Below, piece after piece: positions 1-64,000 of a stretch of 64,000 nt of DNA (positions are counted from its first letter, which is position 1; each line of letters opens with the position of its first letter). The stretch lies in assembly GCF_010682065.1 (NCBI RefSeq), contig NZ_JAAGWG010000023.1, positions 1-64,000 on the forward strand. Direction: 5' to 3'. The DNA is from Blastococcus saxobsidens (lineage in GTDB: Bacteria > Actinomycetota > Actinomycetes > Mycobacteriales > Geodermatophilaceae). The translations under genes and the position numbers were made by a program. The notes beneath the pieces were generated by a model, which was given only the letters and a program-made list of their open reading frames with translations, did not search any database and had not been told where the DNA came from.

Positions 1-57
1 AGGAGCGGACGCGCAGAAACTCGACCCTTCCGGGCTTCGTCCCTGGCTGGATGTCCA

Positions 58-87
58 ACTCTACGCCGGTTTCCAGAAGCCCGTCTA
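58..87 (-). promoter_or_regulatory. Candidate promoter P2 pointing out of the window
   Basis: On the minus strand TAGACG is followed 18 bp later by TAGAGT, a plausible -35/-10 pair for a housekeeping sigma factor. It lies downstream of a stronger candidate (136-164) on the same strand, and no gene lies between it and the window edge. The pair would drive something located left of base 1. The assignment rests on motif match only. Confidence 0.3.
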
Positions 88-135
88 GCGGGGGTCCGGT
101 CCGGCGGCCCTTCCGGGCCGCGCGGCGCAAAGAGA

Positions 136-164
136 AAGTTACACGGGGGTGTCCGGCAGGTCAA
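136..164 (-). promoter_or_regulatory. Candidate promoter P1 pointing out of the window
   Basis: The minus strand shows TTGACC, a 17-bp spacer and TAACTT, with a TG just ahead of the -10. This is a good match to a group-1 sigma promoter. It sits beyond the dapB terminator, so it should serve a gene or RNA left of the window. A GCGGCCC/GGGCCGC hairpin with a TTCC loop (104-121) follows it. Two tandem promoters with a structured leader would suit a highly expressed gene. Confidence 0.45.
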
Positions 165-209
165 ACCCGGGGGTCCGTGACGCGCGCCACCCCTGTGGTG
201 ATTGCGGTC

Positions 210-263
210 GGCCCCGTCCGGAGGCTCGCGCCGAGCGTGCGAGGCGTGAGCGGGACGGGGTCC
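210..263 (-). terminator. Hairpin downstream of dapB
   Basis: The arms GGCCCCGTCC (210-219) and GGACGGGGTCC (253-263) pair over about 10 bp, and the loop holds a secondary GCTCGCGCC/GAGCGTGCGAGGC structure. It starts 3 bp past the dapB stop codon. There is no U-tract, as is usual in high-GC actinobacteria. The same stem recurs at several other operon ends in the window. Confidence 0.55.
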
Positions 264-265
264 TC

Positions 266-1466
<1,201 letters not shown>

Positions 1467-1467
1467 G

Positions 1468-2829
1468 TCAGAGCCGGTCGAGGTCGGACTCGCGGTAGGG
1501 CCCCACGACGGCGAGGCAGGTCGGCTGACCGAAGAGGTCGGCGGCCACCGACCGCGCCTGGTCCTCGTCGACGGCGTCGATCCGGGCCAGGACGTCGCGC
1601 ACCGGCACGTACTCGCCGTAGGACAGCTCGCTCTTGCCCAGTCGGCTCATGCGCGACCCGGTGTCCTCGAGACCGAGCACCAGACCGCCGCGCAGCTGGC
1701 CTCGCGCCCGTGCGACCTCGTCGGCGTCCAGACCCTCGGCCGCCACACGGCTCAGCTCGGCCCGGATCAGGCGGAGCACCTCCGGCACCCGCTTCTTCGA
1801 GCACCCGGCGTACACGGAGAAGGCGCCGGCGCCCGCGTAGTGCGAGAGCGCCGAGCCCACGCTGTAGACCAGGCCCCGCTTCTCCCGGATCTCCTGGAAC
1901 AGCCGCGAGCTCATCCCACCGCCGACCGCGGCGTCGACGACCGCGGCGGCGTACCGGCGCTCGTCCAGCCGGCCCATCGCCGAGCCACCCAACAGCAGGT
2001 GCGTCTGCTCGGTGCGCCGCGGGATCAGCCCGAACGGCCGGGCCGGCCGGCTCAGCTCGACGTCGCCGGTGCGCAGCCCGACCGGTGCCGCGGACCCGGT
2101 CAGCCGGTCCCCGAAGGCCGCGGTCACCAGGTCCAGCACCTGTTGGTGGTCCACCCGCCCGGCGGCCGTCACCACGATGGACGGGACGGCGTACCGCGAG
2201 CGGTACCAGCCGTCGACGTCGTCACGGGTCAGTCCCTCGATGGACTCGACGGTGCCCAGCACCGAGCGGCCCAGCGAGGTGTCGCCGAACAGGGTCTCGG
2301 AGAACAGGTCGTGCACCGCGTCGGACGGCTCGTCGTCGCGCATGGCGATCTCCTCGAGCACGACCGTGCGCTCGGACTCCAGGTCCGCCGCGGTGTTCGT
2401 GGCCTCGGTGACCAGATCGGCCAGCAGCGTGACGGCGAGCGGCAGGTCGCTGGCGAGCACGTTCGCGTAGTAGCAGGTGTGCTCCTTGGCGGTGAACGCG
2501 TTCATCTCACCGCCGACGGCGTCCATGGCCGTCGCGATCTCCAGCGCCGAGCGCGAGGAGGTGCCCTTGAACAGCAGGTGCTCGAGGAAGTGCGACGAGC
2601 CGGCGACGCCGGCCGTCTCGTCCCGCGAGCCGACGCCGACCCAGATGCCGAGGGTCGCCGAGAGGACTCCCGGCATCGTCTCGGTCAGGACCCGCAGGCC
2701 CCCGGGCAGCGTGGTCCGCTCCACCCGGCCGCCGACCTCGTCCAGGTCGAGCAGCGCGGTCTCGCCGACGGCAACCGGGGCGGGTGCAGCAGCACCCGCC
2801 CCGGTTCCCGTGATGTCAGGCGTTGTCAC
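1468..2829 (-). CDS. M16 family zinc metallopeptidase
   Basis: This is a 453-residue insulinase/pitrilysin-family peptidase of the short processing-peptidase type. The inverted zinc motif HFLEH is at residues 80-84, and the downstream glutamate lies in the [19 protein letters not shown] helix. The C-terminal half carries the second, inactive M16 repeat with the conserved GLVYSVGS and R-rich substrate-binding region. It has no signal peptide, so it is cytosolic. The GTG start overlaps the pnp stop by 4 bp (GTGA), and this pnp-M16 pairing is conserved in actinobacteria. Its substrate is unknown. The protein is full length and the family assignment is firm. Confidence 0.93.
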
Positions 2830-5087
2830 TCACCCGCGGGCGCGGCAGCGGCCTCGGCCGGAGCCTCGGACGCGGCGCCACCGGCGTCGCCCTCGGCGAC
2901 CGGCACGAGGCTGATCTTGCCGCGGGCGTCGATGTCGGTGATCTCCACCTGCATCTTGTCGCCGACGTTCGCGACGTCCTCGACCTTGCCGATGCGCTTG
3001 CCGCCACCGAGCTTGCTGATGTGCACCAGGCCGTCGCGGCCGGGCAGCAGGGAGACGAAGGCGCCGAACGGCGTGGTCTTGACGACCGTGCCGAGGAAGC
3101 GCTCGCCGACCTTGGGCAGCGTCGGGTTGGCGATGGCGTTGATCCGGTCCACCGCGGCCTGGGCCGAAGGGCCGTCGGACGCGCCGACGTAGATCGTGCC
3201 GTCGTCCTCGATCGTGATGTCGGCGCCGGTCTCGTCCTGGATGGCGTTGATCATCTGGCCCTTGGGGCCGATCACCGCGCCGATCTTGTCGACCGGGATG
3301 CGCACCGTGGTCACGCGCGGGGCGTAGGGGCTCATCTCGTCGGGGGCGTCGATGGCCTCGCCCATGACGTCGAGGATGTGCAGCCGGGCCGCGCGGGCCT
3401 GGGTCAGCGCACCGGCGAGGACGTCGGAGGGGATGCCGTCGAGCTTCGTGTCCAGCTGGAGGGCCGTGACGAAGTCCTTGGTGCCGGCGACCTTGAAGTC
3501 CATGTCACCGAACGCGTCCTCCGCGCCCAGGATGTCGGTCAGCGCCACGTACTCGGTCTTGCCGTCGACCTCGTCGGAGACCAGGCCCATGGCGATGCCG
3601 GCGACCGGCGCCTTCAGCGGCACACCGGCGTTGAGCAGGGCCAGCGTCGAGGCGCAGACCGAACCCATCGAGGTGGAGCCGTTGGAGCCGAGCGCCTCGG
3701 AGACCTGGCGGATCGCGTAGGGGAACTCCTCGCGGTCCGGCAGCACCGGGACCAGCGCCCGCTCGGCGAGCGCACCGTGGCCGATCTCGCGGCGCTTGGG
3801 CGAGCCCACGCGGCCGGTCTCACCGGTGGAGTACGGCGGGAAGTTGTAGTTGTGCATGTAGCGCTTGCGGCTCACCGGCGACAGCGTGTCCAGCTGCTGC
3901 TCCATGCGGAGCATGTTCAGCGTGGTGACACCCAGGATCTGGGTCTCGCCGCGCTCGAACAGCGCCGAGCCGTGCACCCGCGGGATGACCTCGACCTCGG
4001 CCGACAGCGGCCGGATGTCGGTCAGCCCACGGCCGTCGATGCGGACCTTGTCGCGCAGGATGCGCTGGCGGACGACCTTCTTCGTGAGCGCGCGGAAGGC
4101 TCCGGAGATCTCCTTCTCCCGACCCTCGAACTGTCCGGCCAGGGCCGCCTTGACCTCGTCCTTGAGCGCGTCGGTGGCGTCCTCGCGCTCGGCCTTGCCG
4201 GCGATCTGCTGCGCCTGGGCGAGCTTGTCGGCGACCTGCGCCTCGACGGCGGCGTAGACGTCGTCCTGGTAGTCCAGGAAGCGGGGGAAGTCGGCGACCG
4301 GCTTGGCGGCCTTCTCCGCCATGGCGGACTGGGCGTCGCACAGCGCCTTGATGAACGGCTTGGCGGCCTCGAGGCCCTGGGCCACGACCTCCTCGGTCGG
4401 GGCGGGGGCGCCACCGGCGACGAGCTCGATGGTCTTCTCGGTGGCCTCGGCCTCGACCATCATGATCGCGACGTCGCCGTCGGGCAGGACGCGGCCGGCC
4501 ACGACCATGTCGAAGACGGCGTCCTCGAGCTCGGTGTGGGTCGGGAAGCCGACCCACTGGCCGTTGATCAGGGCGACGCGGGTGGCGCCGACCGGGCCGG
4601 AGAACGGCAGGCCGGAGAGCTGGGTGGACGCCGAGGCGGCGTTGATGGCCACCACGTCGTAGAGGTGGGTCGGGTCCAGCGCCATGACCGTGATGACGAC
4701 CTGGACCTCGTTGCGCAGGCCCTTGGCGAAGGTCGGGCGCAGCGGGCGGTCGATCAGCCGGCAGGTGAGGATCGCGTCCTCCGACGGGCGACCCTCGCGG
4801 CGGAAGAACGAGCCCGGGATGCGCCCGGCGGCGTACATCCGCTCCTCGACGTCGACGGTCAGCGGGAAGAAGTCGAACTGCTCCTTGGGCTGGCGGCCGG
4901 CCGTGGTGGCCGAGAGCAGCATGGTGTCGCCCATGGTGACGACGACGGAGCCGGCGGCCTGCTTGGCGAGGCGGCCGGTCTCGAAGGTGATGGAACGGCT
5001 GCCGAAGCTGCCGTTGTCGATGACCGCGGTGGCGGTGGTGACGCCGTCCTCGGCGTCGAACTCAGCGGTGATGGTGGGTGCGGACAT
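2826..5087 (-). CDS. pnp: Polyribonucleotide nucleotidyltransferase (PNPase)
   Basis: PNPase degrades RNA 3'-5' phosphorolytically; in actinobacteria it also synthesises 3' tails. The 753-residue protein has the full family layout: two RNase PH-type domains separated by an alpha-helical linker, a KH domain with the IGPKG motif in [19 protein letters not shown], and a C-terminal S1 domain beginning [18 protein letters not shown]. The tail is Ala/Gly/Glu-rich. A 284-bp leader separates it from rpsO upstream, the standard rpsO-pnp order. Nothing is missing. Confidence 0.98.
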
Positions 5088-5320
5088 GTGTCCTTCTCTC
5101 TTCTTCGTCGCATCGGCCTCGTGCCGACCTGCGACTCCTCTGACGACCCGCTCGTCTGGTGCCGAGCCGTCCTGCGTCCGGGGCGACCGGTACTCGATCG
5201 AAGCCCTCGGGCGGTGCCGTTCCCGTCTCCGGGGACGGACGTCCCGGGGGCCACTACCGAGGACCGGCCCGTGCGGGCGCGTCCGGCGGCGGGCCGGTTC
5301 TCCCCGCGCGGCGGGTGCCG

Positions 5321-5371
5321 CACGAGGAAGGGGACCGCCCCGGATGTGTCCGGGACGGCCCCCTCGTCGTG
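5321..5371 (-). terminator. rpsO terminator
   Basis: A long imperfect hairpin starts right after the rpsO stop codon. CGAGG pairs with CCTCG outside, GGGG/CCCC and CCG/CGG lie further in, and a CCCGGA/TCCGGG stem closes a TGTG loop. Two A/C mismatches interrupt the stem. It lacks a U-tract. It would limit read-through from rpsO into pnp. The remaining pnp leader (5088-5320) shows further GC-rich inverted repeats but no recognisable gene. Confidence 0.6.
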
Positions 5372-5641
5372 CTAGCGGCGAAGACCGAGCCGCTCGATGA
5401 GCGAGCGGTACCGGTTGATGTCGGTCTTCGCCAGGTAGTTCAGCAGGCGGCGACGCCGGCCGACCAGCAGGAGCAGGCCCCGCCGGCTGTGGTGGTCGTG
5501 CTTGTGCATCTTGAGGTGCTCGGTCAGGTCGCTGATCCGGCGGGTCAGCATCGCGACCTGCACCTCGGGCGAACCGGTGTCCTTCTCGACCGTCGCGTAC
5601 TCGGTCATGATCTGCTGCTTGACTGCGCTCTCGAGCGCCAT
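5372..5641 (-). CDS. rpsO: 30S ribosomal protein S15
   Basis: S15 binds the central domain of 16S rRNA early in 30S assembly. The 89-residue protein has the normal length and the diagnostic helices: [22 protein letters not shown], then [12 protein letters not shown] and the basic RRRLLNYL segment. It is preceded by GGAGGCG upstream of ATG. It lies between ribF and pnp, the common actinobacterial order. No anomaly. Confidence 0.99.
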
Positions 5642-5834
5642 GGTTCGCCTCCGGGGCGGGTCACGTGTGGCCCTCGGTCTGGTTCACGAGGGCAGGCTTC
5701 ACACACGCCGGTCATACCGGCTGCCACGAGGCTACCAGCGGCACCAGTTCGGTCTCGCCGAGTGGGCCCCGGAGGGGTCCGCGCAGGCGGGAGGCAGCGG
5801 CTCAGCGGCGGAGGGGCCGGCACCTGGCCGCGGT

Positions 5835-5851
5835 GTCGTCCGGAGGACGAC
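5835..5851 (-). terminator. ribF terminator hairpin
   Basis: A perfect 7-bp stem GTCGTCC/GGACGAC with a GGA loop lies 4 bp past the ribF stop codon. It is a compact intrinsic-terminator-like hairpin without a U-tract. The rest of the ribF-rpsO spacer (5642-5834) holds the rpsO leader and no gene. Confidence 0.5.
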
Positions 5852-5855
5852 GATG

Positions 5856-6812
5856 TCACAGCCCGAGCGCTGATCGCGTGTCGGCGACGTCCTTCGCCAT
5901 GGCCGCGAGCAGCGGCTCGATCCCGTCGAAGGCGGCCATCGCGCGCAGCCGCGCGGTGAACTCCACCCCGACGTGCTCGCCGTAGAGGTCGCCGCTGTAG
6001 TCCAGCGCATACGCCTCGACGGTGCGACGGGTGCCCTGGAACGTCGGGTTCGTGCCCACCGAGATGGCTGCGGGCAGCCGGTCGCCGCTGGTGCCGTCGC
6101 CGTGCCGGGTGACCAGGTGGCCGGCGTAGACGCCGTCGGCCGGGATCGCGGTGAACGGCGCGGTCTCCACGTTGGCCGTCGGGTAGCCGAGCTCGCGCCC
6201 GCGGCGGTGTCCGCGCACCACGACGCCGTCGACCCGGTGCGGCCGGCCCAGTGCACGGGCGGCCGACACCATGTCACCGGCGGCGACGCAGGCGCGGATG
6301 TAGGTCGAGGAGATGGTGACCTCGCCGTCGTCCGAGGAGTCCTGCGCCAGGGGCACGCCCTCGACCGAGAAGCCGAACCGCCGTCCCTCCTCGGCCAGGG
6401 AGCCGACGTTCCCGGCCGCCTTGTGGCCGTAGGTGAAGTTCTCCCCCACGACCACCTGGGCGGCGTGCAGGCGCTCGACCAGCACGGTGTGGGTGAAGGT
6501 CTCCGGCACCAGGCGGCTGAACTCCGGGGTGAAGGGCAGCACGCACATGGCGTCCACCCCGAGCCCGGCGACGAGCTCGGCCTTGCGGTCCAGCGCGGTG
6601 AGGATGGCCGGGTGCGAGCCCGGGCGCACCACCTCGGCCGGGTGCGGGTCGAAGGTCACCAGCAGACAGGGTCGGCGCATCGCCCGGGCCCGGGCGACGG
6701 CGGCCCCGATCAGCTTCTGGTGGCCCCGGTGGACCCCGTCGTACATCCCGATGGTGACCACCGAGCGGCCCAGATCACCCGGGGTGGCCTCCAGCCCCCG
6801 CCAGCGCAGCAT
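5856..6812 (-). CDS. ribF: Bifunctional riboflavin kinase / FAD synthetase
   Basis: RibF converts riboflavin to FMN and then FAD. The N-terminal nucleotidyltransferase domain shows the IGMYDGVHRGHQKLI motif and a downstream ISSTYIR; the C-terminal flavokinase domain has GRELGYPTANV and the beta-barrel ending in VGVEFTARLR. I place the start at the ATG giving MLRWRGLEATP (318 residues, the family's usual length), not at any upstream in-frame codon, because earlier sequence overlaps ilvE. It begins 14 bp after the ilvE stop, so the two are probably co-transcribed. In many actinobacteria truB lies directly upstream; here about 3.7 kb of other genes separate them. Confidence 0.96.
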   Translation of the reverse strand: MLRWRGLEATPGDLGRSVVTIGMYDGVHRGHQKLIGAAVARARAMRRPCLLVTFDPHPAEVVRPGSHPAILTALDRKAELVAGLGVDAMCVLPFTPEFSRLVPETFTHTVLVERLHAAQVVVGENFTYGHKAAGNVGSLAEEGRRFGFSVEGVPLAQDSSDDGEVTISSTYIRACVAAGDMVSAARALGRPHRVDGVVVRGHRRGRELGYPTANVETAPFTAIPADGVYAGHLVTRHGDGTSGDRLPAAISVGTNPTFQGTRRTVEAYALDYSGDLYGEHVGVEFTARLRAMAAFDGIEPLLAAMAKDVADTRSALGL

Positions 6813-6826
6813 GCGAGCGACTCCGG

Positions 6827-7966
6827 TCAGGAGACCCGGTGCAGCCAGCCGTGGGTGTCGGCCACCCGTCCGTGCTGGATGTCGAGCAGCGCCTCGCGCA
6901 GCCGCATGGTCAGGGTGCCCGGCGTGCCGTCGCCGACGGCGAAGTCGCCGGTGCCCGCCCTGACCTGGCCGACGGGCGTGATGACCGCCGCGGTGCCGCA
7001 GGCGAAGGTCTCGGTGACGGTCCCGTCGGCGACGCCGCGGCGCCATTCCTCCAGGCTGACCTTGCGCTCGGTCACCCGGTGGCCCAGCTCGCGCGCGACG
7101 GTGATGAGCGAGTCGCGGGTGATGCCGGGCAGCAGGGTGCCGGAGAGCTCCGGGGTGACCAGCTCGGCGTCGTCGCCGGTGCCGAGGACGAAGAACAGGT
7201 TCATCCCGCCCAGCTCCTCGATGTACGTCCGCTCCACGGCGTCGAGGTAGACGACCTGGTCGCAGCCGAGCGCGGTGGCCTGCTGCTGCGGACGGAGGCT
7301 GGCGGCGTAGTTGCCGGCGCACTTCACGTCGCCGGTGCCCCCGGGCGCGGCCCGGACGTAGTCCTCGGAGACGTAGACCGACACCGGGTGGACCCCCCGC
7401 GGGAAGTAGGCCCCGGCCGGGCTGGCGATGACGAGGAACAGGTACTCGTGCGCGGGGCGGACGCCCAGGAAGGACTCGCTGGCCAGCTGGTAGGGGCGCA
7501 GGTACAGCGTCTGGTCGGCGCCGGTGGGCACCCAGTCGCGGTCGGCGTCGACCAGCGCGTCGACGGCGGCGAGGAACGCCTCCGCGGGCACCGGGGGCAT
7601 CGCCAGGCGCTCGGCGCTGCGGATGAAGCGCGCGGCGTTGGCCTCGGGCCGGAAGGTGGCGACGCTGCCGTCGGGCTGGGCGTAGGCCTTGAGGCCCTCG
7701 AAGATCGACTGCGCGTAGTGCAGGGCCGCGGTGCCCGGCTCCAGCGGCAGCGGGCCGTACTGCGTCAGCCGGGCGTCGTACCAGCCCTGGCCCTCGCGGT
7801 AGCGCGCCACGAACATCGAGTCGGTGAAGTGCCGGCCGAAGCCGGGGTCGGCCAGGACCTCCGCGCGCTCTGTGGTGGAGCGACGCTGCACGTCTTCGAT
7901 GACCACCGGCACGTCCGCGGTGAACATCCGCGAGGAGGTACGGCTGTCGGCGAGCGTGTCGGTCAT
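6827..7966 (-). CDS. ilvE: Branched-chain amino-acid aminotransferase
   Basis: This PLP-dependent class IV transaminase carries out the last step of leucine, isoleucine and valine synthesis. The protein has 379 residues from the ATG preceded by GGGAG; an upstream in-frame ATG lacks a ribosome site. The PLP lysine is K215 in GTGDVKCAGNYAASL. Other family marks are LRPYQLASE, the YIEELGGMNLFFV stretch and LLPGITRDSL. It is 14 bp upstream of ribF and separated from mhuD by a hairpin. The assignment is secure. Confidence 0.96.
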   Translation of the reverse strand: MTDTLADSRTSSRMFTADVPVVIEDVQRRSTTERAEVLADPGFGRHFTDSMFVARYREGQGWYDARLTQYGPLPLEPGTAALHYAQSIFEGLKAYAQPDGSVATFRPEANAARFIRSAERLAMPPVPAEAFLAAVDALVDADRDWVPTGADQTLYLRPYQLASESFLGVRPAHEYLFLVIASPAGAYFPRGVHPVSVYVSEDYVRAAPGGTGDVKCAGNYAASLRPQQQATALGCDQVVYLDAVERTYIEELGGMNLFFVLGTGDDAELVTPELSGTLLPGITRDSLITVARELGHRVTERKVSLEEWRRGVADGTVTETFACGTAAVITPVGQVRAGTGDFAVGDGTPGTLTMRLREALLDIQHGRVADTHGWLHRVS

Positions 7967-8019
7967 GGCTCCCACCCGGGCGTGCTGGTCACGGCGCCGG
8001 CCCGGCGGCACGCCGGGTC

Positions 8020-8052
8020 GGCACCGGCCCCGCGGACTGCGGGACCGGCGCC
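8020..8052 (-). terminator. mhuD terminator hairpin
   Basis: GGCACCGGCCCCGC pairs with GCGGGACCGGCGCC around a 5-base loop, giving a 14-bp stem with two mismatches. It lies 16 bp past the mhuD stop codon and before ilvE, so it separates the two transcripts. Confidence 0.5.
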
Positions 8053-8068
8053 GTCACAGTAACCCCGG

Positions 8069-8407
8069 TCAGACCTGGTTCTCCTGGTTGGCCTTCGGCC
8101 CGGCGTACTCCAGCACCTCGTAGGTCCACACGTGCGCCGAGTGCGGCGCGGCCGAGGCCAGGGTGTCCCCGCCACCGTCGTGGGCGCGGTCGAAGTCCTG
8201 GCTGGACTGCCAGGCCTCGTAGGCCTCGGGGCTGCTCCACCGGGTGTAGACCAGGTACTGGTCGGTCCCCTCCACGGGGCGCAGCAGCTCGAACCACTCG
8301 AAGCCGGGCGTGGACTCCACGGCTCCGGCGCGCCCGCGGAACCGCTCCTCGAAGCGCTCCTGCTTGTCCTTCGGCACGGTGATCGCGTTGATCTTGACGA
8401 CGCTCAT
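8069..8407 (-). CDS. mhuD: MhuD-like haem-degrading monooxygenase
   Basis: This 112-residue antibiotic-biosynthesis-monooxygenase (ABM) domain protein closely resembles mycobacterial MhuD, which cleaves haem to mycobilin and releases iron without CO. It opens SVVKINAITVP with Asn7, has the SPGFEWF-like STPGF loop and LLRPVEG segment, and retains Trp66 (YEAWQ) and a histidine at 76 (DRAHD). These correspond to MhuD Asn7, Trp66 and the haem-ligand His75, with one inserted residue. It is cytoplasmic, transcribed divergently from larB and followed by its own terminator. The similarity is recalled from family knowledge; haem degradation is inferred, not shown. Confidence 0.82.
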   Translation of the reverse strand: MSVVKINAITVPKDKQERFEERFRGRAGAVESTPGFEWFELLRPVEGTDQYLVYTRWSSPEAYEAWQSSQDFDRAHDGGGDTLASAAPHSAHVWTYEVLEYAGPKANQENQV

Positions 8408-8476
8408 GGGTCTCCCGTTCCCGGCGGGCGCCCCGGCCAACCCCATGATCAACCACATGTGCGGCAGGCTGGCGGT

Positions 8477-9166
8477 GTGAGCGCACCCCGCACCGGCGAC
8501 CTCGGGTTCGCCCGGCTGGACCTGGACCGCGAACGCCGCACCGGCACGCCGGAGGTGGTCTACGCGGCGGGCAAGACGCCCGGCGAGACGGTGGCCTGCC
8601 TGGCCGGTCTGCTCGACGGTTCGCCGCGCCCCTTCGCCTGGGCCACCCGGGTCGACGACGCCACCGCGGCCGCCGTGCTGGAGCGCTGGCCGGACGCGGT
8701 CGTCGACGCGCAGGCGCGGTGCGTGCTCGTCGGCCGGCCGCCGGAGCCGGTCGGCGAGGTCCTGGTGCTCACCGCCGGCACCTCCGACGGCCCGGTCGCC
8801 GCCGAGGTCGCGGCCACGCTGCGGGCCTGCGGAGCGGGCTGCCGCCGGGTCGACGACGTCGGCGTCGCGGGGATCCACCGGGTGCTCGCGGTGTCGCCGG
8901 ACCTGGCGGCCGCCGACGCGGTGGTCGTCGTCGCCGGGATGGACGGCGCCCTGCCCAGCGTGGTGGCGGGCCTGACCGACCGGCTCGTCGTGGCCGTGCC
9001 GACGTCGGTCGGCTACGGGGCGGCGTTCGAGGGCCTGGCCGCCCTGCTCACCATGCTCACCGCCTGCGCGCCCGGGGTGCTGGTCGTGAACATCGACAAC
9101 GGCTTCGGCGCCGGGGTGGCCGCGGCCCGCATCGCCCGCGCGGTCGCCGGACGGGAGGACCGGTGA
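8477..9166 (+). CDS. larB: Nickel-pincer cofactor biosynthesis protein LarB
   Basis: LarB carboxylates and hydrolyses nicotinic acid adenine dinucleotide, the first step to the nickel-pincer nucleotide of lactate racemase-type enzymes. The 229-residue protein has the N-terminal LDLDRERRTGTPEVVYAAGKTP signature and a PurE-like C-terminal domain with LTAGTSDGPVAAE, VVVAGMDGALPSVVAGL and VNIDNGFGAG. The GTG start is chosen because the family signature begins about 15 residues later and no in-frame ATG exists. Its last 4 bp overlap the next gene. No larA or larC lies in the window; larE follows convergently. Confidence 0.9.
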   Translation: MSAPRTGDLGFARLDLDRERRTGTPEVVYAAGKTPGETVACLAGLLDGSPRPFAWATRVDDATAAAVLERWPDAVVDAQARCVLVGRPPEPVGEVLVLTAGTSDGPVAAEVAATLRACGAGCRRVDDVGVAGIHRVLAVSPDLAAADAVVVVAGMDGALPSVVAGLTDRLVVAVPTSVGYGAAFEGLAALLTMLTACAPGVLVVNIDNGFGAGVAAARIARAVAGREDR

Positions 9167-9642
9167 CCACTCCCCCGGCGGTCGAGCTCGCCCCGGTGCC
9201 CCCGAGCGCGGCCGGTGAGCTGCTGACCCTGCAGCGCGCCGCCTACGTCACCGAGGCCCGGCTGTACGGCGACCCGGACCTGCCGGCCCTCACGCAGTCC
9301 CTGGAGGAGCTGGTCGCCGAGCTCGCCGGCAGCCGGTGCACCGGCGCGTGGCTCGGGCGCCGGCTGGTGGGCGCGGTGCGCACCCGGGAACGGGACGGGA
9401 CGCTGCACGTCGGGCGCCTCGTCGTCGCCCCCGACCTGCAGGGCCGCGGCATCGGGAGCCTGCTGCTGACCGCCGCCGAGGAGGCCGGCGGGTTGCCGCG
9501 GGCCGCCCTCTTCACCGGCCACCTCAGCGAGGCCAACCTCCGCCTCTACCGCCGCGCGGGCTACGTGGAGACCCATCGGGAGGACGTCCACCCGGGACTC
9601 CGGCTCGTGCACCTGGTGAAGGCGACGGCCGGTCAGCGGTAG
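9163..9642 (+). CDS. GNAT family N-acetyltransferase
   Basis: This 159-residue acetyltransferase fold has the acetyl-CoA-binding motif VVAPDLQGRGIGSLLL (R/Q-x-x-G-x-G/A type) and the C-terminal NLRLYRRAGYVETHRED segment typical of GNATs. Its substrate cannot be told from sequence. Its GTG start overlaps the larB stop (GTGA) and it is preceded by GGGAGG, so it is translationally coupled to larB. Its 3' end overlaps the larE 3' end by 10 bp. Confidence 0.88.
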   Translation: MTTPPAVELAPVPPSAAGELLTLQRAAYVTEARLYGDPDLPALTQSLEELVAELAGSRCTGAWLGRRLVGAVRTRERDGTLHVGRLVVAPDLQGRGIGSLLLTAAEEAGGLPRAALFTGHLSEANLRLYRRAGYVETHREDVHPGLRLVHLVKATAGQR

Positions 9643-10469
9643 CGGACGGGGTCGGGCAGCAGCTCGTTCATGGCGCCGGAGCGGAACCCGCGCGGGTCCA
9701 GCTCCACCCGCGCGAAGCCGGAGACGGCCACGAGCAGGTCCGGCCGGGCGGCGACGTCGTCGACCAGCTCCGCGTCGACCTCCACCCGCGCCACGTCGTC
9801 GCCCAGGTCGCGCACCCGCAGGTCCCGCACCGGCAGCCCGGCGCGCAGCAGCGCGGTGCGCAGCGCGGACTCGGCCCGTTCCACGCGGGCCAGGCCGGCC
9901 GCCGACACCGGCACCCCGTAGGCGATGCGGCTGGCCAGGCAGGCGGCGGCGGGTTTGTCCGCCAGCGGCAGCTCCCAGCGGCGCGCGGCCGCCCGGACGT
10001 CGTCCTTGGTGAGGCCGGCCAGGACCAGCGGTGTCCAGGCGCCGCGCTCGGCGGCGGCGCGGATGCCGGGGCGGAAGCCCGCGCGCACGTCGTCGGCGTT
10101 GGTGCCGGTGACGACGTCGGCGATGCCGAGCCGCGCCGCCAGCGGCAGCAGGACCTCGACGAGCTCGGTCTTGCAGAAGGCGCACCGGTCGCCGGCGTTG
10201 GCGCGGTAACCCGCCCGGGAGAGCTCGTCGGTGCGCGGCTGCTCGTGACGGACGCCCAGCGACGCGGCGAACCCGGCGGCCCCGGTCAGCTCGGCCGCGG
10301 GCAGGCTCGGCGAGACGGCCGTGGCCGCCACCACCCGGTCGGCGCCCAGCGCCCGGACCGCCGCGGCCAGCAGCACCCCCGAGTCCACGCCGCCGGAGAA
10401 CGCGACCACCAGGCCCGGCAGCGGGCGCAGCAGCGCGTCCAGGCCGGCCAGCCGGGCGTCGAGGCTCAC
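9633..10469 (-). CDS. larE: ATP-dependent sacrificial sulfur transferase LarE
   Basis: LarE adenylates the carboxylated pyridinium nucleotide made by LarB and donates sulfur from its own cysteine or a cluster. The 278-residue protein has the PP-loop SGGVDS (25-30), a CAFCK pair (96-100) and the KPAAACLASR motif in which C177 matches the sacrificial cysteine of the Lactobacillus enzyme. It is convergent with larB-GNAT and 20 bp downstream of truB, so it may ride on the truB transcript. LarC and LarA must lie elsewhere. Confidence 0.9.
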   Translation of the reverse strand: MSLDARLAGLDALLRPLPGLVVAFSGGVDSGVLLAAAVRALGADRVVAATAVSPSLPAAELTGAAGFAASLGVRHEQPRTDELSRAGYRANAGDRCAFCKTELVEVLLPLAARLGIADVVTGTNADDVRAGFRPGIRAAAERGAWTPLVLAGLTKDDVRAAARRWELPLADKPAAACLASRIAYGVPVSAAGLARVERAESALRTALLRAGLPVRDLRVRDLGDDVARVEVDAELVDDVAARPDLLVAVSGFARVELDPRGFRSGAMNELLPDPVRYR

Positions 10470-10489
10470 GGCTTCAGGCTGCCACCGGA

Positions 10490-11407
10490 TCAGGACGGCG
10501 GGAAGCCGACCGCCACGCGGGCGCTGCGGCCCGCGTCCTCGACGAGGGCGGCCAGCCGCCCGTCGGGGTCGACCGCGGCGTGCAGCCCCCCGGCGCCGGT
10601 GGCCGGGATCCGCTGGCCGTAGCCGAGCGCGCGCGCCTCCTCCGCGGTGAGCCGGCGCTCCGGGAAGACCAGCCGCGCGGCCTCGGTGAGCCCCAGGAAC
10701 CCGGACCCGCCGCCGGCGACCAGCGACGCCGCCGACTCCTCGACCGTGCCGGCGGCGGTCACCGCGAACGGCCCGGACACGGTGCGGCGCAGGGCGGTGA
10801 GGTGCCCGCCGACGCCGAGGGCCGCGCCGGCGTCACGGGCGATGGCCCGGATGTAGGTGCCGGCGGTGCACTCGACGGTCACGTCGACGTCGACGAGGTC
10901 GGGCTCGGGGCGGGCGATGCGGTGCACCTCGAGCCGGTGGACGGTGACCGACCGGGGAGTCAGCTCCACCGTCTCCCCCGCCCGCACCCGGTCGTAGGAG
11001 CGGCGGCCGTCGACCTTGACCGCGCTGACCGCCGAGGGCACCTGCTGCAGCGGGCCGGTCTGGGCGGCGAGCGCCGCGCGGACGGCGTCGTCGTCGAGGT
11101 GGGCGGTGGAGGCCGTGCTCAGCACCTCCCCCTCGCGGTCGTCGGTCACCGTCGCCTGGCCCAGCCGGATGGTGGCCTCGTAGGTCTTGTCGTGCCCGCC
11201 GACGTGACCGAGCAGCCGGGTGGCGGTGCCGACGCCGAGGACCAGCAGGCCGGTCGCCATCGGGTCGAGGGTGCCGGCGTGGCCGACCTTGCGGACCGAG
11301 AGCGCGCGCCGGGCACGGGCGACGACGTCGTGCGACGTCATGCCGCCGGACTTGTCGACCAGCAGCAGGCCGGGCGGGACATCGGCATCCGGGCGTCTGG
11401 GGCTCAC
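10490..11407 (-). CDS. truB: tRNA pseudouridine(55) synthase TruB
   Basis: TruB makes pseudouridine 55 in the T-loop of tRNAs. The 305-residue protein has the LLVDKSGGMTSHDVV opening, the catalytic Asp48 in GHAGTLDPMATGLL, YDRVRAGE, and the ECTAGTYIRAIARDAG motif. A PUA-like C-terminal extension follows. Its start overlaps the MATE gene stop by 4 bp. Classical neighbours rbfA and nrnA lie just upstream; ribF, usually next, is displaced. Confidence 0.97.
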   Translation of the reverse strand: MSPRRPDADVPPGLLLVDKSGGMTSHDVVARARRALSVRKVGHAGTLDPMATGLLVLGVGTATRLLGHVGGHDKTYEATIRLGQATVTDDREGEVLSTASTAHLDDDAVRAALAAQTGPLQQVPSAVSAVKVDGRRSYDRVRAGETVELTPRSVTVHRLEVHRIARPEPDLVDVDVTVECTAGTYIRAIARDAGAALGVGGHLTALRRTVSGPFAVTAAGTVEESAASLVAGGGSGFLGLTEAARLVFPERRLTAEEARALGYGQRIPATGAGGLHAAVDPDGRLAALVEDAGRSARVAVGFPPS

Positions 11408-12729
11408 GCCGTAACCGTCTCAGGGGCGCCGAGCCACCGGTCACCCGCCACCCGGACGACGGTGCCGGTCAGCCGCAACGCGATGAAGACGGTCAGCCCG
11501 GTCCAGACGCCCGCGAGCCCCCAGCCGAGCGGCAGCGCCAGCAGCGACAGGGGCAGGAAGCCGAGCAGCGCCGAGCCGATCGTCAGCGTCCGCAGGTACC
11601 CGACGTCGCCCGCACCGATGAGGACCCCGTCGAGGGCGAAGACCAGGCCGGCCAGCGGCTGCATCCCGGCCAGGAACCACCAGACGACCTCGGCCTGGGC
11701 CACCACGGCCGGGTCGTCGGTGAACAGCGGGAGCAGGACCCCGCGCAGGGCCAGCAGCGCCCCGCCGATCAGCACACCGGTGCCCGCCCCCCAGAGCGCG
11801 ACCCGGCGGGCCGTCGCCCGGGCCTCCGCCGGCGACCCCCGGCCCAGCGCCTGACCGACCAGGGTCTGCGCTGCGATCGCGTACGCGTCGAGCACCAGCG
11901 CGAGGAACAGGAACAGCTGCAGGGCGATCTGGTGGGCCGCCAGCGGCACCGTCCCGGCGCGCGCGGCCACCCCGGCGGCTGCCAGGAACGCCACCTGGAG
12001 GACGGCCGCCCGCAGCAGGAGGTCGCGGCCGATGACCAGCTGGGCCCGGACGGCGGCCGGGCGGGGGCGCCAGGCGACCCGCTCGCGCCCCAGAGCGACG
12101 AGGAACAACGCGGCCGTCACCGCCTGGCCGGTGACGTTCGCGACCGCCGACCCGGCCAGCCCGAGGCCGGCCGGGTACACCAGCACCGGGCAGAGGACCA
12201 GGCTGACCAGGCTGCCCGCCAGCACGTAGCGCACCGGTCGGCGCAGCTCCTGCACCCCGCGCAGCCAGCCGTTCCCGGCCAGCGACACCAGGAGCAGGGG
12301 CGCACCCACCGCGGCGATCCGCAGCCACTGCTCCCCCGCGTCCGCCACGGCCCCGGCGCCACCGGCCAGCGCGCGGGTCAGCGGGCCGGCCAGCAGCTGG
12401 AAGGCCAGCAGCACGGCCAGGCCCAGCCCCAGCGCGAGCCAGGTGGCCTGCACCCCTTCGGAGACCGCACCGGACCGGTCCCCGGCGCCGGCCCGGCGCG
12501 CCGCCCGCGCCGTCGTGCCGTAGGCGAGGAAGTTCAGCAGCCCCGCGGCCCAGGCCAGCAGCCCACCACCGACGGCCAGGCCGCCGAGGGCCACGGTGCC
12601 CAGGTTGCCGACCACCGCGGTGTCCACCAGCAGGTACAGCGGCTCCGCCGCCAGGACGACCAGTGCGGGCAGGGCGAGCGCCAGCACGCCGGGGCCCTCG
12701 CTGCGCGGTCCGGCGGACCGCGCGGTCAT
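11404..12729 (-). CDS. MATE family efflux transporter (DinF-type)
   Basis: This 441-residue integral membrane protein has twelve predicted hydrophobic helices in two repeats. It begins with LALPALVVLAAEPLYLLVDTAVVGNLG, a hallmark of the DinF branch of Na+/H+-coupled multidrug antiporters. It occupies the usual actinobacterial position between nrnA and truB and overlaps both by 4 bp, so all three are one transcription unit. The substrate is unknown. Confidence 0.93.
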   Translation of the reverse strand: MTARSAGPRSEGPGVLALALPALVVLAAEPLYLLVDTAVVGNLGTVALGGLAVGGGLLAWAAGLLNFLAYGTTARAARRAGAGDRSGAVSEGVQATWLALGLGLAVLLAFQLLAGPLTRALAGGAGAVADAGEQWLRIAAVGAPLLLVSLAGNGWLRGVQELRRPVRYVLAGSLVSLVLCPVLVYPAGLGLAGSAVANVTGQAVTAALFLVALGRERVAWRPRPAAVRAQLVIGRDLLLRAAVLQVAFLAAAGVAARAGTVPLAAHQIALQLFLFLALVLDAYAIAAQTLVGQALGRGSPAEARATARRVALWGAGTGVLIGGALLALRGVLLPLFTDDPAVVAQAEVVWWFLAGMQPLAGLVFALDGVLIGAGDVGYLRTLTIGSALLGFLPLSLLALPLGWGLAGVWTGLTVFIALRLTGTVVRVAGDRWLGAPETVTA

Positions 12730-13736
12730 CGGACGCTGAGCTCCGCGCGCAGCGCGGCGACGGTGCCCTCGCGGTCGAGGTGCGAGGTGTAGCCGGCCGC
12801 GGCGCGGTGCCCGCCGCCGCCCAGCGCCATGGCCACGCGGGCGACGTCGGTGGCTCCGCGGGAACGCAGCGACACCGACCAGGAACCGTCGTCCTGCCCC
12901 TTGAGCACGCAGGCGACGTCGGCCTCCTGCGCAGAGCGGATGACGTCCACGAGCGCCTCGAGCTGCTCGCCGGCCAGTCCGTGCTCGGCGGCCTCGGCGG
13001 TGCTCGACCAGGTCCAGACCAGGCCTGCGCCGACGTCGGTCTCCAGCGCCGCACGGCCGGTCACGACCGACAGCAGCCCGAGCCAGCCGAAGGGCGCGGT
13101 GTCGAACAACCGGCGGCTGATGGCCGCGTGGTCGATCCCCGTGCTCAGCAGCCGCGCCGCCAGCTCGTGGGTCTCGGGGCGGGTGCTGCCGAAGCGGAAG
13201 GAGCCGGTGTCGGCAGCCAGGCCCGCGTACAGGCAGGTGGCCAGCTGCCGGTCCAGCGTCACGCCCAGGCCGTCGAGCAGGTCGGCCACGAGGGTCACCG
13301 TCGCCGGGGCGGCGGGGTCGACCACGCGGATCCGGCCGAAGCCCGGATTGCTGGCGTGGTGGTCGACGACCACCGAGGTCGCCGCCTGGTCCAGCAGGGG
13401 CGCCAGCTCACCCAGCCGGGGCGGGGAGGCGGCGTCCAGGCTCACGAACACGTCGGGTGAGGAGGGCACGGAGTCCGAGGGCACCAGCCCCTCGGCGCCC
13501 GGGATCCAGCCGAGGGACGCCGGCAGCGTGAAGGGCCCCGGAAAGGTCGCGAGCACCCGGGCCCCACGTCGGCGCAGCCCCTCGGCGAGCGCCAGCGTGC
13601 TGCCGAGCGCGTCGGCGTCGGGCTGGACGTGGCCGGACAGGACGACCGTCGAACGGGAGGAGGCGGCCTCGGCCAGGACCGCGGCGGCGGTCCGCATGGC
13701 CTCGGCGAGGTCGTCCGTCGTCGAGGCGCGGCTCAC
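12726..13736 (-). CDS. DHH/DHHA1 phosphoesterase (NrnA-like nanoRNase / pAp phosphatase)
   Basis: The 336-residue protein has the DHH phosphoesterase motifs SGHVQPDADALGS, SLDAAS and VVDHHASN, followed by a DHHA1 domain ending GGGGHRAAAGY. Such proteins degrade 2-5-mer RNAs and/or convert pAp to AMP. The GTG start overlaps the stop of the small acidic gene upstream. The rbfA-nrnA-(MATE)-truB run is the standard ribosome-assembly and tRNA-modification operon. The function is well supported; substrate preference is not determinable. Confidence 0.92.
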   Translation of the reverse strand: MSRASTTDDLAEAMRTAAAVLAEAASSRSTVVLSGHVQPDADALGSTLALAEGLRRRGARVLATFPGPFTLPASLGWIPGAEGLVPSDSVPSSPDVFVSLDAASPPRLGELAPLLDQAATSVVVDHHASNPGFGRIRVVDPAAPATVTLVADLLDGLGVTLDRQLATCLYAGLAADTGSFRFGSTRPETHELAARLLSTGIDHAAISRRLFDTAPFGWLGLLSVVTGRAALETDVGAGLVWTWSSTAEAAEHGLAGEQLEALVDVIRSAQEADVACVLKGQDDGSWSVSLRSRGATDVARVAMALGGGGHRAAAGYTSHLDREGTVAALRAELSVR

Positions 13737-13975
13737 GTGCCCGCGTCGGGGTCGGCCATCCGGCCGCCCTGGTCCTCGCGGATGTCCCCGCCACCGACCT
13801 CGTAGCCGGGGCCGCCGTCGTCGGGCTCGTCGGCGGCGATGCTCGGCACCTCGCCGACCTGACCGCGCCGGCCGCCGTCGGTGGGGTCGCCGTCCGCTGG
13901 GACGGGCCGGCCGCCCAGCACGGACGTGCCCTGCCCCTCGTCCGGCTCGTACGGGTCGGGGTCGTTCTGGGTCAC
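13733..13975 (-). CDS. Small acidic hypothetical protein
   Basis: This 80-residue Asp/Gly/Pro-rich reading frame ([16 protein letters not shown]...) has no hydrophobic segment, no cysteine and no recognisable domain. It is probably disordered. In its favour, its GTG start overlaps the rbfA stop by 4 bp and its stop overlaps the nrnA start by 4 bp, so translation would be coupled across all three. RbfA itself ends in a similar acidic tail. It could be a real linker gene or chance. Confidence 0.5.
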
Positions 13976-14502
13976 GGTGCGCTCCTGGTCTCCACAGCGG
14001 CGTCCTCGCCCCTGTCATCGGCAGTGCCGGATCCGACCGGGTCGGCTCCCCCGTCGGCCTCCTCGTCGTCCTCGTCCTCGTCCTCGGACGGGCGCCGGTA
14101 GGGGTCGGGCTCCCCGGCGTAGCTGGCGCCCTCGCGGGCGCGGGCGAGCTCGGCGTCGGCGTGCCGGGCACGCTCCAGCGCCTCCTCGAGCTCCCGCGCG
14201 GTGTCGGGGACGATGTCGGCGATGAAGGCCAGCGACGGCACGAACTTGATGCCGGTCTGCTTCCCCACCGTCGACCGCAGCACGCCGGTGGCACTGGCCA
14301 GCGCCTTCGCCGAGTCGGCGATCTGCGTCTCGTCGCCGTAGACCGTGTAGAAGATCGTGGCCTCGCGGAGGTCACTGGTCACGCGGGCGTCGGTGACGGT
14401 CACCATGCCCAGGCGGGGGTCCTTGATCTGGGTCTCGATCGCGGCGGACACGATCTGACGGATGCGCACCGCGAGCTTGCGGGCGCGGGCCGGATCGGCC
14501 AT
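13972..14502 (-). CDS. rbfA: Ribosome-binding factor A
   Basis: RbfA is a KH-fold factor for late 30S maturation and cold adaptation. The 176-residue protein carries the family opening [18 protein letters not shown], the [21 protein letters not shown] strand and the [23 protein letters not shown] helix. After about residue 120 comes a long Asp/Glu-rich tail ([14 protein letters not shown]) typical of actinobacterial RbfA. A CCAGGT-GTCG-ACCTGG palindrome (14521-14536) lies just upstream of its start. Confidence 0.95.
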
Positions 14503-14548
14503 CGGAACTCCTCGGAACTGCCAGGTGTCGACCTGGGTGGGTCTGGAA

Positions 14549-14603
14549 GGCCCCGTCGCAGGGACCCATCGCCAGCGTGCGAGCGGTGGGGGGCGACGGG
14601 GCC
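14549..14603 (-). terminator. Strong hairpin between DUF503 gene and rbfA
   Basis: GGCCCCGTCGC pairs with GCGACGGGGCC (11 bp), and inside it CCCATCGC partly pairs with GCGGTGGG. It begins 1 bp past the DUF503 stop and ends 47 bp before rbfA on the transcribed strand. It could terminate or attenuate the infB-DUF503 transcript ahead of rbfA. Confidence 0.6.
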
Positions 14604-14604
14604 C

Positions 14605-14898
14605 CTAATCGGTGTCGGAGAACAACTGCCGATGCGTCGACAGCAGCGTCACCTCCGGCCGCTCGGCCAGCAACCGCTCGCACGCGTCGAGCACGTCGTT
14701 GACCTGACCGGCGTCGCCGGCCACGGTGGCGACCCCGACCTGCACGCGGCGGTGCAGGTCCTGGTCACCGACCTCGGCGGCGGCCACGGCGAAGCGCCGC
14801 CGCAGCTCGGCCACGATCGGCCGCACCACGGCGCGCTTGCCCTTCAGCGAGTGGACGTCGCCCAGCAGCAGATCGGCGGTGAGCGTGCCAGTGAACAC
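14605..14898 (-). CDS. DUF503 family protein
   Basis: This 97-residue protein is of the YlxP/DUF503 type: FTGTLTADLLLGDVHSLKGKRAVVRPIVAELRRRF, then a VATVAGD-like core and VLDACERLL helix. The family folds as a ferredoxin-like domain and is regularly encoded next to infB and rbfA, suggesting a ribosome or RNA role, but no activity is established. I choose the GTG giving VFTGTL because AGGAGGG lies about 9 bp upstream and homologues begin there. Confidence 0.9.
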   Translation of the reverse strand: MFTGTLTADLLLGDVHSLKGKRAVVRPIVAELRRRFAVAAAEVGDQDLHRRVQVGVATVAGDAGQVNDVLDACERLLAERPEVTLLSTHRQLFSDTD

Positions 14899-14913
14899 TA
14901 GAAGGACCCTCCT

Positions 14914-14992
14914 GCCCCCCACCGCTCGCGAGCTCGCACCGGGGCCCTGCACGAGGGCCGTTCCAGCACGTCACCCGCTCGCGGCGGGGGGC
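14914..14992 (-). terminator. Hairpin region between infB and DUF503 gene
   Basis: The outer arms GCCCCCC(A)CCGC and GCGGCGGGGGGC pair imperfectly, and inside lies a GGCCCT/AGGGCC stem with a CGTGC loop. The structure fills most of the 108-bp spacer. It is a likely terminator or attenuator at the end of infB. The DUF503 ribosome site overlaps its distal edge. Confidence 0.5.
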
Positions 14993-15006
14993 AAGGGAGC
15001 ATCTTC

Positions 15007-17928
15007 TTAGTCGCGCGGCTTCTCACGCATCTCGAAGGTCTCGATCACGTCGTCGACCTTGATGTCGTTGAACGACCCCAGGCCGATACCGCACTCGTAG
15101 CCCTCGCGGACCTCGGTCGCGTCGTCCTTGAAGCGGCGGAGCGACTCCACCGTCAGGTTGTCGGCGACCACGGTCCCGTCGCGCATGAGACGGGCCTTCG
15201 CATTGCGGACGATCGTGCCGCTGCGGACCAGCGAACCGGCGACGTTGCCGATCTTCGGCACCCGGAAGACCTCGCGGACCTCCGCCGTGCCGAGCTGGAC
15301 CTCCTCGTAGATCGGCTTGAGCATCCCCTTGAGGGCGGCCTCGATCTCGTCGATGGCCTGGTAGATGACCGTGTAGTACCGGACGTCCACCCCCTCACGG
15401 CTCGCCAGCTCCGTGGCCTGACCCTCGGCCCGGACGTTGAAGCCCAGGACGATGACGTCGTCGGCCAGCGCCAGGTCGATGTCGCTCTTGGTGATGCCAC
15501 CGACGCCGCGGTGGATCACCCGCAGCGAGATCTCGTCGTCGATCTCGATCTTCATCAGCGCCTCTTCGAGCGCCTCGACGGTGCCCGAGTTGTCGCCCTT
15601 GATGATCAGGTTGAGCTGACGGGTCTCCTTGAGCGCCGCGTCGAGGTCCTCCAGGCTGATCCGCTTGCGCATGGAGGCGTTCTGCGCGTTGCGGATCCGG
15701 GCCTGACGACGGTCGGCGATCTGCCGGGCGATCCGGTCCTCCTCGACGACCAGGAAGGTGTCCCCGGCTCGCGGCACGGACGTCAGGCCGACGACCTGGA
15801 CCGGACGCGCGGGCAGGGCTTCCTTGAGCTTGTTGCCGTGCTCGTCGAGCAGCGACCGGACGCGACCGTAGGCGTCGCCGGCCACGATGGAGTCGCCCTG
15901 GCGCAGCGTGCCGCGCTGGACGAGCACCGTGGCGACGGGGCCGCGGCCCTTGTCGAGCTTGCCCTCGATGACCACACCCTGCGGGTCCTGCTCGGTGTTC
16001 GCGCGCAGGTCCAGCGAGGCGTCGGCGGTCAGCAGGATCGCCGTGAGCAGCTCGTCGAGGCCCTGGCGGGTGGTCGCGGAGACGTCGACGAACATCGTGT
16101 CGCCGCCGTACTCCTCGGCCACCAGCCCGTACTCGGTGAGCTGCTGACGGATCTTGGCGGGGTTGGCCCCCTCCTTGTCGATCTTGTTGACCGCGACCAC
16201 GATCGGCACCTCGGCGGCCTGGGCGTGGTTGAGCGCCTCGACCGTCTGCGGCATGACGCCGTCGTCGGCCGCGACCACGAGCACCACGATGTCGGTGACC
16301 TTCGCGCCACGGGCACGCATCGCGGTGAACGACTCGTGACCCGGGGTGTCGATGAAGGTGATCGGGCGCTCGTTGTGCTCGAGCTCGGTGACGATCTGGT
16401 AGGCGCCGATGTGCTGGGTGATGCCACCGGCTTCCTTGGACTGCACGTTGGCGTGCCGGAGGGCGTCGAGCAGCTTGGTCTTTCCGTGGTCGACGTGACC
16501 CATGACCGTGACGACCGGCGGACGGGACGACCAGTCGTCCTCGTCGCCCTCCTCGTCGCCGAAGGTGAGGTCGAAGGTCTCGAGGAGCTCGCGGTCCTCG
16601 TCCTCCGGGCTGACGACCTGGATGACCCAGCCGATCTCGGCACCGAGCAGCTGCAGCGTCTCGTCGTTGACCGACTGCGTCGCGGTGATCATCTCGCCCA
16701 GGTGGAACAGAGCGGTGACCAGCGCGGCCGGCTCGGCGTTGATGCGCTCCGCCAGGTCGGTCAGCGAGGCGCCACGGGGCAGGCGGACGGTCTGTCCGTT
16801 GCCCCGGGGCAGCATGACGCCACCCATGCTGGGCGCCGCCATCGAGTCGAATTCCTGACGCCGCTGCTTCTTGCTCTTGCGGCCACGGACCGGCCCGCGG
16901 CCACCGGGACGACCGAAGGCACCCGCGGTGCTGGCACCGGAGCCACCGCGACCGCGGCCACGCGGACCGCCGCCACCACGGAAGCCACCACCGGCCGGCG
17001 CGCCGGCACCGGGGGCACCGCCACCGCCACCGGGGCGGAAGCCGCCGCCGCCGCCGCCACCGGGACCACCCGGGCGGCCACGACCGCCGGGACCACCGGG
17101 GCCACCACCGGGACGGCCGCCACCTGCGGGGCGACCGGGCATCATGCCCGGGGAGGGCCGCTGCGGCATCATGCCCGGGTTGGGACGCGGCCCACCGGGA
17201 CCGGCCGCAGGCCGCGGACCACCGGCACCCGGGCCGGGACGGGGACCGCCCGGACCCGCGGGACGGGGACCGCCGGCACCGGGCGCCGGGCGAGGACCGC
17301 CCGTGCCGGGCGCCGGACGGGGCGCGCCGGCCCCGGGACCCGGACGGGCTGCGCCGCCGGCGGGGCTGGGGCGCGGAGCGCTGCTGAAGGGGTTGTTGCC
17401 CGGACGCGGCGCGGGCCGCGGGCCGGGACGCGGACCACCGGGAGCGCCACCGGCCGCAGCCGGACGCGGCGAAGCCGGACGGGGGGCAGCAGGCTGCTGC
17501 GGCGGGGCCGCGGGCGCCTGGGCGGCCGGAGCCTGCGGCGCCGGGGCCTGGGGCGCCGGGGCCGGCGGACGCGGGCCGGGACGCGGACCCGCTGCGGGGC
17601 GGGACGCGGCCGGCGCTGCGGGAGCCGAGGGCGCGGCCGGCGCTGCGGGAGCGGCCGGTGCTGCGGCGGCGGGAGCCGACGGGGCAGCCGGTGCCGCGGG
17701 GGCGGCCGGCCTGGGGGCGCTGGGGCGGGGCGCAGCCGGGGCGGCTGCTCCGTTGCCGCCGCCGGTGGCGGCGCCGAGTGCCTCACGGAGCCGCCGGGCC
17801 ACGGGGGCCTCGACGGTGGAGGACGCGGACTTCACGAACTCGCCCTGCTCCTTGAGCTTGGCGAGCACGGTCTTGCTGTCGACACCGAACTCCTTGGCGA
17901 GTTCGTGTACGCGGGCTTTGCCTGGCAC
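15007..17928 (-). CDS. infB: Translation initiation factor IF-2
   Basis: IF-2 is the GTPase that delivers fMet-tRNA to the 30S subunit. The 973-residue protein begins with an IF2_N domain ([24 protein letters not shown]), followed by a roughly 300-residue Ala/Pro/Gly/Arg-rich low-complexity stretch (about 60-360). It then has a second IF2_N-like domain, the G domain with [13 protein letters not shown] and NKID, and domains II-IV ending [16 protein letters not shown]. The long flexible N terminus is normal for actinobacteria. Upstream lie ylxR, nusA and rimP in the conserved nusA operon. Confidence 0.99.
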
Positions 17929-18106
17929 GGGTCTCCTCTTTGTGAGGCCGGCGGCTTGCCCGCTCGACCTCGTCGTTAGTGGCGCATGGTCATCGTGAGA
18001 ACTTCACGGCTGAGTCATCCGACGGTGTCCTGTCGACATGCGGACCGGCCTCGTGCCGGCCCGACTGGGAACTGCTGTCGCCCACTCCGGTCCTGCTCCC
18101 GACACC

Positions 18107-18373
18107 TCAGGACGAGGTGCCGAGTACGTGGTCCCGGAGCGGACCGGCCTCCAGCGGGGCGCTGCTGCGCAGCGCCCGCGGGAAGGCCCGGCGTCGCTCT
18201 GCCGCGCGCAAGCACTCCGCGGTCGGGTGCAGGGAGGCACCGCGACCAGGGAGCACCCGTCGTGGATCGGGGACCAGGGCCCCGGCCACCACGACGACGC
18301 GCAGCAGGTCGACGACCGTCGCGCGCTTCCGGCACCCCACACAGGTGCGGACCGGATTCGACGTTTCGGCCAT
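18107..18373 (-). CDS. ylxR: YlxR family RNA-binding protein (DUF448)
   Basis: The 88-residue basic protein has the family signature RTCVGCRKRATVVDLLRVV near the N terminus and a GRGASLHPTAECLRAAERRRAF segment. YlxR proteins are encoded between nusA and infB; Bacillus and other data link them to RNase P and transcription, though the role is not settled. The start ATG is 8 bp past the nusA stop with only a weak ribosome site, so translation may depend on nusA. A longer N terminus is possible. Confidence 0.9.
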   Translation of the reverse strand: MAETSNPVRTCVGCRKRATVVDLLRVVVVAGALVPDPRRVLPGRGASLHPTAECLRAAERRRAFPRALRSSAPLEAGPLRDHVLGTSS

Positions 18374-18381
18374 CTGCAACT

Positions 18382-19533
18382 CTAGCGCGTGGCGGGTCCG
18401 CGATGTTCCGAGCGCCGTGGCGCGGAACGCGGACCCCCCGACGGAGCCTGCGAACGGGCCCCCGGAGCGCCGCCACGTCCCCCGCCCGGGTGGGCCGGGG
18501 ACGCCTGCCGCAGCGGCGCGCGTCCGACCCCCGGCGAGGGGGTTGCGTCCGCCTCGTCGGTCTGCGCGTCGCTGCGGATGTCGATCCGGCAGCCGGTCAG
18601 CCGGGCGGCCAGCCGGGCGTTCTGCCCTTCCTTGCCGATCGCCAGCGAGAGCTGGTAGTCGGGGACGACGACCCGCACGGCCTTGGCCTGCGGGTCGACC
18701 AGGCGGGCGCTGCTGACCCGCGCCGGGCTCAGCGCCTGCGCCACGAACTCCGCCGGGTCCTCCGACCAGTCGACGATGTCGATCTTCTCGCCGTGCAGCT
18801 CGCTCATGACGTTGCGCACCCGCTGGCCCATCGGACCGATGCAGGCGCCCTTGGCGTTCAGCCCGGGCACCGCGGTGCGGACGGCGATCTTCGACCGGTG
18901 CCCCGCCTCCCGGGCGACGGCGACGATCTCGACGCTGCCGTCGGCGATCTCGGGGACCTCCAGGGCGAACAGCTTGCGCACCAGGTTCGGGTGCGTGCGG
19001 GACACGGTCACCTGCGGGCCGCGGAAGGTGCGGGACACGGCGACGACGTAGGCCTTGATCCGGCTGCCGTGGCTGTAGCTCTCCCCCGGCACCTTCTCCG
19101 CGGACGGGAGGACCGCCTCCACCTTGCCGATGTCGATCATCACCAGGCCGCTGGCGTTGCGCCGCTGGTCGGCCTGCACGATGCCGCTGACGATGTCGCC
19201 TTCCTTGCCGGCGTACTCGCCGAAGGTCTGCTCGTGCTCGGCGTCGCGGAGCCGCTGGACGATCACCTGCTTGGCGGTGCTGGCCGCGATCCGGCCGAAG
19301 TCCGAGGGGGTGTCGTCCCACTCGCGCACGACCTCGCCGTCGGGCCCGACCTCCTGGGCCAGCACGGCGACCTCGCCGCTCTTGCGGTCGACGTGCACCC
19401 GCACGTGCTTGGCCGCGCCGTCGGCGTGCCGGTAGGCGGTGACCAGGGCCGTCTCGAGGGCCTCGATCACCGTGTCGACCGGGATGCCCTTCTCCCGCTC
19501 CACCGCCTTGAGCGCGGTGACGTCGATGTTCAC
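18382..19533 (-). CDS. nusA: Transcription termination/antitermination factor NusA
   Basis: NusA binds RNA polymerase and nascent RNA. The 383-residue protein has the N-terminal RNAP-binding domain ([30 protein letters not shown]), an S1 domain and two KH domains ([43 protein letters not shown]). The C terminus after about residue 320 is a Gly/Pro/Arg-rich tail, and the acidic repeats of Proteobacteria are absent, as in other actinobacteria. Its start overlaps the rimP stop by 4 bp. Confidence 0.98.
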
Positions 19534-20198
19534 TTCTCTCCTCCGTCGTCGTCCGCGGGCTCGGCCTCGTCAAGGTCCTCGAGCTCCGCGGCGTCGTCCT
19601 GCTCGATGTCGTCGTCGATGTCGACCTCGAAGTCGGCGTCGACGTCGGGGTCGGGGGCGTCGTCCCCGGTGCCGGGCCGGCCGAACTCCACCTGCACGCG
19701 CCCGGCACCGAGCTCCGCCCAGGGCACGAGCCGGGGCTGCGGCGGGCGCTTCTTGGCGCCCGGCTTGCCCTTCGCCTCCACCGCCAGGGTCACGCCGGCG
19801 TCGTCCACCGCGGTGATCCGGCCGGTCAGCTGGTCGGCCGATCCGGACGGACCGGCGGCGACCTGCACGATGCGCCCCGTGTTGCGCCGCCAGTGCCGGG
19901 GGTCGGTCAGCGGCCGGTCGACGCCGGGGCTGGTCACCTCGAGCACGTAGGGGGTGCGCCCCATGCCGTCGTCGTTGCTGTCCAGCACCTCCGACACCGC
20001 CCGGCTCACCTCGGCGATGCCGTCCAGGGTCACCCCCTGGTCGCGGTCGACCACCACGCGGACGACGCTTCGCCGGCCCGCGGGCGTGACCACGAGCTCC
20101 TCGAGGTCGTATCCCGCCTCGGTGACGACCGGCTGGATCCAGCCGGTCAGCCGCTCGGTGGCGGGGTCGCTCCGCTGGGTTCCGCGAGAGGCGGACAC
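19530..20198 (-). CDS. rimP: Ribosome maturation factor RimP
   Basis: RimP assists 30S assembly. The core includes [45 protein letters not shown] and the motif [15 protein letters not shown] take the GTG preceded by GAGGAGG (spacer 6) as start, giving 222 residues. The last 45 residues are almost entirely Asp/Glu with Ala and Pro, an unusually acidic tail. It heads the rimP-nusA-ylxR-infB transcript. The 291-bp divergent spacer upstream (20199-20489) shows no gene and no clear promoter to my eye. Confidence 0.96.
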
Positions 20199-20489
20199 GC
20201 TTGCCTCCTCAGGCTCGGTCGACCGGCACGATGCCGTGCGCGCACCCCCGCCGACCGGCGCCGTGGGCTGCGCCGCTGACCGGACCCGGTGCGGAGGGGG
20301 AAGGGCCCAGGCTACCGCCCGGCAGCCACCGCCGGACGGCCGCACCGGCATCCCCGCCCCGCACGGCCGGTCCCACGCGCTGGGACGGGAGGGGCGGGCG
20401 GGATCCGGGAGGGCCGCGAGTGCGACGCGGAGGGACGAGCCGCGCCCACGACCGGCTTCCGGGGTCCGCGGCTGCGAGGATGGACGGCG

Positions 20490-20975
20490 ATGCCTCCCCT
20501 CGCTCCCGCCGGCCCGCGGACGTTCACCCGCAGGACCCTGCTCGCGGTCTCCGCCGCAGGGTTCGCCGTCGCCGTGGCCGGGTGCACCTCCTCCTCGTCG
20601 GCCGACGAGCGCGACGCCGTGACCAGCGAGCAGGCCGACGAGCTCGCCGCACAGGTGACCGTCCAGTCGGCCCTCGTCGCCGCCTACGACCTCGCCTTCA
20701 CCGCCGACCCCGCGCTCGCCGCGGCGGCCGCCGACCTGGCGACGCAGGCGGCCGAGCAGCTGGAGCGGCTGCGCGCCGCCGCCCCGGGCGACCACCCGGC
20801 CGGCGAGCCGTCCGGTCCCCCGCCCGCGGTCGGGGCCCAGGGGTGGCTCCGGGCCCAGGTCGCCGTCGCCGCCACGTCGCACGCGTCCGCCTGCCTGGAC
20901 CAGGCGGGCGGACGGGCGGCGCTGCTGGGGTCCATCGCCGCGGGGCTGCGCGGCCACGAGGCTCGACTGGCATGA
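20490..20975 (+). CDS. Tat-exported lipoprotein, function unknown
   Basis: The 161-residue protein starts with [22 protein letters not shown], a twin-arginine signal ending in a lipobox (VAGC), so it is probably Tat-translocated and lipid-anchored at about Cys32. The mature part is Ala-rich and helical ([34 protein letters not shown]...) with no recognised catalytic motif. The next gene, 12 bp downstream, is a DUF4439 ferritin-like protein, and in many actinobacteria these two are paired or fused. The start is the last ATG before the RR motif; earlier in-frame starts would lengthen the N region implausibly. Confidence 0.75.
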
Positions 20976-20987
20976 GGGGGTCCACCC

Positions 20988-21434
20988 ATGGCTGACGACA
21001 CCGCCGACGTCCCCGCCGACGACGCCGCACTGAACGCCGCCCTCGCCGCCGAGCACGCGGCCATCTGGGGGTACGGCGTCGTGGGCGCCGCGCTGGGCGC
21101 CGGCCAGGCCGCCGTCCTCGCGGCCGAGATCGCGCACCGCGACGTGCGCGACCGGGTCACCACGCTGCTGGCCGACCGCGGCACCGAGCCCGTGCCGCCC
21201 GAGGGCGGCTACGCGCTCCCCTTCCCCGTCCTGTCAGCCGTCGACGCCGCCGCACTGGCCGTCGTCCTCGAGGAGGGCGTCTCCGCGGCGTGGGTGCGGG
21301 TGCTCGACCGGACCGCCGAGCGGTCCACCCGCGAGCTGGCGGCCGAGGTGCTCGGGGCCGCCGAGGTCCGCGCCGTGGGCTGGCGGGCCGCGGCGGCGCA
21401 GAACCCGACGACCCGGGCCTTCCCCGGCCTCTGA
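20988..21434 (+). CDS. DUF4439 ferritin-like domain protein
   Basis: The 148-residue protein is a four-helix ferritin-like domain: [22 protein letters not shown], then [40 protein letters not shown] and an C-terminal helix. The spaced Glu/His residues (EHA; AHRD; EEG) are of the kind that bind metals in ferritin-like proteins, but the function is unknown. It is preceded by GGGGG and is co-directional with the Tat lipoprotein gene. It has no signal peptide of its own. Confidence 0.82.
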
Positions 21435-21474
21435 GGGCCCGGCCCGCGCCTCCGCCCGTGGCTCAGCCCGTGGC

Positions 21475-23367
21475 TCAGCCCAGGGCGCCCAGGAAGGCGT
21501 CGGTGACGGCGACCGCGGCGCTGCTGGACTGACCGCCCTCGACCAGCACCGCGAACGCCACGCCACCGTCCACGCCGCCCAGCCGGTAGCCGGCGAACCA
21601 GCCGTGCGAGTCCGGCGGGGTGTTGGTCCCGTACTCGGCGGTGCCGGTCTTGCCGAACACCTCGCCGCGATCGGCCAGCGCGGTCGCGGTCCCGGACAGG
21701 ACGACCTGGCGCATCATCGGCCGGAGGGCGTCGAGCACGGCCGCCGGCGGTCCCGCCGGAGCGGGGCCCGCCGGAGCGGCACCCACCACCTCGACCGGTG
21801 CGGCCGGTGTCCCGCTCGCGATGCCGGCGACCACCAGCGCCATCTGCGCCGGGCTCATCAGCACCTGCCCCTGGCCGATCGCGTTGGCCGCCTTGGTGGT
21901 GCCGGTGCTGTCCGAGGGCACCGTCCCGCCGAAGATCCCGATGGGCAGCTCCCAGTCCGAACCCACGCCGTACGCGGCGGCGGCCTCGGCGAGCGCGCCG
22001 TCGGGCAGCTGGAGCCCCTGCTGGATGAAGGTGGTGTTGCAGGACTGGGCGAAGGCCTCGGTGAAGGGCACGGTGCCCAGGTCGAACTGGTCCTGGTTCT
22101 CGAACTCCCGGCCGTCGACGACCGTGGTGCCCGGGCACGGCACCGCGGTGTCGGGACCGAGCGCGCCGGTGGAGAGCAGGGCGGTGGCGGTGATGGCCTT
22201 CATGCTCGACCCGGGCGGGAACTGACCGCGCAGGGCGTTGCCGGGGTTGGCGCCCTCGTTGGAGGCGACGGCCAGGATCTCGCCGGTGCCCGGGCGCACG
22301 GCGACCAGGTGCGTGGGACGCGACTCGGTGGCGACCGCGGCTTCGGCCGCGGCCTGGATGGCCGGGACGAGGGGCGTCTGCACCGGCTGCCCCGGCACGG
22401 GGTCGACGGCCGCGATCTGCCGTCCGGCGTCACCGGTGGTCTCGTCGGTGCTGATCACCGACACGGCGAAACCGGGGGTGCCGGTCAGCTGCTCCTGGAA
22501 GGCCCGCTGCAGGCCGGAGAGCCCGAGCTGGTCGCCGGCGGCGTACCGGGGGGCGCCGTCCTCCGAGGACTCCTCGAGGACCTCGGCGGTCGCGCCGCCG
22601 ACCCGGCCGAGCAGGGCCTCGGCGAACCGGGGCGAGGGCGCCAGCGGCCGGGTCTCGGTCGGGAAGACAGCACCGGGCAGGTCGAACACCTGCGCGCGGA
22701 TCGCCTCGAACTGCGGGCGGCGCAGCGAGATGACCGGGACGAACTGCCCCTCCGGCGCGGCCTCCACCTTCGCGACGATCTCGGCGGCTGGGACGCCGGT
22801 GGCCGCCGAGAGCGCAGCGGCCAGGCCCGGGAGGTCGGTCTCCTGCCCCTTCGCGACGCCGACGTTGACCACCTCGGTGGGCGTGAACAGCGGTGCGCCG
22901 TCCGCGCCGGTGATGGTTGCGCGCTCCGGGAGGCTGCGGGTCAGCTCCAGGTGCTGCCCCTCCCCCAGCTCCGGGTGCACCAGCGCGGGCTCGGCGACCA
23001 CCTGCCAGGCGTCGTCGCCCTCCTCGAGGCGCAGCTCCGCGTCGTAGCTCCAGTCGGGCGCGGCCGTGAGGTCCCAGGTCGCCGACCAGTCGACGGTCGC
23101 AGTGCCGTCCTCCACCACGACGTCCCCGACTTCGGCGGTGAGCGCGGCGTCGGGCAGGTCCCCGGCGGTCTGCTCGAGGATCGCGGTCGTCGCCTCCGGG
23201 TCGGTGGTGGCGGCGGCGGCAGCAGCCAGGTCACCCGCGGTCCAGTCGTCCAGGAACGCCTCGGCGGCTGTCCGCACGTCGTCCTCGCTGCTGCCGGAGC
23301 AACCGGCGAGCACGGGGGCGGCGAGCAGGAGCGAGATCAGCAGGGTGGGGGCCGGTCGTGTCCGCAC
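21475..23367 (-). CDS. Penicillin-binding protein with MecA N-terminal-like domain
   Basis: This is a 630-residue class B-type transpeptidase for peptidoglycan cross-linking, on the outer face of the membrane. It begins with a lipoprotein-type signal (LLISLLLAAPVLAGCSGSS, Cys22). An NTF2-like MecA_N domain follows (to about 130), then a PBP dimerisation domain and the transpeptidase with SSMK (SxxK), SCN (SxN) and KTGTAEYG (KTG). It is full length. MecA-like layout does not by itself imply beta-lactam resistance; in actinobacteria these are ordinary cell-wall enzymes. Confidence 0.92.
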   Translation of the reverse strand: MRTRPAPTLLISLLLAAPVLAGCSGSSEDDVRTAAEAFLDDWTAGDLAAAAAATTDPEATTAILEQTAGDLPDAALTAEVGDVVVEDGTATVDWSATWDLTAAPDWSYDAELRLEEGDDAWQVVAEPALVHPELGEGQHLELTRSLPERATITGADGAPLFTPTEVVNVGVAKGQETDLPGLAAALSAATGVPAAEIVAKVEAAPEGQFVPVISLRRPQFEAIRAQVFDLPGAVFPTETRPLAPSPRFAEALLGRVGGATAEVLEESSEDGAPRYAAGDQLGLSGLQRAFQEQLTGTPGFAVSVISTDETTGDAGRQIAAVDPVPGQPVQTPLVPAIQAAAEAAVATESRPTHLVAVRPGTGEILAVASNEGANPGNALRGQFPPGSSMKAITATALLSTGALGPDTAVPCPGTTVVDGREFENQDQFDLGTVPFTEAFAQSCNTTFIQQGLQLPDGALAEAAAAYGVGSDWELPIGIFGGTVPSDSTGTTKAANAIGQGQVLMSPAQMALVVAGIASGTPAAPVEVVGAAPAGPAPAGPPAAVLDALRPMMRQVVLSGTATALADRGEVFGKTGTAEYGTNTPPDSHGWFAGYRLGGVDGGVAFAVLVEGGQSSSAAVAVTDAFLGALG

Positions 23368-23435
23368 GGGTCAACCCTGTCAGAGACAGGGCCCGGACCC
23401 GTTCCCGGCTCGCGGCGGAACTCCGGACCGGACCG

Positions 23436-24287
23436 TCAGAACAGGACGCTGGAGTACACGCCGACCTCGCGGAACCCGACGCGGGCGTAGGCGGCCCGCG
23501 CCCGCGCGTTGTAGTCGTTGACGTAGAGGCTGACGACCGGCGCGATGGCCGCCCGGGCGTACTCGACGACGGCCGCCGTGCCCGCGGTCCCGATGCCGCG
23601 GCCCCGGTAGGCCGGGGCCACCCACACGCCCTGGACCTGGCAGGCGGCCCGGGAGACCGCCCCGATCTCGGCCTTGAAGACGACCGCGTCGTGCTCGATC
23701 CAGGCCAGCGACCGGCCGGCCCGCACCAGGTCCCCGACCCGCGCCCGGTAGCCGGCGCCGCCGTCGGACCGCAGCGGGCTGACCCCGACCTCCTCGGTGA
23801 ACATGGCGATCGACGCCGGCAGGAGCGTGTCGAGCTCGTCGGGACGGACGGGGCGGACGCGCGGCTCGGGCGCGACGGCAGGCGGGCCGTCGACGGCCAG
23901 CAGCGGCTGGCGGGGCCGGTGGTCCCGTGCCGGACCCCAGGACGGCTCGAGCAGCTCCCACAGCGGCTCCACCGACGCGGCCGGTCCCACGATGGTGCTG
24001 CACCGCCGGCCGGCCCGGCGGGCGCGGTCGGCGAAGGCGTGGGCCGCTCGCTGCTCGGCACCCGGCAGGGCGAAGGGGATGAGGTTGGCGCCGGCCAGGC
24101 AGACCGCCTCCAGCGACCGGCCAACCCCGAAGCCCCACAGCGGCGCCCCGATGGCCATGGGCGCGGTGCCCACCGCCTCGACCCGCCCGGCCAGCCAGCA
24201 CGTGGCCACCGGATCGGTGGCCAGCAGCTCGGTGACGGCGGGCTCGTCGCTCTCGTCGAGGACCCGGGCGTGGGGCGTCCGCAGCAC
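23436..24287 (-). CDS. GNAT acetyltransferase with DUF4081 domain
   Basis: The 283-residue protein has an N-terminal DUF4081-like half (LDESDEPAVTELLATDPVATCWLAGRVEAVG) and a C-terminal GNAT domain with QGVWVAPAYRGRGIGTAGTAAVVEYA and the final VSLYVNDYNARARAAYARVGFREVGVYSSVLF. The role is unknown. The ATG lies 3 bp past the ispG stop codon, so the genes are co-transcribed; this rip-ispG-GNAT-PBP order matches the mycobacterial Rv2864c-Rv2869c region. Confidence 0.9.
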   Translation of the reverse strand: MLRTPHARVLDESDEPAVTELLATDPVATCWLAGRVEAVGTAPMAIGAPLWGFGVGRSLEAVCLAGANLIPFALPGAEQRAAHAFADRARRAGRRCSTIVGPAASVEPLWELLEPSWGPARDHRPRQPLLAVDGPPAVAPEPRVRPVRPDELDTLLPASIAMFTEEVGVSPLRSDGGAGYRARVGDLVRAGRSLAWIEHDAVVFKAEIGAVSRAACQVQGVWVAPAYRGRGIGTAGTAAVVEYARAAIAPVVSLYVNDYNARARAAYARVGFREVGVYSSVLF

Positions 24288-24290
24288 GGG

Positions 24291-25451
24291 TCAGCTGACG
24301 GTGACGACCGGCGGGCCCGAGGGCTCACCGGCGGCGAGCTGCTCACCGGCGATCTTCAGGGCCTCCTCGATGAGGGTCTCCACGATCTGGGACTCGGGCA
24401 CGGTCTTGATGACCTCGCCCTTGACGAAGATCTGCCCCTTGCCGTTGCCGGACGCCACGCCCAGGTCGGCCTCGCGGGCCTCACCGGGGCCGTTGACGAC
24501 GCAGCCCATGACCGCGACGCGCAGCGGCACCTCCATGCCCTCCAGCCCGGCGGTGACCTCGTCGGCCAGCTTGTAGACGTCGACCTGGGCGCGCCCGCAC
24601 GAGGGGCAGCTGACGATCTCCAGGCCGCGCTGGCGCAGGTTCAGCGACTCCAGGATCTGGTTGCCGACCTTGACCTCCTCGGCCGGCGGGGCCGAGAGGG
24701 AGACGCGGATGGTGTCGCCGATGCCCTGGCTGAGCAGGGCGCCGAACGCGACGGCGGACTTGATGGTGCCCTGGAAGGCCGGGCCTGCCTCGGTGACGCC
24801 GAGGTGCAGCGGGTAGTCGCACTGCGCGGCCAGCAGCTCGTAGGCCCGGACCATCACGACCGGGTCGTTGTGCTTGACCGAGATCTTGATGTCGCGGAAG
24901 TCGTGCTCCTCGAACAGCGAGCACTCCCAGAGCGCGGACTCCACCAGCGCCTCGGGGGTGGCCTTGCCGTACTTGGCGAGCAGTCGCTTGTCGAGGGAGC
25001 CGGCGTTGACGCCGATGCGGATCGGGATGCCGGCGTCCTTGGCGGCCCGGGCGATCTCGCCGACCTTGTCGTCGAACTTCTTGATGTTGCCCGGGTTCAC
25101 GCGGACGGCGGCGCACCCGGCGTCGATCGCGGCGAACACGTAGCGGGGCTGGAAGTGGATGTCGGCGATGACCGGGATCTGCGACTTCTTCGCGATGACC
25201 GGCAGCGCCTCGACGTCGTCGGTGTCGGGCACCGCGACCCGCACGATCTGGCAGCCCGACGCGGTCAGCTCCGCGATCTGCTGGAGGGTCGCGTTGATGT
25301 CGGCCGTCTTGGTCGTGGTCATCGACTGGACGCTGACGGGGTGGTCGCTGCCGACACCGACGCCGCCCACGTCCAGCTGGCGGGTCTTCCGCCGGGGCGC
25401 GAGGACGGGCGGGGGCGCAGCGGGCATGCCGAGGCCGACGGGGATCGCCAT
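24291..25451 (-). CDS. ispG: 4-hydroxy-3-methylbut-2-en-1-yl diphosphate synthase
   Basis: IspG (GcpE) is the [4Fe-4S] enzyme of the penultimate MEP-pathway step. The 386-residue protein has [21 protein letters not shown] at the N terminus, the TIM-barrel segment [15 protein letters not shown], and the cluster cysteines in SCPSCGRAQ and [12 protein letters not shown] start at the ATG giving MAIPVGLG; an upstream GTG would add 19 residues without support. dxr, another MEP gene, lies 3.4 kb away with rip. Confidence 0.96.
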
Positions 25452-25529
25452 GCGCCCAGTATCCCCCGCCTGCGCCACCGTGCCGCCGACGCCGGCTGTG
25501 ACCTCCACCCGGACGCCGGAGGCGCCGCC

Positions 25530-26468
25530 TCACACCGCGTAGGCGGAGGCCTCGGCGACGAGCGCGTCGACCACGGTCCGCACCGCCCGCCGGGCGGCCT
25601 TGTCCGGGCGCATGAGCGCCTCGACGATCCGCCCGGCCCGCAGGTCGGCCAGGGGCACGAGCGCCAACCGGCCCTCGGCCCTGTCCCGGGTGGTGTGCCG
25701 GGGCAGCAGCGCGATGCCGTGCCCGTGACCGACCAGCTTCTCCATCAGCGGCAGGTGCGTGGTGCGGCGGACGACGTGCACCGGGGCACCGGCCCGGGCC
25801 GCGATCGCGGTGAGCACCCGGTCGATCGGGAAGTCGGCCGGCGGGGCGATCCACCGCTCGCCGATCACGTCCAGCGGGCTCACGCGGTCGCGCGTGGCCA
25901 GCGGGTGGTCCAGGGGCAGGGCGACGTCGAGGGGCTCGCGCAGCAGCAACCGCACCTCGACCTGCGGCCGGGCCGGGGGCACCACGTCGTCCGACCGGTG
26001 CGCGACCACGATGTCGTAGTCGGCGGTGAGCGCGGCGAAGTCGTCCTGGGACACGTCCTCGTCGTGGGTCTCCAGGACGATCTCCGGGACCGCGGCCAGC
26101 CGGTCGAGCAGGCCGGGGACCAGCAGCTCGCCGGCCGAGTGGAACACCGCGAGGCGCACAGTCCCCCCGGCGCCGCCCCGGTAGCCCGCCCAGTCGGCCT
26201 CGGCCACGGCCAGCGCTGTCGCGACACCGGTGGCGATGCCGGCCAGCGCCCGGCCGGCATCGGTCAGCCGGACCCCCCGGCCCACCCGTTCGACCAGCGG
26301 CACCCCCACCCCCCGCTGCAGCACCTTCAGCTGCTGGGACACGGCGGACGGCGTCCTGGCGGTGGCCCGGGCGACGGCGGTCACCGATCCGTGCTCGGCC
26401 AGCTCGCGGAGCAGGAGCAGCTGGGCCGGCTCGACCCGCTCCCAGAGGCCCGGACCGTTCACCACCAT
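25530..26468 (-). CDS. LysR family transcriptional regulator
   Basis: The 312-residue protein has an N-terminal winged helix (LLLLRELAEHGSVTAVARATARTPSAVSQQLKVLQRGVGVPLVERVGRGVRLTDAG) and a periplasmic-binding-like effector domain. It is transcribed divergently, 71 bp apart, from an EamA exporter, the classical arrangement in which a LysR regulator controls its neighbour. The effector is unknown. Confidence 0.92.
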   Translation of the reverse strand: MVVNGPGLWERVEPAQLLLLRELAEHGSVTAVARATARTPSAVSQQLKVLQRGVGVPLVERVGRGVRLTDAGRALAGIATGVATALAVAEADWAGYRGGAGGTVRLAVFHSAGELLVPGLLDRLAAVPEIVLETHDEDVSQDDFAALTADYDIVVAHRSDDVVPPARPQVEVRLLLREPLDVALPLDHPLATRDRVSPLDVIGERWIAPPADFPIDRVLTAIAARAGAPVHVVRRTTHLPLMEKLVGHGHGIALLPRHTTRDRAEGRLALVPLADLRAGRIVEALMRPDKAARRAVRTVVDALVAEASAYAV

Positions 26469-26539
26469 GAAGGCACGCTACAACGACGTTTCACGACATC
26501 GCGCTTGTCCTTCACCGACGATGCCCGGAGGCTCGCGGT

Positions 26540-27445
26540 GTGCCCGTCCGCGACCGCCTTCTCGCGTGCCTCGTCGCGGTGTGCTGGGGGCTGAACTTCC
26601 CCGCCACCGCACTCGCCCTCGAGCAGTTCCCGCCCCTGTTCATGGTCGCCCTGCGCTTCGCGCTCGTGGGCCTGCCCGCGCTGCTGCTGATCCCCCGGCC
26701 GCGCGTCCCGCTGCGCTGGCTGGTCGGCGTCGGGGTGGGCATCGGGATCCTGCAGTTCGCGTTCCTCTACGCGGGCATGGCCGCCGGCATGCCGAGCGGC
26801 CTGGCCTCCCTCGTCCTGCAGGCGTCGGCGCCGTTCACCGTCCTCATCGCCGGCTTCTGGCTGCACGAGCGGCTGACCGCGCGCCAGCTCGGCGGAGTGC
26901 TGCTCGCCGTCCTCGGCCTGGCCGCGATCGCCGTGCACCGGGCGCAGACGGCCGCCTGGCTACCCGTCGTCCTCACCCTCTGCGGGGCGCTCGGCTGGGC
27001 GATCGGCAACGTCTGCAGCCGCCGGGCGCAGGCGCCGAACGCGTTCCACCTGACGCTCTGGACGGCGGCGATCCCGCCCGTGCCCATGCTGGTGCTGGCG
27101 CTGGTCGTCGAGGGCCCGACCCGCATCGGGCGCTCGCTGTCGACCGCGTTCACGACGTCCGCGCTGCCGTCGGTGCTCGGGCTGCTCTACGTCGTCGTCG
27201 TCGCCACGCTGGTCGGCTACGGGATCTGGAACACCCTGCTCTCCCGGCACCCGTCGAACGTGGTGGCACCGTTCTCCATGCTCGTGCCGGTGGTCGGCGT
27301 CCTCGCGTCGTGGCTGGCCTTCGGCGAGGTGCTGGACCCGGTGGAGCTGGTCGCCGGCGTCCTCGTGGTGGGCGGCGTCCTCGTCGCCTCCCGGCCGGCC
27401 CGCCGCACCGCGACGCCGGCCGCGCCGATCACCCAGCCAGCGTGA
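26540..27445 (+). CDS. EamA family (DMT) transporter
   Basis: This 301-residue membrane protein has ten hydrophobic helices arranged as two EamA repeats, starting RLLACLVAVCWGLNFPATALALEQFPPLFMVALRF. Relatives such as EamA/RhtA export amino acids or metabolites. The GTG start is preceded by GGAGG at 8 bp spacing. A divergent LysR gene suggests induction by a metabolite. Its 3' end overlaps the rip 3' end by 17 bp (convergent). Confidence 0.92.
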   Translation: MPVRDRLLACLVAVCWGLNFPATALALEQFPPLFMVALRFALVGLPALLLIPRPRVPLRWLVGVGVGIGILQFAFLYAGMAAGMPSGLASLVLQASAPFTVLIAGFWLHERLTARQLGGVLLAVLGLAAIAVHRAQTAAWLPVVLTLCGALGWAIGNVCSRRAQAPNAFHLTLWTAAIPPVPMLVLALVVEGPTRIGRSLSTAFTTSALPSVLGLLYVVVVATLVGYGIWNTLLSRHPSNVVAPFSMLVPVVGVLASWLAFGEVLDPVELVAGVLVVGGVLVASRPARRTATPAAPITQPA

Positions 27446-28799
27446 CCGGGTTGACGATGTCGGCGACGAGCAGCAGGAGCGACAGCGCCAGGAAGAGACC
27501 GGCGACGGCGTAGGCGACCGGCATCAACCGCGCGATGTCGAACGGCCCCGGGTCGGGCCGGCCGCGCACGCGGGCCACCGTGGCCCGCCCCTTCTCGTAG
27601 AGCGCGCCGGCGATGTGCCCGCCGTCGAGCGGGTAGATCGGCAGCATGTTGAAGAGGAACAGCACCATGTTCATCCCGGCGAGCAGCTGGATGAAGTAGC
27701 TGATCTTCTGCGTCCCGGAGAAGCCCTCGAAGGCGAACACCTCGCCGGAGATCCGGCTGACGCCGACCACGCCGATCGGGCCGAGCGGGTCGCGCTCCTC
27801 GCCGAGGAACGTGGCCCGGAACAGCTGTGGGACGCGCTCGGGGATCTCGAGCAGCCGGTCCACCGACCGGACGACGATGGTGCCGAGATGGCCGGGGACG
27901 TCGGTGATCGACTGCCGCACGTCGCGCGGCGCCGGGCTGATCCCGACGAAACCGACGGTCTCGGTCCGCTCGCCCTCGTCGTCGGCGTACACGCGGTTCT
28001 CGGTGGGCGTGACCGTGAGGTCGAGCCGTTCATCCTCGCGCTCGACGGTGAAGACGACCGGCTCGTCGGCGCTGACCCGGATCGCCTCCTGCACCTGCTC
28101 CCAGCCGACGTCGGTCTCCCGGGACACCGGCTCGCCGTCCAGCGCCACGATGGTGTCGCCCGGGGCGAGTCCGGCCTCGCTGGCGGGGCTGCGGGGCGGG
28201 AGCGCGCAGCCGGGGGCCCCGGTCTCGCAGAGCTGTCCTTCCGGCGTGATCGGCACCGCGCACGGGTCCTCCGCGCGCGCCGACGCCGCCCCGGCGGGCA
28301 GCACGCAGTCCGGCACCCGGGCGATGGTGGTGGTGATCTCCGGGATGCCGAAGCCGACCAGGACGACGGTGAAGAAGACGACGGCCAGCACCAGGTTGTG
28401 GAACGGCCCGGCGAACATCACGATGACGCGCTGCCACCAGGGCTTCTTGTAGAAGACGCGGCCGCCGTCGGAGGGCAGCACGTCGTTGAGCGACTGCCCG
28501 CGGACCTCGGCGATGAAGCTGCGCATCCGGGTGGCGCGCTTGCTCTCGCCCTCCTCGGCCGGCGGGATCATGCCGACGATGCGGATGTAGCCGCCCAGCG
28601 GGATCGCCTTGACGCCGTACTCGGTCTCGCCGCGGCGCCGGGAGAACACCGTGGGCCCGAAGCCCACCATGAACTGCGGCACCCGCATGCCGAACTTCCG
28701 GGCCCACCAGAAGTGGCCGGCCTCGTGGAAGGCGATGGAGAACATCAGGCCGAGGGCGAAGAGGACGATCCCCAGGATCGTCAGCAGGATCTCGCTCAG
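27429..28799 (-). CDS. rip: Site-2 protease Rip/RseP (M50)
   Basis: This intramembrane zinc protease cleaves anti-sigma factors, as mycobacterial Rip1 does. The zinc motif HEAGH lies in the first helix, one PDZ domain is central (SPASEAGLAPGDTIVALDG), and the second active-site motif NMLPIYPLDGGHI precedes the last helices. The first ATG would truncate the first membrane helix, starting at MFSIAFHEAGH. I therefore start at CTG 54 bp upstream, giving LSEILLTILGIVLFALGL before it, because GGAGGGG lies 5 bp ahead and no ATG, GTG or TTG is in frame. This gives 456 residues. dxr ends 13 bp upstream. Confidence 0.9.
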   Translation of the reverse strand: MSEILLTILGIVLFALGLMFSIAFHEAGHFWWARKFGMRVPQFMVGFGPTVFSRRRGETEYGVKAIPLGGYIRIVGMIPPAEEGESKRATRMRSFIAEVRGQSLNDVLPSDGGRVFYKKPWWQRVIVMFAGPFHNLVLAVVFFTVVLVGFGIPEITTTIARVPDCVLPAGAASARAEDPCAVPITPEGQLCETGAPGCALPPRSPASEAGLAPGDTIVALDGEPVSRETDVGWEQVQEAIRVSADEPVVFTVEREDERLDLTVTPTENRVYADDEGERTETVGFVGISPAPRDVRQSITDVPGHLGTIVVRSVDRLLEIPERVPQLFRATFLGEERDPLGPIGVVGVSRISGEVFAFEGFSGTQKISYFIQLLAGMNMVLFLFNMLPIYPLDGGHIAGALYEKGRATVARVRGRPDPGPFDIARLMPVAYAVAGLFLALSLLLLVADIVNPVTLAG

Positions 28800-28812
28800 C
28801 TCGGCCCCTCCG

Positions 28813-30090
28813 TCACATGCCTCGGTCGATCACGCGCCGGGCGTGCTCCCGGGCCCACTTCTCCGCCGCCAGGACGTCGTCGACGCAGGTGGGGGCACCG
28901 AGATCCGGTGCGGCGTCGAGGGTACGCGCGACGAGGTCGACGATCCCTGTGAACGAGAGGCGACCCGCCACGAACGCCGCGACGGCCTCCTCGTTGGTGG
29001 CGTTGTACATCGCCGGCACCACGCCACCGGCCTCCCCGGCCTCCCGCGCCAGCCGCACCGCGGGGAACGCCTCGGAGTCCAGCGGGGCGAACTCCCAGGT
29101 GCTGGCCGTCGACCAGTCCAGCGCCGGCTGCACGTCGGGCAGGCGGTCGGGCCAGGCGAGGGCCAGCGCGATCGGCAGCCGCATGTCCGGCGGGCTGGCC
29201 TGGGCGATGGTGGCGCCGTCGGCGAAGGTCACCATCGAGTGCACGATCGACTGCGGGTGCACGACGACGTCGATGTCGGCGAACGGGACGCCGAAGAGCA
29301 GGTGGGCCTCGATCAGCTCCAGGCCCTTGTTCACCAGCGTGGCCGAGTTGACGGTGATGACCGGGCCCATGTCCCAGGTGGGGTGGGCCATCGCCTGCTC
29401 GACGGTGACGGCGGACAGCTCCTCGCGGGTTCGGCCGCGGAACGGACCGCCGCTGGCGGTCAGGACCAGGCGGGCCACCTCGCTCCGGTCACCACCCCGC
29501 AGGCACTGGGCGATCGCCGAGTGCTCGGAGTCGACCGGTACCAGCTGGCCGGGCGCGGCGGCGGCGAGGACCAGGTCCCCGCCGGCGATCAGCGACTCCT
29601 TGTTGGCCAGCGCCACCGTCCGCCCGGCGGACAGCGCGGCGAGCGTCGGGCCCAGGCCGATCGACCCGGTGATCCCGTTGAGCACCACGTCGGCGGGGCG
29701 GGCGGCGAGCTCCTCGGCCGCCCGCGGACCGGCGAGGATCTCCGGCAGCGCGTACTCCCCCTTGGCCCAGCCGCGCTGGGACGCGGCGGCGTAGAACGCC
29801 AGCTGCAGGTCCTGGGCGGCGGTGGCCCGGGCGACGGCGACGGTGCGCACACCGAGGGAGAGCGCCTGCTCGGCCAGCGTGGCGACGTCCCCACCACCGG
29901 CGGCCAGCCCGGTGATCCGGACCCGGCCCGGGTTCTGGCGAGCGACGGCGACGGCCTGCCGGCCGATCGAGCCGGTGGAGCCGAGGAGGGTGATCTCGCG
30001 GGGTTCGCTCGACGCCTCCGCTTCGCTCCCGCGGGGCGCTCCGCTCCTCACTCGTCCCGCGCTGCGATGCTCACGCCCCTGTTCGCTCAC
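28813..30090 (-). CDS. dxr: 1-deoxy-D-xylulose 5-phosphate reductoisomerase
   Basis: Dxr makes methylerythritol 4-phosphate, the committed MEP step, using NADPH and a divalent metal. The protein has [13 protein letters not shown] (cofactor loop), [24 protein letters not shown] and [13 protein letters not shown]. The chosen GTG has GGGGAG at about 9 bp and gives 425 residues. The first 30 residues ([16 protein letters not shown]...) are hydrophilic and not part of the fold; they are encoded by a dispersed repeat also found near 45434. The true start could be just before the REITLLGS strand. Confidence 0.96.
30041..30072. repeat. Dispersed 32-bp repeat, copy 1
   Basis: This sequence is identical at 29 of 32 positions to 45434-45465, in the same orientation. 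It begins CCGCTCCTC and ends GCTGCGATGCTC. It lies within the 5' coding end of dxr and encodes part of a non-conserved N-terminal extension. It probably belongs to a larger repeat family in this genome. Confidence 0.6.
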
Positions 30091-30166
30091 ACCCGCATAC
30101 TCCCCGACCCGCCGTGCACACCCACCTCGGAGGGTGCGGCGACCCCACGCCTGCCAGAATGGCGGG

Positions 30167-30469
30167 GTGACCGAGGCATTCCACTCCCCGTCGACCCAGC
30201 GGGTCAACCAGCCCGGACGAGAAGAGGGCATCGTCCGCGCCGGCTCCCACCCCGTCGAGCACGAGAGCCCGCAGGACTGGGGCTGGCACGGCGAGACCGG
30301 CAAGTGGGGCCAGATCGGCGGCTGGCTCGCCACGATCGTGATCCTGACCTACCTGATCGGCAACCACGAGGGCCGCGTCGAGGACCTCTGGCTCTACGCC
30401 ATCGCCGGCATCATGGCCCTCATCCTGATCTGGGACCTGCGCCGCAAGAAGACCGCCTGGCGTCGCTGA
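30167..30469 (+). CDS. DUF2631 small membrane protein
   Basis: The 100-residue protein has a hydrophilic N-terminal half with [23 protein letters not shown], then two membrane helices ([33 protein letters not shown]) and a basic tail RRKKTAWRR. It matches DUF2631, whose mycobacterial member also lies near dxr/rip. The function is unknown. The GTG start has no strong ribosome site but the first conserved residues follow soon after. A strong terminator follows. Confidence 0.85.
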
Positions 30470-30483
30470 CGCCAGGCGGTAGC

Positions 30484-30524
30484 GACGGCGGCCGGGTTCC
30501 CTGCGCGGGAGCCCGGCCGCCGTC
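30484..30524 (+). terminator. Intrinsic terminator after DUF2631 gene
   Basis: GACGGCGGCCGGG pairs perfectly with CCCGGCCGCCGTC (13 bp); a T/G pair and TCCC/GGGA continue the stem to a TGCGC loop. It begins 14 bp past the stop codon. It is one of the strongest hairpins in the window. The following 235 bp to the LAATG gene contain no gene and no convincing promoter. Confidence 0.8.
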
Positions 30525-30759
30525 GTCTGTCGGCACCGGAGGACCGAGGACCCTGCTGCCGGCAGGACGACGTGGACCGTCGGCACGTGCGCCGGATGGC
30601 GGCTACGGACGGAACGGGCGCTGACTTCGTCAACTTCTGGCCGGAAAGCTCTCGAACCATGGCGTGTCCTGCCCGTTTCTCGATCGCACAGCGGGCGCCG
30701 CTTGTCGGTAGACATTGCCTATCCGGTCGCGCACCGGTCCCGATGAACCGGAGCGTCCG

Positions 30760-31650
30760 ATGTCCCGCTCGTCCCTCGCCCGCGTCGCCGCCGCGTCCGG
30801 GCTGACCCTCGGCCTGGCTCTGGCGAGCGCAACGCTCGCGCCGGCCGCCCACGCCGCGCCCGCCCCTGCCGCACCCTCGGCGGCTCCGGTCGTCACTCCT
30901 GCCTCCGTGGCCGCGGGTCCGGCCACCACCGTCACCATCACGGGGACCGGCTGCACCATCTCCGGCTCCACCGTCCCCACCACCGCATCCGCCGGCGTGA
31001 GCTTCGGGGAGATGGGCAACGGTGGCCAGGTCCAGGCCAACACCGACGGCACCTGGTCGATCAACGTCAAGCTCCCGGCCGACCTGCCCGCGGGCAGCTA
31101 CCCGGTCATGGCGAAGTGCCTCACCTACTACGGCACCGACCTCTTCACCTACGCCGCGCAGTCCGTGACCGTCACCGCCCCGGCCGCGCCCGTCAAGACC
31201 GCGACCGTGACCAAGGACGCCAAGGGCGTCGTCACCGTCACCGCCGAGCCCGGCCAGTCGCTCACACCGCAGGGCCCCGTCAAGGTCGGTCAGCGCCTCG
31301 CCCTCCGCCTCACCGGGTACACCCCCGGGGAGACCGCCAAGCTCGTGCTCCACTCGACGCCGCGGGACATGGGGACCCGCACGGCCGGTGCCGACGGCGT
31401 CCTCGTCACCGACTTCGTCGCCCCGGCCGGCACCCCGGCCGGTGAGCACACGCTGAAGGTCACCAGCGCCGACGGCACCGTGCGGAGCTACCCCGTCACC
31501 ATCTCGGCGGAGAAGCTCACCGCCGCCGAGCTGGCGGCCACCGGCGCGGACGTCACCGTCCCGCTGGTCGGCGGCATCGCGCTCGTCCTGGTCGGCGCCG
31601 GCGTCACCTACGTCGCACGCCGTCGCCCGACGGGGGCTGCGCAGGCCTGA
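30760..31650 (+). CDS. Secreted cell-wall protein with LAATG sortase signal
   Basis: The 296-residue protein has a Sec signal peptide (LARVAAASGLTLGLALASATLAPAAHA, cleavage near residue 33), two Ig-like or beta-sandwich segments, and a C-terminal sorting signal: LAATG at about 266-270, a hydrophobic helix (VPLVGGIALVLVGAGVTYVA) and RRRPTG. LAxTG is the motif of class E sortases of high-GC actinobacteria, so it should be anchored to peptidoglycan. No sortase gene is in the window. An LCP-family gene follows 2 bp downstream. The ligand or role is unknown. Confidence 0.85.
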   Translation: MSRSSLARVAAASGLTLGLALASATLAPAAHAAPAPAAPSAAPVVTPASVAAGPATTVTITGTGCTISGSTVPTTASAGVSFGEMGNGGQVQANTDGTWSINVKLPADLPAGSYPVMAKCLTYYGTDLFTYAAQSVTVTAPAAPVKTATVTKDAKGVVTVTAEPGQSLTPQGPVKVGQRLALRLTGYTPGETAKLVLHSTPRDMGTRTAGADGVLVTDFVAPAGTPAGEHTLKVTSADGTVRSYPVTISAEKLTAAELAATGADVTVPLVGGIALVLVGAGVTYVARRRPTGAAQA

Positions 31651-31652
31651 GC

Positions 31653-32630
31653 ATGACCACGTCCGCCACGGGCGCCGACCGGGACTGTCCCGGTCGGCGT
31701 CCGTGGCGTCCGCGTCTGCGGCCGACCCGGCTCCGGCTCGCGCTGGCCGCCGTCGTCGTCCTCGCACTGGTGTGTGCCGACGCCGCGCTGCTGCAGAGCC
31801 GGATGGATCGGCTCGACGTGACGCTGACCGCCGGCGAGGGCACCACGTGGGTGCTGGTCGGCACCGATTCCCGGGCGGCCCTCCCTGCCGGGGCGCCGGC
31901 ATCTGAGTTCGGCACCGCCGACGACGTCCCCGGCACCCGAGCCGACGTGGTCCTGGTCATCCACGAGTCGACGGAAGGCACGACCGCGTTCTCCGTGCCG
32001 CGTGACCTCCTGGTGCCCGAGGGGCCACTCCCCCCGAGGCTGGCCGTGACCTGGCTCGACGGTCCGCAGGCCACCGTGGACGCGCTGTGCACCGTCGGTA
32101 TCCCGACCGACCACCTCGTCGCCGTCGACCTGGCGGGGTTCGCCGCCACGGTGGACGCCGCCGGCGGCGTCGAGATCGAGATCGCCGAGCCGGTCCGGGA
32201 CCCCGCCGCCGGACTGGAGCTGCGCACGACGGGGCGCCAGCGCATCGACGGACGGACGACACTCGCCGTGGTCCGGTCGCGCCATCCCGAGCACCTGGTC
32301 GACGGGATCTGGGTGCCGGCTCCAGTCGACCCGGACGGACGGGCCACGGCCGCCGGCACGGTCGTGCGGGCCCTGGCCGACGCTGCAGGGCAGCTGACGA
32401 CCCGCCCTTGGCGGCTGCAGTACCTCGCGTGGGCCGGGTCCGGCGCCCTCACGGTGGACGACGGCACATCCCTGGCCGAGCTGTCCGCCCTCGCGAGCTC
32501 CGGCATCCCGGAGGTCCAGGTGCTGCCGACCGGCTTCGAGGGCGGAGACGGCCTGGTCCGGCCGGTGACGGCGGAGACCACCGAGGCGCTCGCGGCCGCG
32601 GGCATGTCGTGCGACGGCCGGGTCAGCTGA
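31653..32630 (+). CDS. LytR-CpsA-Psr (LCP) family protein
   Basis: The 325-residue protein has one N-terminal membrane helix (LRLALAAVVVLALVCADAALL) and an extracellular LCP domain with GTDSRA, TRADVVLVIHES, FSVPRDLLVP and VVRSRH, including the arginines that bind polyprenyl-pyrophosphate. LCP proteins transfer glycopolymers such as teichoic acid or arabinogalactan to peptidoglycan. Coupling to the LAATG gene suggests a joint cell-wall role. Its last 8 bp overlap the VIT gene end. Confidence 0.85.
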   Translation: MTTSATGADRDCPGRRPWRPRLRPTRLRLALAAVVVLALVCADAALLQSRMDRLDVTLTAGEGTTWVLVGTDSRAALPAGAPASEFGTADDVPGTRADVVLVIHESTEGTTAFSVPRDLLVPEGPLPPRLAVTWLDGPQATVDALCTVGIPTDHLVAVDLAGFAATVDAAGGVEIEIAEPVRDPAAGLELRTTGRQRIDGRTTLAVVRSRHPEHLVDGIWVPAPVDPDGRATAAGTVVRALADAAGQLTTRPWRLQYLAWAGSGALTVDDGTSLAELSALASSGIPEVQVLPTGFEGGDGLVRPVTAETTEALAAAGMSCDGRVS

Positions 32631-33354
32631 CCGCGACGCCGATTGCCGAGCCGATCAGGTAGGTGATCCCGGCCGCGGCGGCCCCGAAGACCAGTTGCCG
32701 CAGGCCGGCGAACCACCAGGGCCGCGGCGTGAACCGGGAGGAGATCGCGCCGGCGGTCAGCAGACCGAGGCCGCCGCACAGCAACGCCACCCACAGCAGG
32801 GAGACGCCGAGGAGGTACGGCAGCAGCGGCAGCAGCGCGCCGGTGCCGAAGGTCAGGAACGACGAGACGGCGGCGACCGTCGGGGACGGCCGGTCCTCGG
32901 GGCTGACGCCGAGCTCGGCGAGCACGTGCAGGCGCAACGCCGTCTCCGGGTCGCGGGAGAGCTGGACCGCGACCTGCCGGGCCAGCCGGTCGTCGACGCC
33001 GCGGACCCGCAGCATCTCGGTGAGCTCGGCCAGCTCCCCCTCGGGGTTGCGCTCGAGCTCCCGGCGCTCCTTCTCGACCTCGAGGTCGAGCTGCTCGTTC
33101 TGGGTCTTCACCGAGGTGTACTCACCCAGCGCCATGGACACCGCACCGGCCACGAGGCTCGCGACGCCGGCCAGCACGATGCCCCGGGGCGCCGCTCCCC
33201 CGCCGCCGACGCCCGCGACCAGGGCGGTGTTCGTGACCAGCCCGTCCATGGCGCCGAAGACAGCTGCCCGCAGCCAGCCGCCGGAGACGTCGGCGTGGCT
33301 GTGCTCGTGCGCCTCGGCCGCAGCGGGTGGCGGGAGCGGGGCGCCGGCGGTCAC
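32623..33354 (-). CDS. VIT1/CCC1 family transporter
   Basis: The 243-residue protein is a vacuolar iron transporter-type membrane protein. It has an N-terminal His/Glu stretch ([29 protein letters not shown]), two helices, a cytoplasmic Glu-rich loop with the [24 protein letters not shown] motif, and three C-terminal helices. The family exports Fe2+ or Mn2+. The GTG start overlaps the rlmN stop (GTGA). Confidence 0.9.
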
Positions 33355-34538
33355 GCCTGGTCCGCCTCGGCACCCAGCGGCACCGGCGGCTCGACCGGCT
33401 CGACCGACGGAGAGGCGAGCGCGACACTCGGCACGCCCTCGACCTGGTCGGCGGCGGCCAGCTGCCCGCAGGCGCCGTCGATGTCCTGGCCGCGGGTGTC
33501 GCGGACCGTCGTCGGCACGCCGGCGGCGCGCAGCCGGGCGACGAACTCCCGCTGGGCCGGCAGCGGGCTGGCGTCCCACTGGCTGCCGGGCGTGGGGTTG
33601 AGCGGGATCAGGTTGACGTGCGCGAGCCGCCCGGCGAGGAGCTTGCCGAGGAGGTCGGCGCGGAAGGGCTGGTCGTTGACGTCGCGGATGAGCGCGTACT
33701 CGATGGAGTAGCGGCGGCCGGTCCTCCGCGCGTAGGCGTCGGCGGCGTCGACCACCTCACCCACGTTCCAGCGGGTGTTGATCGGCACGAGGGTGTCGCG
33801 CAGCTCGTCGTCCGGCGCGTGCAGGCTGACGGCGAGGGTGACGTTGCGACCCTCCTCGGTGAGCTTCCGGATCGCGGGCACCAGCCCGACGGTGGAGACG
33901 GTCACGGAGCGCTGCGACAGCCCGAGCCCGTGCGGGGCGGGGGTGAGCAGCGCGTCGAGCGTCTTGCGCACCCGCGCGTAGTTGGCCAGCGGCTCGCCCA
34001 TGCCCATGAACACGACGTTGGACAGCCGTCCCGGGCCGCCGTCGAGCTCGCCGTTGGCCATGGCCGCCGACGCCGCGACCGCCTGGCCGATGATCTCGGC
34101 GGCGGAGAGGTTCCGCGTCAGGCCCTGCTGGCCGGTGGCGCAGAACGGGCAGGCCATCCCGCAGCCGGCCTGGCTGGAGATGCAGACGGTGGCACGGTCC
34201 GGGTAGCGCATGAGCACGCTCTCGACCAGCGCGCCGTCGTGCAGCCGCCAGAGGGTCTTGCGGGTCCGGCCGTCGTCAGCGGTCTGGTGGCGGACGACGG
34301 TGAGCAGCCCCGGCAGCAGCGCCTCGGTCAGCGTCTCGCGAACCGCGGCCGGCAGGTCGGTCATCTGCTCCGGATCGGTGACCCCGCGGTAGAAGTGCCG
34401 GGCCAGCTGGTCGGCCCGGAAGGCCGGCTGGCCGAGCTCGGACACGGCTGCGCGGGCCTCCTCGCGGGTGAGGTCGGCGAGGTGGCGGGGCGGCTTGCCG
34501 CGGCGGGGGGCGTCGAAGACCAGGGGCAGGGCAGTCAT
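33351..34538 (-). CDS. rlmN: 23S rRNA (adenine-2503-C2)-methyltransferase RlmN
   Basis: RlmN is a radical-SAM enzyme methylating A2503 of 23S rRNA and A37 of some tRNAs. The 395-residue protein has the cluster motif [11 protein letters not shown], the GMGEPLANY loop and a C-terminal [14 protein letters not shown] cysteine. The ATG is preceded by GGAGGG. In other actinobacteria rlmN follows cdsA/frr; here it is 4.7 kb away from cdsA with several unrelated genes between. Confidence 0.96.
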
Positions 34539-34630
34539 GGCGCCCTCCATCGTCCCACTCCCCCGCCTCCCGCGGCCGGTCCGGAGACCCATCTCACCCG
34601 GCCGGACCGGACCCCTGGCATCGTCGGGGC

Positions 34631-35404
34631 ATGAGCCGGCTCGCCGACGTCGACCTGTCCGCCACCCTGTCCAAGAAGGACGGCAAGAAGCAGCTGCAGG
34701 AGGCGCAGGAGCGGCTGGTCCACCTACGGCTGCTGCTGGGCGGCCAGATCGGCCCCGGCGACCTCGGCCCGCCGCTGCTGGTGCTGTTCGAGGGCTGGGA
34801 CGCGTCGGGCAAGGGCGGGGCCATCCAGCGGCTGGTCGGCGAGCTCGACCCGCGGCACGTGCGGGTGGCCCAGTTCGCCGCACCCACCCGGGACGAGAAG
34901 CGGCACCACTTCCTGTGGCGGTTCTGGCCGGTGCTGCCCGGCTGGGGAGGCATGGCCGTGCTCGACCGCACCTGGTACGGCCGGGTGCTGGTCGAGCGGG
35001 TGGAGGGCTTCGCTCCCGAGGAGGCCTGGCGCCGCGCCTACGGCGAGATCGTCGACCTGGAGACCTCGCTGGCCGCCGAGGGCACGATCCTGGTGAAGTT
35101 CTGGCTGCACGTCTCCGCCGAGGAGCAGCTGCGCCGGTTCGAGAGCCGGCGGGCCGACCCGTACAAGGCGTGGAAGCTCACCGACGAGGACTGGCGCAAC
35201 CGGGAGAAGCGGGGCGCCTACGAGGCCGCGGTCGAGGAGATGCTGGAGTGCACGGACACCGAGGTGGCGCCCTGGCACGTGGTCGCCGGGGACGACAAGC
35301 GGTGGGCGCGGGTCTCCGTCGTCCGCACGGTGTGCGAGGCGATCGAGTCGGCGCTGCACGCCCGCGGCATCGACCCGGACCCGCCGCTCGGGGACGACCG
35401 ATGA
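34631..35404 (+). CDS. ppk2: Polyphosphate kinase 2 family protein
   Basis: PPK2 enzymes transfer phosphate between polyphosphate and nucleotides. The 257-residue protein has Walker [10 protein letters not shown], the lid region [21 protein letters not shown], Walker [10 protein letters not shown], and the [24 protein letters not shown] segment of single-domain (class I/III-like) PPK2s. Whether it phosphorylates ADP/GDP or AMP cannot be settled. The gene stands alone, 60 bp upstream of a hydrolase gene. Confidence 0.92.
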
Positions 35405-35464
35405 GTTCCGGGCGGCCGGCCGGTCTCTAGCGGCAAGGAACCCACGAGCCACCAGGAGCGCACC

Positions 35465-36334
35465 ATGACCGCCGTGCTGTCCACCGACACCCTCGACGTG
35501 CCGGGCGCCGCCCTCGCCTACGACGTCCGCGGGCCGCTGCCGACGGCGGACGGGCGGCCGGTGTTGCTGATGGTCGGCCAGCCGATGGACGCCGGCGGGT
35601 TCGGCACCCTGGCCGGGCTCTTCGCCGACCGCACCGTCGTCACCTACGACCCGCGCGGGCTCGCGCGCAGCGAGCGCAGCGACGGCCGGACCGACCACGA
35701 CCCGGTGCAGCAGGCCGACGACCTGCACCGGCTCGTCGAGGCCCTGGGGGCCGGGCCGGTGGACCTGTTCGCGAGCAGCGGCGGGGCGGTCACGGCGCTG
35801 GCGCTGGTGGCCGCGCACCCCGGGGACGTGCGCACGCTCGTGGCGCACGAGCCCCCGATGCTGGGTGTGCTCCCCGACGCGGAGCAGGCCTTCGCCGCGT
35901 GGCGCCGGATCCGCGCGGCCTACGACGAGCGGGGCTGGGGCGCCGGCATGGCCGGGTTCGTCGCACTGACCTCGGTGCAGGGCGAGTTCACCGGCACCTT
36001 CGACCTCCCCGACCCCGCCGCGTTCGGCTTCCCGGCCGAGGACGACGGCACCCGCGCCGACCCGCTCCTCTCCGGCGCCTCCGACCCGGTGGTGGCCCAC
36101 CGGCCCGACGTCGAGGCGCTCCGCGCCGCCCCGACGCGGGTGGTCGTGGCCGCCGGGGTCGAGTCGCAGGGCACGCTCACCTGGCGGACGTCCGCCGCGA
36201 CCGCCGAGCTGCTGGGGCAGGAGCTCGCGGTCTTCCCCAGCCACCACGGCGGCTTCCTGGGCGGCGAGCACGGGTACGCCGGCCAGCCGGAGGCGTTCGC
36301 GGCACGGCTGCGCGAGGTGCTCGGGGACGCCTAG
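35465..36334 (+). CDS. Alpha/beta hydrolase
   Basis: The 289-residue protein has the alpha/beta-hydrolase opening VLLMVGQPMDAGGFGTLAGLF, the TYDPRGLARSERSDG loop, a nucleophile elbow at DLFASSGGAVTALAL (Ser in ASSGG) and a C-terminal HHGGF histidine. The substrate is unknown. It has no signal peptide. Ribosome site AGGAG precedes the ATG; the stop overlaps the convergent methylase gene by 4 bp. Confidence 0.88.
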   Translation: MTAVLSTDTLDVPGAALAYDVRGPLPTADGRPVLLMVGQPMDAGGFGTLAGLFADRTVVTYDPRGLARSERSDGRTDHDPVQQADDLHRLVEALGAGPVDLFASSGGAVTALALVAAHPGDVRTLVAHEPPMLGVLPDAEQAFAAWRRIRAAYDERGWGAGMAGFVALTSVQGEFTGTFDLPDPAAFGFPAEDDGTRADPLLSGASDPVVAHRPDVEALRAAPTRVVVAAGVESQGTLTWRTSAATAELLGQELAVFPSHHGGFLGGEHGYAGQPEAFAARLREVLGDA

Positions 36335-36981
36335 CGGTTCGCGCCGAGGTCGGCGTGCTGCCGGATCCAGGCGTGCATCGCGATGCCCGCGGCCACGCCC
36401 GCGTTGACCGACCGGGTGGAGCCGAACTGGGCGATGGAGACGGTCATCGCCGCGCCGGCTCGTGCCTCCGCGGTGAGCCCGGGGCCCTCCTGGCCGAACA
36501 GCAGCACGCACCGCTCGGGCAGGTCCGCCGTCTCGATCGGCACGGCTCCGGGCCCGTTGTCGACGGCCACGACGGTCAGGCCCTCCCGGGCGGCGAAGCC
36601 GAGCAGCCCGCCGACGTCGGGGTGGTGGCGCAGGTGCTGGTAGCGGTCGGTGACCATCGCGCCGCGGCGGTTCCACCGCCGCCGCCCGACCACGTGCACC
36701 TCAGCGGCGAGGAACGCGTTGGCGGTGCGCACGACGGTCCCGATGTTGAGGTCGTGCCCGAAGTTCTCGATCGCGACGTGGAACGGGTGCCGGCGCCGGT
36801 CGAGGTCGGCGACGATCGCCTCGACCGTCCAGTACCGGTAGCCGTCGACGACGTTGCGCCGGTCCCCCTCGGCCAGCAGCTGCCGGTCGTAGCGCTCGTC
36901 CTCGGGCCACGGGCCCTCCCACGGGCCGACGCCGACCGTCGTGCCCCAGTCCGTGGGGCCGGGCAGGGCGTCGTCGGTCAC
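36331..36981 (-). CDS. TrmH/SpoU family RNA methyltransferase
   Basis: The 216-residue protein has the three SPOUT motifs: NIGTVVRTANAFLA, LLFGQEGPGLT and FGSTRSVNAGVAAGIAMHAWI. It is a 2'-O-ribose methylase of rRNA or tRNA; which site it modifies is not clear. The GTG start overlaps the DUF2332 stop (GTGA), which decides between it and an upstream ATG. Confidence 0.9.
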   Translation of the reverse strand: MTDDALPGPTDWGTTVGVGPWEGPWPEDERYDRQLLAEGDRRNVVDGYRYWTVEAIVADLDRRRHPFHVAIENFGHDLNIGTVVRTANAFLAAEVHVVGRRRWNRRGAMVTDRYQHLRHHPDVGGLLGFAAREGLTVVAVDNGPGAVPIETADLPERCVLLFGQEGPGLTAEARAGAAMTVSIAQFGSTRSVNAGVAAGIAMHAWIRQHADLGANR

Positions 36982-37964
36982 GCCGGCGATGCTCCCAGCC
37001 CGTCGCCGAGCCACTCCAGCCGCCCGCCGTGCGGTGCGGACCGGGCCAGCGGCCGGCGGTCCAGGGAGACGACGAACTCGTTGCCCCAGCCGTCGGCGGG
37101 ACGCTCCCCGGTGCCGGGGACCATCCCGGCCGGCTCCTGCGCCAACCAGCGCACCGGGAGACCGGCGACGGTCTCGGCGAAGCGGGCCCGGACGTCACCC
37201 GGGACGTAGGGCAGCACGGCGGTGTGCAGGACGACGACGGTGCTGCCGGGGGCGGCGAACCCGAGGGCGTCGGGGAGCCGGTCGACCAGGTCCCCGCGCA
37301 GCAGCGTGGCCGGCTCGGCGGCCGCCACCTGTGCGGCGGCGTCGAGCCGGCGCAGCCGCTCGTCGGCGACCGGGCCGGGCCAGACGAGCGCGCGCAGCCA
37401 GGCGCGGTCACCGGGATCGGCGGGGTCCAGCGGGTTGAGGTCCACACCGATGCGGGCGACCACCTCCGGCACGGCGGCGGGCACCGGCACGGCCCCGGAG
37501 GTCTCCACCCGGATGCGGAGGGAGTCCGACGGTCCGACCTGCACGCCGTCGTAGTCGTAGCCGTACCGGTCGGGGTACAGGCACAGGCCGGCGGAGGCCC
37601 CGACCTCGATCAGCGTCAGCGGCCCCTCCAGCTGGGCCAGCACCGGGAGCAGCGCTCCGCAGCGGGCGGGCTCGTTGGTCTGGGTGGCCCGGGTCAGCAT
37701 GGTGGCGCGCAGCCGCTCGGCGTCGTCGGTGATCCGGCGGTCCAGCTCCGCACCGTCGCCCGGGGCGCCGCCGAGGAACTGCAGCGCCCCCAGCAGCAGG
37801 TTGGGCTGGCGCTTGCCGGTGGGCAGCGCGGCGAGGAACTCCAGCACCGTCGGGGAGCCGGCGGCGTGCTCGGCGAGCCGGGCGTACAGGGGCGACGTGG
37901 GGCGGGCCTCGTCGACGAAGGCGCGGTAGCCCTGGGCGATCCGGTCGATGTCCTGCTCCGTCAT
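36978..37964 (-). CDS. DUF2332 domain-containing protein
   Basis: The 328-residue cytoplasmic protein matches DUF2332: IAQGYRAFVDEARPTSPLYARLAEHAAG, the TGKRQPNLLLGALQFLGG motif, LIEVGASAGLCLYPDRYGYDY (a SAM-binding-like glycine loop) and late VVLHTAVLPYV. The glycine loop and Rossmann-like layout suggest a methyltransferase relative, but no activity is known. It is co-transcribed with the TrmH-type gene. A long divergent spacer of 83 bp separates it from the DUF952-GNAT gene. Confidence 0.85.
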   Translation of the reverse strand: MTEQDIDRIAQGYRAFVDEARPTSPLYARLAEHAAGSPTVLEFLAALPTGKRQPNLLLGALQFLGGAPGDGAELDRRITDDAERLRATMLTRATQTNEPARCGALLPVLAQLEGPLTLIEVGASAGLCLYPDRYGYDYDGVQVGPSDSLRIRVETSGAVPVPAAVPEVVARIGVDLNPLDPADPGDRAWLRALVWPGPVADERLRRLDAAAQVAAAEPATLLRGDLVDRLPDALGFAAPGSTVVVLHTAVLPYVPGDVRARFAETVAGLPVRWLAQEPAGMVPGTGERPADGWGNEFVVSLDRRPLARSAPHGGRLEWLGDGLGASPA

Positions 37965-38047
37965 GGGGGCAGGATCGCAGGGTGACAACAGGCACCTCTC
38001 GGCCGCGTCCCGGGGCCCGCCCTGAGCCCGCGAAGGGTGGGGAGGAC

Positions 38048-39148
38048 GTGGTCCTTCATCTGATCGAGCCGGCCGCCTGGCGCGAGGCGCTGCGCGAGGG
38101 CGCCGTCCGCCCGCCGTCGCTGGCCGACGCCGGCTTCGTGCACCTGTCGACGCCGGACCAGGTGCACCTGCCCGCGCAGGCGCTGTTCCCGGGCCGCCGG
38201 GACCTGGCACTCCTCGTCGTCGATCCCGCCCGCCTTCCCGATCCGGTGCGCTTCGAGTCCGGGCGGCCCGAGGACCCGGCGGGGATGCTGTTCCCCCATC
38301 TGTACGGCCCGCTGCCGGTGTCCGCCGTCGTCGCCGTCGTGCCGTACCGGCCGCCGGCCCCGCTGCGGCTGCCCGCGCCCGGGGACGCCGAGGCGCGCGC
38401 CCGCGCCTTCTTCACGTCGCTGCCGGTGCGGCGGGCGGTCGGCGTCGGGGACGTGCCGGGCGGCGTCGCCGTCCTCGACCCCGACCACGTCCGCTCGCAC
38501 GACAACAACCGGCTGCTGGTCACCGAGGCGGTCGACGCCGGCACGGTGGAGGCCGCTGCCGACGAGGTGGGCGGCAACGCCGGCTGGCCGCACCGGGCAG
38601 CGCTGCTGGCGTGGGCCGGTGCGGAGCCGGTGGCCGCCGAACTGCGCGGCCGGGGATGGGAGACCGAGGAGCTCGTCCTCATGGCGCGGGAAGCCGGACG
38701 GCCGGCGTCGGCGCACACCTCCCGGGTCGAGACCGTGCCGCAGCAGCAGGTGCACGACTTCTGGGCGCGGTCGTGGCGGCAGGGGCTGGCCTCCCTGGGG
38801 GCGGACCTGGAGCGGACGGTGGCGGACCTGGTGGGCCGGGAGCACCTCAACGACCGGGTCGTGGCCGTCACCGACCTCGTCGTCCGCGAGGACGGCGCGG
38901 TCGTGGCCTCGGCGCAGCTGCGGGTCGACGGCGCCACCGCGGCGGTGGACTCGGTGCTCACCGACCCGGCCGCCCGGGGCCGGGGGCACGCCGACGCGCT
39001 GCTGGCGCGGGCACTGGAGCTGGCCACCGACGCCGGCTGCGATCTGGTGGTGCTGGAGGCGTCCGGCGACGACTGGCCGCGGCACTGGTACGCCCGGCGC
39101 GGCTTCCGCCCGGTGGGCTCGATGTGGGGCGTCGACCGGGGAGCCTGA
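38048..39148 (+). CDS. DUF952-GNAT fusion protein
   Basis: The 366-residue protein fuses an N-terminal DUF952 domain (LHLIEPAAWREALREGAVRPPSLADAGFVHLSTPDQ) to a C-terminal GNAT acetyltransferase with SVLTDPAARGRGHADALLARALE and YARRGFRPVGSMW. I choose the GTG at 38048 because GGGGAGG lies 4 bp upstream and DUF952 starts right there. An upstream GTG would add 22 Arg/Pro-rich residues encoded by a hairpin-type repeat. The role is unknown. Confidence 0.85.
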   Translation: MVLHLIEPAAWREALREGAVRPPSLADAGFVHLSTPDQVHLPAQALFPGRRDLALLVVDPARLPDPVRFESGRPEDPAGMLFPHLYGPLPVSAVVAVVPYRPPAPLRLPAPGDAEARARAFFTSLPVRRAVGVGDVPGGVAVLDPDHVRSHDNNRLLVTEAVDAGTVEAAADEVGGNAGWPHRAALLAWAGAEPVAAELRGRGWETEELVLMAREAGRPASAHTSRVETVPQQQVHDFWARSWRQGLASLGADLERTVADLVGREHLNDRVVAVTDLVVREDGAVVASAQLRVDGATAAVDSVLTDPAARGRGHADALLARALELATDAGCDLVVLEASGDDWPRHWYARRGFRPVGSMWGVDRGA

Positions 39149-39154
39149 TGGAAC

Positions 39155-39208
39155 GGCCCCGTCCAGGGCACCGCCCCGAGCCGGCGAGGGGTGGGGAGGA
39201 CGGGGTCC
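39155..39208. terminator. Bidirectional hairpin between convergent genes
   Basis: GGCCCCGTCC (39155-39164) pairs with GGACGGGGTCC (39198-39208). It sits in the 62-bp gap between the ends of the DUF952-GNAT and cdsA genes, so it can end both transcripts. The inner sequence CGAGCCGGCGAGGGGTGGGG is nearly repeated at 38023-38042, in the 5' region of the DUF952-GNAT gene, and the same stem occurs after dapB. Confidence 0.6.
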
Positions 39209-39210
39209 TG

Positions 39211-40308
39211 CTAGGGCGCGAGCACCGACAGCAGCAGGTAGGCGGCGGCCGCCGACGGGAGCAGTGAGTCGAGCCGGTCCATGATCCCGCCGTGGCCGGG
39301 CAGCAGGTCGCCCATGTCCTTGATGCCGAGGTCGCGCTTGATCAGCGACTCGCCCAGGTCACCGACCGTGGCCGACACCGCGAGGGCGGCGCCGAAGACG
39401 AGCCCGCCCCACCACGGCCCGTCCAGCCACAGCCAGACGAACGGGGTGGCCATGAGCATGCAGGCCACGATCGAGCCGGCCATGCCCTCCCACGACTTCT
39501 TCGGGCTGATCGACGGCGCCATCGCGTGCTTGCCGAACAGCACGCCCGCCGCGTAGCCCCCGACGTCGCTGGCCACCACGGTCGCGATGAATGCGAGGAC
39601 CCGCGCGGCGCCGTCCTCGGGGACGAGCAGCAGGACCGCGAACCCGGCCAGCAGCGGGACGTACAGGGCGACGAGTACGCCGGCCGCGGCGTCACGGCGG
39701 TAGCCTGCCGGCCCGGGGGCCAGCCGCCACAGCAGGACGGCGAGGGCGGTCAGGAAGAAGCCGGTGACCAGGCCGGTCGGTCCGCGTGTCCAGGCCAGCG
39801 CCTCCATGGCGAGGGCCCCGACCAGCAGCGGCACGAGCGGCGCGTGGAAGCCGCCCTTGCGCAGCGCCCGGGTCAGCTCCACGACGGCGACCAGGATCGC
39901 CGCGGTGAGCACGGCCAGGAACGCCGGCCGCCAGACCAGCAGCGAGGCGATGATGAGCCCGACCAGGCTCACCCCGACGCCGATGGCCGCGCGCAGGTTG
40001 CGCCCGGCCCGCCCGACCGGCTTCTCGGTGGTAGGGAGCGCCTCCACGTCGTCGGGCTGGGGCATCGCCGTCGACGTCGGCACCTCGGCGGCGGGCCGGC
40101 CGACCTCCGGGAAGGCCGCGGTGTCGTCGGGCACCGGGACCGGGGCCCGCGCGGGCAACGGCGGCAGCGGCGGCACCGGGCGGGAGGACCGCACCGGCCC
40201 CGTGTCGTCCCCGGCCGGCCGGGGCGCGCCCGCGCGCCCACCGGCACGCGGGAACGGTTCGGCGCCCGGGCGGAGGGAGCCCGGGCGGTCGGCGGAGGGA
40301 GGCGTCAT
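39211..40308 (-). CDS. cdsA: Phosphatidate cytidylyltransferase
   Basis: CdsA makes CDP-diacylglycerol for phospholipid synthesis in the membrane. The 365-residue protein has an unusually long Pro/Arg-rich cytoplasmic N terminus of about 100 residues, then about eight helices and the C-terminal signature KRDLGIKDMGDLLPGHGGIMDRLDS. It follows frr by 24 bp in the conserved rpsB-tsf-pyrH-frr-cdsA order. Confidence 0.96.
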   Translation of the reverse strand: MTPPSADRPGSLRPGAEPFPRAGGRAGAPRPAGDDTGPVRSSRPVPPLPPLPARAPVPVPDDTAAFPEVGRPAAEVPTSTAMPQPDDVEALPTTEKPVGRAGRNLRAAIGVGVSLVGLIIASLLVWRPAFLAVLTAAILVAVVELTRALRKGGFHAPLVPLLVGALAMEALAWTRGPTGLVTGFFLTALAVLLWRLAPGPAGYRRDAAAGVLVALYVPLLAGFAVLLLVPEDGAARVLAFIATVVASDVGGYAAGVLFGKHAMAPSISPKKSWEGMAGSIVACMLMATPFVWLWLDGPWWGGLVFGAALAVSATVGDLGESLIKRDLGIKDMGDLLPGHGGIMDRLDSLLPSAAAAYLLLSVLAP

Positions 40309-40332
40309 CGACGTGGCGGCCGGAGTGCGAGG

Positions 40333-40890
40333 TCAGACCTCGAGCAGCTCGGCTTCCTTGTTCTTGACCGCGTCGTCGATCTGGGCGACGTGCTTGCTGG
40401 TCAGGTCGTCGAGGTCCTTCTCGGCGCGGCGCACCTCGTCCTCGCCGGCCTCGCCGTCCTTCACGATGCGGTCGAGCTCGTCCTTCGCCCGGCGGCGGAT
40501 GTTGCGCATCGCGACCTTTGCGTCCTCGCCCTTCGACCGGGCCATCTTGACCAGGTCGCGGCGACGGTCCTCGGTGAGCTGGGGGAACACCACGCGGATG
40601 ATCTGGCCGTCGTTGGTCGGGTTGACGCCCAGGTCGCTGTCGCGGACGGCGCGCTCGATCGCCGCGAGCTGCCCCATGTCGTAGGGCTTGATGACGGCCA
40701 TGCGCGCCTCGGGCACGGTGATGGATGCCATCTGCGGCACCGGCGTCATCGCGCCGTAGTAGTCCACGAAGATCTTGGCGAACATCGACGGGGCGGCCCG
40801 GCCGGTGCGGACCGACCCGAGGTCCTCCCGAGCGACCGACAGGGCCTTGTCCAGCCGCTCCTCGGCGTCGAGCAGGGTGTCGTCGATCAC
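40333..40890 (-). CDS. frr: Ribosome recycling factor
   Basis: RRF splits post-termination ribosomes with EF-G. The 185-residue protein has the family core [32 protein letters not shown] and [44 protein letters not shown]. The GTG start is favoured because the upstream ATG is inside its own ribosome site (GGAGGAGA). Confidence 0.98.
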
Positions 40891-40955
40891 GGGTCTCTCC
40901 TCCATCGCGACGGCGTCGGCGCCGTCCTCGTCTGCGTGCTGGGGTGCAGCCGCGC

Positions 40956-41726
40956 TCAGGCGGGCTGGCTGATCAGCGTGCCGATCCTCTCACCTGAGGC
41001 GGCACGCGCGATGTTGCCGTCCGTCAGCAGGTTGAACACGACGATCGGCATGCGGTTCTCCATCGACAGGCTGATCGCCGTCGCGTCGGCGACCTTCAGC
41101 TCGTCGGCCAGGACCTTGGCGTAGTCCAGATCGGTGTACATCTGCGCGGCCGGGTTGGTGCGCGGGTCGTCGTCGTACACGCCGTCGACGCCGTTCTTGG
41201 CCATCAGCAGCACCTGGCAACCGATCTCCAGGGCACGCTGGGCGGCGACGGTGTCGGTGGAGAAGTACGGCATGCCGGCACCCGCGCCGAAGATGACCAG
41301 CCGCCCCTTCTCCAGGTGCCGGACCGCCTTGCGCGGGATGTAGGGCTCGGCGACCTGGCCCATCTCGATCGCCGTCTGGACCCGGGTCTCCAGGCCGACC
41401 TGCTCGCAGAACGCCTGCAGCGCCAGCGCGTTCATGACCGTGCCGAGCATGCCCATGTAGTCGGCCTGCCGGCGGTCCATGCCGGCCTCGGCCAGCTCCG
41501 CGCCGCGGAAGAAGTTGCCGCCACCGACGACGACCGCGACCTGGGTGCCGCCGTGCACGACGTCGGCCAGCTGCCGGGCGATGCTGTGCACGATGCCGGA
41601 GTCCACACCGACGCTGCCGCCGCCGAAGGCCTCACCGGAGAGCTTCAGCAGCACGCGCTTGTAGCCGTGCCCGTCGGCGGGCTCGAAGGCACTGGGAGCG
41701 GACAGCGGCGGGGTGGTGTCGGTCAA
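40956..41726 (-). CDS. pyrH: UMP kinase
   Basis: PyrH phosphorylates UMP for pyrimidine nucleotide synthesis. The protein has [13 protein letters not shown], the [11 protein letters not shown] loop, [22 protein letters not shown] and the [15 protein letters not shown] site. The start is uncertain: a TTG with AGGGATG at about 5 bp (256 residues) looks better than an ATG 60 bp upstream, which has no ribosome site. Confidence 0.96.
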
Positions 41727-41849
41727 CGCGTCATCCCTGGGGTCGTGTCGAGGCGGTGGGAGTCGATCGGAGTGATCCTGCCGCATGGCGGCACCCGGCT
41801 CCTGCCGAGTGCCGCGGTCGCGACCGGGGCAGGAGCCGGGCTGGACAGG

Positions 41850-41887
41850 CGACCGGCCCCGTCCCTGAGCGGGAACGGGGCCGGTCG
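41850..41887 (-). terminator. tsf terminator
   Basis: CGACCGGCCCCGT pairs with ACGGGGCCGGTCG (13 bp perfect) and CCC/GGG continue the stem to a TGAGC loop. It begins 17 bp past the tsf stop. It would separate rpsB-tsf expression from pyrH-frr-cdsA. Confidence 0.75.
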
Positions 41888-41904
41888 TACTACCGGGGTG
41901 GAGA

Positions 41905-42720
41905 TCAGGCCTGGCCGACCTCGAAGCGGGCGAACCGCTCCACGGTCAGGCCGGCTTCCTCGACGATCTGCTTCACCGTGCGCTTGGGCTCGGTGATCGA
42001 CGGCTGCTCGAGCAGGACGAAGTCCTTGTAGTAGGCGTTGACCCGACCCTCGACGATCTTGCTGATCGCCTGCTCGGGCTTGCCCTCTTCCTTGGCCGTC
42101 TGCTCGGCGACGCGACGCTCGGTCTCGACCGCCTCGGCCGGGACCTCCTCGCGGGTGAGGTACCGCGGGCGGGCGGCGGCGATGTGCATCGCCAGGCTGC
42201 GCGCGGCCTCCTCGCTGCCACCGGTGTACTGCACCGCGACACCGATGGCCGGGGGCAGGTCGGTGGCCCGCTTGTGCAGGTACACGGCGGTGGTGCCCTC
42301 GAAGGCGGTGAAGCGGGAGAGGACCAGCTTCTCGCCGATGCGGGCGGACTCACCCTCGATCAGCTTCTCGACGGTCTGGCCGTCGACCTCGGTGGCCAGC
42401 AGCGCGGCGGCGTCGGCCGGCTTGGACTGCAGGCCGATCCCGAGCAGGCGCTCGGCGAGGGCTCCGAAGTCGGCGTTCTTGGCGACGAAGTCGGTCTCGC
42501 AGTCCAGCTCGAGCAGCGCGCCGTCCTTGCTGACGACGATGCCGTTGGTCGTCGAGCGCTCGAGGCGCTTGCCGACGTCCTTGGCGCCCTTGACGCGGAG
42601 CAGCTCGATGGCCTTGTCGTACTCGCCGTCGGCCTCGGTCAGGGCCTTCTTGGCGTCCATCATGCCGGCGCCGGTGGCGTCGCGGAGTCGCTTGACGTCG
42701 GCTGCGGTGAAGGCAGGCAT
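41905..42720 (-). CDS. tsf: Elongation factor Ts
   Basis: EF-Ts recycles EF-Tu-GDP. The 271-residue protein has the N-terminal [24 protein letters not shown] signature, [13 protein letters not shown], and a C-terminal coiled domain ending [23 protein letters not shown]. It follows rpsB after a strong hairpin. Confidence 0.98.
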
Positions 42721-42770
42721 GTCTCTTCCCTCTGGTCGGGTGGTGCGTGCTGTGGAACGGCCGTGCGGCA

Positions 42771-42805
42771 GCGCCGTCCTCCCGCGATCAGCGGGAGGAC
42801 GGCGC
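42771..42805 (-). terminator. rpsB-tsf intergenic hairpin
   Basis: GCGCCGTCCTCCCGC pairs perfectly with GCGGGAGGACGGCGC (15 bp) around a GATCA loop, 7 bp past the rpsB stop. Partial termination here would make more S2 than EF-Ts. It has no U-tract. Confidence 0.75.
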
Positions 42806-42812
42806 CGGGCCG

Positions 42813-43733
<921 letters not shown>

Positions 43734-44020
43734 TGCAGCCTCTCTGATCTTCGCGCGGCCACCGGCCGCGCTCCTCGGTTGTCGCGGAGTCGCCGGGTGG
43801 CGCTCCGCCCTGGCGTCCTGGCTGCGCCACTCCCCCGGCGAGGCCGGGACCGAGGTGGCGACTGTCCCGCCGATGGGCGGGAGAAGGACGCGCGAAGTCG
43901 ACCCGTCGAGACGGGCCGCGTCCCACAGCATACGTTGTGTCAAGGCGTGCTCCGTCCACAGGGCGAGACCTCTCCACAGCTCCCGCTCGACCGGCCCACC
44001 AGCGGGCCTCCGACAGCAGC

Positions 44021-45130
44021 GTGGTGGAGGTGCGCACCCGCCTGGTCCTCCTCCTCGTGCTCGTGTCACCGGCGCTCGTCGGGGCGCTGCCGGCGGCGGC
44101 CGGACCCTCGCCGCGACCGGCCGGTACGCCGAGCTCCTGGGCCGCTCCGCTGCCCGTCGAGCTGGTGGTGACCCGGCCGTTCGAGGCGCCGCCGCACCGG
44201 TACGGCCGCGGCCACCGCGGTGCCGACCTCGCCGGTGCGCCGGGGCTCGCGGTGCTCGCCGCGCGCGACGGGGTGGTCGTGTTCGCGGGCATGGTCGCCG
44301 GGCGTCCGGTGGTCAGCGTCGACCACGCCGGAGGCCTGCGGACGACGTACGAGCCGGTCGCCCCCTCGGTCGGCGCGGGCCAGCCCGTGGTCCGGGGCGC
44401 ACCGCTGGGCACGCTGCTGCCCGGCCACGAGGGGTGCCCGGTTGCGGCCTGCCTCCACTGGGGCCTGCGCCAGGGCGAGGACTACCTCGATCCGCTGGCC
44501 CTGCTCCGTCCGCCGCGGGTCCGGCTGCTGCCGCTGGAGGCTGCTCCTACGCGGGGCGCGTCGCCCGCCAGATCGTCCAGCGGTCGGTCTCGGTCAGCGG
44601 CCCCTCGGGCAGCCGATCCCTCAGTTCGTCGACCAGCGTCGCCAGCTCCGCGTCGTCGAGCTCGTGCAGGATCGAGCGGCCGGTGCGGGTGCCGATCTCC
44701 GCCAGGTACTGCTCGCGGTCCTCGTAGCGGCGGCGCACCTCCCACAGCGAGCTCGCGTCCACGCCGTCGAAGCCGGCGGCGGTCAGCGTGGTCGCGAGCG
44801 CCGCGGGGTCGGGCCGGCGGCGGTTCTCCACCTCGAGCAGACGGGGGTGGACCTCGAACAGCCAGCCGCGCGGGTGGGTCGGCGATCCGGGCTGGGCGAC
44901 GTCCTCGGCGGTGCGGTCCTGGATCAGGTACGTGCCGCCGGCGTGGAGCACCCGGAAGGCCTCGGCCGCGACGGCGCCGAGGTCGGGCGTGTGGTGCACC
45001 AGGGCCCGTTCGAAGACGACGTCGGCGCACCTGTCGGCCAGGCCTGTGGCGGCGGCCTCCCCCTGGCGGAAGTCCACGCCGGGCAGGCCGGCGTGCGCCT
45101 CGCGGGCCGCGTCGAGCATCGGGTCGCTGA
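44021..45130 (+). CDS. M23 peptidase; reading frame lacks the expected stop
   Basis: This secreted peptidoglycan hydrolase-like protein has a signal peptide ([20 protein letters not shown]), then an M23 domain with HRGADLAG (zinc His/Asp) and CLHWGLR (second His). The conserved domain ends near base 44530 ([16 protein letters not shown]). There is no stop there: the frame stays open about 580 bp further, antisense to the methyltransferase, encoding an Arg/Ser/Pro-rich tail that looks like an anti-gene translation. Either the gene lost its stop by frameshift or the tail is real. The frame has in-frame GTG codons at 44021, 44024 and 44030. The M23-rpsB neighbourhood is conserved near whiG. Confidence 0.7.
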
Positions 45131-45323
45131 AGTCGACGCCGAGCACCATGGCCGCGCCGAGCTCCTGCCAGGCGCGGGTGTAGGTGCCGCCCCCGCAGCC
45201 GACGTCCACGACCACGGCGTTCACCGGCTCCACCAGCCTGCCGACGGCGTCGCGCCAGGAGTCATCGGCCCGACGCCCCGAGTAGGTGCGGCGGTTGGCC
45301 TCCGCGTGGAAGTCGATGGCCAC
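44547..45323 (-). CDS. Class I SAM-dependent methyltransferase
   Basis: The 258-residue protein has the glycine loop [34 protein letters not shown], and [13 protein letters not shown] (motif IV region). It resembles small-molecule methyltransferases of the UbiE/Methyltransf_11 type; its substrate is unknown. The GTG with GGAGG 5 bp upstream gives VAIDFHAEANRRTY as N terminus. It is the last chromosomal gene before the transposon. Confidence 0.88.
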   Translation of the reverse strand: MAIDFHAEANRRTYSGRRADDSWRDAVGRLVEPVNAVVVDVGCGGGTYTRAWQELGAAMVLGVDFSDPMLDAAREAHAGLPGVDFRQGEAAATGLADRCADVVFERALVHHTPDLGAVAAEAFRVLHAGGTYLIQDRTAEDVAQPGSPTHPRGWLFEVHPRLLEVENRRRPDPAALATTLTAAGFDGVDASSLWEVRRRYEDREQYLAEIGTRTGRSILHELDDAELATLVDELRDRLPEGPLTETDRWTIWRATRPA

Positions 45324-45433
45324 GAGCACCTCCGGGATGTCCGACCGAGGAGCCGAACCTAACCCGTTCCGCAACCGGACGGTCGCGCACCCAGTGATCA
45401 GGCGATGCCGGCGGCGCGACTCCGCGCCGCGGT

Positions 45434-45465
45434 CCGCTCCTCGCTCGTTCCTCGCTGCGATGCTC
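45434..45465. repeat. Dispersed 32-bp repeat, copy 2
   Basis: This copy matches 30041-30072 at 29 of 32 positions. It lies 9 bp left of the transposon target duplication. In the uninterrupted chromosome it would have been just downstream of the sigma-factor gene. Confidence 0.6.
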
Positions 45466-45474
45466 CCGCTGCTG

Positions 45475-45479
45475 TCGTC
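45475..45479. other. Left 5-bp target-site duplication
   Basis: TCGTC immediately precedes the left terminal TGTGAC and is repeated exactly at 62149-62153 after the right terminus. Five-base duplications are standard for Tn7-like transposition. Confidence 0.9.
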
Positions 45480-45629
45480 TGTGACCCATCACGTTAGTTG
45501 GGCAAACCGCGATCTTCTGAACAGCGGCTTCGTCACTCGTGAGCAACGCGGTCGTCACTTCAGTTGGGCAAACCCCGGAAAGTTCGTCACTTCAGTTGGG
45601 CAAGGACGTTCGTCAGTTCAGTTGGGCAA
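45480..45629. repeat. Left transposon end with five repeats (putative TnsB sites)
   Basis: Copies of the consensus TCGTCACTTCAGTTGGGCAA lie at 45486-45505 (terminal, diverged), 45530-45546 (degenerate), 45552-45571, 45584-45603 and 45610-45629. Copies three to five are near-identical and spaced 12 and 6 bp apart. In Tn7 such arrays are TnsB-binding sites. Confidence 0.88.
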
Positions 45630-45681
45630 AGCGTGCCCGGACGGCGGCACGAAAGACCCTCGCTGCGCTCATCCAGGTCGG

Positions 45682-48042
45682 CTATGCCTGAACTTCGCGG
45701 ACAGCCTCGTAGGCCAGGGCCTCCAGATCGGCCCGGAGTGCCGCGAAGTCCTCCACCGGGCTGAGCGGCTCTTCTCGCAAGTTGTGTTCACTGCGGATGC
45801 GGCGGATGGCTGCGCGGAGGGTCTCGGCCTCGATGCCCGCAGTAGGGACCTTCTCGTCGATGTCTTCGAGGAGGGCCGCGACGTCGCGCTTCGAGGCGGT
45901 CTTGGGGTGGTCCTTCAGGAAGTTCTTCCGCAGCCGGTTCACGGTTTTGGAGGTGCGTTCGCGGTCGTTGCGTCGCATGGCGTCGCGCTGCGCCCGATCG
46001 ATACGGGCAAACAGCACCTCGAAGTTGCCCAGGACACGATCCCGTTCCTCTGCCGGTGTGTCCCCATGTGCAAGTACGTGGAGGACGGCGCGGGCAAACG
46101 CCACCTTGGCGAGCCGCAACTTGGTGGAGGCGCGTGCGCTGGCGTCCGTGGCCGCCTTCTGGGCGGCTTTGAACAACTTCTGCTCGGGACCGATGTCGAT
46201 CGTGGTGAGGTCCTGGTCGATGATGGCTGCGTCTCCTGGAGAGAGCACCTCGCAGGCCAGGTGCTTGATAGCGAGGATCGCGATCTCGCTGGTCAGGAGG
46301 TCTTCCATCTCCTGGACCGTCTTGGTGGAGAGGTCGAGCGCTGCGGGGTCGTCGTCCTGGCCGAGGGTGCCGACCTGAATGACGAGATCGTCGTCCACGA
46401 GTTGGGTCTCTCGGTAGCCGAGGTGCAACTCTGCGGCAATGCCGTCTGCTTCATCGTCGCTGTCGAGCAGAACAATGACTGCGGGGGTGTCGACGTCGCG
46501 GCCACGGGCCAGGTAGACCATGTAGGGAATGTGTTCGGCGCCTCCGGCCGGAACGAGGGACAACTCGTTGAGGTCGAGGCTGGCGCCGGTGCGGCCGAGG
46601 CGGCGGCAGAGGGAACTGATGCCCGCCAGGAGCACCTGGTCGGCCTGGCCTTCCAGCATCAGGTTGCAGTGCCCGATGAAGGTTGTCTCGGCGACGAATG
46701 CACCGAACGCGGAGCGGAGCGGCTCGTAGTGGTTGTGGGCGGCGTTGCCAACCACCCTGGTGCCTTCTTCGCCGTCACCCTTCTCCAGCACGCGGATGCG
46801 TTCGCCGTGGTTCTTGTCGATTAGGAACGGCGAGTGGGTCACGTAGACGACCTGCACGGGGCGCTTGTCGAGGTCGTCGGGGTTGGCGAAGGAACTGAAG
46901 ATTTTCAGCAGGTCCTGCTGGCCGAGGCTGGACAGGTAGGTATCCGGCTCGTCCATGAGCAGAACTTCCTGCGTGCTCTTGGGCTGGTGCGACAGGTACT
47001 GGACGAAGTAGGAGAGGAAGTAACTCATTCCGCCGCTGCGCTCGCTGAACGAGTAGTCGCTGCCGGTGCGATCACGGACGGTGAAGACGAGGTGGAAGTC
47101 CCGCAGGGTCAGGTAGAGCGAGAACTGGCTGTCCTGGGACCACCACTTGGGGAAGTTGAGTGCGTCGGCGAGTTGCCGGTTCATCCGGTCAACGATGCCG
47201 TTGGCGTACCCCTCGGACTGCTGGGCCGCGTCCCGCAACTCCTCGAACGCCGTCCGGTTGATCCCGGCTACATCGACGAGGAGTTTCTCGGCGAGTTCGA
47301 GGCGAGCCCGCAGGTGCTTGTCCTCGTCGCTCGGCTCGGTGGCGAACGCTTCGGCGATGGTCTTCTGCTTCGCCTGGTCGATGCTCGTCAAGGACTCGAA
47401 GAGGGACCAGTTCTTGCGGACGTTCTTCATCGCGCTGAGGTCATGCTTGCGCGACCTCGGCTGGTCGGTGTCCGGGGCGACGAGGTAGTCGAGGGAGACG
47501 CTGTCCGGCAGCGGGATGTCTGCGTCGATCTCGAAGTAGGTCGGCAGGGCGATCTTCTTGACGTCGGCTGGTCGGAGGGGCACGTCCACCCACTCGTCCG
47601 CCTTGAGCACATAGAGGACGGCGCGCTTCCCGAAGCGGAAGAGGTGGAAGGACGACACATGGGCGTCCTCGTCGAGTTTGGCCAAGGACCGGATCATCGT
47701 CGCGTCCTCGGGGCTGAGGTTGTCGAACTCTCCGCCGAACTCCGGCAGTGCCATCTCCTTGTTGACCGCGAAGAAGTCGGAGTAGCGACAGAAGTCGCGA
47801 CGGACGATGTTGTCGCCGGTCAGCAGGCACTTGATGGCGGAGAGCAGTTGACTCTTGCCCGACTCGTTCGCGCCGACGACGGTGGTGATGTCGCGTTCGA
47901 GGGAGACACGGACGAACGGGTAGAACAGTTGGTCCTCGCCGAGGACGTCCCAGGGATCGGCGACTGCGCGAGGGTCGCTCTTGCGCAGGTAGTCGTAGTT
48001 GAACGACCGGAAGAACCGGACGTAGAGGTTCTTGACGTTCAC
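45682..48042 (-). CDS. OLD-type ATPase/TOPRIM protein (putative defence nuclease)
   Basis: The 786-residue protein has an ABC-type ATPase head with Walker A GANESGKS (57-64), a signature-like SERSGGMS (333-340), Walker B LLMDE (361-365) and an H-loop VTHSP. A C-terminal TOPRIM domain follows with LEGQAD (E464) and LLDSDD (D527/D529), the layout of OLD-family nucleases, which cut DNA in phage defence. It is the third gene of a Mod-Res-OLD operon near the left transposon end, and may supply or regulate cleavage. A 162-bp spacer separates it from Res. Its role in this set is inferred. Confidence 0.82.
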   Translation of the reverse strand: MNVKNLYVRFFRSFNYDYLRKSDPRAVADPWDVLGEDQLFYPFVRVSLERDITTVVGANESGKSQLLSAIKCLLTGDNIVRRDFCRYSDFFAVNKEMALPEFGGEFDNLSPEDATMIRSLAKLDEDAHVSSFHLFRFGKRAVLYVLKADEWVDVPLRPADVKKIALPTYFEIDADIPLPDSVSLDYLVAPDTDQPRSRKHDLSAMKNVRKNWSLFESLTSIDQAKQKTIAEAFATEPSDEDKHLRARLELAEKLLVDVAGINRTAFEELRDAAQQSEGYANGIVDRMNRQLADALNFPKWWSQDSQFSLYLTLRDFHLVFTVRDRTGSDYSFSERSGGMSYFLSYFVQYLSHQPKSTQEVLLMDEPDTYLSSLGQQDLLKIFSSFANPDDLDKRPVQVVYVTHSPFLIDKNHGERIRVLEKGDGEEGTRVVGNAAHNHYEPLRSAFGAFVAETTFIGHCNLMLEGQADQVLLAGISSLCRRLGRTGASLDLNELSLVPAGGAEHIPYMVYLARGRDVDTPAVIVLLDSDDEADGIAAELHLGYRETQLVDDDLVIQVGTLGQDDDPAALDLSTKTVQEMEDLLTSEIAILAIKHLACEVLSPGDAAIIDQDLTTIDIGPEQKLFKAAQKAATDASARASTKLRLAKVAFARAVLHVLAHGDTPAEERDRVLGNFEVLFARIDRAQRDAMRRNDRERTSKTVNRLRKNFLKDHPKTASKRDVAALLEDIDEKVPTAGIEAETLRAAIRRIRSEHNLREEPLSPVEDFAALRADLEALAYEAVREVQA

Positions 48043-48204
48043 CGTAGGCCGCCCGACTCCCGGTGTTGCTCCACGAGGACGGCCAGCCGCGCGACTTCGA
48101 CCTGCTTCGACTTCACGTCTCGCACCGTACGGGGAAGGTGCGACAGACGGTGCGCTTAGTCATCACGCCGCTACCGCTGTCGCTACGTCCAGGGTGCAAG
48201 GGGA

Positions 48205-50802
48205 TCAGTAGTTGTCGCCGAGTTCGTCGAACAAGGCTTCGACCTGAGGCTTGGTCGTCGCCTTATCGAGTCGTTCTGCGATGCCGTTGCGGGTGAGGTC
48301 GAGAGACTGGAGCCGGTCATCCACCTTGATGACAGCGACCACGCGGCGGACTCGCTCGGGCTTCGTCTGCGCCCAGCGGGCGAGTCCGGCCCACTTGGGT
48401 CCGGTGTCGGCGGAGTTGTGCAGGTGTGGGTCGACGATGTCCAGGCTCAGGCCCTCGTCCTCGATCTGGTGGAAGAAGAGGAAGTCGGGGTGGAGGAGCC
48501 CTTCTTCGCCGCCGTGCTCGTAGGGGATGGAGAGCGCGTGCTTGCCACTGGAGGGGTTGCGGTACCAGCCGACGAGGGAGTCGAAGGTCAGTTCTTCTTC
48601 GAGGACGCCTTGTTCCCAGGTGGATCCGAGGGGTGCGGGGTAGTCCCCGGCGTTCGGGTGTCCGGCGGGCAGGGCGAAGGCATGCCTGGGGTAGGTCTTG
48701 ACCGGCACGAGGGTGTCCCCGGAGACCTTCTCGGTAGCCACCTTGACCGATTCGGGAACGTCCAGGTTGGCGGCGGCCATGCCGCCCTTGGTTGGCTCCC
48801 AGAGCGCCTTGAAGTCGGTCTGCACGGCCTGCGTGAAGCCCCGTTCGACGGCGGTCTTGTGGGTGCGCTTCCAGGCGTCGATCTGGGTAGCGGCTGCGGC
48901 CTCGACGGCGTCGATAACGCCGTCGAGGGTTGAGAGGGCGGCGACGCGGGCCATGGCGTCTTCGTCGTCGTATCCCTGGTTGTCGCAGAGGTCGCCGTAG
49001 TACCAGTCGGCCGTGGCGTCGGGCATGACTCGCCGGGCCTTGTTGTAGGCGTCGGCGAGGTCGCGCCGGGTGACGCGCCGACGCTGCGGCTCCGCCGAGC
49101 CAGCGTCGGCGGCAGCCTCTTCATCGTCGATGACGGTGAACGTGCCCCCGGCGATCGCCCGCTCGGTCATGAGGAGTTCGAGGTTGTCGGCCACTCGCTT
49201 GTCGACCGCGTGACGGTGGGCGTCGTCCTCGGTGCGGACTGCGGCGATCATGCGGGCCTTGACGGTGGCCGTGGGGGCGGCTTCCAACTCCTTCTCGGCC
49301 AGCAGATCGGCGAGGGCGATGAGTCGGGCGACGTTGGAGCGGTAGGCCCGCTTGGGACGGACGTAGGACGGGAGGGAGGCGAGAAGGTCGAACACGTCCT
49401 GGGGAACCGCCGGGTTGGCCGGGCAGACGACCGGGTTGATGACGACCTGTGGCGGGGCGACGGTCTCCCCGGCCAGGGCTTCGACGACCTTCTCCACGTT
49501 CTCGGGGTCGTAGTAGGGCAGGTACATGGTCACGTCGTTGAGTGACTCGTCGGTCTCGATCCGGCGGGCCAGCGGGGTGCGGACCATGCGGCCGATCAAC
49601 TGGGCGATGTTCGTGTAGTCGGCGGCGGCGCGGAGCGACAGCATGACTTCGGCGCGGGGGCAGTCCCAGCCGGTGGTGAGCGCGTCCTTGAAGAGGACAA
49701 CTCGGACGCGGTCGTCGTCGGTGATCGACTCCGGGGACACGTACCGGACCTGCCTGTCCCCGATGCGCAGCGTGCTGTGCTCGCCGAAGGAGTGCGCGAC
49801 TGCCTCGTTGGTCAGGATCGGCCAGTTGAGGGCGAGCGTGTCGAGAATGGCGGCGACCTTTGTGTCGGGAACTGCGGGCGGGACCTGGACGACCAGGATT
49901 GGTTCGACGAGGGAGTCGCCGGTGGCCTCGTAGTGGGCTCGCCAGGCAGCGTCGGAGGCCATGAGGTCCTGGACGGCCTGCTGAAGGAGGGTGTCTTCGG
50001 CGATCTGCGCTTCGCCGGGGTGCTTGACGAGGATGCGGTCCTTGAGCATGCCGGACTCGCGGACCGCGTTCGCGTCCACGCTGACCGGGGTGACGGTCCG
50101 CGTGCCCTGGGCCTCGCGAGCGCTCATCGACTCGTAGAAGCGCTCCGGCGTGGCCGAGATGCCGAGCACGAGCGGGGCCGGGGGCTGGTGCGTGCCGATC
50201 GGCGTCGTGCCGCCGTGCACGACGGTGTTGACGATGGTCTGCTTCGCCGCAGCCCCGTTCCCGGTGCCCCGGTGCGCCTCGTCCCGCACCACGAGCAGGT
50301 TGGCCCCGCGAGCCCGGACGGTGTTGGCGATGGTGTCCCACAGGCCATGCGTTCGGTGATCGTTCGCCATCACGTTGCCGTCCCGATCGGGCACGGCTGC
50401 GTGATAGGAGGTCGCTCCCCTGCCGAGTTGCTGGATGTGGCAGAAGTACACCTTGCCGGGGGCGAAGGTCCGTTCGTCGAACGTGTTGTCGATCGTGACC
50501 AGGTGGCCGTCGGTGAACCGGGAGGACGCGAGCAGCATCTTGTTGGCTGTCTGTGCGTTCAGCGCCGGGTCGTCGGTCAGCCACAGGACCGCGAGGTCGC
50601 GGTTGGCGTCGGTGTCCTCGGTCCCGAACATGAGCCCTTCGAGCACGGCGGTCGCGATGACCGTCTTGCCTGCGCCTGTCGGCGCGGTCAGCCCGATGGC
50701 GGACATTCGGCCACGGCCCTCGTAGGCGGCGGCGGCCTCGCGAAGTTCGGTGATGACGTCACTGGTCGCCTTCACCTGGTAGTCGGTCAGAGTGAACTTC
50801 AC
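48205..50802 (-). CDS. Type III restriction Res-like DEAD/DEAH helicase
   Basis: The 865-residue SF2 helicase/translocase begins KFTLTDYQVKATSDVITEL (Q-motif-like). It has Walker A TAPTGAGKT, DEAH in VVRDEAHRG, SAT in LGISATPERF and motif VI in IAQLIGRMVR. The C-terminal region has HPDFLFFHQIEDEGLSLDIVDPHLH where Res subunits have a PD-(D/E)xK nuclease; the PD is present but the E-x-K part reads D-I-V, so nuclease activity is doubtful. It lies 61 bp downstream of the Mod gene. It should translocate on DNA for restriction. Confidence 0.88.
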   Translation of the reverse strand: MKFTLTDYQVKATSDVITELREAAAAYEGRGRMSAIGLTAPTGAGKTVIATAVLEGLMFGTEDTDANRDLAVLWLTDDPALNAQTANKMLLASSRFTDGHLVTIDNTFDERTFAPGKVYFCHIQQLGRGATSYHAAVPDRDGNVMANDHRTHGLWDTIANTVRARGANLLVVRDEAHRGTGNGAAAKQTIVNTVVHGGTTPIGTHQPPAPLVLGISATPERFYESMSAREAQGTRTVTPVSVDANAVRESGMLKDRILVKHPGEAQIAEDTLLQQAVQDLMASDAAWRAHYEATGDSLVEPILVVQVPPAVPDTKVAAILDTLALNWPILTNEAVAHSFGEHSTLRIGDRQVRYVSPESITDDDRVRVVLFKDALTTGWDCPRAEVMLSLRAAADYTNIAQLIGRMVRTPLARRIETDESLNDVTMYLPYYDPENVEKVVEALAGETVAPPQVVINPVVCPANPAVPQDVFDLLASLPSYVRPKRAYRSNVARLIALADLLAEKELEAAPTATVKARMIAAVRTEDDAHRHAVDKRVADNLELLMTERAIAGGTFTVIDDEEAAADAGSAEPQRRRVTRRDLADAYNKARRVMPDATADWYYGDLCDNQGYDDEDAMARVAALSTLDGVIDAVEAAAATQIDAWKRTHKTAVERGFTQAVQTDFKALWEPTKGGMAAANLDVPESVKVATEKVSGDTLVPVKTYPRHAFALPAGHPNAGDYPAPLGSTWEQGVLEEELTFDSLVGWYRNPSSGKHALSIPYEHGGEEGLLHPDFLFFHQIEDEGLSLDIVDPHLHNSADTGPKWAGLARWAQTKPERVRRVVAVIKVDDRLQSLDLTRNGIAERLDKATTKPQVEALFDELGDNY

Positions 50803-50863
50803 AAGTCAGCCTCTCGGCGGTCGGCACGGATGGTGCGGCAGGGCAGTGATCTCTTCGGGCTCA

Positions 50864-52894
50864 TCACGCGCCGCCCTGAGTGTTGATCTCGAAGTTGGTC
50901 AGGTAGTCCTCGTAGAGCCGCTTGACCGGCACGCCCTGCGGGAGCCGGGACAGCGCTCGTTCGTAGGCGGTGTCGGAGTCGGTCACGACGAAGCACACCC
51001 GGATGTCGGTCCCGTCGAGAACGGCCTTGGTGACAGCCTCGGCGAACCGGACCGTGGCGTCGGTGTCGAAGAGAACCCCGTAGCGGCCGGTGAGCGCCCA
51101 ACCGGACTCGGTCGGCTCGCCAATGCGCTCGTCGGTGGCTCCGGCTTCCAGCCACAACAGAGGCGCGATCGCCGCGAACTCGCGTCCGCGCCGGACCGTG
51201 CCGGGGTCGAGGTAGTGCAGGTCGAAGAACTCGACGTTGGCGGACATCCCGTCGGAGTAGACCGAACCGTCCGGCCGCTTGCCGGTAACAACCGTGGAGA
51301 TACGCGGGCGGGTGACGTACTCGAACACGCCCCAGGCGTTCCAGTCGGGATCGCCGGGATGATGTCCCGCCTTCCGCAAAGCCTTCGCCTGCTTGGCTCC
51401 GACTTCGTTGTTGGTCACGAGGATCGAGCGGCGAGTGCCACCGTCCTCTGCGTTGAGCCGGAGGACCGCTTCCGTGGTGGTTCCCGAGCCGCCGAAGAAG
51501 TCCAGGATGACGGCATCGTCCGGTGCCGCGAGCGCAATCCAGCGCATCAGGACGTCAGGGTCCTTGGGATTCGGAAAACGCTTGGCCCCCAGGATCTCGG
51601 TCAACCGCGCACTTGAAGCGTTGCGGTCGCGAACGAAGACTGACTCGGGCACTTGGCTGTTCATTTCCTCCAGTCGAGAGATTCCGCCGACGCCCGATGT
51701 CTCGGTCGGACCGAAGTGAATCAAGCCACGCTCGACGAGGTCAGACATTGTCTCGCGCGAGTAACGCCATCCATTCGGTGGCATGGGGACGGGCTTGCGG
51801 GTGCGGGGGTGCAGCAGGTCGTACTGGAGGTTCGGTCGCGGGTTGGGGCTCGTGAGGTTGCCGTCGGTCCGAATGGGTCGCCCATCGGCGTCGAGTGAGA
51901 CGAACCGCGTGACGGCGTCAGATGCCACGCCTGTCTTCTTGAAGTCCTTGATCCAGGCGCGCCACCGCTTGGTGGCCTCGGCGTGGTCGCCATTCGTGGC
52001 CGCCCAAATCTCCGCCGCCTTGTCCAGCGCCTCGTCAACTCCGGGCTTTTTTTCCCGCCACTCGATCTCCGCCTGGGTCAGCGCTTCCTCGTTCTTCGCG
52101 TAGACAAGCATGTAGTCCGCGCCGTTAGAGACATAGCGCGAGTCGTTCTTTCGGCCGCCCTGCCAGACGATGTTGGAGATGAAGTTCTGCGGGTGAAACA
52201 CCTGGTCGAGGAGCATGCGGAGCCGGTGCTGCTCATCGTCTCCAATGGCGACGATGATGACCCCGGTCGGCTTCAGCAGATCCCGTGCGATGAGCAGGCG
52301 GCGTTCCATGAACGACAGCCACTTCGACGACCGAGTGCGGTCGTTGGCATCGACGTATCGGTCGTTGTAGATCCAGGAGTCGCTGCCGGTGTTGTAGGGC
52401 GGGTCGATGTAGATCAGATCGATCTTGCCGAGATGTGCAGACTTGAGAGCCTGAAGGACGTGGTAGTTCTCACCGTTGATGACGGTGTGCCAAGGCTGTC
52501 CGGGCGTCCGTTCGATGCGTTCCACAGAGCGCAGACCGGGATAGACCGGATCCCCGAAGGCGCGAACGACTACAAGGTCGCTGACCGGCCGTTCCGAGCC
52601 GTCGTCGAGGACCGCAACAGCGCGGACTGTGCTGGTGAAGCGTTCTACCGTCCAGGTGTCGGTCGAGGACTCGTCGCGCAGTGCGACCGTCACGCCCTTC
52701 CGGACGGGGTGATTCGAGAGGCGTGCCGCCTCGGGCATGTGGCGGTCGAAGAGCAGGCCGAACGTCCGCGATCCGCGCAGTTTCTCGACCTCGGACTCGA
52801 TCAGCCGACGCAGGGCCGGGTTGTCGATCCGATCGATGGCGTCGTCCAAGATCGGCTTTTGCCGGTTGGCAACCATGCTGCGGCGACTCCTCAT
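50864..52894 (-). CDS. Type III-like (beta class) DNA adenine methyltransferase
   Basis: The protein has DPPY at 164-167 (IYIDPPYNTGSD) before the SAM loop FFGGSGTT (466-473), the beta-class order used by type III Mod subunits. An insert between them (about 250-440) probably recognises the target. An extra N-terminal region of about 130 residues precedes the methylase domain. A second ATG 18 bp downstream, with GAGGAG upstream, is an alternative start. It should modify host DNA and heads the cargo operon with Res and OLD. The 247-bp upstream spacer (52895-53141) holds no visible gene. Confidence 0.9.
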   Translation of the reverse strand: MRSRRSMVANRQKPILDDAIDRIDNPALRRLIESEVEKLRGSRTFGLLFDRHMPEAARLSNHPVRKGVTVALRDESSTDTWTVERFTSTVRAVAVLDDGSERPVSDLVVVRAFGDPVYPGLRSVERIERTPGQPWHTVINGENYHVLQALKSAHLGKIDLIYIDPPYNTGSDSWIYNDRYVDANDRTRSSKWLSFMERRLLIARDLLKPTGVIIVAIGDDEQHRLRMLLDQVFHPQNFISNIVWQGGRKNDSRYVSNGADYMLVYAKNEEALTQAEIEWREKKPGVDEALDKAAEIWAATNGDHAEATKRWRAWIKDFKKTGVASDAVTRFVSLDADGRPIRTDGNLTSPNPRPNLQYDLLHPRTRKPVPMPPNGWRYSRETMSDLVERGLIHFGPTETSGVGGISRLEEMNSQVPESVFVRDRNASSARLTEILGAKRFPNPKDPDVLMRWIALAAPDDAVILDFFGGSGTTTEAVLRLNAEDGGTRRSILVTNNEVGAKQAKALRKAGHHPGDPDWNAWGVFEYVTRPRISTVVTGKRPDGSVYSDGMSANVEFFDLHYLDPGTVRRGREFAAIAPLLWLEAGATDERIGEPTESGWALTGRYGVLFDTDATVRFAEAVTKAVLDGTDIRVCFVVTDSDTAYERALSRLPQGVPVKRLYEDYLTNFEINTQGGA

Positions 52895-53141
52895 CGACCT
52901 TGCCCACTACCTACCGTGCCTGTATCGGCACGATGAGACGGTAACTGCGACGTCCGACACGGCGGGTTCAGCAAGCGGAGTCAGGGCTGCTCGGCCAGTC
53001 CAGCGGTGGCGCGAGCCGGGCAGCACACCGGGCGCACCGCGCTACAACATCAACCAGCAGGCCAGAGAGCGTCGCGTCGCGCCAAGGACGTACCTGACTC
53101 GAAGTTCGGGCCGCAACAGCGTCTACGAGGTAGCGCTGACC

Positions 53142-53696
53142 TCAGGCGCCGGAGGAGAGGTCCGAACGGCTGCTTTGCCGCCGTTCCCTCTCGGACACAC
53201 GCTGTTGGCTGGACACCGGACGCAGGCCGTAGTCCACGGCGAGGCTCAGGTCCTTCGCGACGAGCATGAGGTCGTCGATCCAACTGCCGACCGGCGGAGG
53301 CTTCATGCTGTTGAACTCAGCCGTGGCTCGCCCGAGCGCGGTCAGCAGGCGATCGGTCCTGGTGACTAGGACATCGACAAGTTCGGCGGGAACGCCGACG
53401 AGTGGCGGGCGGTCCTGAGCGCGCCGGGCCTGCTGCTTCTGGGTGTTCCGCTCGGTCCGGTGCGGTAGGCAGAACGCGGCCTTGGGGTGGTCGGAGATGG
53501 TGGTGTCGCAGCAGCGGCACCAGTTGGTGCCGTCAGGGGCTCGGCGGCCTCGCACATCGCCGGTGGGGAACCGGAGGGGCACGTCCTCCATCGAGATCGG
53601 ACCCTCGGTGGGTCGCGACGCTGGGTTCGAGACCTGGTCGAGCGTGAGCCCTTCTGGCTGCTGCACCGGGGTCTCCTTGGCATTCGTGACTGTCAT
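53142..53696 (-). CDS. Small protein with Cys/His cluster, possible DNA-binding
   Basis: From the ATG giving MTVTNAKETPVQQPEG the product has 184 residues. Residues about 60-90 contain WCRCCDTTISDHPKAAFCLPHRTERNTQKQ, a C-x2-C...C-x2-H arrangement that could hold zinc, followed by a basic stretch. A helical part follows (VPAELVDVLVTRTDRLLTALGRATAEF). I know no family for it. The start sits in a cluster of palindromic motifs and the gene is divergent from tnsA, so it could regulate the transposition genes, but that is inference. The longer frame upstream is probably not coding. Confidence 0.6.
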   Translation of the reverse strand: MTVTNAKETPVQQPEGLTLDQVSNPASRPTEGPISMEDVPLRFPTGDVRGRRAPDGTNWCRCCDTTISDHPKAAFCLPHRTERNTQKQQARRAQDRPPLVGVPAELVDVLVTRTDRLLTALGRATAEFNSMKPPPVGSWIDDLMLVAKDLSLAVDYGLRPVSSQQRVSERERRQSSRSDLSSGA

Positions 53697-53836
53697 AGGT
53701 GCATTCGTGACAGTCACGAATGCGGCGCTCGATCGCGCGGACGGAACGGTCAACAGTGCTCTGACCTGCTCGTTTACATGTCGAGTGGTCGGGCGCTTGA
53801 CGCAGCGTATGCGCACAGTCGTGTCATTCGTGACAG
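53681..53836. promoter_or_regulatory. Cluster of CATTCGTGAC palindromes between divergent genes
   Basis: The 379-bp spacer 53697-54075 holds no gene I can support. In and beside it the word CATTCGTGAC occurs at 53681-53690, 53702-53711 and 53825-53834. At 53701-53723 it forms a perfect palindrome, arms GCATTCGTGAC and GTCACGAATGC around one A. At 53823-53836 TGTCA-TTCG-TGACA is another small palindrome. One copy covers the start of the zinc-finger-like gene; a TTGACC box (53748-53753, minus strand) lies just upstream. These look like operators for a dimeric repressor. Confidence 0.6.
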
Positions 53837-54075
53837 CCGCGCCCGCTGGACCGTCCGGATTTCGCCACCGTGGAAGCGTCGAGCCGACCCACGGCTCTTG
53901 GAGCCCGGAGGTCCGGATGACCAGCACGACCCCCTGCGCCAGGCCCTCGCCTGGTGGTGCGCCTGCCTCGGGGGCGTTCGCCTGCCCGGCGCTGACGCCG
54001 GTGGATCTTGTCGGCCTCACGACCTACTGTCCCGCCCATCGTTCGAACAGGCGTTCGAACAGGGAGGAGCGCGTC

Positions 54076-54936
54076 GTGTCGTCCACAAGCATTCGGCTGC
54101 TACCGCCGGTGCTCCGGTACCGGTCACCTGCTGCACCGCCGCTGTGGTCAGCGGATGCGACCTGGCGCGACCTGACCGCCCAGCGCCCGGTGAAGGCCAT
54201 GGCCGATCCGGACCGGGGCTGGACTTCGCGCTGGACCGTGACGTACCGGCACGGCCAGACCGAGAGCACGGAGACCGTCACCGACGTGTCCCCCGGAGAC
54301 CTGCTGTCGTCCGACCCCATCCGTACCAACACCTGGCACGCCCGCACGATGACCCGCTCCGGGCTGCACTTCCTTGCTTCCACCGGTGAGTTGCAGGCAC
54401 ATGAGTCACTGTTCGAGCGGGACCTGCTGGTCGTGCTGGACTTCGACGCGGTCACCGCCGTCGCCAGTCAACCGTTCACGCTCAGTTGGCACGACGGCGA
54501 GCGGCAGCGGAAGCACACCCCCGACTTCATGATCGTCGCCGACGGTGTGCCGACCGTGGCGAACTGCCGCCCCTCGGCCCTGGTCAACGATGCGCTGCTG
54601 GAAAACTGCGCCGCGATCGCAGCGATCTGCGTGGCTCGCGGCTGGGGCCACGCGCTCGTCACCGACTATCCCCGGCCGCCGTTCACCGTGCTGTCCACCA
54701 TCGCCGCCACCCGCAACTGCGACGACCCCTACGGCTACGGCGAGGACATCCTGGAGCGGCTGGCCAGCGACGGCCCGACACCCTTCGCTCGGCTGGCCGA
54801 CACGTTCCCGGCTCCAGCGTTCGCCCGCGCGATCCTCCAGCGGCTGATCTGGGACCGCGAAGTCACCGTGGACCTGTCCCGGCTCCTCGCCGACGACACG
54901 CTCGTCGCGCTGCCCGGTCAGGAGTCAACGCGATGA
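54076..54936 (+). CDS. tnsA: TnsA-like heteromeric transposase endonuclease subunit
   Basis: TnsA makes the 5'-strand cuts at Tn7 ends, letting the element excise. The 286-residue protein has the family region ELQAHESLFERDLLVVLDFD (E110/E114), HTPDF (D150) and VPTVANCRPS. Active TnsA has D-x-(9-20)-(E/D/Q)xK; here the last motif reads N163-C-R165, so the third catalytic pair looks altered. The GTG start has GGAGG 7 bp upstream. The stop overlaps the tnsB start (ATGA). Confidence 0.85.
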   Translation: MSSTSIRLLPPVLRYRSPAAPPLWSADATWRDLTAQRPVKAMADPDRGWTSRWTVTYRHGQTESTETVTDVSPGDLLSSDPIRTNTWHARTMTRSGLHFLASTGELQAHESLFERDLLVVLDFDAVTAVASQPFTLSWHDGERQRKHTPDFMIVADGVPTVANCRPSALVNDALLENCAAIAAICVARGWGHALVTDYPRPPFTVLSTIAATRNCDDPYGYGEDILERLASDGPTPFARLADTFPAPAFARAILQRLIWDREVTVDLSRLLADDTLVALPGQESTR

Positions 54937-57179
54937 CCACGATCCGTCCGATCCCCGGCGTACGCCTGGCACTGGCAGGGGTCCAGCACACCGTCCTCGG
55001 CTACGACACCGCCGAGGGTGCGGTGCGGCTGGCCGATGAGAACGGCGTCCTCGTCACCCTCGGCGTCGAGGACTTCGTCACCCACCCGGACCTGCACGAC
55101 CCGGCTGGTGCTCGCGCGCACAACGCGGCGGCCGAGCGCCTGTCCACGACCGATCGGCGGCTGCTGGAAGCCCGCATCGAGCACGTCCGGGAAGCAGAGA
55201 CCGGATACCGGTCCGGTGATCCGCACCGGCCCGCTCCGGGTGAGCCTCGTCCGCAGTACAACCCGGAGACCACGACGCTGACCGCGCGGCGGCGGACGAA
55301 GGCCGCCGAACTGAACAACGATCTCGCGCGGGCAGCCGGACTGGACATGTCCTACACGACGATCCGTCGGATCAGCGCCGCCCTGAATACGGGAATGGGC
55401 CTGGACGGCGTCGTGGATTGCCGCCTGGTTCGCCGGTCACACGGTCGGCACTCCATCGACAAGCGCGTCGAAGAAGCCTGCTGGATCGTCTTCGAGGAGA
55501 CCCGCCAGGGCTCCAACGTGTCCATGAAGACCCGCATGAACAAAATCAAGCAGTGGATGCTCGAACACCACGGCAAGGGCGCCGACGCGCTCGTGCCGTC
55601 GGCCTCCACTATCGAGCGCTGGTTCAAGGACCGGTTCATCCCCAGCGACCTGTCCGGCAAGGCCCGCACCCGGCGCAGCGCCACCACGGCGCCCGCGCAC
55701 GGTTTCCGGCGGCCGAACCCGACTCGTCCCGGCGAACTCGTCCTCATGGACACCAACAACCTGGACGTGCTGCTGGCGGGCACCAACCTGGCGGGGGTCA
55801 TCCGGGGAAGCCTGGTCCTCGGCATCGACTGGTACTCGCGGTCGGTCGTCGAAGTCCGGGTCGTGGAGAACGCCGAGAAGGCCATCGACATCACCTTCGC
55901 GCTGCGTGACTTGGCTCGCCCCATGCAGATGCGCGCGGGATGGCCTGACGATGCCCGCTGGCCGTTCGTCGGCGTCCCCGAAGAACTGATCACCGAGATC
56001 CACGGCGGCGAAATCGCCGGGCTCCCCTTCGTCAACACTGAAGCGGTGGTGGTCGACCACGGCTCCACCTACAAGTCCCACATCAGCGTCGCCGCCGCCC
56101 GCCAGCAGGGCATCAGCGTGCTTCCCGCCCGTGTCCGCATGGGCTCGGACAAAGCCATCGTGGAACGGTTCTTCGGCTCCCTGAGGTCCATGCTGCTGGA
56201 GCACCTGCGGGGCTATCGGGGCAGCGACTCCTCCGAACGCGGCGCGAACGTCGATGGCACGGTCGTGTGGTCGGCGCAGCAGTTGGAAGACGAGATCGCC
56301 CTGTGGGCGGTCCGGATCTGGCAGAACCACGCGATGTCCGAGGTCAAGCCGCCGTGGTGCCCGGAAGGTGACTGGTCACCCAACACCCTGTACCAGCACG
56401 GCCTGTCCACCTCGGGGCTTCCGCCGCGCGTGATGTCCAGCGACGACTACTACGGTCTGCTTCCGACCATGGCCGTGAAGGTCCACGGCCGGGGCGTGAA
56501 GATCCGGCAACTCTGGTACGACCACGAAGTCCTCGGCCCGCACCGGAACCTGCCGTCCCCGTACGGCGGTGCCGCCAAGGGCAAGTGGACCGTCCGGTAC
56601 GACCCGCGCGACATGCGGCAGGTCTACTTCCTCGACGAGGACGGCCAGTACCAGGTGATCCCGTGGACCGGTGCGACCGGTCCGATGCCGTGCTTCACCG
56701 ACCGGCACGTCACCGCGCTCAACCGCATCCGCCGCGAGAGCGGGATGCGTCCCCGGCACGACAGCGAACTGGTCGAAATCCTCATCCAGGACGTGCTGAC
56801 GGTGCACGAGCCCAGCAGCACCTGGCAGACGGTGCCCAAGAAGGTCCTCAACGATCGGTCACGGACCCAGCGCAACTGGGAGATGGCCCGTCGTGACCGG
56901 GAAGCCGTCGACCTTCCCGCTGACGACGACCACCCCGTGGAGGCAGAAGGCCAGGAAGAGGCCGCGACCGACGCCGAGTTGAGCCGTCCCGGCTCCGGTC
57001 TGAGTTCCAAGCCACCGGCGACCGTCACCGCCATCGGCACCGCTGCGGTCGCCGACGCACGGGCTCGCAAACGGCAGAACGCCACCGTCGGCACGGTCGT
57101 CCCAGCAGCGCGGCTGGGTGCCAAGCGCGGTAGCACGTACGGCGACCTCGCGGCCCTGACCGACGAGGAGCCGACGTGA
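54933..57179 (+). CDS. tnsB: TnsB-like DDE transposase (Mu/rve family)
   Basis: TnsB binds the end repeats and joins the 3' ends to target DNA. The 748-residue protein has N-terminal helix-turn-helix segments (about 120-250), an rve core with catalytic D273 (VLMDTNNLDV), D375 (VVVDHGSTYKS) and E411 (KAIVERFFGS), D-35-E spacing, and a Mu transposase C-terminal beta-barrel. The last 100 residues are hydrophilic and likely contact TnsC. Its start is coupled to tnsA. Confidence 0.93.
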   Translation: MTTIRPIPGVRLALAGVQHTVLGYDTAEGAVRLADENGVLVTLGVEDFVTHPDLHDPAGARAHNAAAERLSTTDRRLLEARIEHVREAETGYRSGDPHRPAPGEPRPQYNPETTTLTARRRTKAAELNNDLARAAGLDMSYTTIRRISAALNTGMGLDGVVDCRLVRRSHGRHSIDKRVEEACWIVFEETRQGSNVSMKTRMNKIKQWMLEHHGKGADALVPSASTIERWFKDRFIPSDLSGKARTRRSATTAPAHGFRRPNPTRPGELVLMDTNNLDVLLAGTNLAGVIRGSLVLGIDWYSRSVVEVRVVENAEKAIDITFALRDLARPMQMRAGWPDDARWPFVGVPEELITEIHGGEIAGLPFVNTEAVVVDHGSTYKSHISVAAARQQGISVLPARVRMGSDKAIVERFFGSLRSMLLEHLRGYRGSDSSERGANVDGTVVWSAQQLEDEIALWAVRIWQNHAMSEVKPPWCPEGDWSPNTLYQHGLSTSGLPPRVMSSDDYYGLLPTMAVKVHGRGVKIRQLWYDHEVLGPHRNLPSPYGGAAKGKWTVRYDPRDMRQVYFLDEDGQYQVIPWTGATGPMPCFTDRHVTALNRIRRESGMRPRHDSELVEILIQDVLTVHEPSSTWQTVPKKVLNDRSRTQRNWEMARRDREAVDLPADDDHPVEAEGQEEAATDAELSRPGSGLSSKPPATVTAIGTAAVADARARKRQNATVGTVVPAARLGAKRGSTYGDLAALTDEEPT

Positions 57180-57206
57180 CCTCGCCACGCGGTCCAGCCC
57201 TTCCAT

Positions 57207-57239
57207 GGCTGTAGGCGAAGCCCCTTCGCATCCGCAGCC
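57207..57239 (+). other. Hairpin between tnsB and tnsC
   Basis: GCGAAG/CTTCGC forms a stem with CCC loop, enclosed by GGCTG/CAGCC. It fills much of the 87-bp tnsB-tnsC gap, the only real gap in the tns operon. It could be a partial terminator that lowers tnsC/tniQ expression. Confidence 0.4.
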
Positions 57240-57266
57240 GTGCTCTTCCCCTCACGCATCCCAGAA

Positions 57267-58478
57267 ATGGATAACGCCATGATCGAAGACCTGCCGAAGA
57301 ACTGGTTCCGTCAGCCCCCCGACCTCAACCAGGTCCAGGACGCGGACGGCTGGGCCACCTACGTCGCCCGCCGGGACGACTACCAGATGCCGCCGCTGCT
57401 CACCCGCTCCGCGTATGAGGGCCTGGCTTCGCGTCAGCGGGCGCTCTACAACCTTGCCCGGAAGGTCGCGGTGAGCAACCTGCCCAAGCCGGACACGCCG
57501 ATGGCGGCGGCCATCCGCGAGCAGATTGAAACCACGCTCAGCACCAACACGCTGAACGCTGATCCCGGTGTCCGGCCGGGCCTGTTCATCTCCGCCGAGG
57601 GTGGCCTCGGCAAGTCCACGCTGATGCGCGAGGTCGCGGCCTCGTTCGACGAGGAGACCCGGCAGATGGCCGACATCTTCCCCGGCATGTTCGGCAACCT
57701 CGACAGGTGGATCCCGGTCATCTGGATCAACGTTCCACCGAAGGTCAGCATCGGTGCGCTCTGCCGCAAGATCCTCAACTTCTACGGAGAAGTGCCCCGT
57801 GGCATCCGCACCGAGGCCCAGTTGACCGACCGCGTCCACACACTCATCCGGGACTGCGGAACCAGGTTGGTCGTTCTCGATGACATCACCCGCGTGAAGA
57901 TGCACCGGGAAGCCGACCAGGACGCCGCCGACTGGATCCGTGGCCTCCAGGAAACCAGCGCAACCGTCATCGGCATCGGAGTCGACGTCGAAGGATGCGG
58001 TCTGCTCTACGAAGGGCGGGCAGGGACGAAGCAGAAGCGGCTGCTGACCCAGACCCGGCGCCGGTTCAGCGTCCTCAACCTCGACCCGTTCACCTACGAC
58101 TCCGCCGAAGAGATCACCGAATGGGTGGCGCACCTCGCGGCCGTCGAACAGGACCTGCCGCTACTCGACAAGACCCCTGGGATGCTTAGCGAGGATCTGC
58201 CGGAGTTCCTGTTCGCCCAGACCGGCGGAGTAATCGGCTCATTGAGCCGCTACATCGCTGAGGCTTCCAACGCCGTTCTTGGTCGGTCTGTCGCCGACGG
58301 GGGTGAGCACCTCACGCGCGACGACTTCCTGAAGGTCCAGTTGGATCACGCCGCCGTCAGCGGCAGCAGCCCCGAGATCGACGCGGCCACAAGCATCGGC
58401 AAGAAGGCCGCGTCGAGCAGGAAGAAGCAACGCAACGGCTCCTTCAACGGTGACCGCCAGCGGCGGGTCCCGGCATGA
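57267..58478 (+). CDS. tnsC: TnsC/TniB-like AAA+ ATPase, target-choice regulator
   Basis: TnsC forms ATP-dependent filaments on target DNA and links the TniQ target selector to TnsAB. The 403-residue protein has Walker A EGGLGKST (111-118), Walker B RLVVLDD (D205/D206), an arginine-rich sensor region and a basic C-terminal tail (KKAASSRKKQRNG). The start is uncertain among three nearby in-frame codons (GTG 57240, ATG 57267, ATG 57279), none with a strong ribosome site. Its stop overlaps tniQ (ATGA). Confidence 0.92.
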   Translation: MDNAMIEDLPKNWFRQPPDLNQVQDADGWATYVARRDDYQMPPLLTRSAYEGLASRQRALYNLARKVAVSNLPKPDTPMAAAIREQIETTLSTNTLNADPGVRPGLFISAEGGLGKSTLMREVAASFDEETRQMADIFPGMFGNLDRWIPVIWINVPPKVSIGALCRKILNFYGEVPRGIRTEAQLTDRVHTLIRDCGTRLVVLDDITRVKMHREADQDAADWIRGLQETSATVIGIGVDVEGCGLLYEGRAGTKQKRLLTQTRRRFSVLNLDPFTYDSAEEITEWVAHLAAVEQDLPLLDKTPGMLSEDLPEFLFAQTGGVIGSLSRYIAEASNAVLGRSVADGGEHLTRDDFLKVQLDHAAVSGSSPEIDAATSIGKKAASSRKKQRNGSFNGDRQRRVPA

Positions 58479-60325
58479 GCCTTCCTCGACGGCTTCCACG
58501 CAGCCTCGCCGCACACCCCGACGAGTCCCTCGCCGGGTACCTGCTGAACCTGTGCCACCGGCTCGGCATGACTCCCAACGAACTCGCTGTCCGCACGGGA
58601 CTCGAATCGAAGACGCGCAACGAGATCGACACCGGGTACGCCGTCACCCTCCCTGACGGACCTCAGGAAGCGTTCGCGACCGCGACCGGGCTGGCCCTCG
58701 ACGAGGTCACCCGCCTCACCCTCGGTCGCTATGACGGGCACCTCTTCGACTCGACCGCCCCAGCGCGGGCCGCCCGGACCGTGCACGGCGCCCTCTGGGT
58801 AGCGCCACCGCTAACCCGCTACTGCCCGCAGTGCCTCGCCGACACCCCCGACGAGAACCCCGACCGCACCACCTGGGCCGTCTCTTGGCAGACACCCTGG
58901 GCGGTCGCCTGCACCCGCCATGCAGTCCTGCTCCCGCACGCCTGTCCGGCCTGCAACACCTCAGTCGGCAACTCCGGCGTGCGCGGGGTGACCCTCATTC
59001 CCCGCGTCAGCCAGCCGGTGGCCCACCCCGCCGCCTGCCGCGCGACCGTCGGCTCGGCTCAGACGCTCTGTGGCGCCCGCTTGGACCACGCTGAAGCCCT
59101 CGACGCGCCCCCGCCCGTCTTGGCGCTCCAGGAGCGGCTCAACGCCATTCTCGATGGCCGCGCAGAGAACCTGACCTCGCTCGGCGTGCCCGTCAGCGCC
59201 GACCAGTACCTACGGGACCTCCGCGTCCTGGCCGTTCTGCTGCAACTGGCCAACGAGCCCAGCGTCCTGGCCATGCTGCCCCGCACTCTGACCGATCCGG
59301 CCGTGGACTACCTCGCCGAGCGCCACGCGCGACGCTTGCACCGCAGCAAGCGCGACCGCAGCGACCGCACCTGGACTCATCCGCCCGTCGACAGCCGCGT
59401 CACCGCCACCCTGCTGGTCACCGCCGCCCGGCTCCTCGACGAGGACTCCCCGTCCGACCAACTCCACGGTCTCGTCGCCTCAACCATCCGCAACGAACGC
59501 CTGCTGTGGGCGCGCATCCGTTCTACGAGCGAACCGTCAGTCGGGCTCGGTCGCTACTTCCAGCCGGGACGCACTGGCGTCACCACTACGGCTCGACTTC
59601 GCAGCGCCGCCGCCGACCGCACCTACCGCATCACCAGTGACCACTTGCCCGCCTTTCTCGACGACGCCACCTACCGTCGGGTCTTCCCGATGATCACGCC
59701 GACCAACGAACGCAACGTCCGTCGCGCGGTGCCCATCGCGATCACTCGGCTGATCACTCGATGCAGCCTGGAAGAAGCGGCCGATCTCCTCGGCTATCCG
59801 CACTACAGCGCCGAAGCCGCCGTTGTCCGCACCGGACGCGCCCTCGGCAACGGTCGCCGCACCGACTGGTTCCACGACACAGTCGCCGACCTCGCCAACG
59901 CGCTCGACAGCCACCACCCGGTCAACCACGGGCACCGCCGCCGCCACTTCACCGGCGACTGGACGATCCCCGAAGAGGACTGGCACGGCCTCCAGCAGGC
60001 GCTCCTCGGTGCCAGGCTGGCCCGCAAAGACACGCCCTGGGCGGAGCGGCGTCCCGCCTACGACGCCTGGATCTGGAGCCTGGTGACCGGCGGCGACCCC
60101 GCCGTAGCCCCGATGGTGCGGACCCAGTCCGACAGCGGACGCACCTGCACCGGCGGTGTCATGGCCGTCCTCAGCACCCTCACTCGCCGCTGCACCGACG
60201 AGCACGTCTCGATCGTGGCCGAGTACGCCGCCCGGCTGACCGCACTCATCGACAGCAGCGCTGACCTCGCCAACCCGTCCGACGGGCAGCCGTCCTTGGA
60301 GCCTTCACGTTCGAACGCTGCCTGA
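58475..60325 (+). CDS. tniQ: TniQ/TnsD-like target-site selector
   Basis: TniQ/TnsD proteins recognise the insertion site and recruit TnsC. The 616-residue protein begins PRRLPRSLAAHPDESLAGYLLNLCHRLGM, and has a TniQ zinc finger with CPQC (117-120), C146-x2-H149 and CPAC (157-160). A long C-terminal region follows with helix-turn-helix-like stretches (SLEEAADLLGYPHYSAEAAVVRTG). Its length is nearer TnsD (sequence-specific) than to the short TniQ of CRISPR-linked elements. It very probably recognises the 3' end of the sigma gene where this element lies. Confidence 0.92.
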   Translation: MSLPRRLPRSLAAHPDESLAGYLLNLCHRLGMTPNELAVRTGLESKTRNEIDTGYAVTLPDGPQEAFATATGLALDEVTRLTLGRYDGHLFDSTAPARAARTVHGALWVAPPLTRYCPQCLADTPDENPDRTTWAVSWQTPWAVACTRHAVLLPHACPACNTSVGNSGVRGVTLIPRVSQPVAHPAACRATVGSAQTLCGARLDHAEALDAPPPVLALQERLNAILDGRAENLTSLGVPVSADQYLRDLRVLAVLLQLANEPSVLAMLPRTLTDPAVDYLAERHARRLHRSKRDRSDRTWTHPPVDSRVTATLLVTAARLLDEDSPSDQLHGLVASTIRNERLLWARIRSTSEPSVGLGRYFQPGRTGVTTTARLRSAAADRTYRITSDHLPAFLDDATYRRVFPMITPTNERNVRRAVPIAITRLITRCSLEEAADLLGYPHYSAEAAVVRTGRALGNGRRTDWFHDTVADLANALDSHHPVNHGHRRRHFTGDWTIPEEDWHGLQQALLGARLARKDTPWAERRPAYDAWIWSLVTGGDPAVAPMVRTQSDSGRTCTGGVMAVLSTLTRRCTDEHVSIVAEYAARLTALIDSSADLANPSDGQPSLEPSRSNAA

Positions 60326-60375
60326 AGCCTGACGGTCACCTGAACGTCGGCTCGCTGGGCCAGGAACCGGCAGGG

Positions 60376-61524
60376 TCAACTCCAAGGGCCGCGCGAGGTC
60401 GTGGTGGCGCGGAGGGCCTGAAGGAGTCGGACTGCGAGTTCTTCGGCGACGGCGGAAAGTCCGTCGGTGAGGCTGGCGCGGGCGACCTGGTCTACCGGCT
60501 CAGCACGGGCGGCCTTGTCACCACCGTGCGCCGCCATGTGTCCGCTGGTCCGGTTCCCGACCAGGCTCGGGTCGCCTTCCGCGACGCGATCGATGGGGTC
60601 GAGGGCAGCGGCCAGCGCGACGTGTTCGGTGACGGGCAGATGAGGAGCGAGGATGCGGAGCAGGACGCTGATCCGCTGTTCGAGGTCAGCCTGGTCGATT
60701 AGGGCGCCCATGACGTCGGTCGGGAGCGCCTGGAAGATCATCGCTCCCCCGTCCCGTCCGACTGCCAGCCCGGAGTACGGGTCGTTCTGGCGGTCGTTGA
60801 ATCGTCCGCCCCCCTGCCGGTCGTTGCGCCGGAGCGCCCACGCGGTGGTGCTGTCGTGGTCGATGGTCAGGGCGTCGGCCTGCCCGAAGAAGCCCATCTC
60901 GCGGCCCCGCACGGCCAGACGCTGGGCGAGTTCCGAGAGTTGAGAGACGGGGCGCAGCGGGCCAACCGACGTTGGCAGTGCGTGCACCTCCAGAACGGGC
61001 GCGTAGAGGCTCCGATCATCGAGTGAGTCCCGGTCGCGTCGCCAGACAGCCTCGACGGGCTGGGAGAGCGGGAGGTAGGTGAGCGGCGCGGGCGGGACGC
61101 TCAGGTTCCGCAAGGCCGTAGCGACCGCGACACCGAGCGCCTTCTCGTCGGTGAACTCCGCCCAGAACCGGCCCTGCTGGTAGTTCCCGAGCCGACGGAT
61201 GAAGTCCTCTTGGGCAGGCTCGTGGTCAACGCCCGCCTTCTTGAAGACCAAGATCGGGATGCCGCGCTGTTGGGCGACGTTGAACTCCTCCGCCGTTGCG
61301 GACACTCCCGAGTCCTCCATCTCGTCCCCGTAATGGGGGCCGAGCAGCAGTACGTAGACCTCTGCCTGATTCACGCCCTCCAGGCACGCCCCCCGACTGG
61401 TCGCGTTGCGTGCCCCGAAGTCCTCGAAGCGCGACGGCTCATGGCCAATCGCACGGATGAGGTCGGGAAGGTAGTCGCGTTCGGCTGCCAGGCCACGACG
61501 GACTGACGAGATGAAGACCCTCAT
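60376..61524 (-). CDS. DUF4062 domain protein, possible defence effector
   Basis: The 382-residue protein begins RVFISSVRRGLAAERDYLPDLIRAIGHEPSRFEDFGAR and YVLLLGPHYGDE, the DUF4062 pattern, a TIR/flavodoxin-like alpha-beta domain often N-terminal in signalling or defence proteins. It is followed by EFNVAQQRGIPILVFKK. The C-terminal 230 residues match nothing I recognise. The preceding gene ends 3 bp upstream. Found at the cargo end of a transposon, it may be an anti-phage effector or sensor; no evidence of catalysis is seen. Confidence 0.78.
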   Translation of the reverse strand: MRVFISSVRRGLAAERDYLPDLIRAIGHEPSRFEDFGARNATSRGACLEGVNQAEVYVLLLGPHYGDEMEDSGVSATAEEFNVAQQRGIPILVFKKAGVDHEPAQEDFIRRLGNYQQGRFWAEFTDEKALGVAVATALRNLSVPPAPLTYLPLSQPVEAVWRRDRDSLDDRSLYAPVLEVHALPTSVGPLRPVSQLSELAQRLAVRGREMGFFGQADALTIDHDSTTAWALRRNDRQGGGRFNDRQNDPYSGLAVGRDGGAMIFQALPTDVMGALIDQADLEQRISVLLRILAPHLPVTEHVALAAALDPIDRVAEGDPSLVGNRTSGHMAAHGGDKAARAEPVDQVARASLTDGLSAVAEELAVRLLQALRATTTSRGPWS

Positions 61525-61527
61525 GGT

Positions 61528-61821
61528 TTACCTGTCCCCGCAGAACAGGACGACGACACCCTGTCGCCGCCACTCCGGCATGTTCGAGGACAGCGCCTCT
61601 TCAATCTCGCGGCTCAGGCGGTCACCACCGATCTTCCACAGGCAGCCGCACTCTTCGCACAGGATGTCGCCGGAACCGTCCTTACGCACGCCACCGTGGT
61701 TGTCGTGATCGCAACGAAGGAACTCCGGCACCCCGCGTCGTGCCGGGACGCAGATGCTGATGGACGATCGACATCGTCGGCACTCCAACCGTGCCTTGAC
61801 CGCGTCCGACCTGCCTGCCAT
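61528..61821 (-). CDS. Small zinc-ribbon protein
   Basis: The 97-residue protein has CRRC (residues 14-17), a CDH, and CEECG, plausible zinc ligands, with a hydrophobic C terminus RRQGVVVLFCGDR. The ATG has AGGAGG 5 bp upstream, so expression looks real. It is the first gene of a pair with the DUF4062 gene, and its promoter must lie in the right transposon end. No function is recognised. Confidence 0.7.
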   Translation of the reverse strand: MAGRSDAVKARLECRRCRSSISICVPARRGVPEFLRCDHDNHGGVRKDGSGDILCEECGCLWKIGGDRLSREIEEALSSNMPEWRRQGVVVLFCGDR

Positions 61822-61916
61822 GCCGCCTCCTCACCGAACGGGACCTGGTAGGGACGCACGGTAGGGCGAGAGACTGACACTTCCTGGTGCTCGGCGAGCA
61901 CCGAGGAACAAGTATC

Positions 61917-62148
61917 TTGCCCAACTAAAGTGACGAGAAGCGCGAGTTTGCCCAACTAAGGTGACGAACTGGCCGGTTTGCCCAACTGAAGTGACGAACC
62001 TGCGTATTGCCCAACTAAAGTGACGAAGCGCGTCACTCAGCGTCGCATCCCCCGCTTGACCAGCACGTTCGCGTTGCCCAACTGAAGTGACGAACCGACG
62101 CTGTGCCCACGAAAAGTGACGATTGCTCAACTATCGTGACGAGTCACA
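61917..62148. repeat. Right transposon end with seven repeats (putative TnsB sites)
   Basis: Copies of TTGCCCAACTNAAGTGACGA, the reverse complement of the left repeats, lie at 61917-61936, 61948-61967, 61978-61997, 62007-62026, 62074-62093, 62103-62122 (diverged) and 62123-62142 (terminal). The last two abut. The array also contains the upstream region of the zinc-ribbon gene, so transposase binding might repress that operon. Confidence 0.9.
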
Positions 62149-62153
62149 TCGTC
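62149..62153. other. Right 5-bp target-site duplication
   Basis: TCGTC follows the right terminus ...GTCACA and matches 45475-45479. Bases 62152-62153 belong to the sigma gene's TGA stop codon, which stays intact. Confidence 0.9.
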
Positions 62154-62952
62154 ACGCGATGTCAGCCAGCTTTGTCCGCAGGTGCAGGACGGCCTTCGTG
62201 TGGAGCTGGCAGATGCGGCTCTCGGTCACCCCGAGGACGCGTCCGATGTCGGCGAGGGTGAGGCCCTCGAAGTAGTAGAGGGAGACGACGACCTTCTCCC
62301 GCTCGGGCAGCTGCTCGACGGCGCGGGCAAGCAGCTGCCGGGCCTCGCCGTGCTCGGCCATGGCCTGGGGGTCGAGCGCGCTGGTGTCCTGGAGCGTGTC
62401 ACCGAGGCGCGGGGAACCGCCGTCGTCGTCGGTGAGCAGCTCGTCCAGGGCGACGACGTTGACCAGGGACAGCTGGCCCAGGAACTTGCGGATGTCCTCG
62501 ACGTCCATGCCCATGACGTCGGCGACCTCTTCGTCGGTCGGCGTCCGGTGATACTTGGCCTCCAGCTCGGCGACGGTGCGCTCGAACGCCCGGGCCTTGA
62601 CCCGGACCGACCGCGGGATCCAGTCGGTGTTGCGCAGCTCGTCGATGATCGCGCCGCGGATGCGGGCCATCGCGTAGCTCTCGAACTTGACCTCGCGCGT
62701 GGGCTCGTACCGGGTGATCGCGTCGATGAGGCCGAAGGTGCCGTAGGAGATGAGGTCGGCCTGCTCCACGTGTGCGGGCAGGCCGCTGCCGACCCGGCCG
62801 GCGACGTACTTGACCAGCGGCGCGTAGTGCAGGATCAGCCGGTCGCGCAGCCCGGCGTCACGGCCCTCGACGTACCGGTGCCAGAGCTCGGCCAGCATGG
62901 CGTCGGTGTCCTCGCCGGACTCGTCGAGCCGGTGGATCGTTGCCTCAGACAC
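62152..62952 (-). CDS. whiG: WhiG/FliA-type RNA polymerase sigma factor
   Basis: This group-3 sigma factor of the FliA/WhiG branch has sigma region 2 ([46 protein letters not shown]), region 3 ([14 protein letters not shown]) and region 4 with [35 protein letters not shown]. In Streptomyces WhiG starts sporulation-specific transcription; no flagellar genes are seen here. The GTG at 62952 has GAGGAG 6 bp upstream (266 residues); a start at 63015 without a ribosome site would add 21. The transposon is inserted at its stop codon without altering the protein. Confidence 0.93.
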
Positions 62953-63044
62953 GTCGCGCTCCTCGGTCGTGCTGCGGGTTCCCCGTCCGTGGTCCCGCGT
63001 GGTCATGACTGTCACTCGCCCGGATCGCCGCCCGGCCGCCCGCC

Positions 63045-63983
63045 TCAGGCACGGGGGTGCGCCTGGGCATGAACCGCACGGAGCCGTTCGACCGTCACGT
63101 GCGTGTAGATCTGCGTCGTCGCGAGGCTAGCGTGGCCGAGCAGCTCCTGTACGGAGCGCAGGTCCGCGCCGCCCTCGAGCACGTGGGTGGCCGCGGAGTG
63201 CCGGAGCCCGTGCGGGCCGATGTCCGGGGCGCCCGGCACGCGGGCCGTGGCGGCGTGCACGACGCGCCGCGCCTCGCGAGCGTCCAGCCGGCGGCCGCGG
63301 ATCCCCAGCAGCAGGGCCGGTCCGGAGTCCGGAATGGACAGGGCGGGACGCCCCCGGCTGAGCCAGGCGTCCAGCGCCCGCTCGGCGGGGATGCCGTAGG
63401 GGACGCTGCGCTCCTTGCTGCCCTTGCCGAGCACGCGCAGCAGGCGGCGGCCCCGGTCGACGTCGTCGACGTCCAGCCCGACGAGCTCGCTGACGCGGAT
63501 GCCCGAGGCGTACAGCAGCTCCAGCACGACGGCGTCGCGCAGACCGACAGGTTCCTCGGCTCCTGACGTCGATTCCACGACGTCGCGCGCCTGGGCCGGG
63601 GCGAGCACGTCGGGCAGGGTGCGACGGGGGCGCGGGCTCACCAGGCGCTGGCCGACGTCCTCGGGGAGGAGCTCGGCCCGGCGCAGCCACCCGGTGAAGC
63701 TGCGTGCGCCGGCGGCGTTGCGTGCCGTCGTGGAGCGGCTGTGCCCGCGGGTGCGGCCCTGCGCCAGCCAGCTGCGGAGCGTGGCCAGGTCGAGGTCGTG
63801 CGGCTGCTGGCCGCCGCGCCGGGCGAGGTGGTCGAGGAGCCGGACCGCGTCACTGACGTAGCCCCGCACGGTGTTGTCCGACAGGTCCCGCTGGGCGGTC
63901 AGGTGCTCCTCGTACCCGGCCAGGGCCTCGGCCAGGGCAGGCGGCAGCCCGGCACGGACCTCGGCGGTGCTCGGAGCGGACAC
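63045..63983 (-). CDS. xerC: Tyrosine recombinase XerC
   Basis: XerC resolves chromosome dimers with XerD at dif. The 312-residue protein has an N-terminal SAM-like domain and the catalytic set ASGIRVSEL (Arg), [10 protein letters not shown] (Lys), [27 protein letters not shown] (His-Arg-His) and TTQIYTHV (Tyr). It is 93 bp upstream of the chosen sigma start, the normal chromosomal order, so it belongs to the backbone and not to the transposon. Confidence 0.95.
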
Positions 63984-64000
63984 GGGGGCACGGTCCGTCG

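What the first reader, a model, noticed from the sequence alone, without database searches (positions are those of the whole stretch)
45682..52894. Three-gene defence cargo: Mod + Res-like helicase + OLD/TOPRIM ATPase
A beta-class methylase and a Res-like helicase form a type III-like pair. The helicase's nuclease motif is atypical (HPDF...LDIVDPH, no E-x-K), whereas the third gene has an OLD/TOPRIM nuclease layout. Cleavage may therefore have moved to a separate subunit, a restriction architecture I do not recognise as a named system.
Basis: partly seen in the sequence, partly recalled or inferred. Interest (0 to 1): 0.72.

Follow-up and report, generated by a model that had tools for sequence, protein, structure and literature searches.

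The report
Transposon carrying two separate phage defences
A Tn7-like jumping element in an actinobacterium carries a restriction-modification pair that appears to keep its own DNA-cutting site, plus an OLD-type defence nuclease beside it; the three genes look like two separable modules rather than one new three-part system.

Summary
The three genes are real and correctly placed. They lie inside a Tn7-like transposon (45480-62148, 5-bp target duplication TCGTC) inserted at the stop codon of the sigma-factor gene whiG. (1) mod adjoins res in 71 of 80 homologous loci; no OLD orthologue was found by blastp in the 80. (2) 12 of 12 other OLD-family loci showed no Mod or Res match in the DNA held. 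A sister element at the same whiG site in another species carries a CBASS-like set instead. (3) The odd Res motif is a family trait, not decay: in 57 C-terminal domains D773, H793, D799 and K803 are invariant and position 791 is D or E, and the predicted domain has PD-(D/E)XK-like topology, with weak fold matches. Best reading: a type III-like pair that cuts with its own Res, using a lysine moved to the next helix, plus an independent OLD nuclease, shipped together. Left open: OLD relatives lie near R-M genes of other types in 6 of 12 loci, so a guard or accessory role is possible. No activity was tested.

The parts
45480..62148 (.). Tn7-like transposon, 16,669 bp, holding the three cargo genes
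   Evidence: Tips TGTGACCC... and ...GAGTCACA, with arrays of 20-bp repeats in inverted orientation at the two ends. The repeat pattern has 7 matches in the held genome (91% complete), 7 of 7 at these two ends. An empty site is seen in same-genus genome G409.
45475..45479 (.). Target-site duplication TCGTC, left copy
62149..62153 (.). Target-site duplication TCGTC, right copy, overlapping the whiG stop codon
45486..45629 (+). Left-end array of 20-bp TnsB-like repeats (45486, 45552, 45584, 45610)
   Evidence: (up to 5 mismatches allowed)
61917..62142 (-). Right-end array of 20-bp TnsB-like repeats (61917, 61948, 61978, 62007, 62074, 62103 weak, 62123)
45682..48042 (-). OLD-like gene: ABC-type ATPase plus TOPRIM, 786 aa
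48205..50802 (-). res: SF2 helicase with C-terminal variant PD-(D/E)XK-like nuclease domain, 865 aa
50864..52894 (-). mod: beta-class amino-methyltransferase, 676 aa
53142..54020 (-). Small unknown gene divergent from tnsA (true start uncertain), 75.6% identical over 156 aa to an ORF in the sister element
   Evidence: no Pfam match
54103..54936 (+). tnsA (start uncertain)
   Evidence: NCBIfam NF033179 115.5 bits, cut-off 110; Pfam match below its cut-off
54837..57179 (+). tnsB transposase (start uncertain)
   Evidence: Pfam Mu-transpos_C 1.6e-07; PADLOC TnsB 2.2e-06
57240..58478 (+). tnsC-like ATPase
   Evidence: Pfam TniB 5.1e-08
58475..60325 (+). tniQ/tnsD-like target selector, 616 aa
   Evidence: Pfam TniQ 1.4e-20
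60376..61524 (-). DUF4062 gene, further cargo
   Evidence: Pfam 2.9e-20
62152..63015 (-). whiG sigma factor; its 3' end is the insertion site
   Evidence: NCBIfam NF004935 383.8 bits, cut-off 343

Best explanation
The locus is a Tn7-like transposon that inserted at the 3' end of whiG and carries two separable defence modules. Module 1 is a type III-like restriction-modification pair. Mod methylates a short host motif and recognises it in incoming DNA; Res is the ATP-driven motor and, with its own C-terminal domain, the nuclease. The Res active site is a variant PD-(D/E)XK site: D773 and D/E791 bind metal, and the usual lysine two residues on has been replaced by a lysine in the next helix (K803), with conserved H793 and D799. 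Module 2 is an OLD-family ATPase-nuclease that works on its own. Shown: gene content, transposon ends, separability of the modules, conservation of the Res site. Inferred: catalysis by Res, the migrated-lysine role of K803, solo action of OLD, and targeting of whiG by TniQ.
For: Mod lies next to Res in 71 of 80 loci (7 of the other 9 have under 700 bp of DNA before res). OLD orthologue in 0 of 80 (blastp E <= 1e-3, ORFs of 100 aa or more); 68 of 80 hold at least 2.5 kb after res. The closest pairs, 46-48% identical in Res, in Nocardia, Mycolicibacterium and Rhodococcus genomes and 3 fetched plasmids at 45-47% also lack it. 12 of 12 other OLD-family loci show no Mod or Res by blastp. The Res site is invariant in 57 of 57 domains, the window and 56 of the 80 loci, picked by hand. 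In the wider alignment of 86 rows (one duplicate, L020=L045; 4 rows gapped there) D773 is kept in 82 of 82, H793 in 82, D/E791 in 81, D799 in 81 and K803 in 80. Predicted domain: mean pLDDT 91.4, strands and helices in PD-(D/E)XK order; the nine best second-look rows are TnsA, Hjc and RecU, Z 6.0-6.7. N-terminal part: SF2 dsDNA translocases, e.g. RadD 8h5y_A Z 15.4, 313 residues, 4.3 A. Sister element at the same whiG site with CBASS-like cargo. R-M (947 elements) and OLD (338) are reported as the two most frequent defence cargoes among 6,549 Tn7-like transposons (PMC8649781, start of abstract and passages), so carrying both needs no functional link.
Against: The three genes run in one direction with gaps of 61 and 162 bp, and no terminator-like site was found between res and OLD in a crude scan, so co-transcription is possible. 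OLD relatives lie near R-M genes of other types in 6 of 12 loci. One of 80 Res loci, L061, has a distant OLD-like ATPase 407 bp after res (HMM E 1.5e-17; AAA_15, weak DUF2813). Fold matches of the Res C-terminal domain are weak by Foldseek (best E 0.015) and under Z 8; tRNA splicing endonucleases and unrelated chains also appear lower in the list, and the tool warns that Z under 8 may mean only a common arrangement. Two of 82 rows deviate: L035 has R for K803; L093 has R791, N799 and A803. No activity was measured.
Confidence: 0.73

Rival explanations
1. One reading: Mod recognises, Res moves, and OLD is the cleavage subunit of one three-gene restriction system.
For: Same orientation, short gaps; intact TOPRIM residues; canonical (D/E)-X-K absent from Res.
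Against: 0 of 80 homologous Mod-Res loci show an OLD orthologue by blastp (one distant ATPase by HMM) and 0 of 12 other OLD loci show Mod or Res; the Res site is invariant in 57 of 57 domains, 56 of them from loci without an OLD orthologue.
Confidence: 0.06
2. OLD is a loose accessory or guard of R-M systems of several types: it acts when the neighbouring R-M system is blocked or as a second line, in the manner recalled for PrrC/RloC beside type I systems, without being a subunit.
For: 6 of 12 OLD loci have an R-M-type gene within about 4 kb: type I genes on a Deinococcus plasmid, 1.0 kb; HsdR-like 0.3 kb and 2.5 kb away, MTase_II 0.3 kb away and, in another locus, 4.0 kb away with a GmrSD_N gene next to OLD; Eco57I-type methylase 0.7 kb away. 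The window adds a type III-like pair.
Against: No R-M gene seen in the other 6 of 12 (their neighbours were only partly scanned, and L206 holds under 1 kb on one side). No control rate was computed, and defence genes cluster anyway. Orientation and distance vary.
Confidence: 0.14
3. The Res C-terminal site is catalytically dead and the Mod-Res pair silences or blocks DNA without cutting it.
For: No (D/E)-X-K; histidine at the lysine position. Fold matches are weak.
Against: D773, H793, D799 and K803 are invariant and 791 is D or E in 57 of 57 domains, unlikely for a dead site. Lysine migration is documented in the PD-(D/E)XK superfamily (PMC1189080, passages).
Confidence: 0.07

Closest known systems
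Type III restriction-modification (EcoP1I, EcoP15I)
   Same: mod then res in tandem, beta-class Mod, SF2 motor and C-terminal nuclease-like domain in one Res chain
   Different: Res is far from the PADLOC type III models (best 39 bits over residues 365-439); the site is (P)D...(D/E)PH...D...K instead of (P)D...(D/E)XK
Type III m4C systems with a third ATPase gene (PMC8259958, abstract and passages)
   Same: a third ATP-binding protein beside mod and res
   Different: there it is an SF2 helicase-like gene 5' of mod, and Res has canonical PD-(D/E)XK; here it is an OLD ATPase-TOPRIM gene 3' of res and not conserved with the pair
CglI / NgoAVII three-gene R-M (PMC4267653, start of abstract and passages)
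   Same: methylase plus helicase plus a further gene
   Different: there a PLD nuclease subunit and a C5-methyltransferase; here an amino-methyltransferase and an OLD gene
Class 1 OLD nucleases (T. scotoductus OLD, P2 Old; PMC10568477, passages)
   Same: ABC ATPase plus TOPRIM in one chain; no UvrD or reverse transcriptase among the genes named in this element
   Different: 786 aa against 528 aa for the 6p74 chain; sits beside other defence genes, while class 1 is described as not found near them
Tn7-like transposons with defence cargo (PMC8649781, start of abstract and passages)
   Same: TnsA, TnsB, TnsC, TniQ, terminal repeat arrays, 5-bp duplication, defence cargo
   Different: insertion at the 3' end of whiG; no paper in the held library holds both 'Tn7-like' and 'whiG'

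Membership tests
Type III restriction-modification | Beta-class amino-methyltransferase Mod, motif IV before motif I | tested here: met
   DPPY then FGGSG in the translation; PADLOC MTase_III 353 bits
Type III restriction-modification | mod directly upstream of res as a conserved pair | tested here: met
   71 of 80 loci; 7 of the rest have under 700 bp upstream, L083 is reversed, L097 about 0.85 kb apart
Type III restriction-modification | SF2 motor in Res | tested here: met
   ResIII; DEAH in 86 of 86 rows and GxGKT in 84 of 84 ungapped rows; SF2 fold matches
Type III restriction-modification | C-terminal domain of PD-(D/E)XK fold in Res | tested here: inconclusive
   topology and top-ranked rows agree, but Z at most 6.7 and Foldseek E at least 0.015; the EcoP15I nuclease domain is disordered in its structure (PMC4490356, passages), so it could not serve as yardstick
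Type III restriction-modification | Canonical (D/E)-X-K half-motif | tested here: not met
   D/E-P-H in its place; candidate migrated lysine K803
Type III restriction-modification | ATP-dependent cutting that needs two inversely oriented sites | not testable with these tools
   biochemistry needed; feature as given in PMC3874151 (passages)
OLD family, class 1 | N-terminal ABC ATPase and C-terminal TOPRIM with conserved acidic residues | tested here: met
   ATPase by Pfam and PADLOC; TOPRIM by PADLOC Old match 352-513, 6p74 match 361-512 and conserved E464, D468, D527, D529
OLD family, class 1 | No UvrD-like (class 2, Gabija) or reverse transcriptase (class 3) partner | tested here: met
   none among the 8 element and 1 flanking proteins scanned; small ORFs not all scanned; not tested systematically in the relatives
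OLD family, class 1 | Single gene not near other defence genes | tested here: not met
   beside mod-res in the window; R-M genes near 6 of 12 relatives
Tn7-like transposon | TnsA, TnsB, TnsC and TniQ/TnsD genes | tested here: met
Tn7-like transposon | Inverted arrays of TnsB-like sites and a 5-bp target duplication | tested here: met
CglI/NgoAVII-type three-gene R-M | PLD nuclease subunit and C5-methyltransferase | tested here: not met
   no PLD family among the matches of the three proteins; the methylase is N6_N4_Mtase

The most novel reading that the evidence does not exclude
This roughly 790-aa OLD subfamily is a general second-line effector of restriction-modification systems: it recurs beside type I, II and, here, type III-like systems without being a subunit of any, and would fire when the R-M system is blocked by the phage.
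Probability: 0.14. Interest if true: 0.65.

Novelty: new variant of a known kind. Interest (0 to 1): 0.36.

Why it matters
It removes a tempting but unsupported new restriction architecture and replaces it with two testable points. First, a large family of Res proteins, found in many bacterial phyla and in two assemblies labelled archaeal (L054, L090), and named only as DEAD/DEAH helicases in 28 of the 30 plasmid rows listed out of 74 records, carries a conserved non-canonical nuclease site. Second, Tn7-like elements in one actinobacterial genus share one insertion point at whiG while their cargo differs, which makes target choice by their TniQ proteins directly testable.

Tried and rejected
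Three-gene system: tested by gene co-occurrence from both sides and rejected as a conserved unit. An HMM of six OLD proteins found one distant ATPase after res, L061:12807-14279 (E 1.5e-17). It is a 490-aa AAA_15 protein with a weak match to DUF2813 over its first 59 residues and no TOPRIM seen by eye, so I do not count it as an orthologue.

Trio outside the transposon: considered because in Tn7 tnsA lies next to one end (recalled) and here mod-res-OLD lie beyond tnsA; rejected once the tips and the duplication were found beyond OLD and beyond DUF4062.

Viral contigs: no OLD relative. Phage records: 4 with a Res match; none covers 80%, two cover 70-73% at 34% identity, one of these with a methyltransferase annotated under the match (not followed up). 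PDB by sequence: the Res profile found only a Clp ATPase fragment; EcoP15I was not among the rows shown in the structure searches. Absence there proves nothing.

Promoters or terminators between res and OLD: none by a sigma-70 and terminator scan of 47900-48400, which is weak for high-GC actinobacteria.

Control rate for R-M genes near OLD: not computed. Many of the short matches to A4 (query 43-76, E near 1e-4) look like P-loop matches in other ATPases and were not counted.

Literature: 'Tn7-like' with 'whiG', 0 papers; 'Tn7', 'whiG' and 'transposon', 1 paper, with one occurrence of each, seen as listing only; 'type III restriction' with 'OLD nuclease', 0 papers. PMC10293859 on Tn7 target selectors, passages only, holds no 'actinobacteria'. 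These cover only the held open-licence library.

Full report
The observation. The three ORFs exist as described on the minus strand: mod 50864-52894, res 48205-50802, OLD-like 45682-48042. Mod is a beta-class amino-methyltransferase with strong type III similarity. Res has the ResIII motor but only weak, partial matches to PADLOC type III models. The third gene matches AAA_21, AAA_15, PADLOC Old and, weakly, the OLD structure 6p74 (E 0.0039). E464, D468, D527, D529, E580 and D581 are invariant in ten OLD-family proteins.

The setting. The trio is transposon cargo. tnsA, tnsB, tnsC and a tniQ/tnsD-like gene run rightward from about 54.1 to 60.3 kb. The element ends at 45480 and 62148, is 16,669 bp long and is flanked by TCGTC on both sides; 20-bp repeats stand in inverted arrays at the two ends, and the repeat pattern has 7 matches in the held genome, 7 of 7 at these ends. 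The right duplication overlaps the stop codon of whiG, named by NCBIfam above its cut-off.

Same site, other cargo. whiG DNA matches of 87% identity or more were found in 17 of 17 other same-genus genomes among the 30 searched. In 3 of these 17 (G398, G399, G408) an element tip of the same kind abuts whiG. G399 and G408 were the only 2 of 59 other relatives with a TniQ match; G398 had none, so its element may be incomplete, unassembled or different. In G409 the left flank of the window (45398-45474, 94.8% identical) joins a single TCGTC and then whiG, an empty site. G399 and G408 carry TnsA, TnsB, TnsC and TniQ 49-55% identical to those of the window, and the G408 element has its own duplication, TGACC, at the whiG stop. 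G408 shows no OLD, Res or Mod match. It has a TIR-SAVED protein, a weak SMODS match (0.00041, below cut-off) and a ThiF protein, so a CBASS-like set. The far end of the G399 element lies beyond its contig, and the G398 contig ends 685 bp from whiG. Targeting of whiG by TniQ is inferred.

Mod-Res without OLD. A profile of six Res proteins gave 80 loci, the best kept of 307 relatives, from genomes of many phyla, two labelled as archaea. mod lies within 350 bp upstream of res on the same strand in 71 of 80; 7 of the other 9 have under 700 bp before res, L083 has the order reversed and L097 has mod about 0.85 kb away. OLD was not found by blastp in any of the 80; 68 of 80 hold at least 2.5 kb after res, so for 12 the test is weaker. 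Four further unnamed loci (L015-L018) and three plasmid loci (L182-L184) show none either. An OLD-family HMM found one distant ATPase after res, in L061. The gene after res varies from locus to locus.

OLD without Mod-Res. Twelve other loci of the OLD family were examined: a paralogue in the same genome (L116, 41% identical), L117, L118, L119, L120, L202, L203, L204 with L207 (one gene apparently split between two contig ends), L205, L206, L253 (the profile match counts one TAG, but an open 786-aa ORF covers it) and L254. In 12 of 12 blastp finds no Mod or Res. Most hold 7-10 kb on both sides; L206 holds under 1 kb on one side and L204 has only a 4-kb contig. L119 and L254 are similar plasmid loci. 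Six of twelve have an R-M-type gene nearby: L118 (Eco57I-type methylase, 0.7 kb), L120 (type I genes, 1.0 kb), L202 (MTase_II, 0.3 kb), L203 (HsdR-like, 2.5 kb), L204 (HsdR-like, 0.3 kb) and L205 (MTase_II, 4.0 kb, with a GmrSD_N gene next to OLD). In the other six none was seen, but their neighbours were only partly scanned. Without a control rate this is a lead, not a result.

The Res nuclease site. But the odd motif is the rule of a whole family. In 57 C-terminal domains (the window and 56 of the 80 loci, picked by hand for an intact C-terminus and spread) the invariant columns are H707, E730, W746, R748, Y761, D773, P792, H793, D799 and K803, and position 791 is D in 44 and E in 13. In the wider alignment of 86 rows, one of them a duplicate and four gapped there, D773 is kept in 82 of 82, H793 in 82, D/E791 in 81, D799 in 81 and K803 in 80. 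The deviating rows are L035 (R803) and L093 (R791, N799, A803). In the predicted domain (mean pLDDT 91.4; domain number is full-length number minus 599) D773 immediately precedes strand 175-181, D791 lies at the end of strand 185-193, and K803 lies in helix 201-214. The nine best second-look rows are TnsA, Hjc and RecU, PD-(D/E)XK nucleases, at Z 6.0-6.7 with 102-128 residues and 3.3-4.3 A; tRNA splicing endonucleases and some unrelated chains follow. Foldseek alone gives E of 0.015 at best. Lysine migration to another region is described for this superfamily, for COG4636 among others (PMC1189080, passages). I therefore infer a working nuclease with D773, D/E791 and K803, helped by H793 and D799. 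The full-length model (pLDDT 85.1) matches SF2 dsDNA translocases over residues 1 to about 450.

How it most likely works. Mod marks host DNA and recognises unmarked motifs; Res hydrolyses ATP on DNA and cuts with its own C-terminal domain, as in EcoP15I, whose nuclease domain follows a helical spacer and is disordered in the crystal (PMC4490356, passages). OLD acts separately as an ATPase-nuclease. All these activities are inferred. Whether Mod makes m6A or m4C cannot be read from DPPY (PMC8259958, passages).

Chance of company. Among 6,549 Tn7-like transposons, R-M (947) and OLD (338) are reported as the two most frequent defence cargoes; that paper adds that OLD is typically there with UvrD, as Gabija (PMC8649781, start of abstract and passages), which is not the case here. 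If the two were independent, some 50 elements would carry both (my arithmetic), so the trio needs no shared function. Base composition sets the whole element apart from the host (GC3 0.82-0.89 against 0.94-0.97) but does not separate OLD from res.

Verdict. A new variant of known kinds: a Tn7-like element at whiG with a type III-like pair of non-canonical nuclease site, plus an OLD nuclease. Because the canonical half-motif was tested and not met, I call the pair type III-like and not a type III member.

Noticed in passing
window 62149-62154; G408, G399, G398 loci L162, L169, L155: The 3' end of whiG looks like a shared attachment site for Tn7-like elements in this genus: element tips abut it in 3 of 17 other same-genus genomes.
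   Followed up: partly
G408 C20:400028-404263 (L150:2128-6363): The sister element at the same site carries a CBASS-like set (TIR-SAVED, weak SMODS, ThiF) in place of mod-res-OLD.
   Followed up: partly
window 53142-54020 (-) and G408 C20:397090-397605: A small gene with no Pfam match, divergent from tnsA, is 75.6% identical over 156 aa between the two elements, while their Tns proteins are only about 50-55% identical.
   Followed up: no
G000 C54:154282-156621 (L116): The same genome holds a second OLD of this family, 41% identical, with no Mod-Res beside it.
   Followed up: partly
L040, L050, L087 (mod); L065 and L182 (res): mod or res is split into two ORFs in these loci, which may be frameshifts, sequencing errors or phase variation.
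   Followed up: no
L083:10001-14900: Gene order is reversed, res before mod.
   Followed up: no
phage records MT836112 and PV036457: Two phage records from human gut samples match Res over 70-73% at 34% identity, one with a methyltransferase annotated under the match.
   Followed up: no
window 60376-61524 (-): A DUF4062 gene is further cargo near the right end of the element.
   Followed up: no
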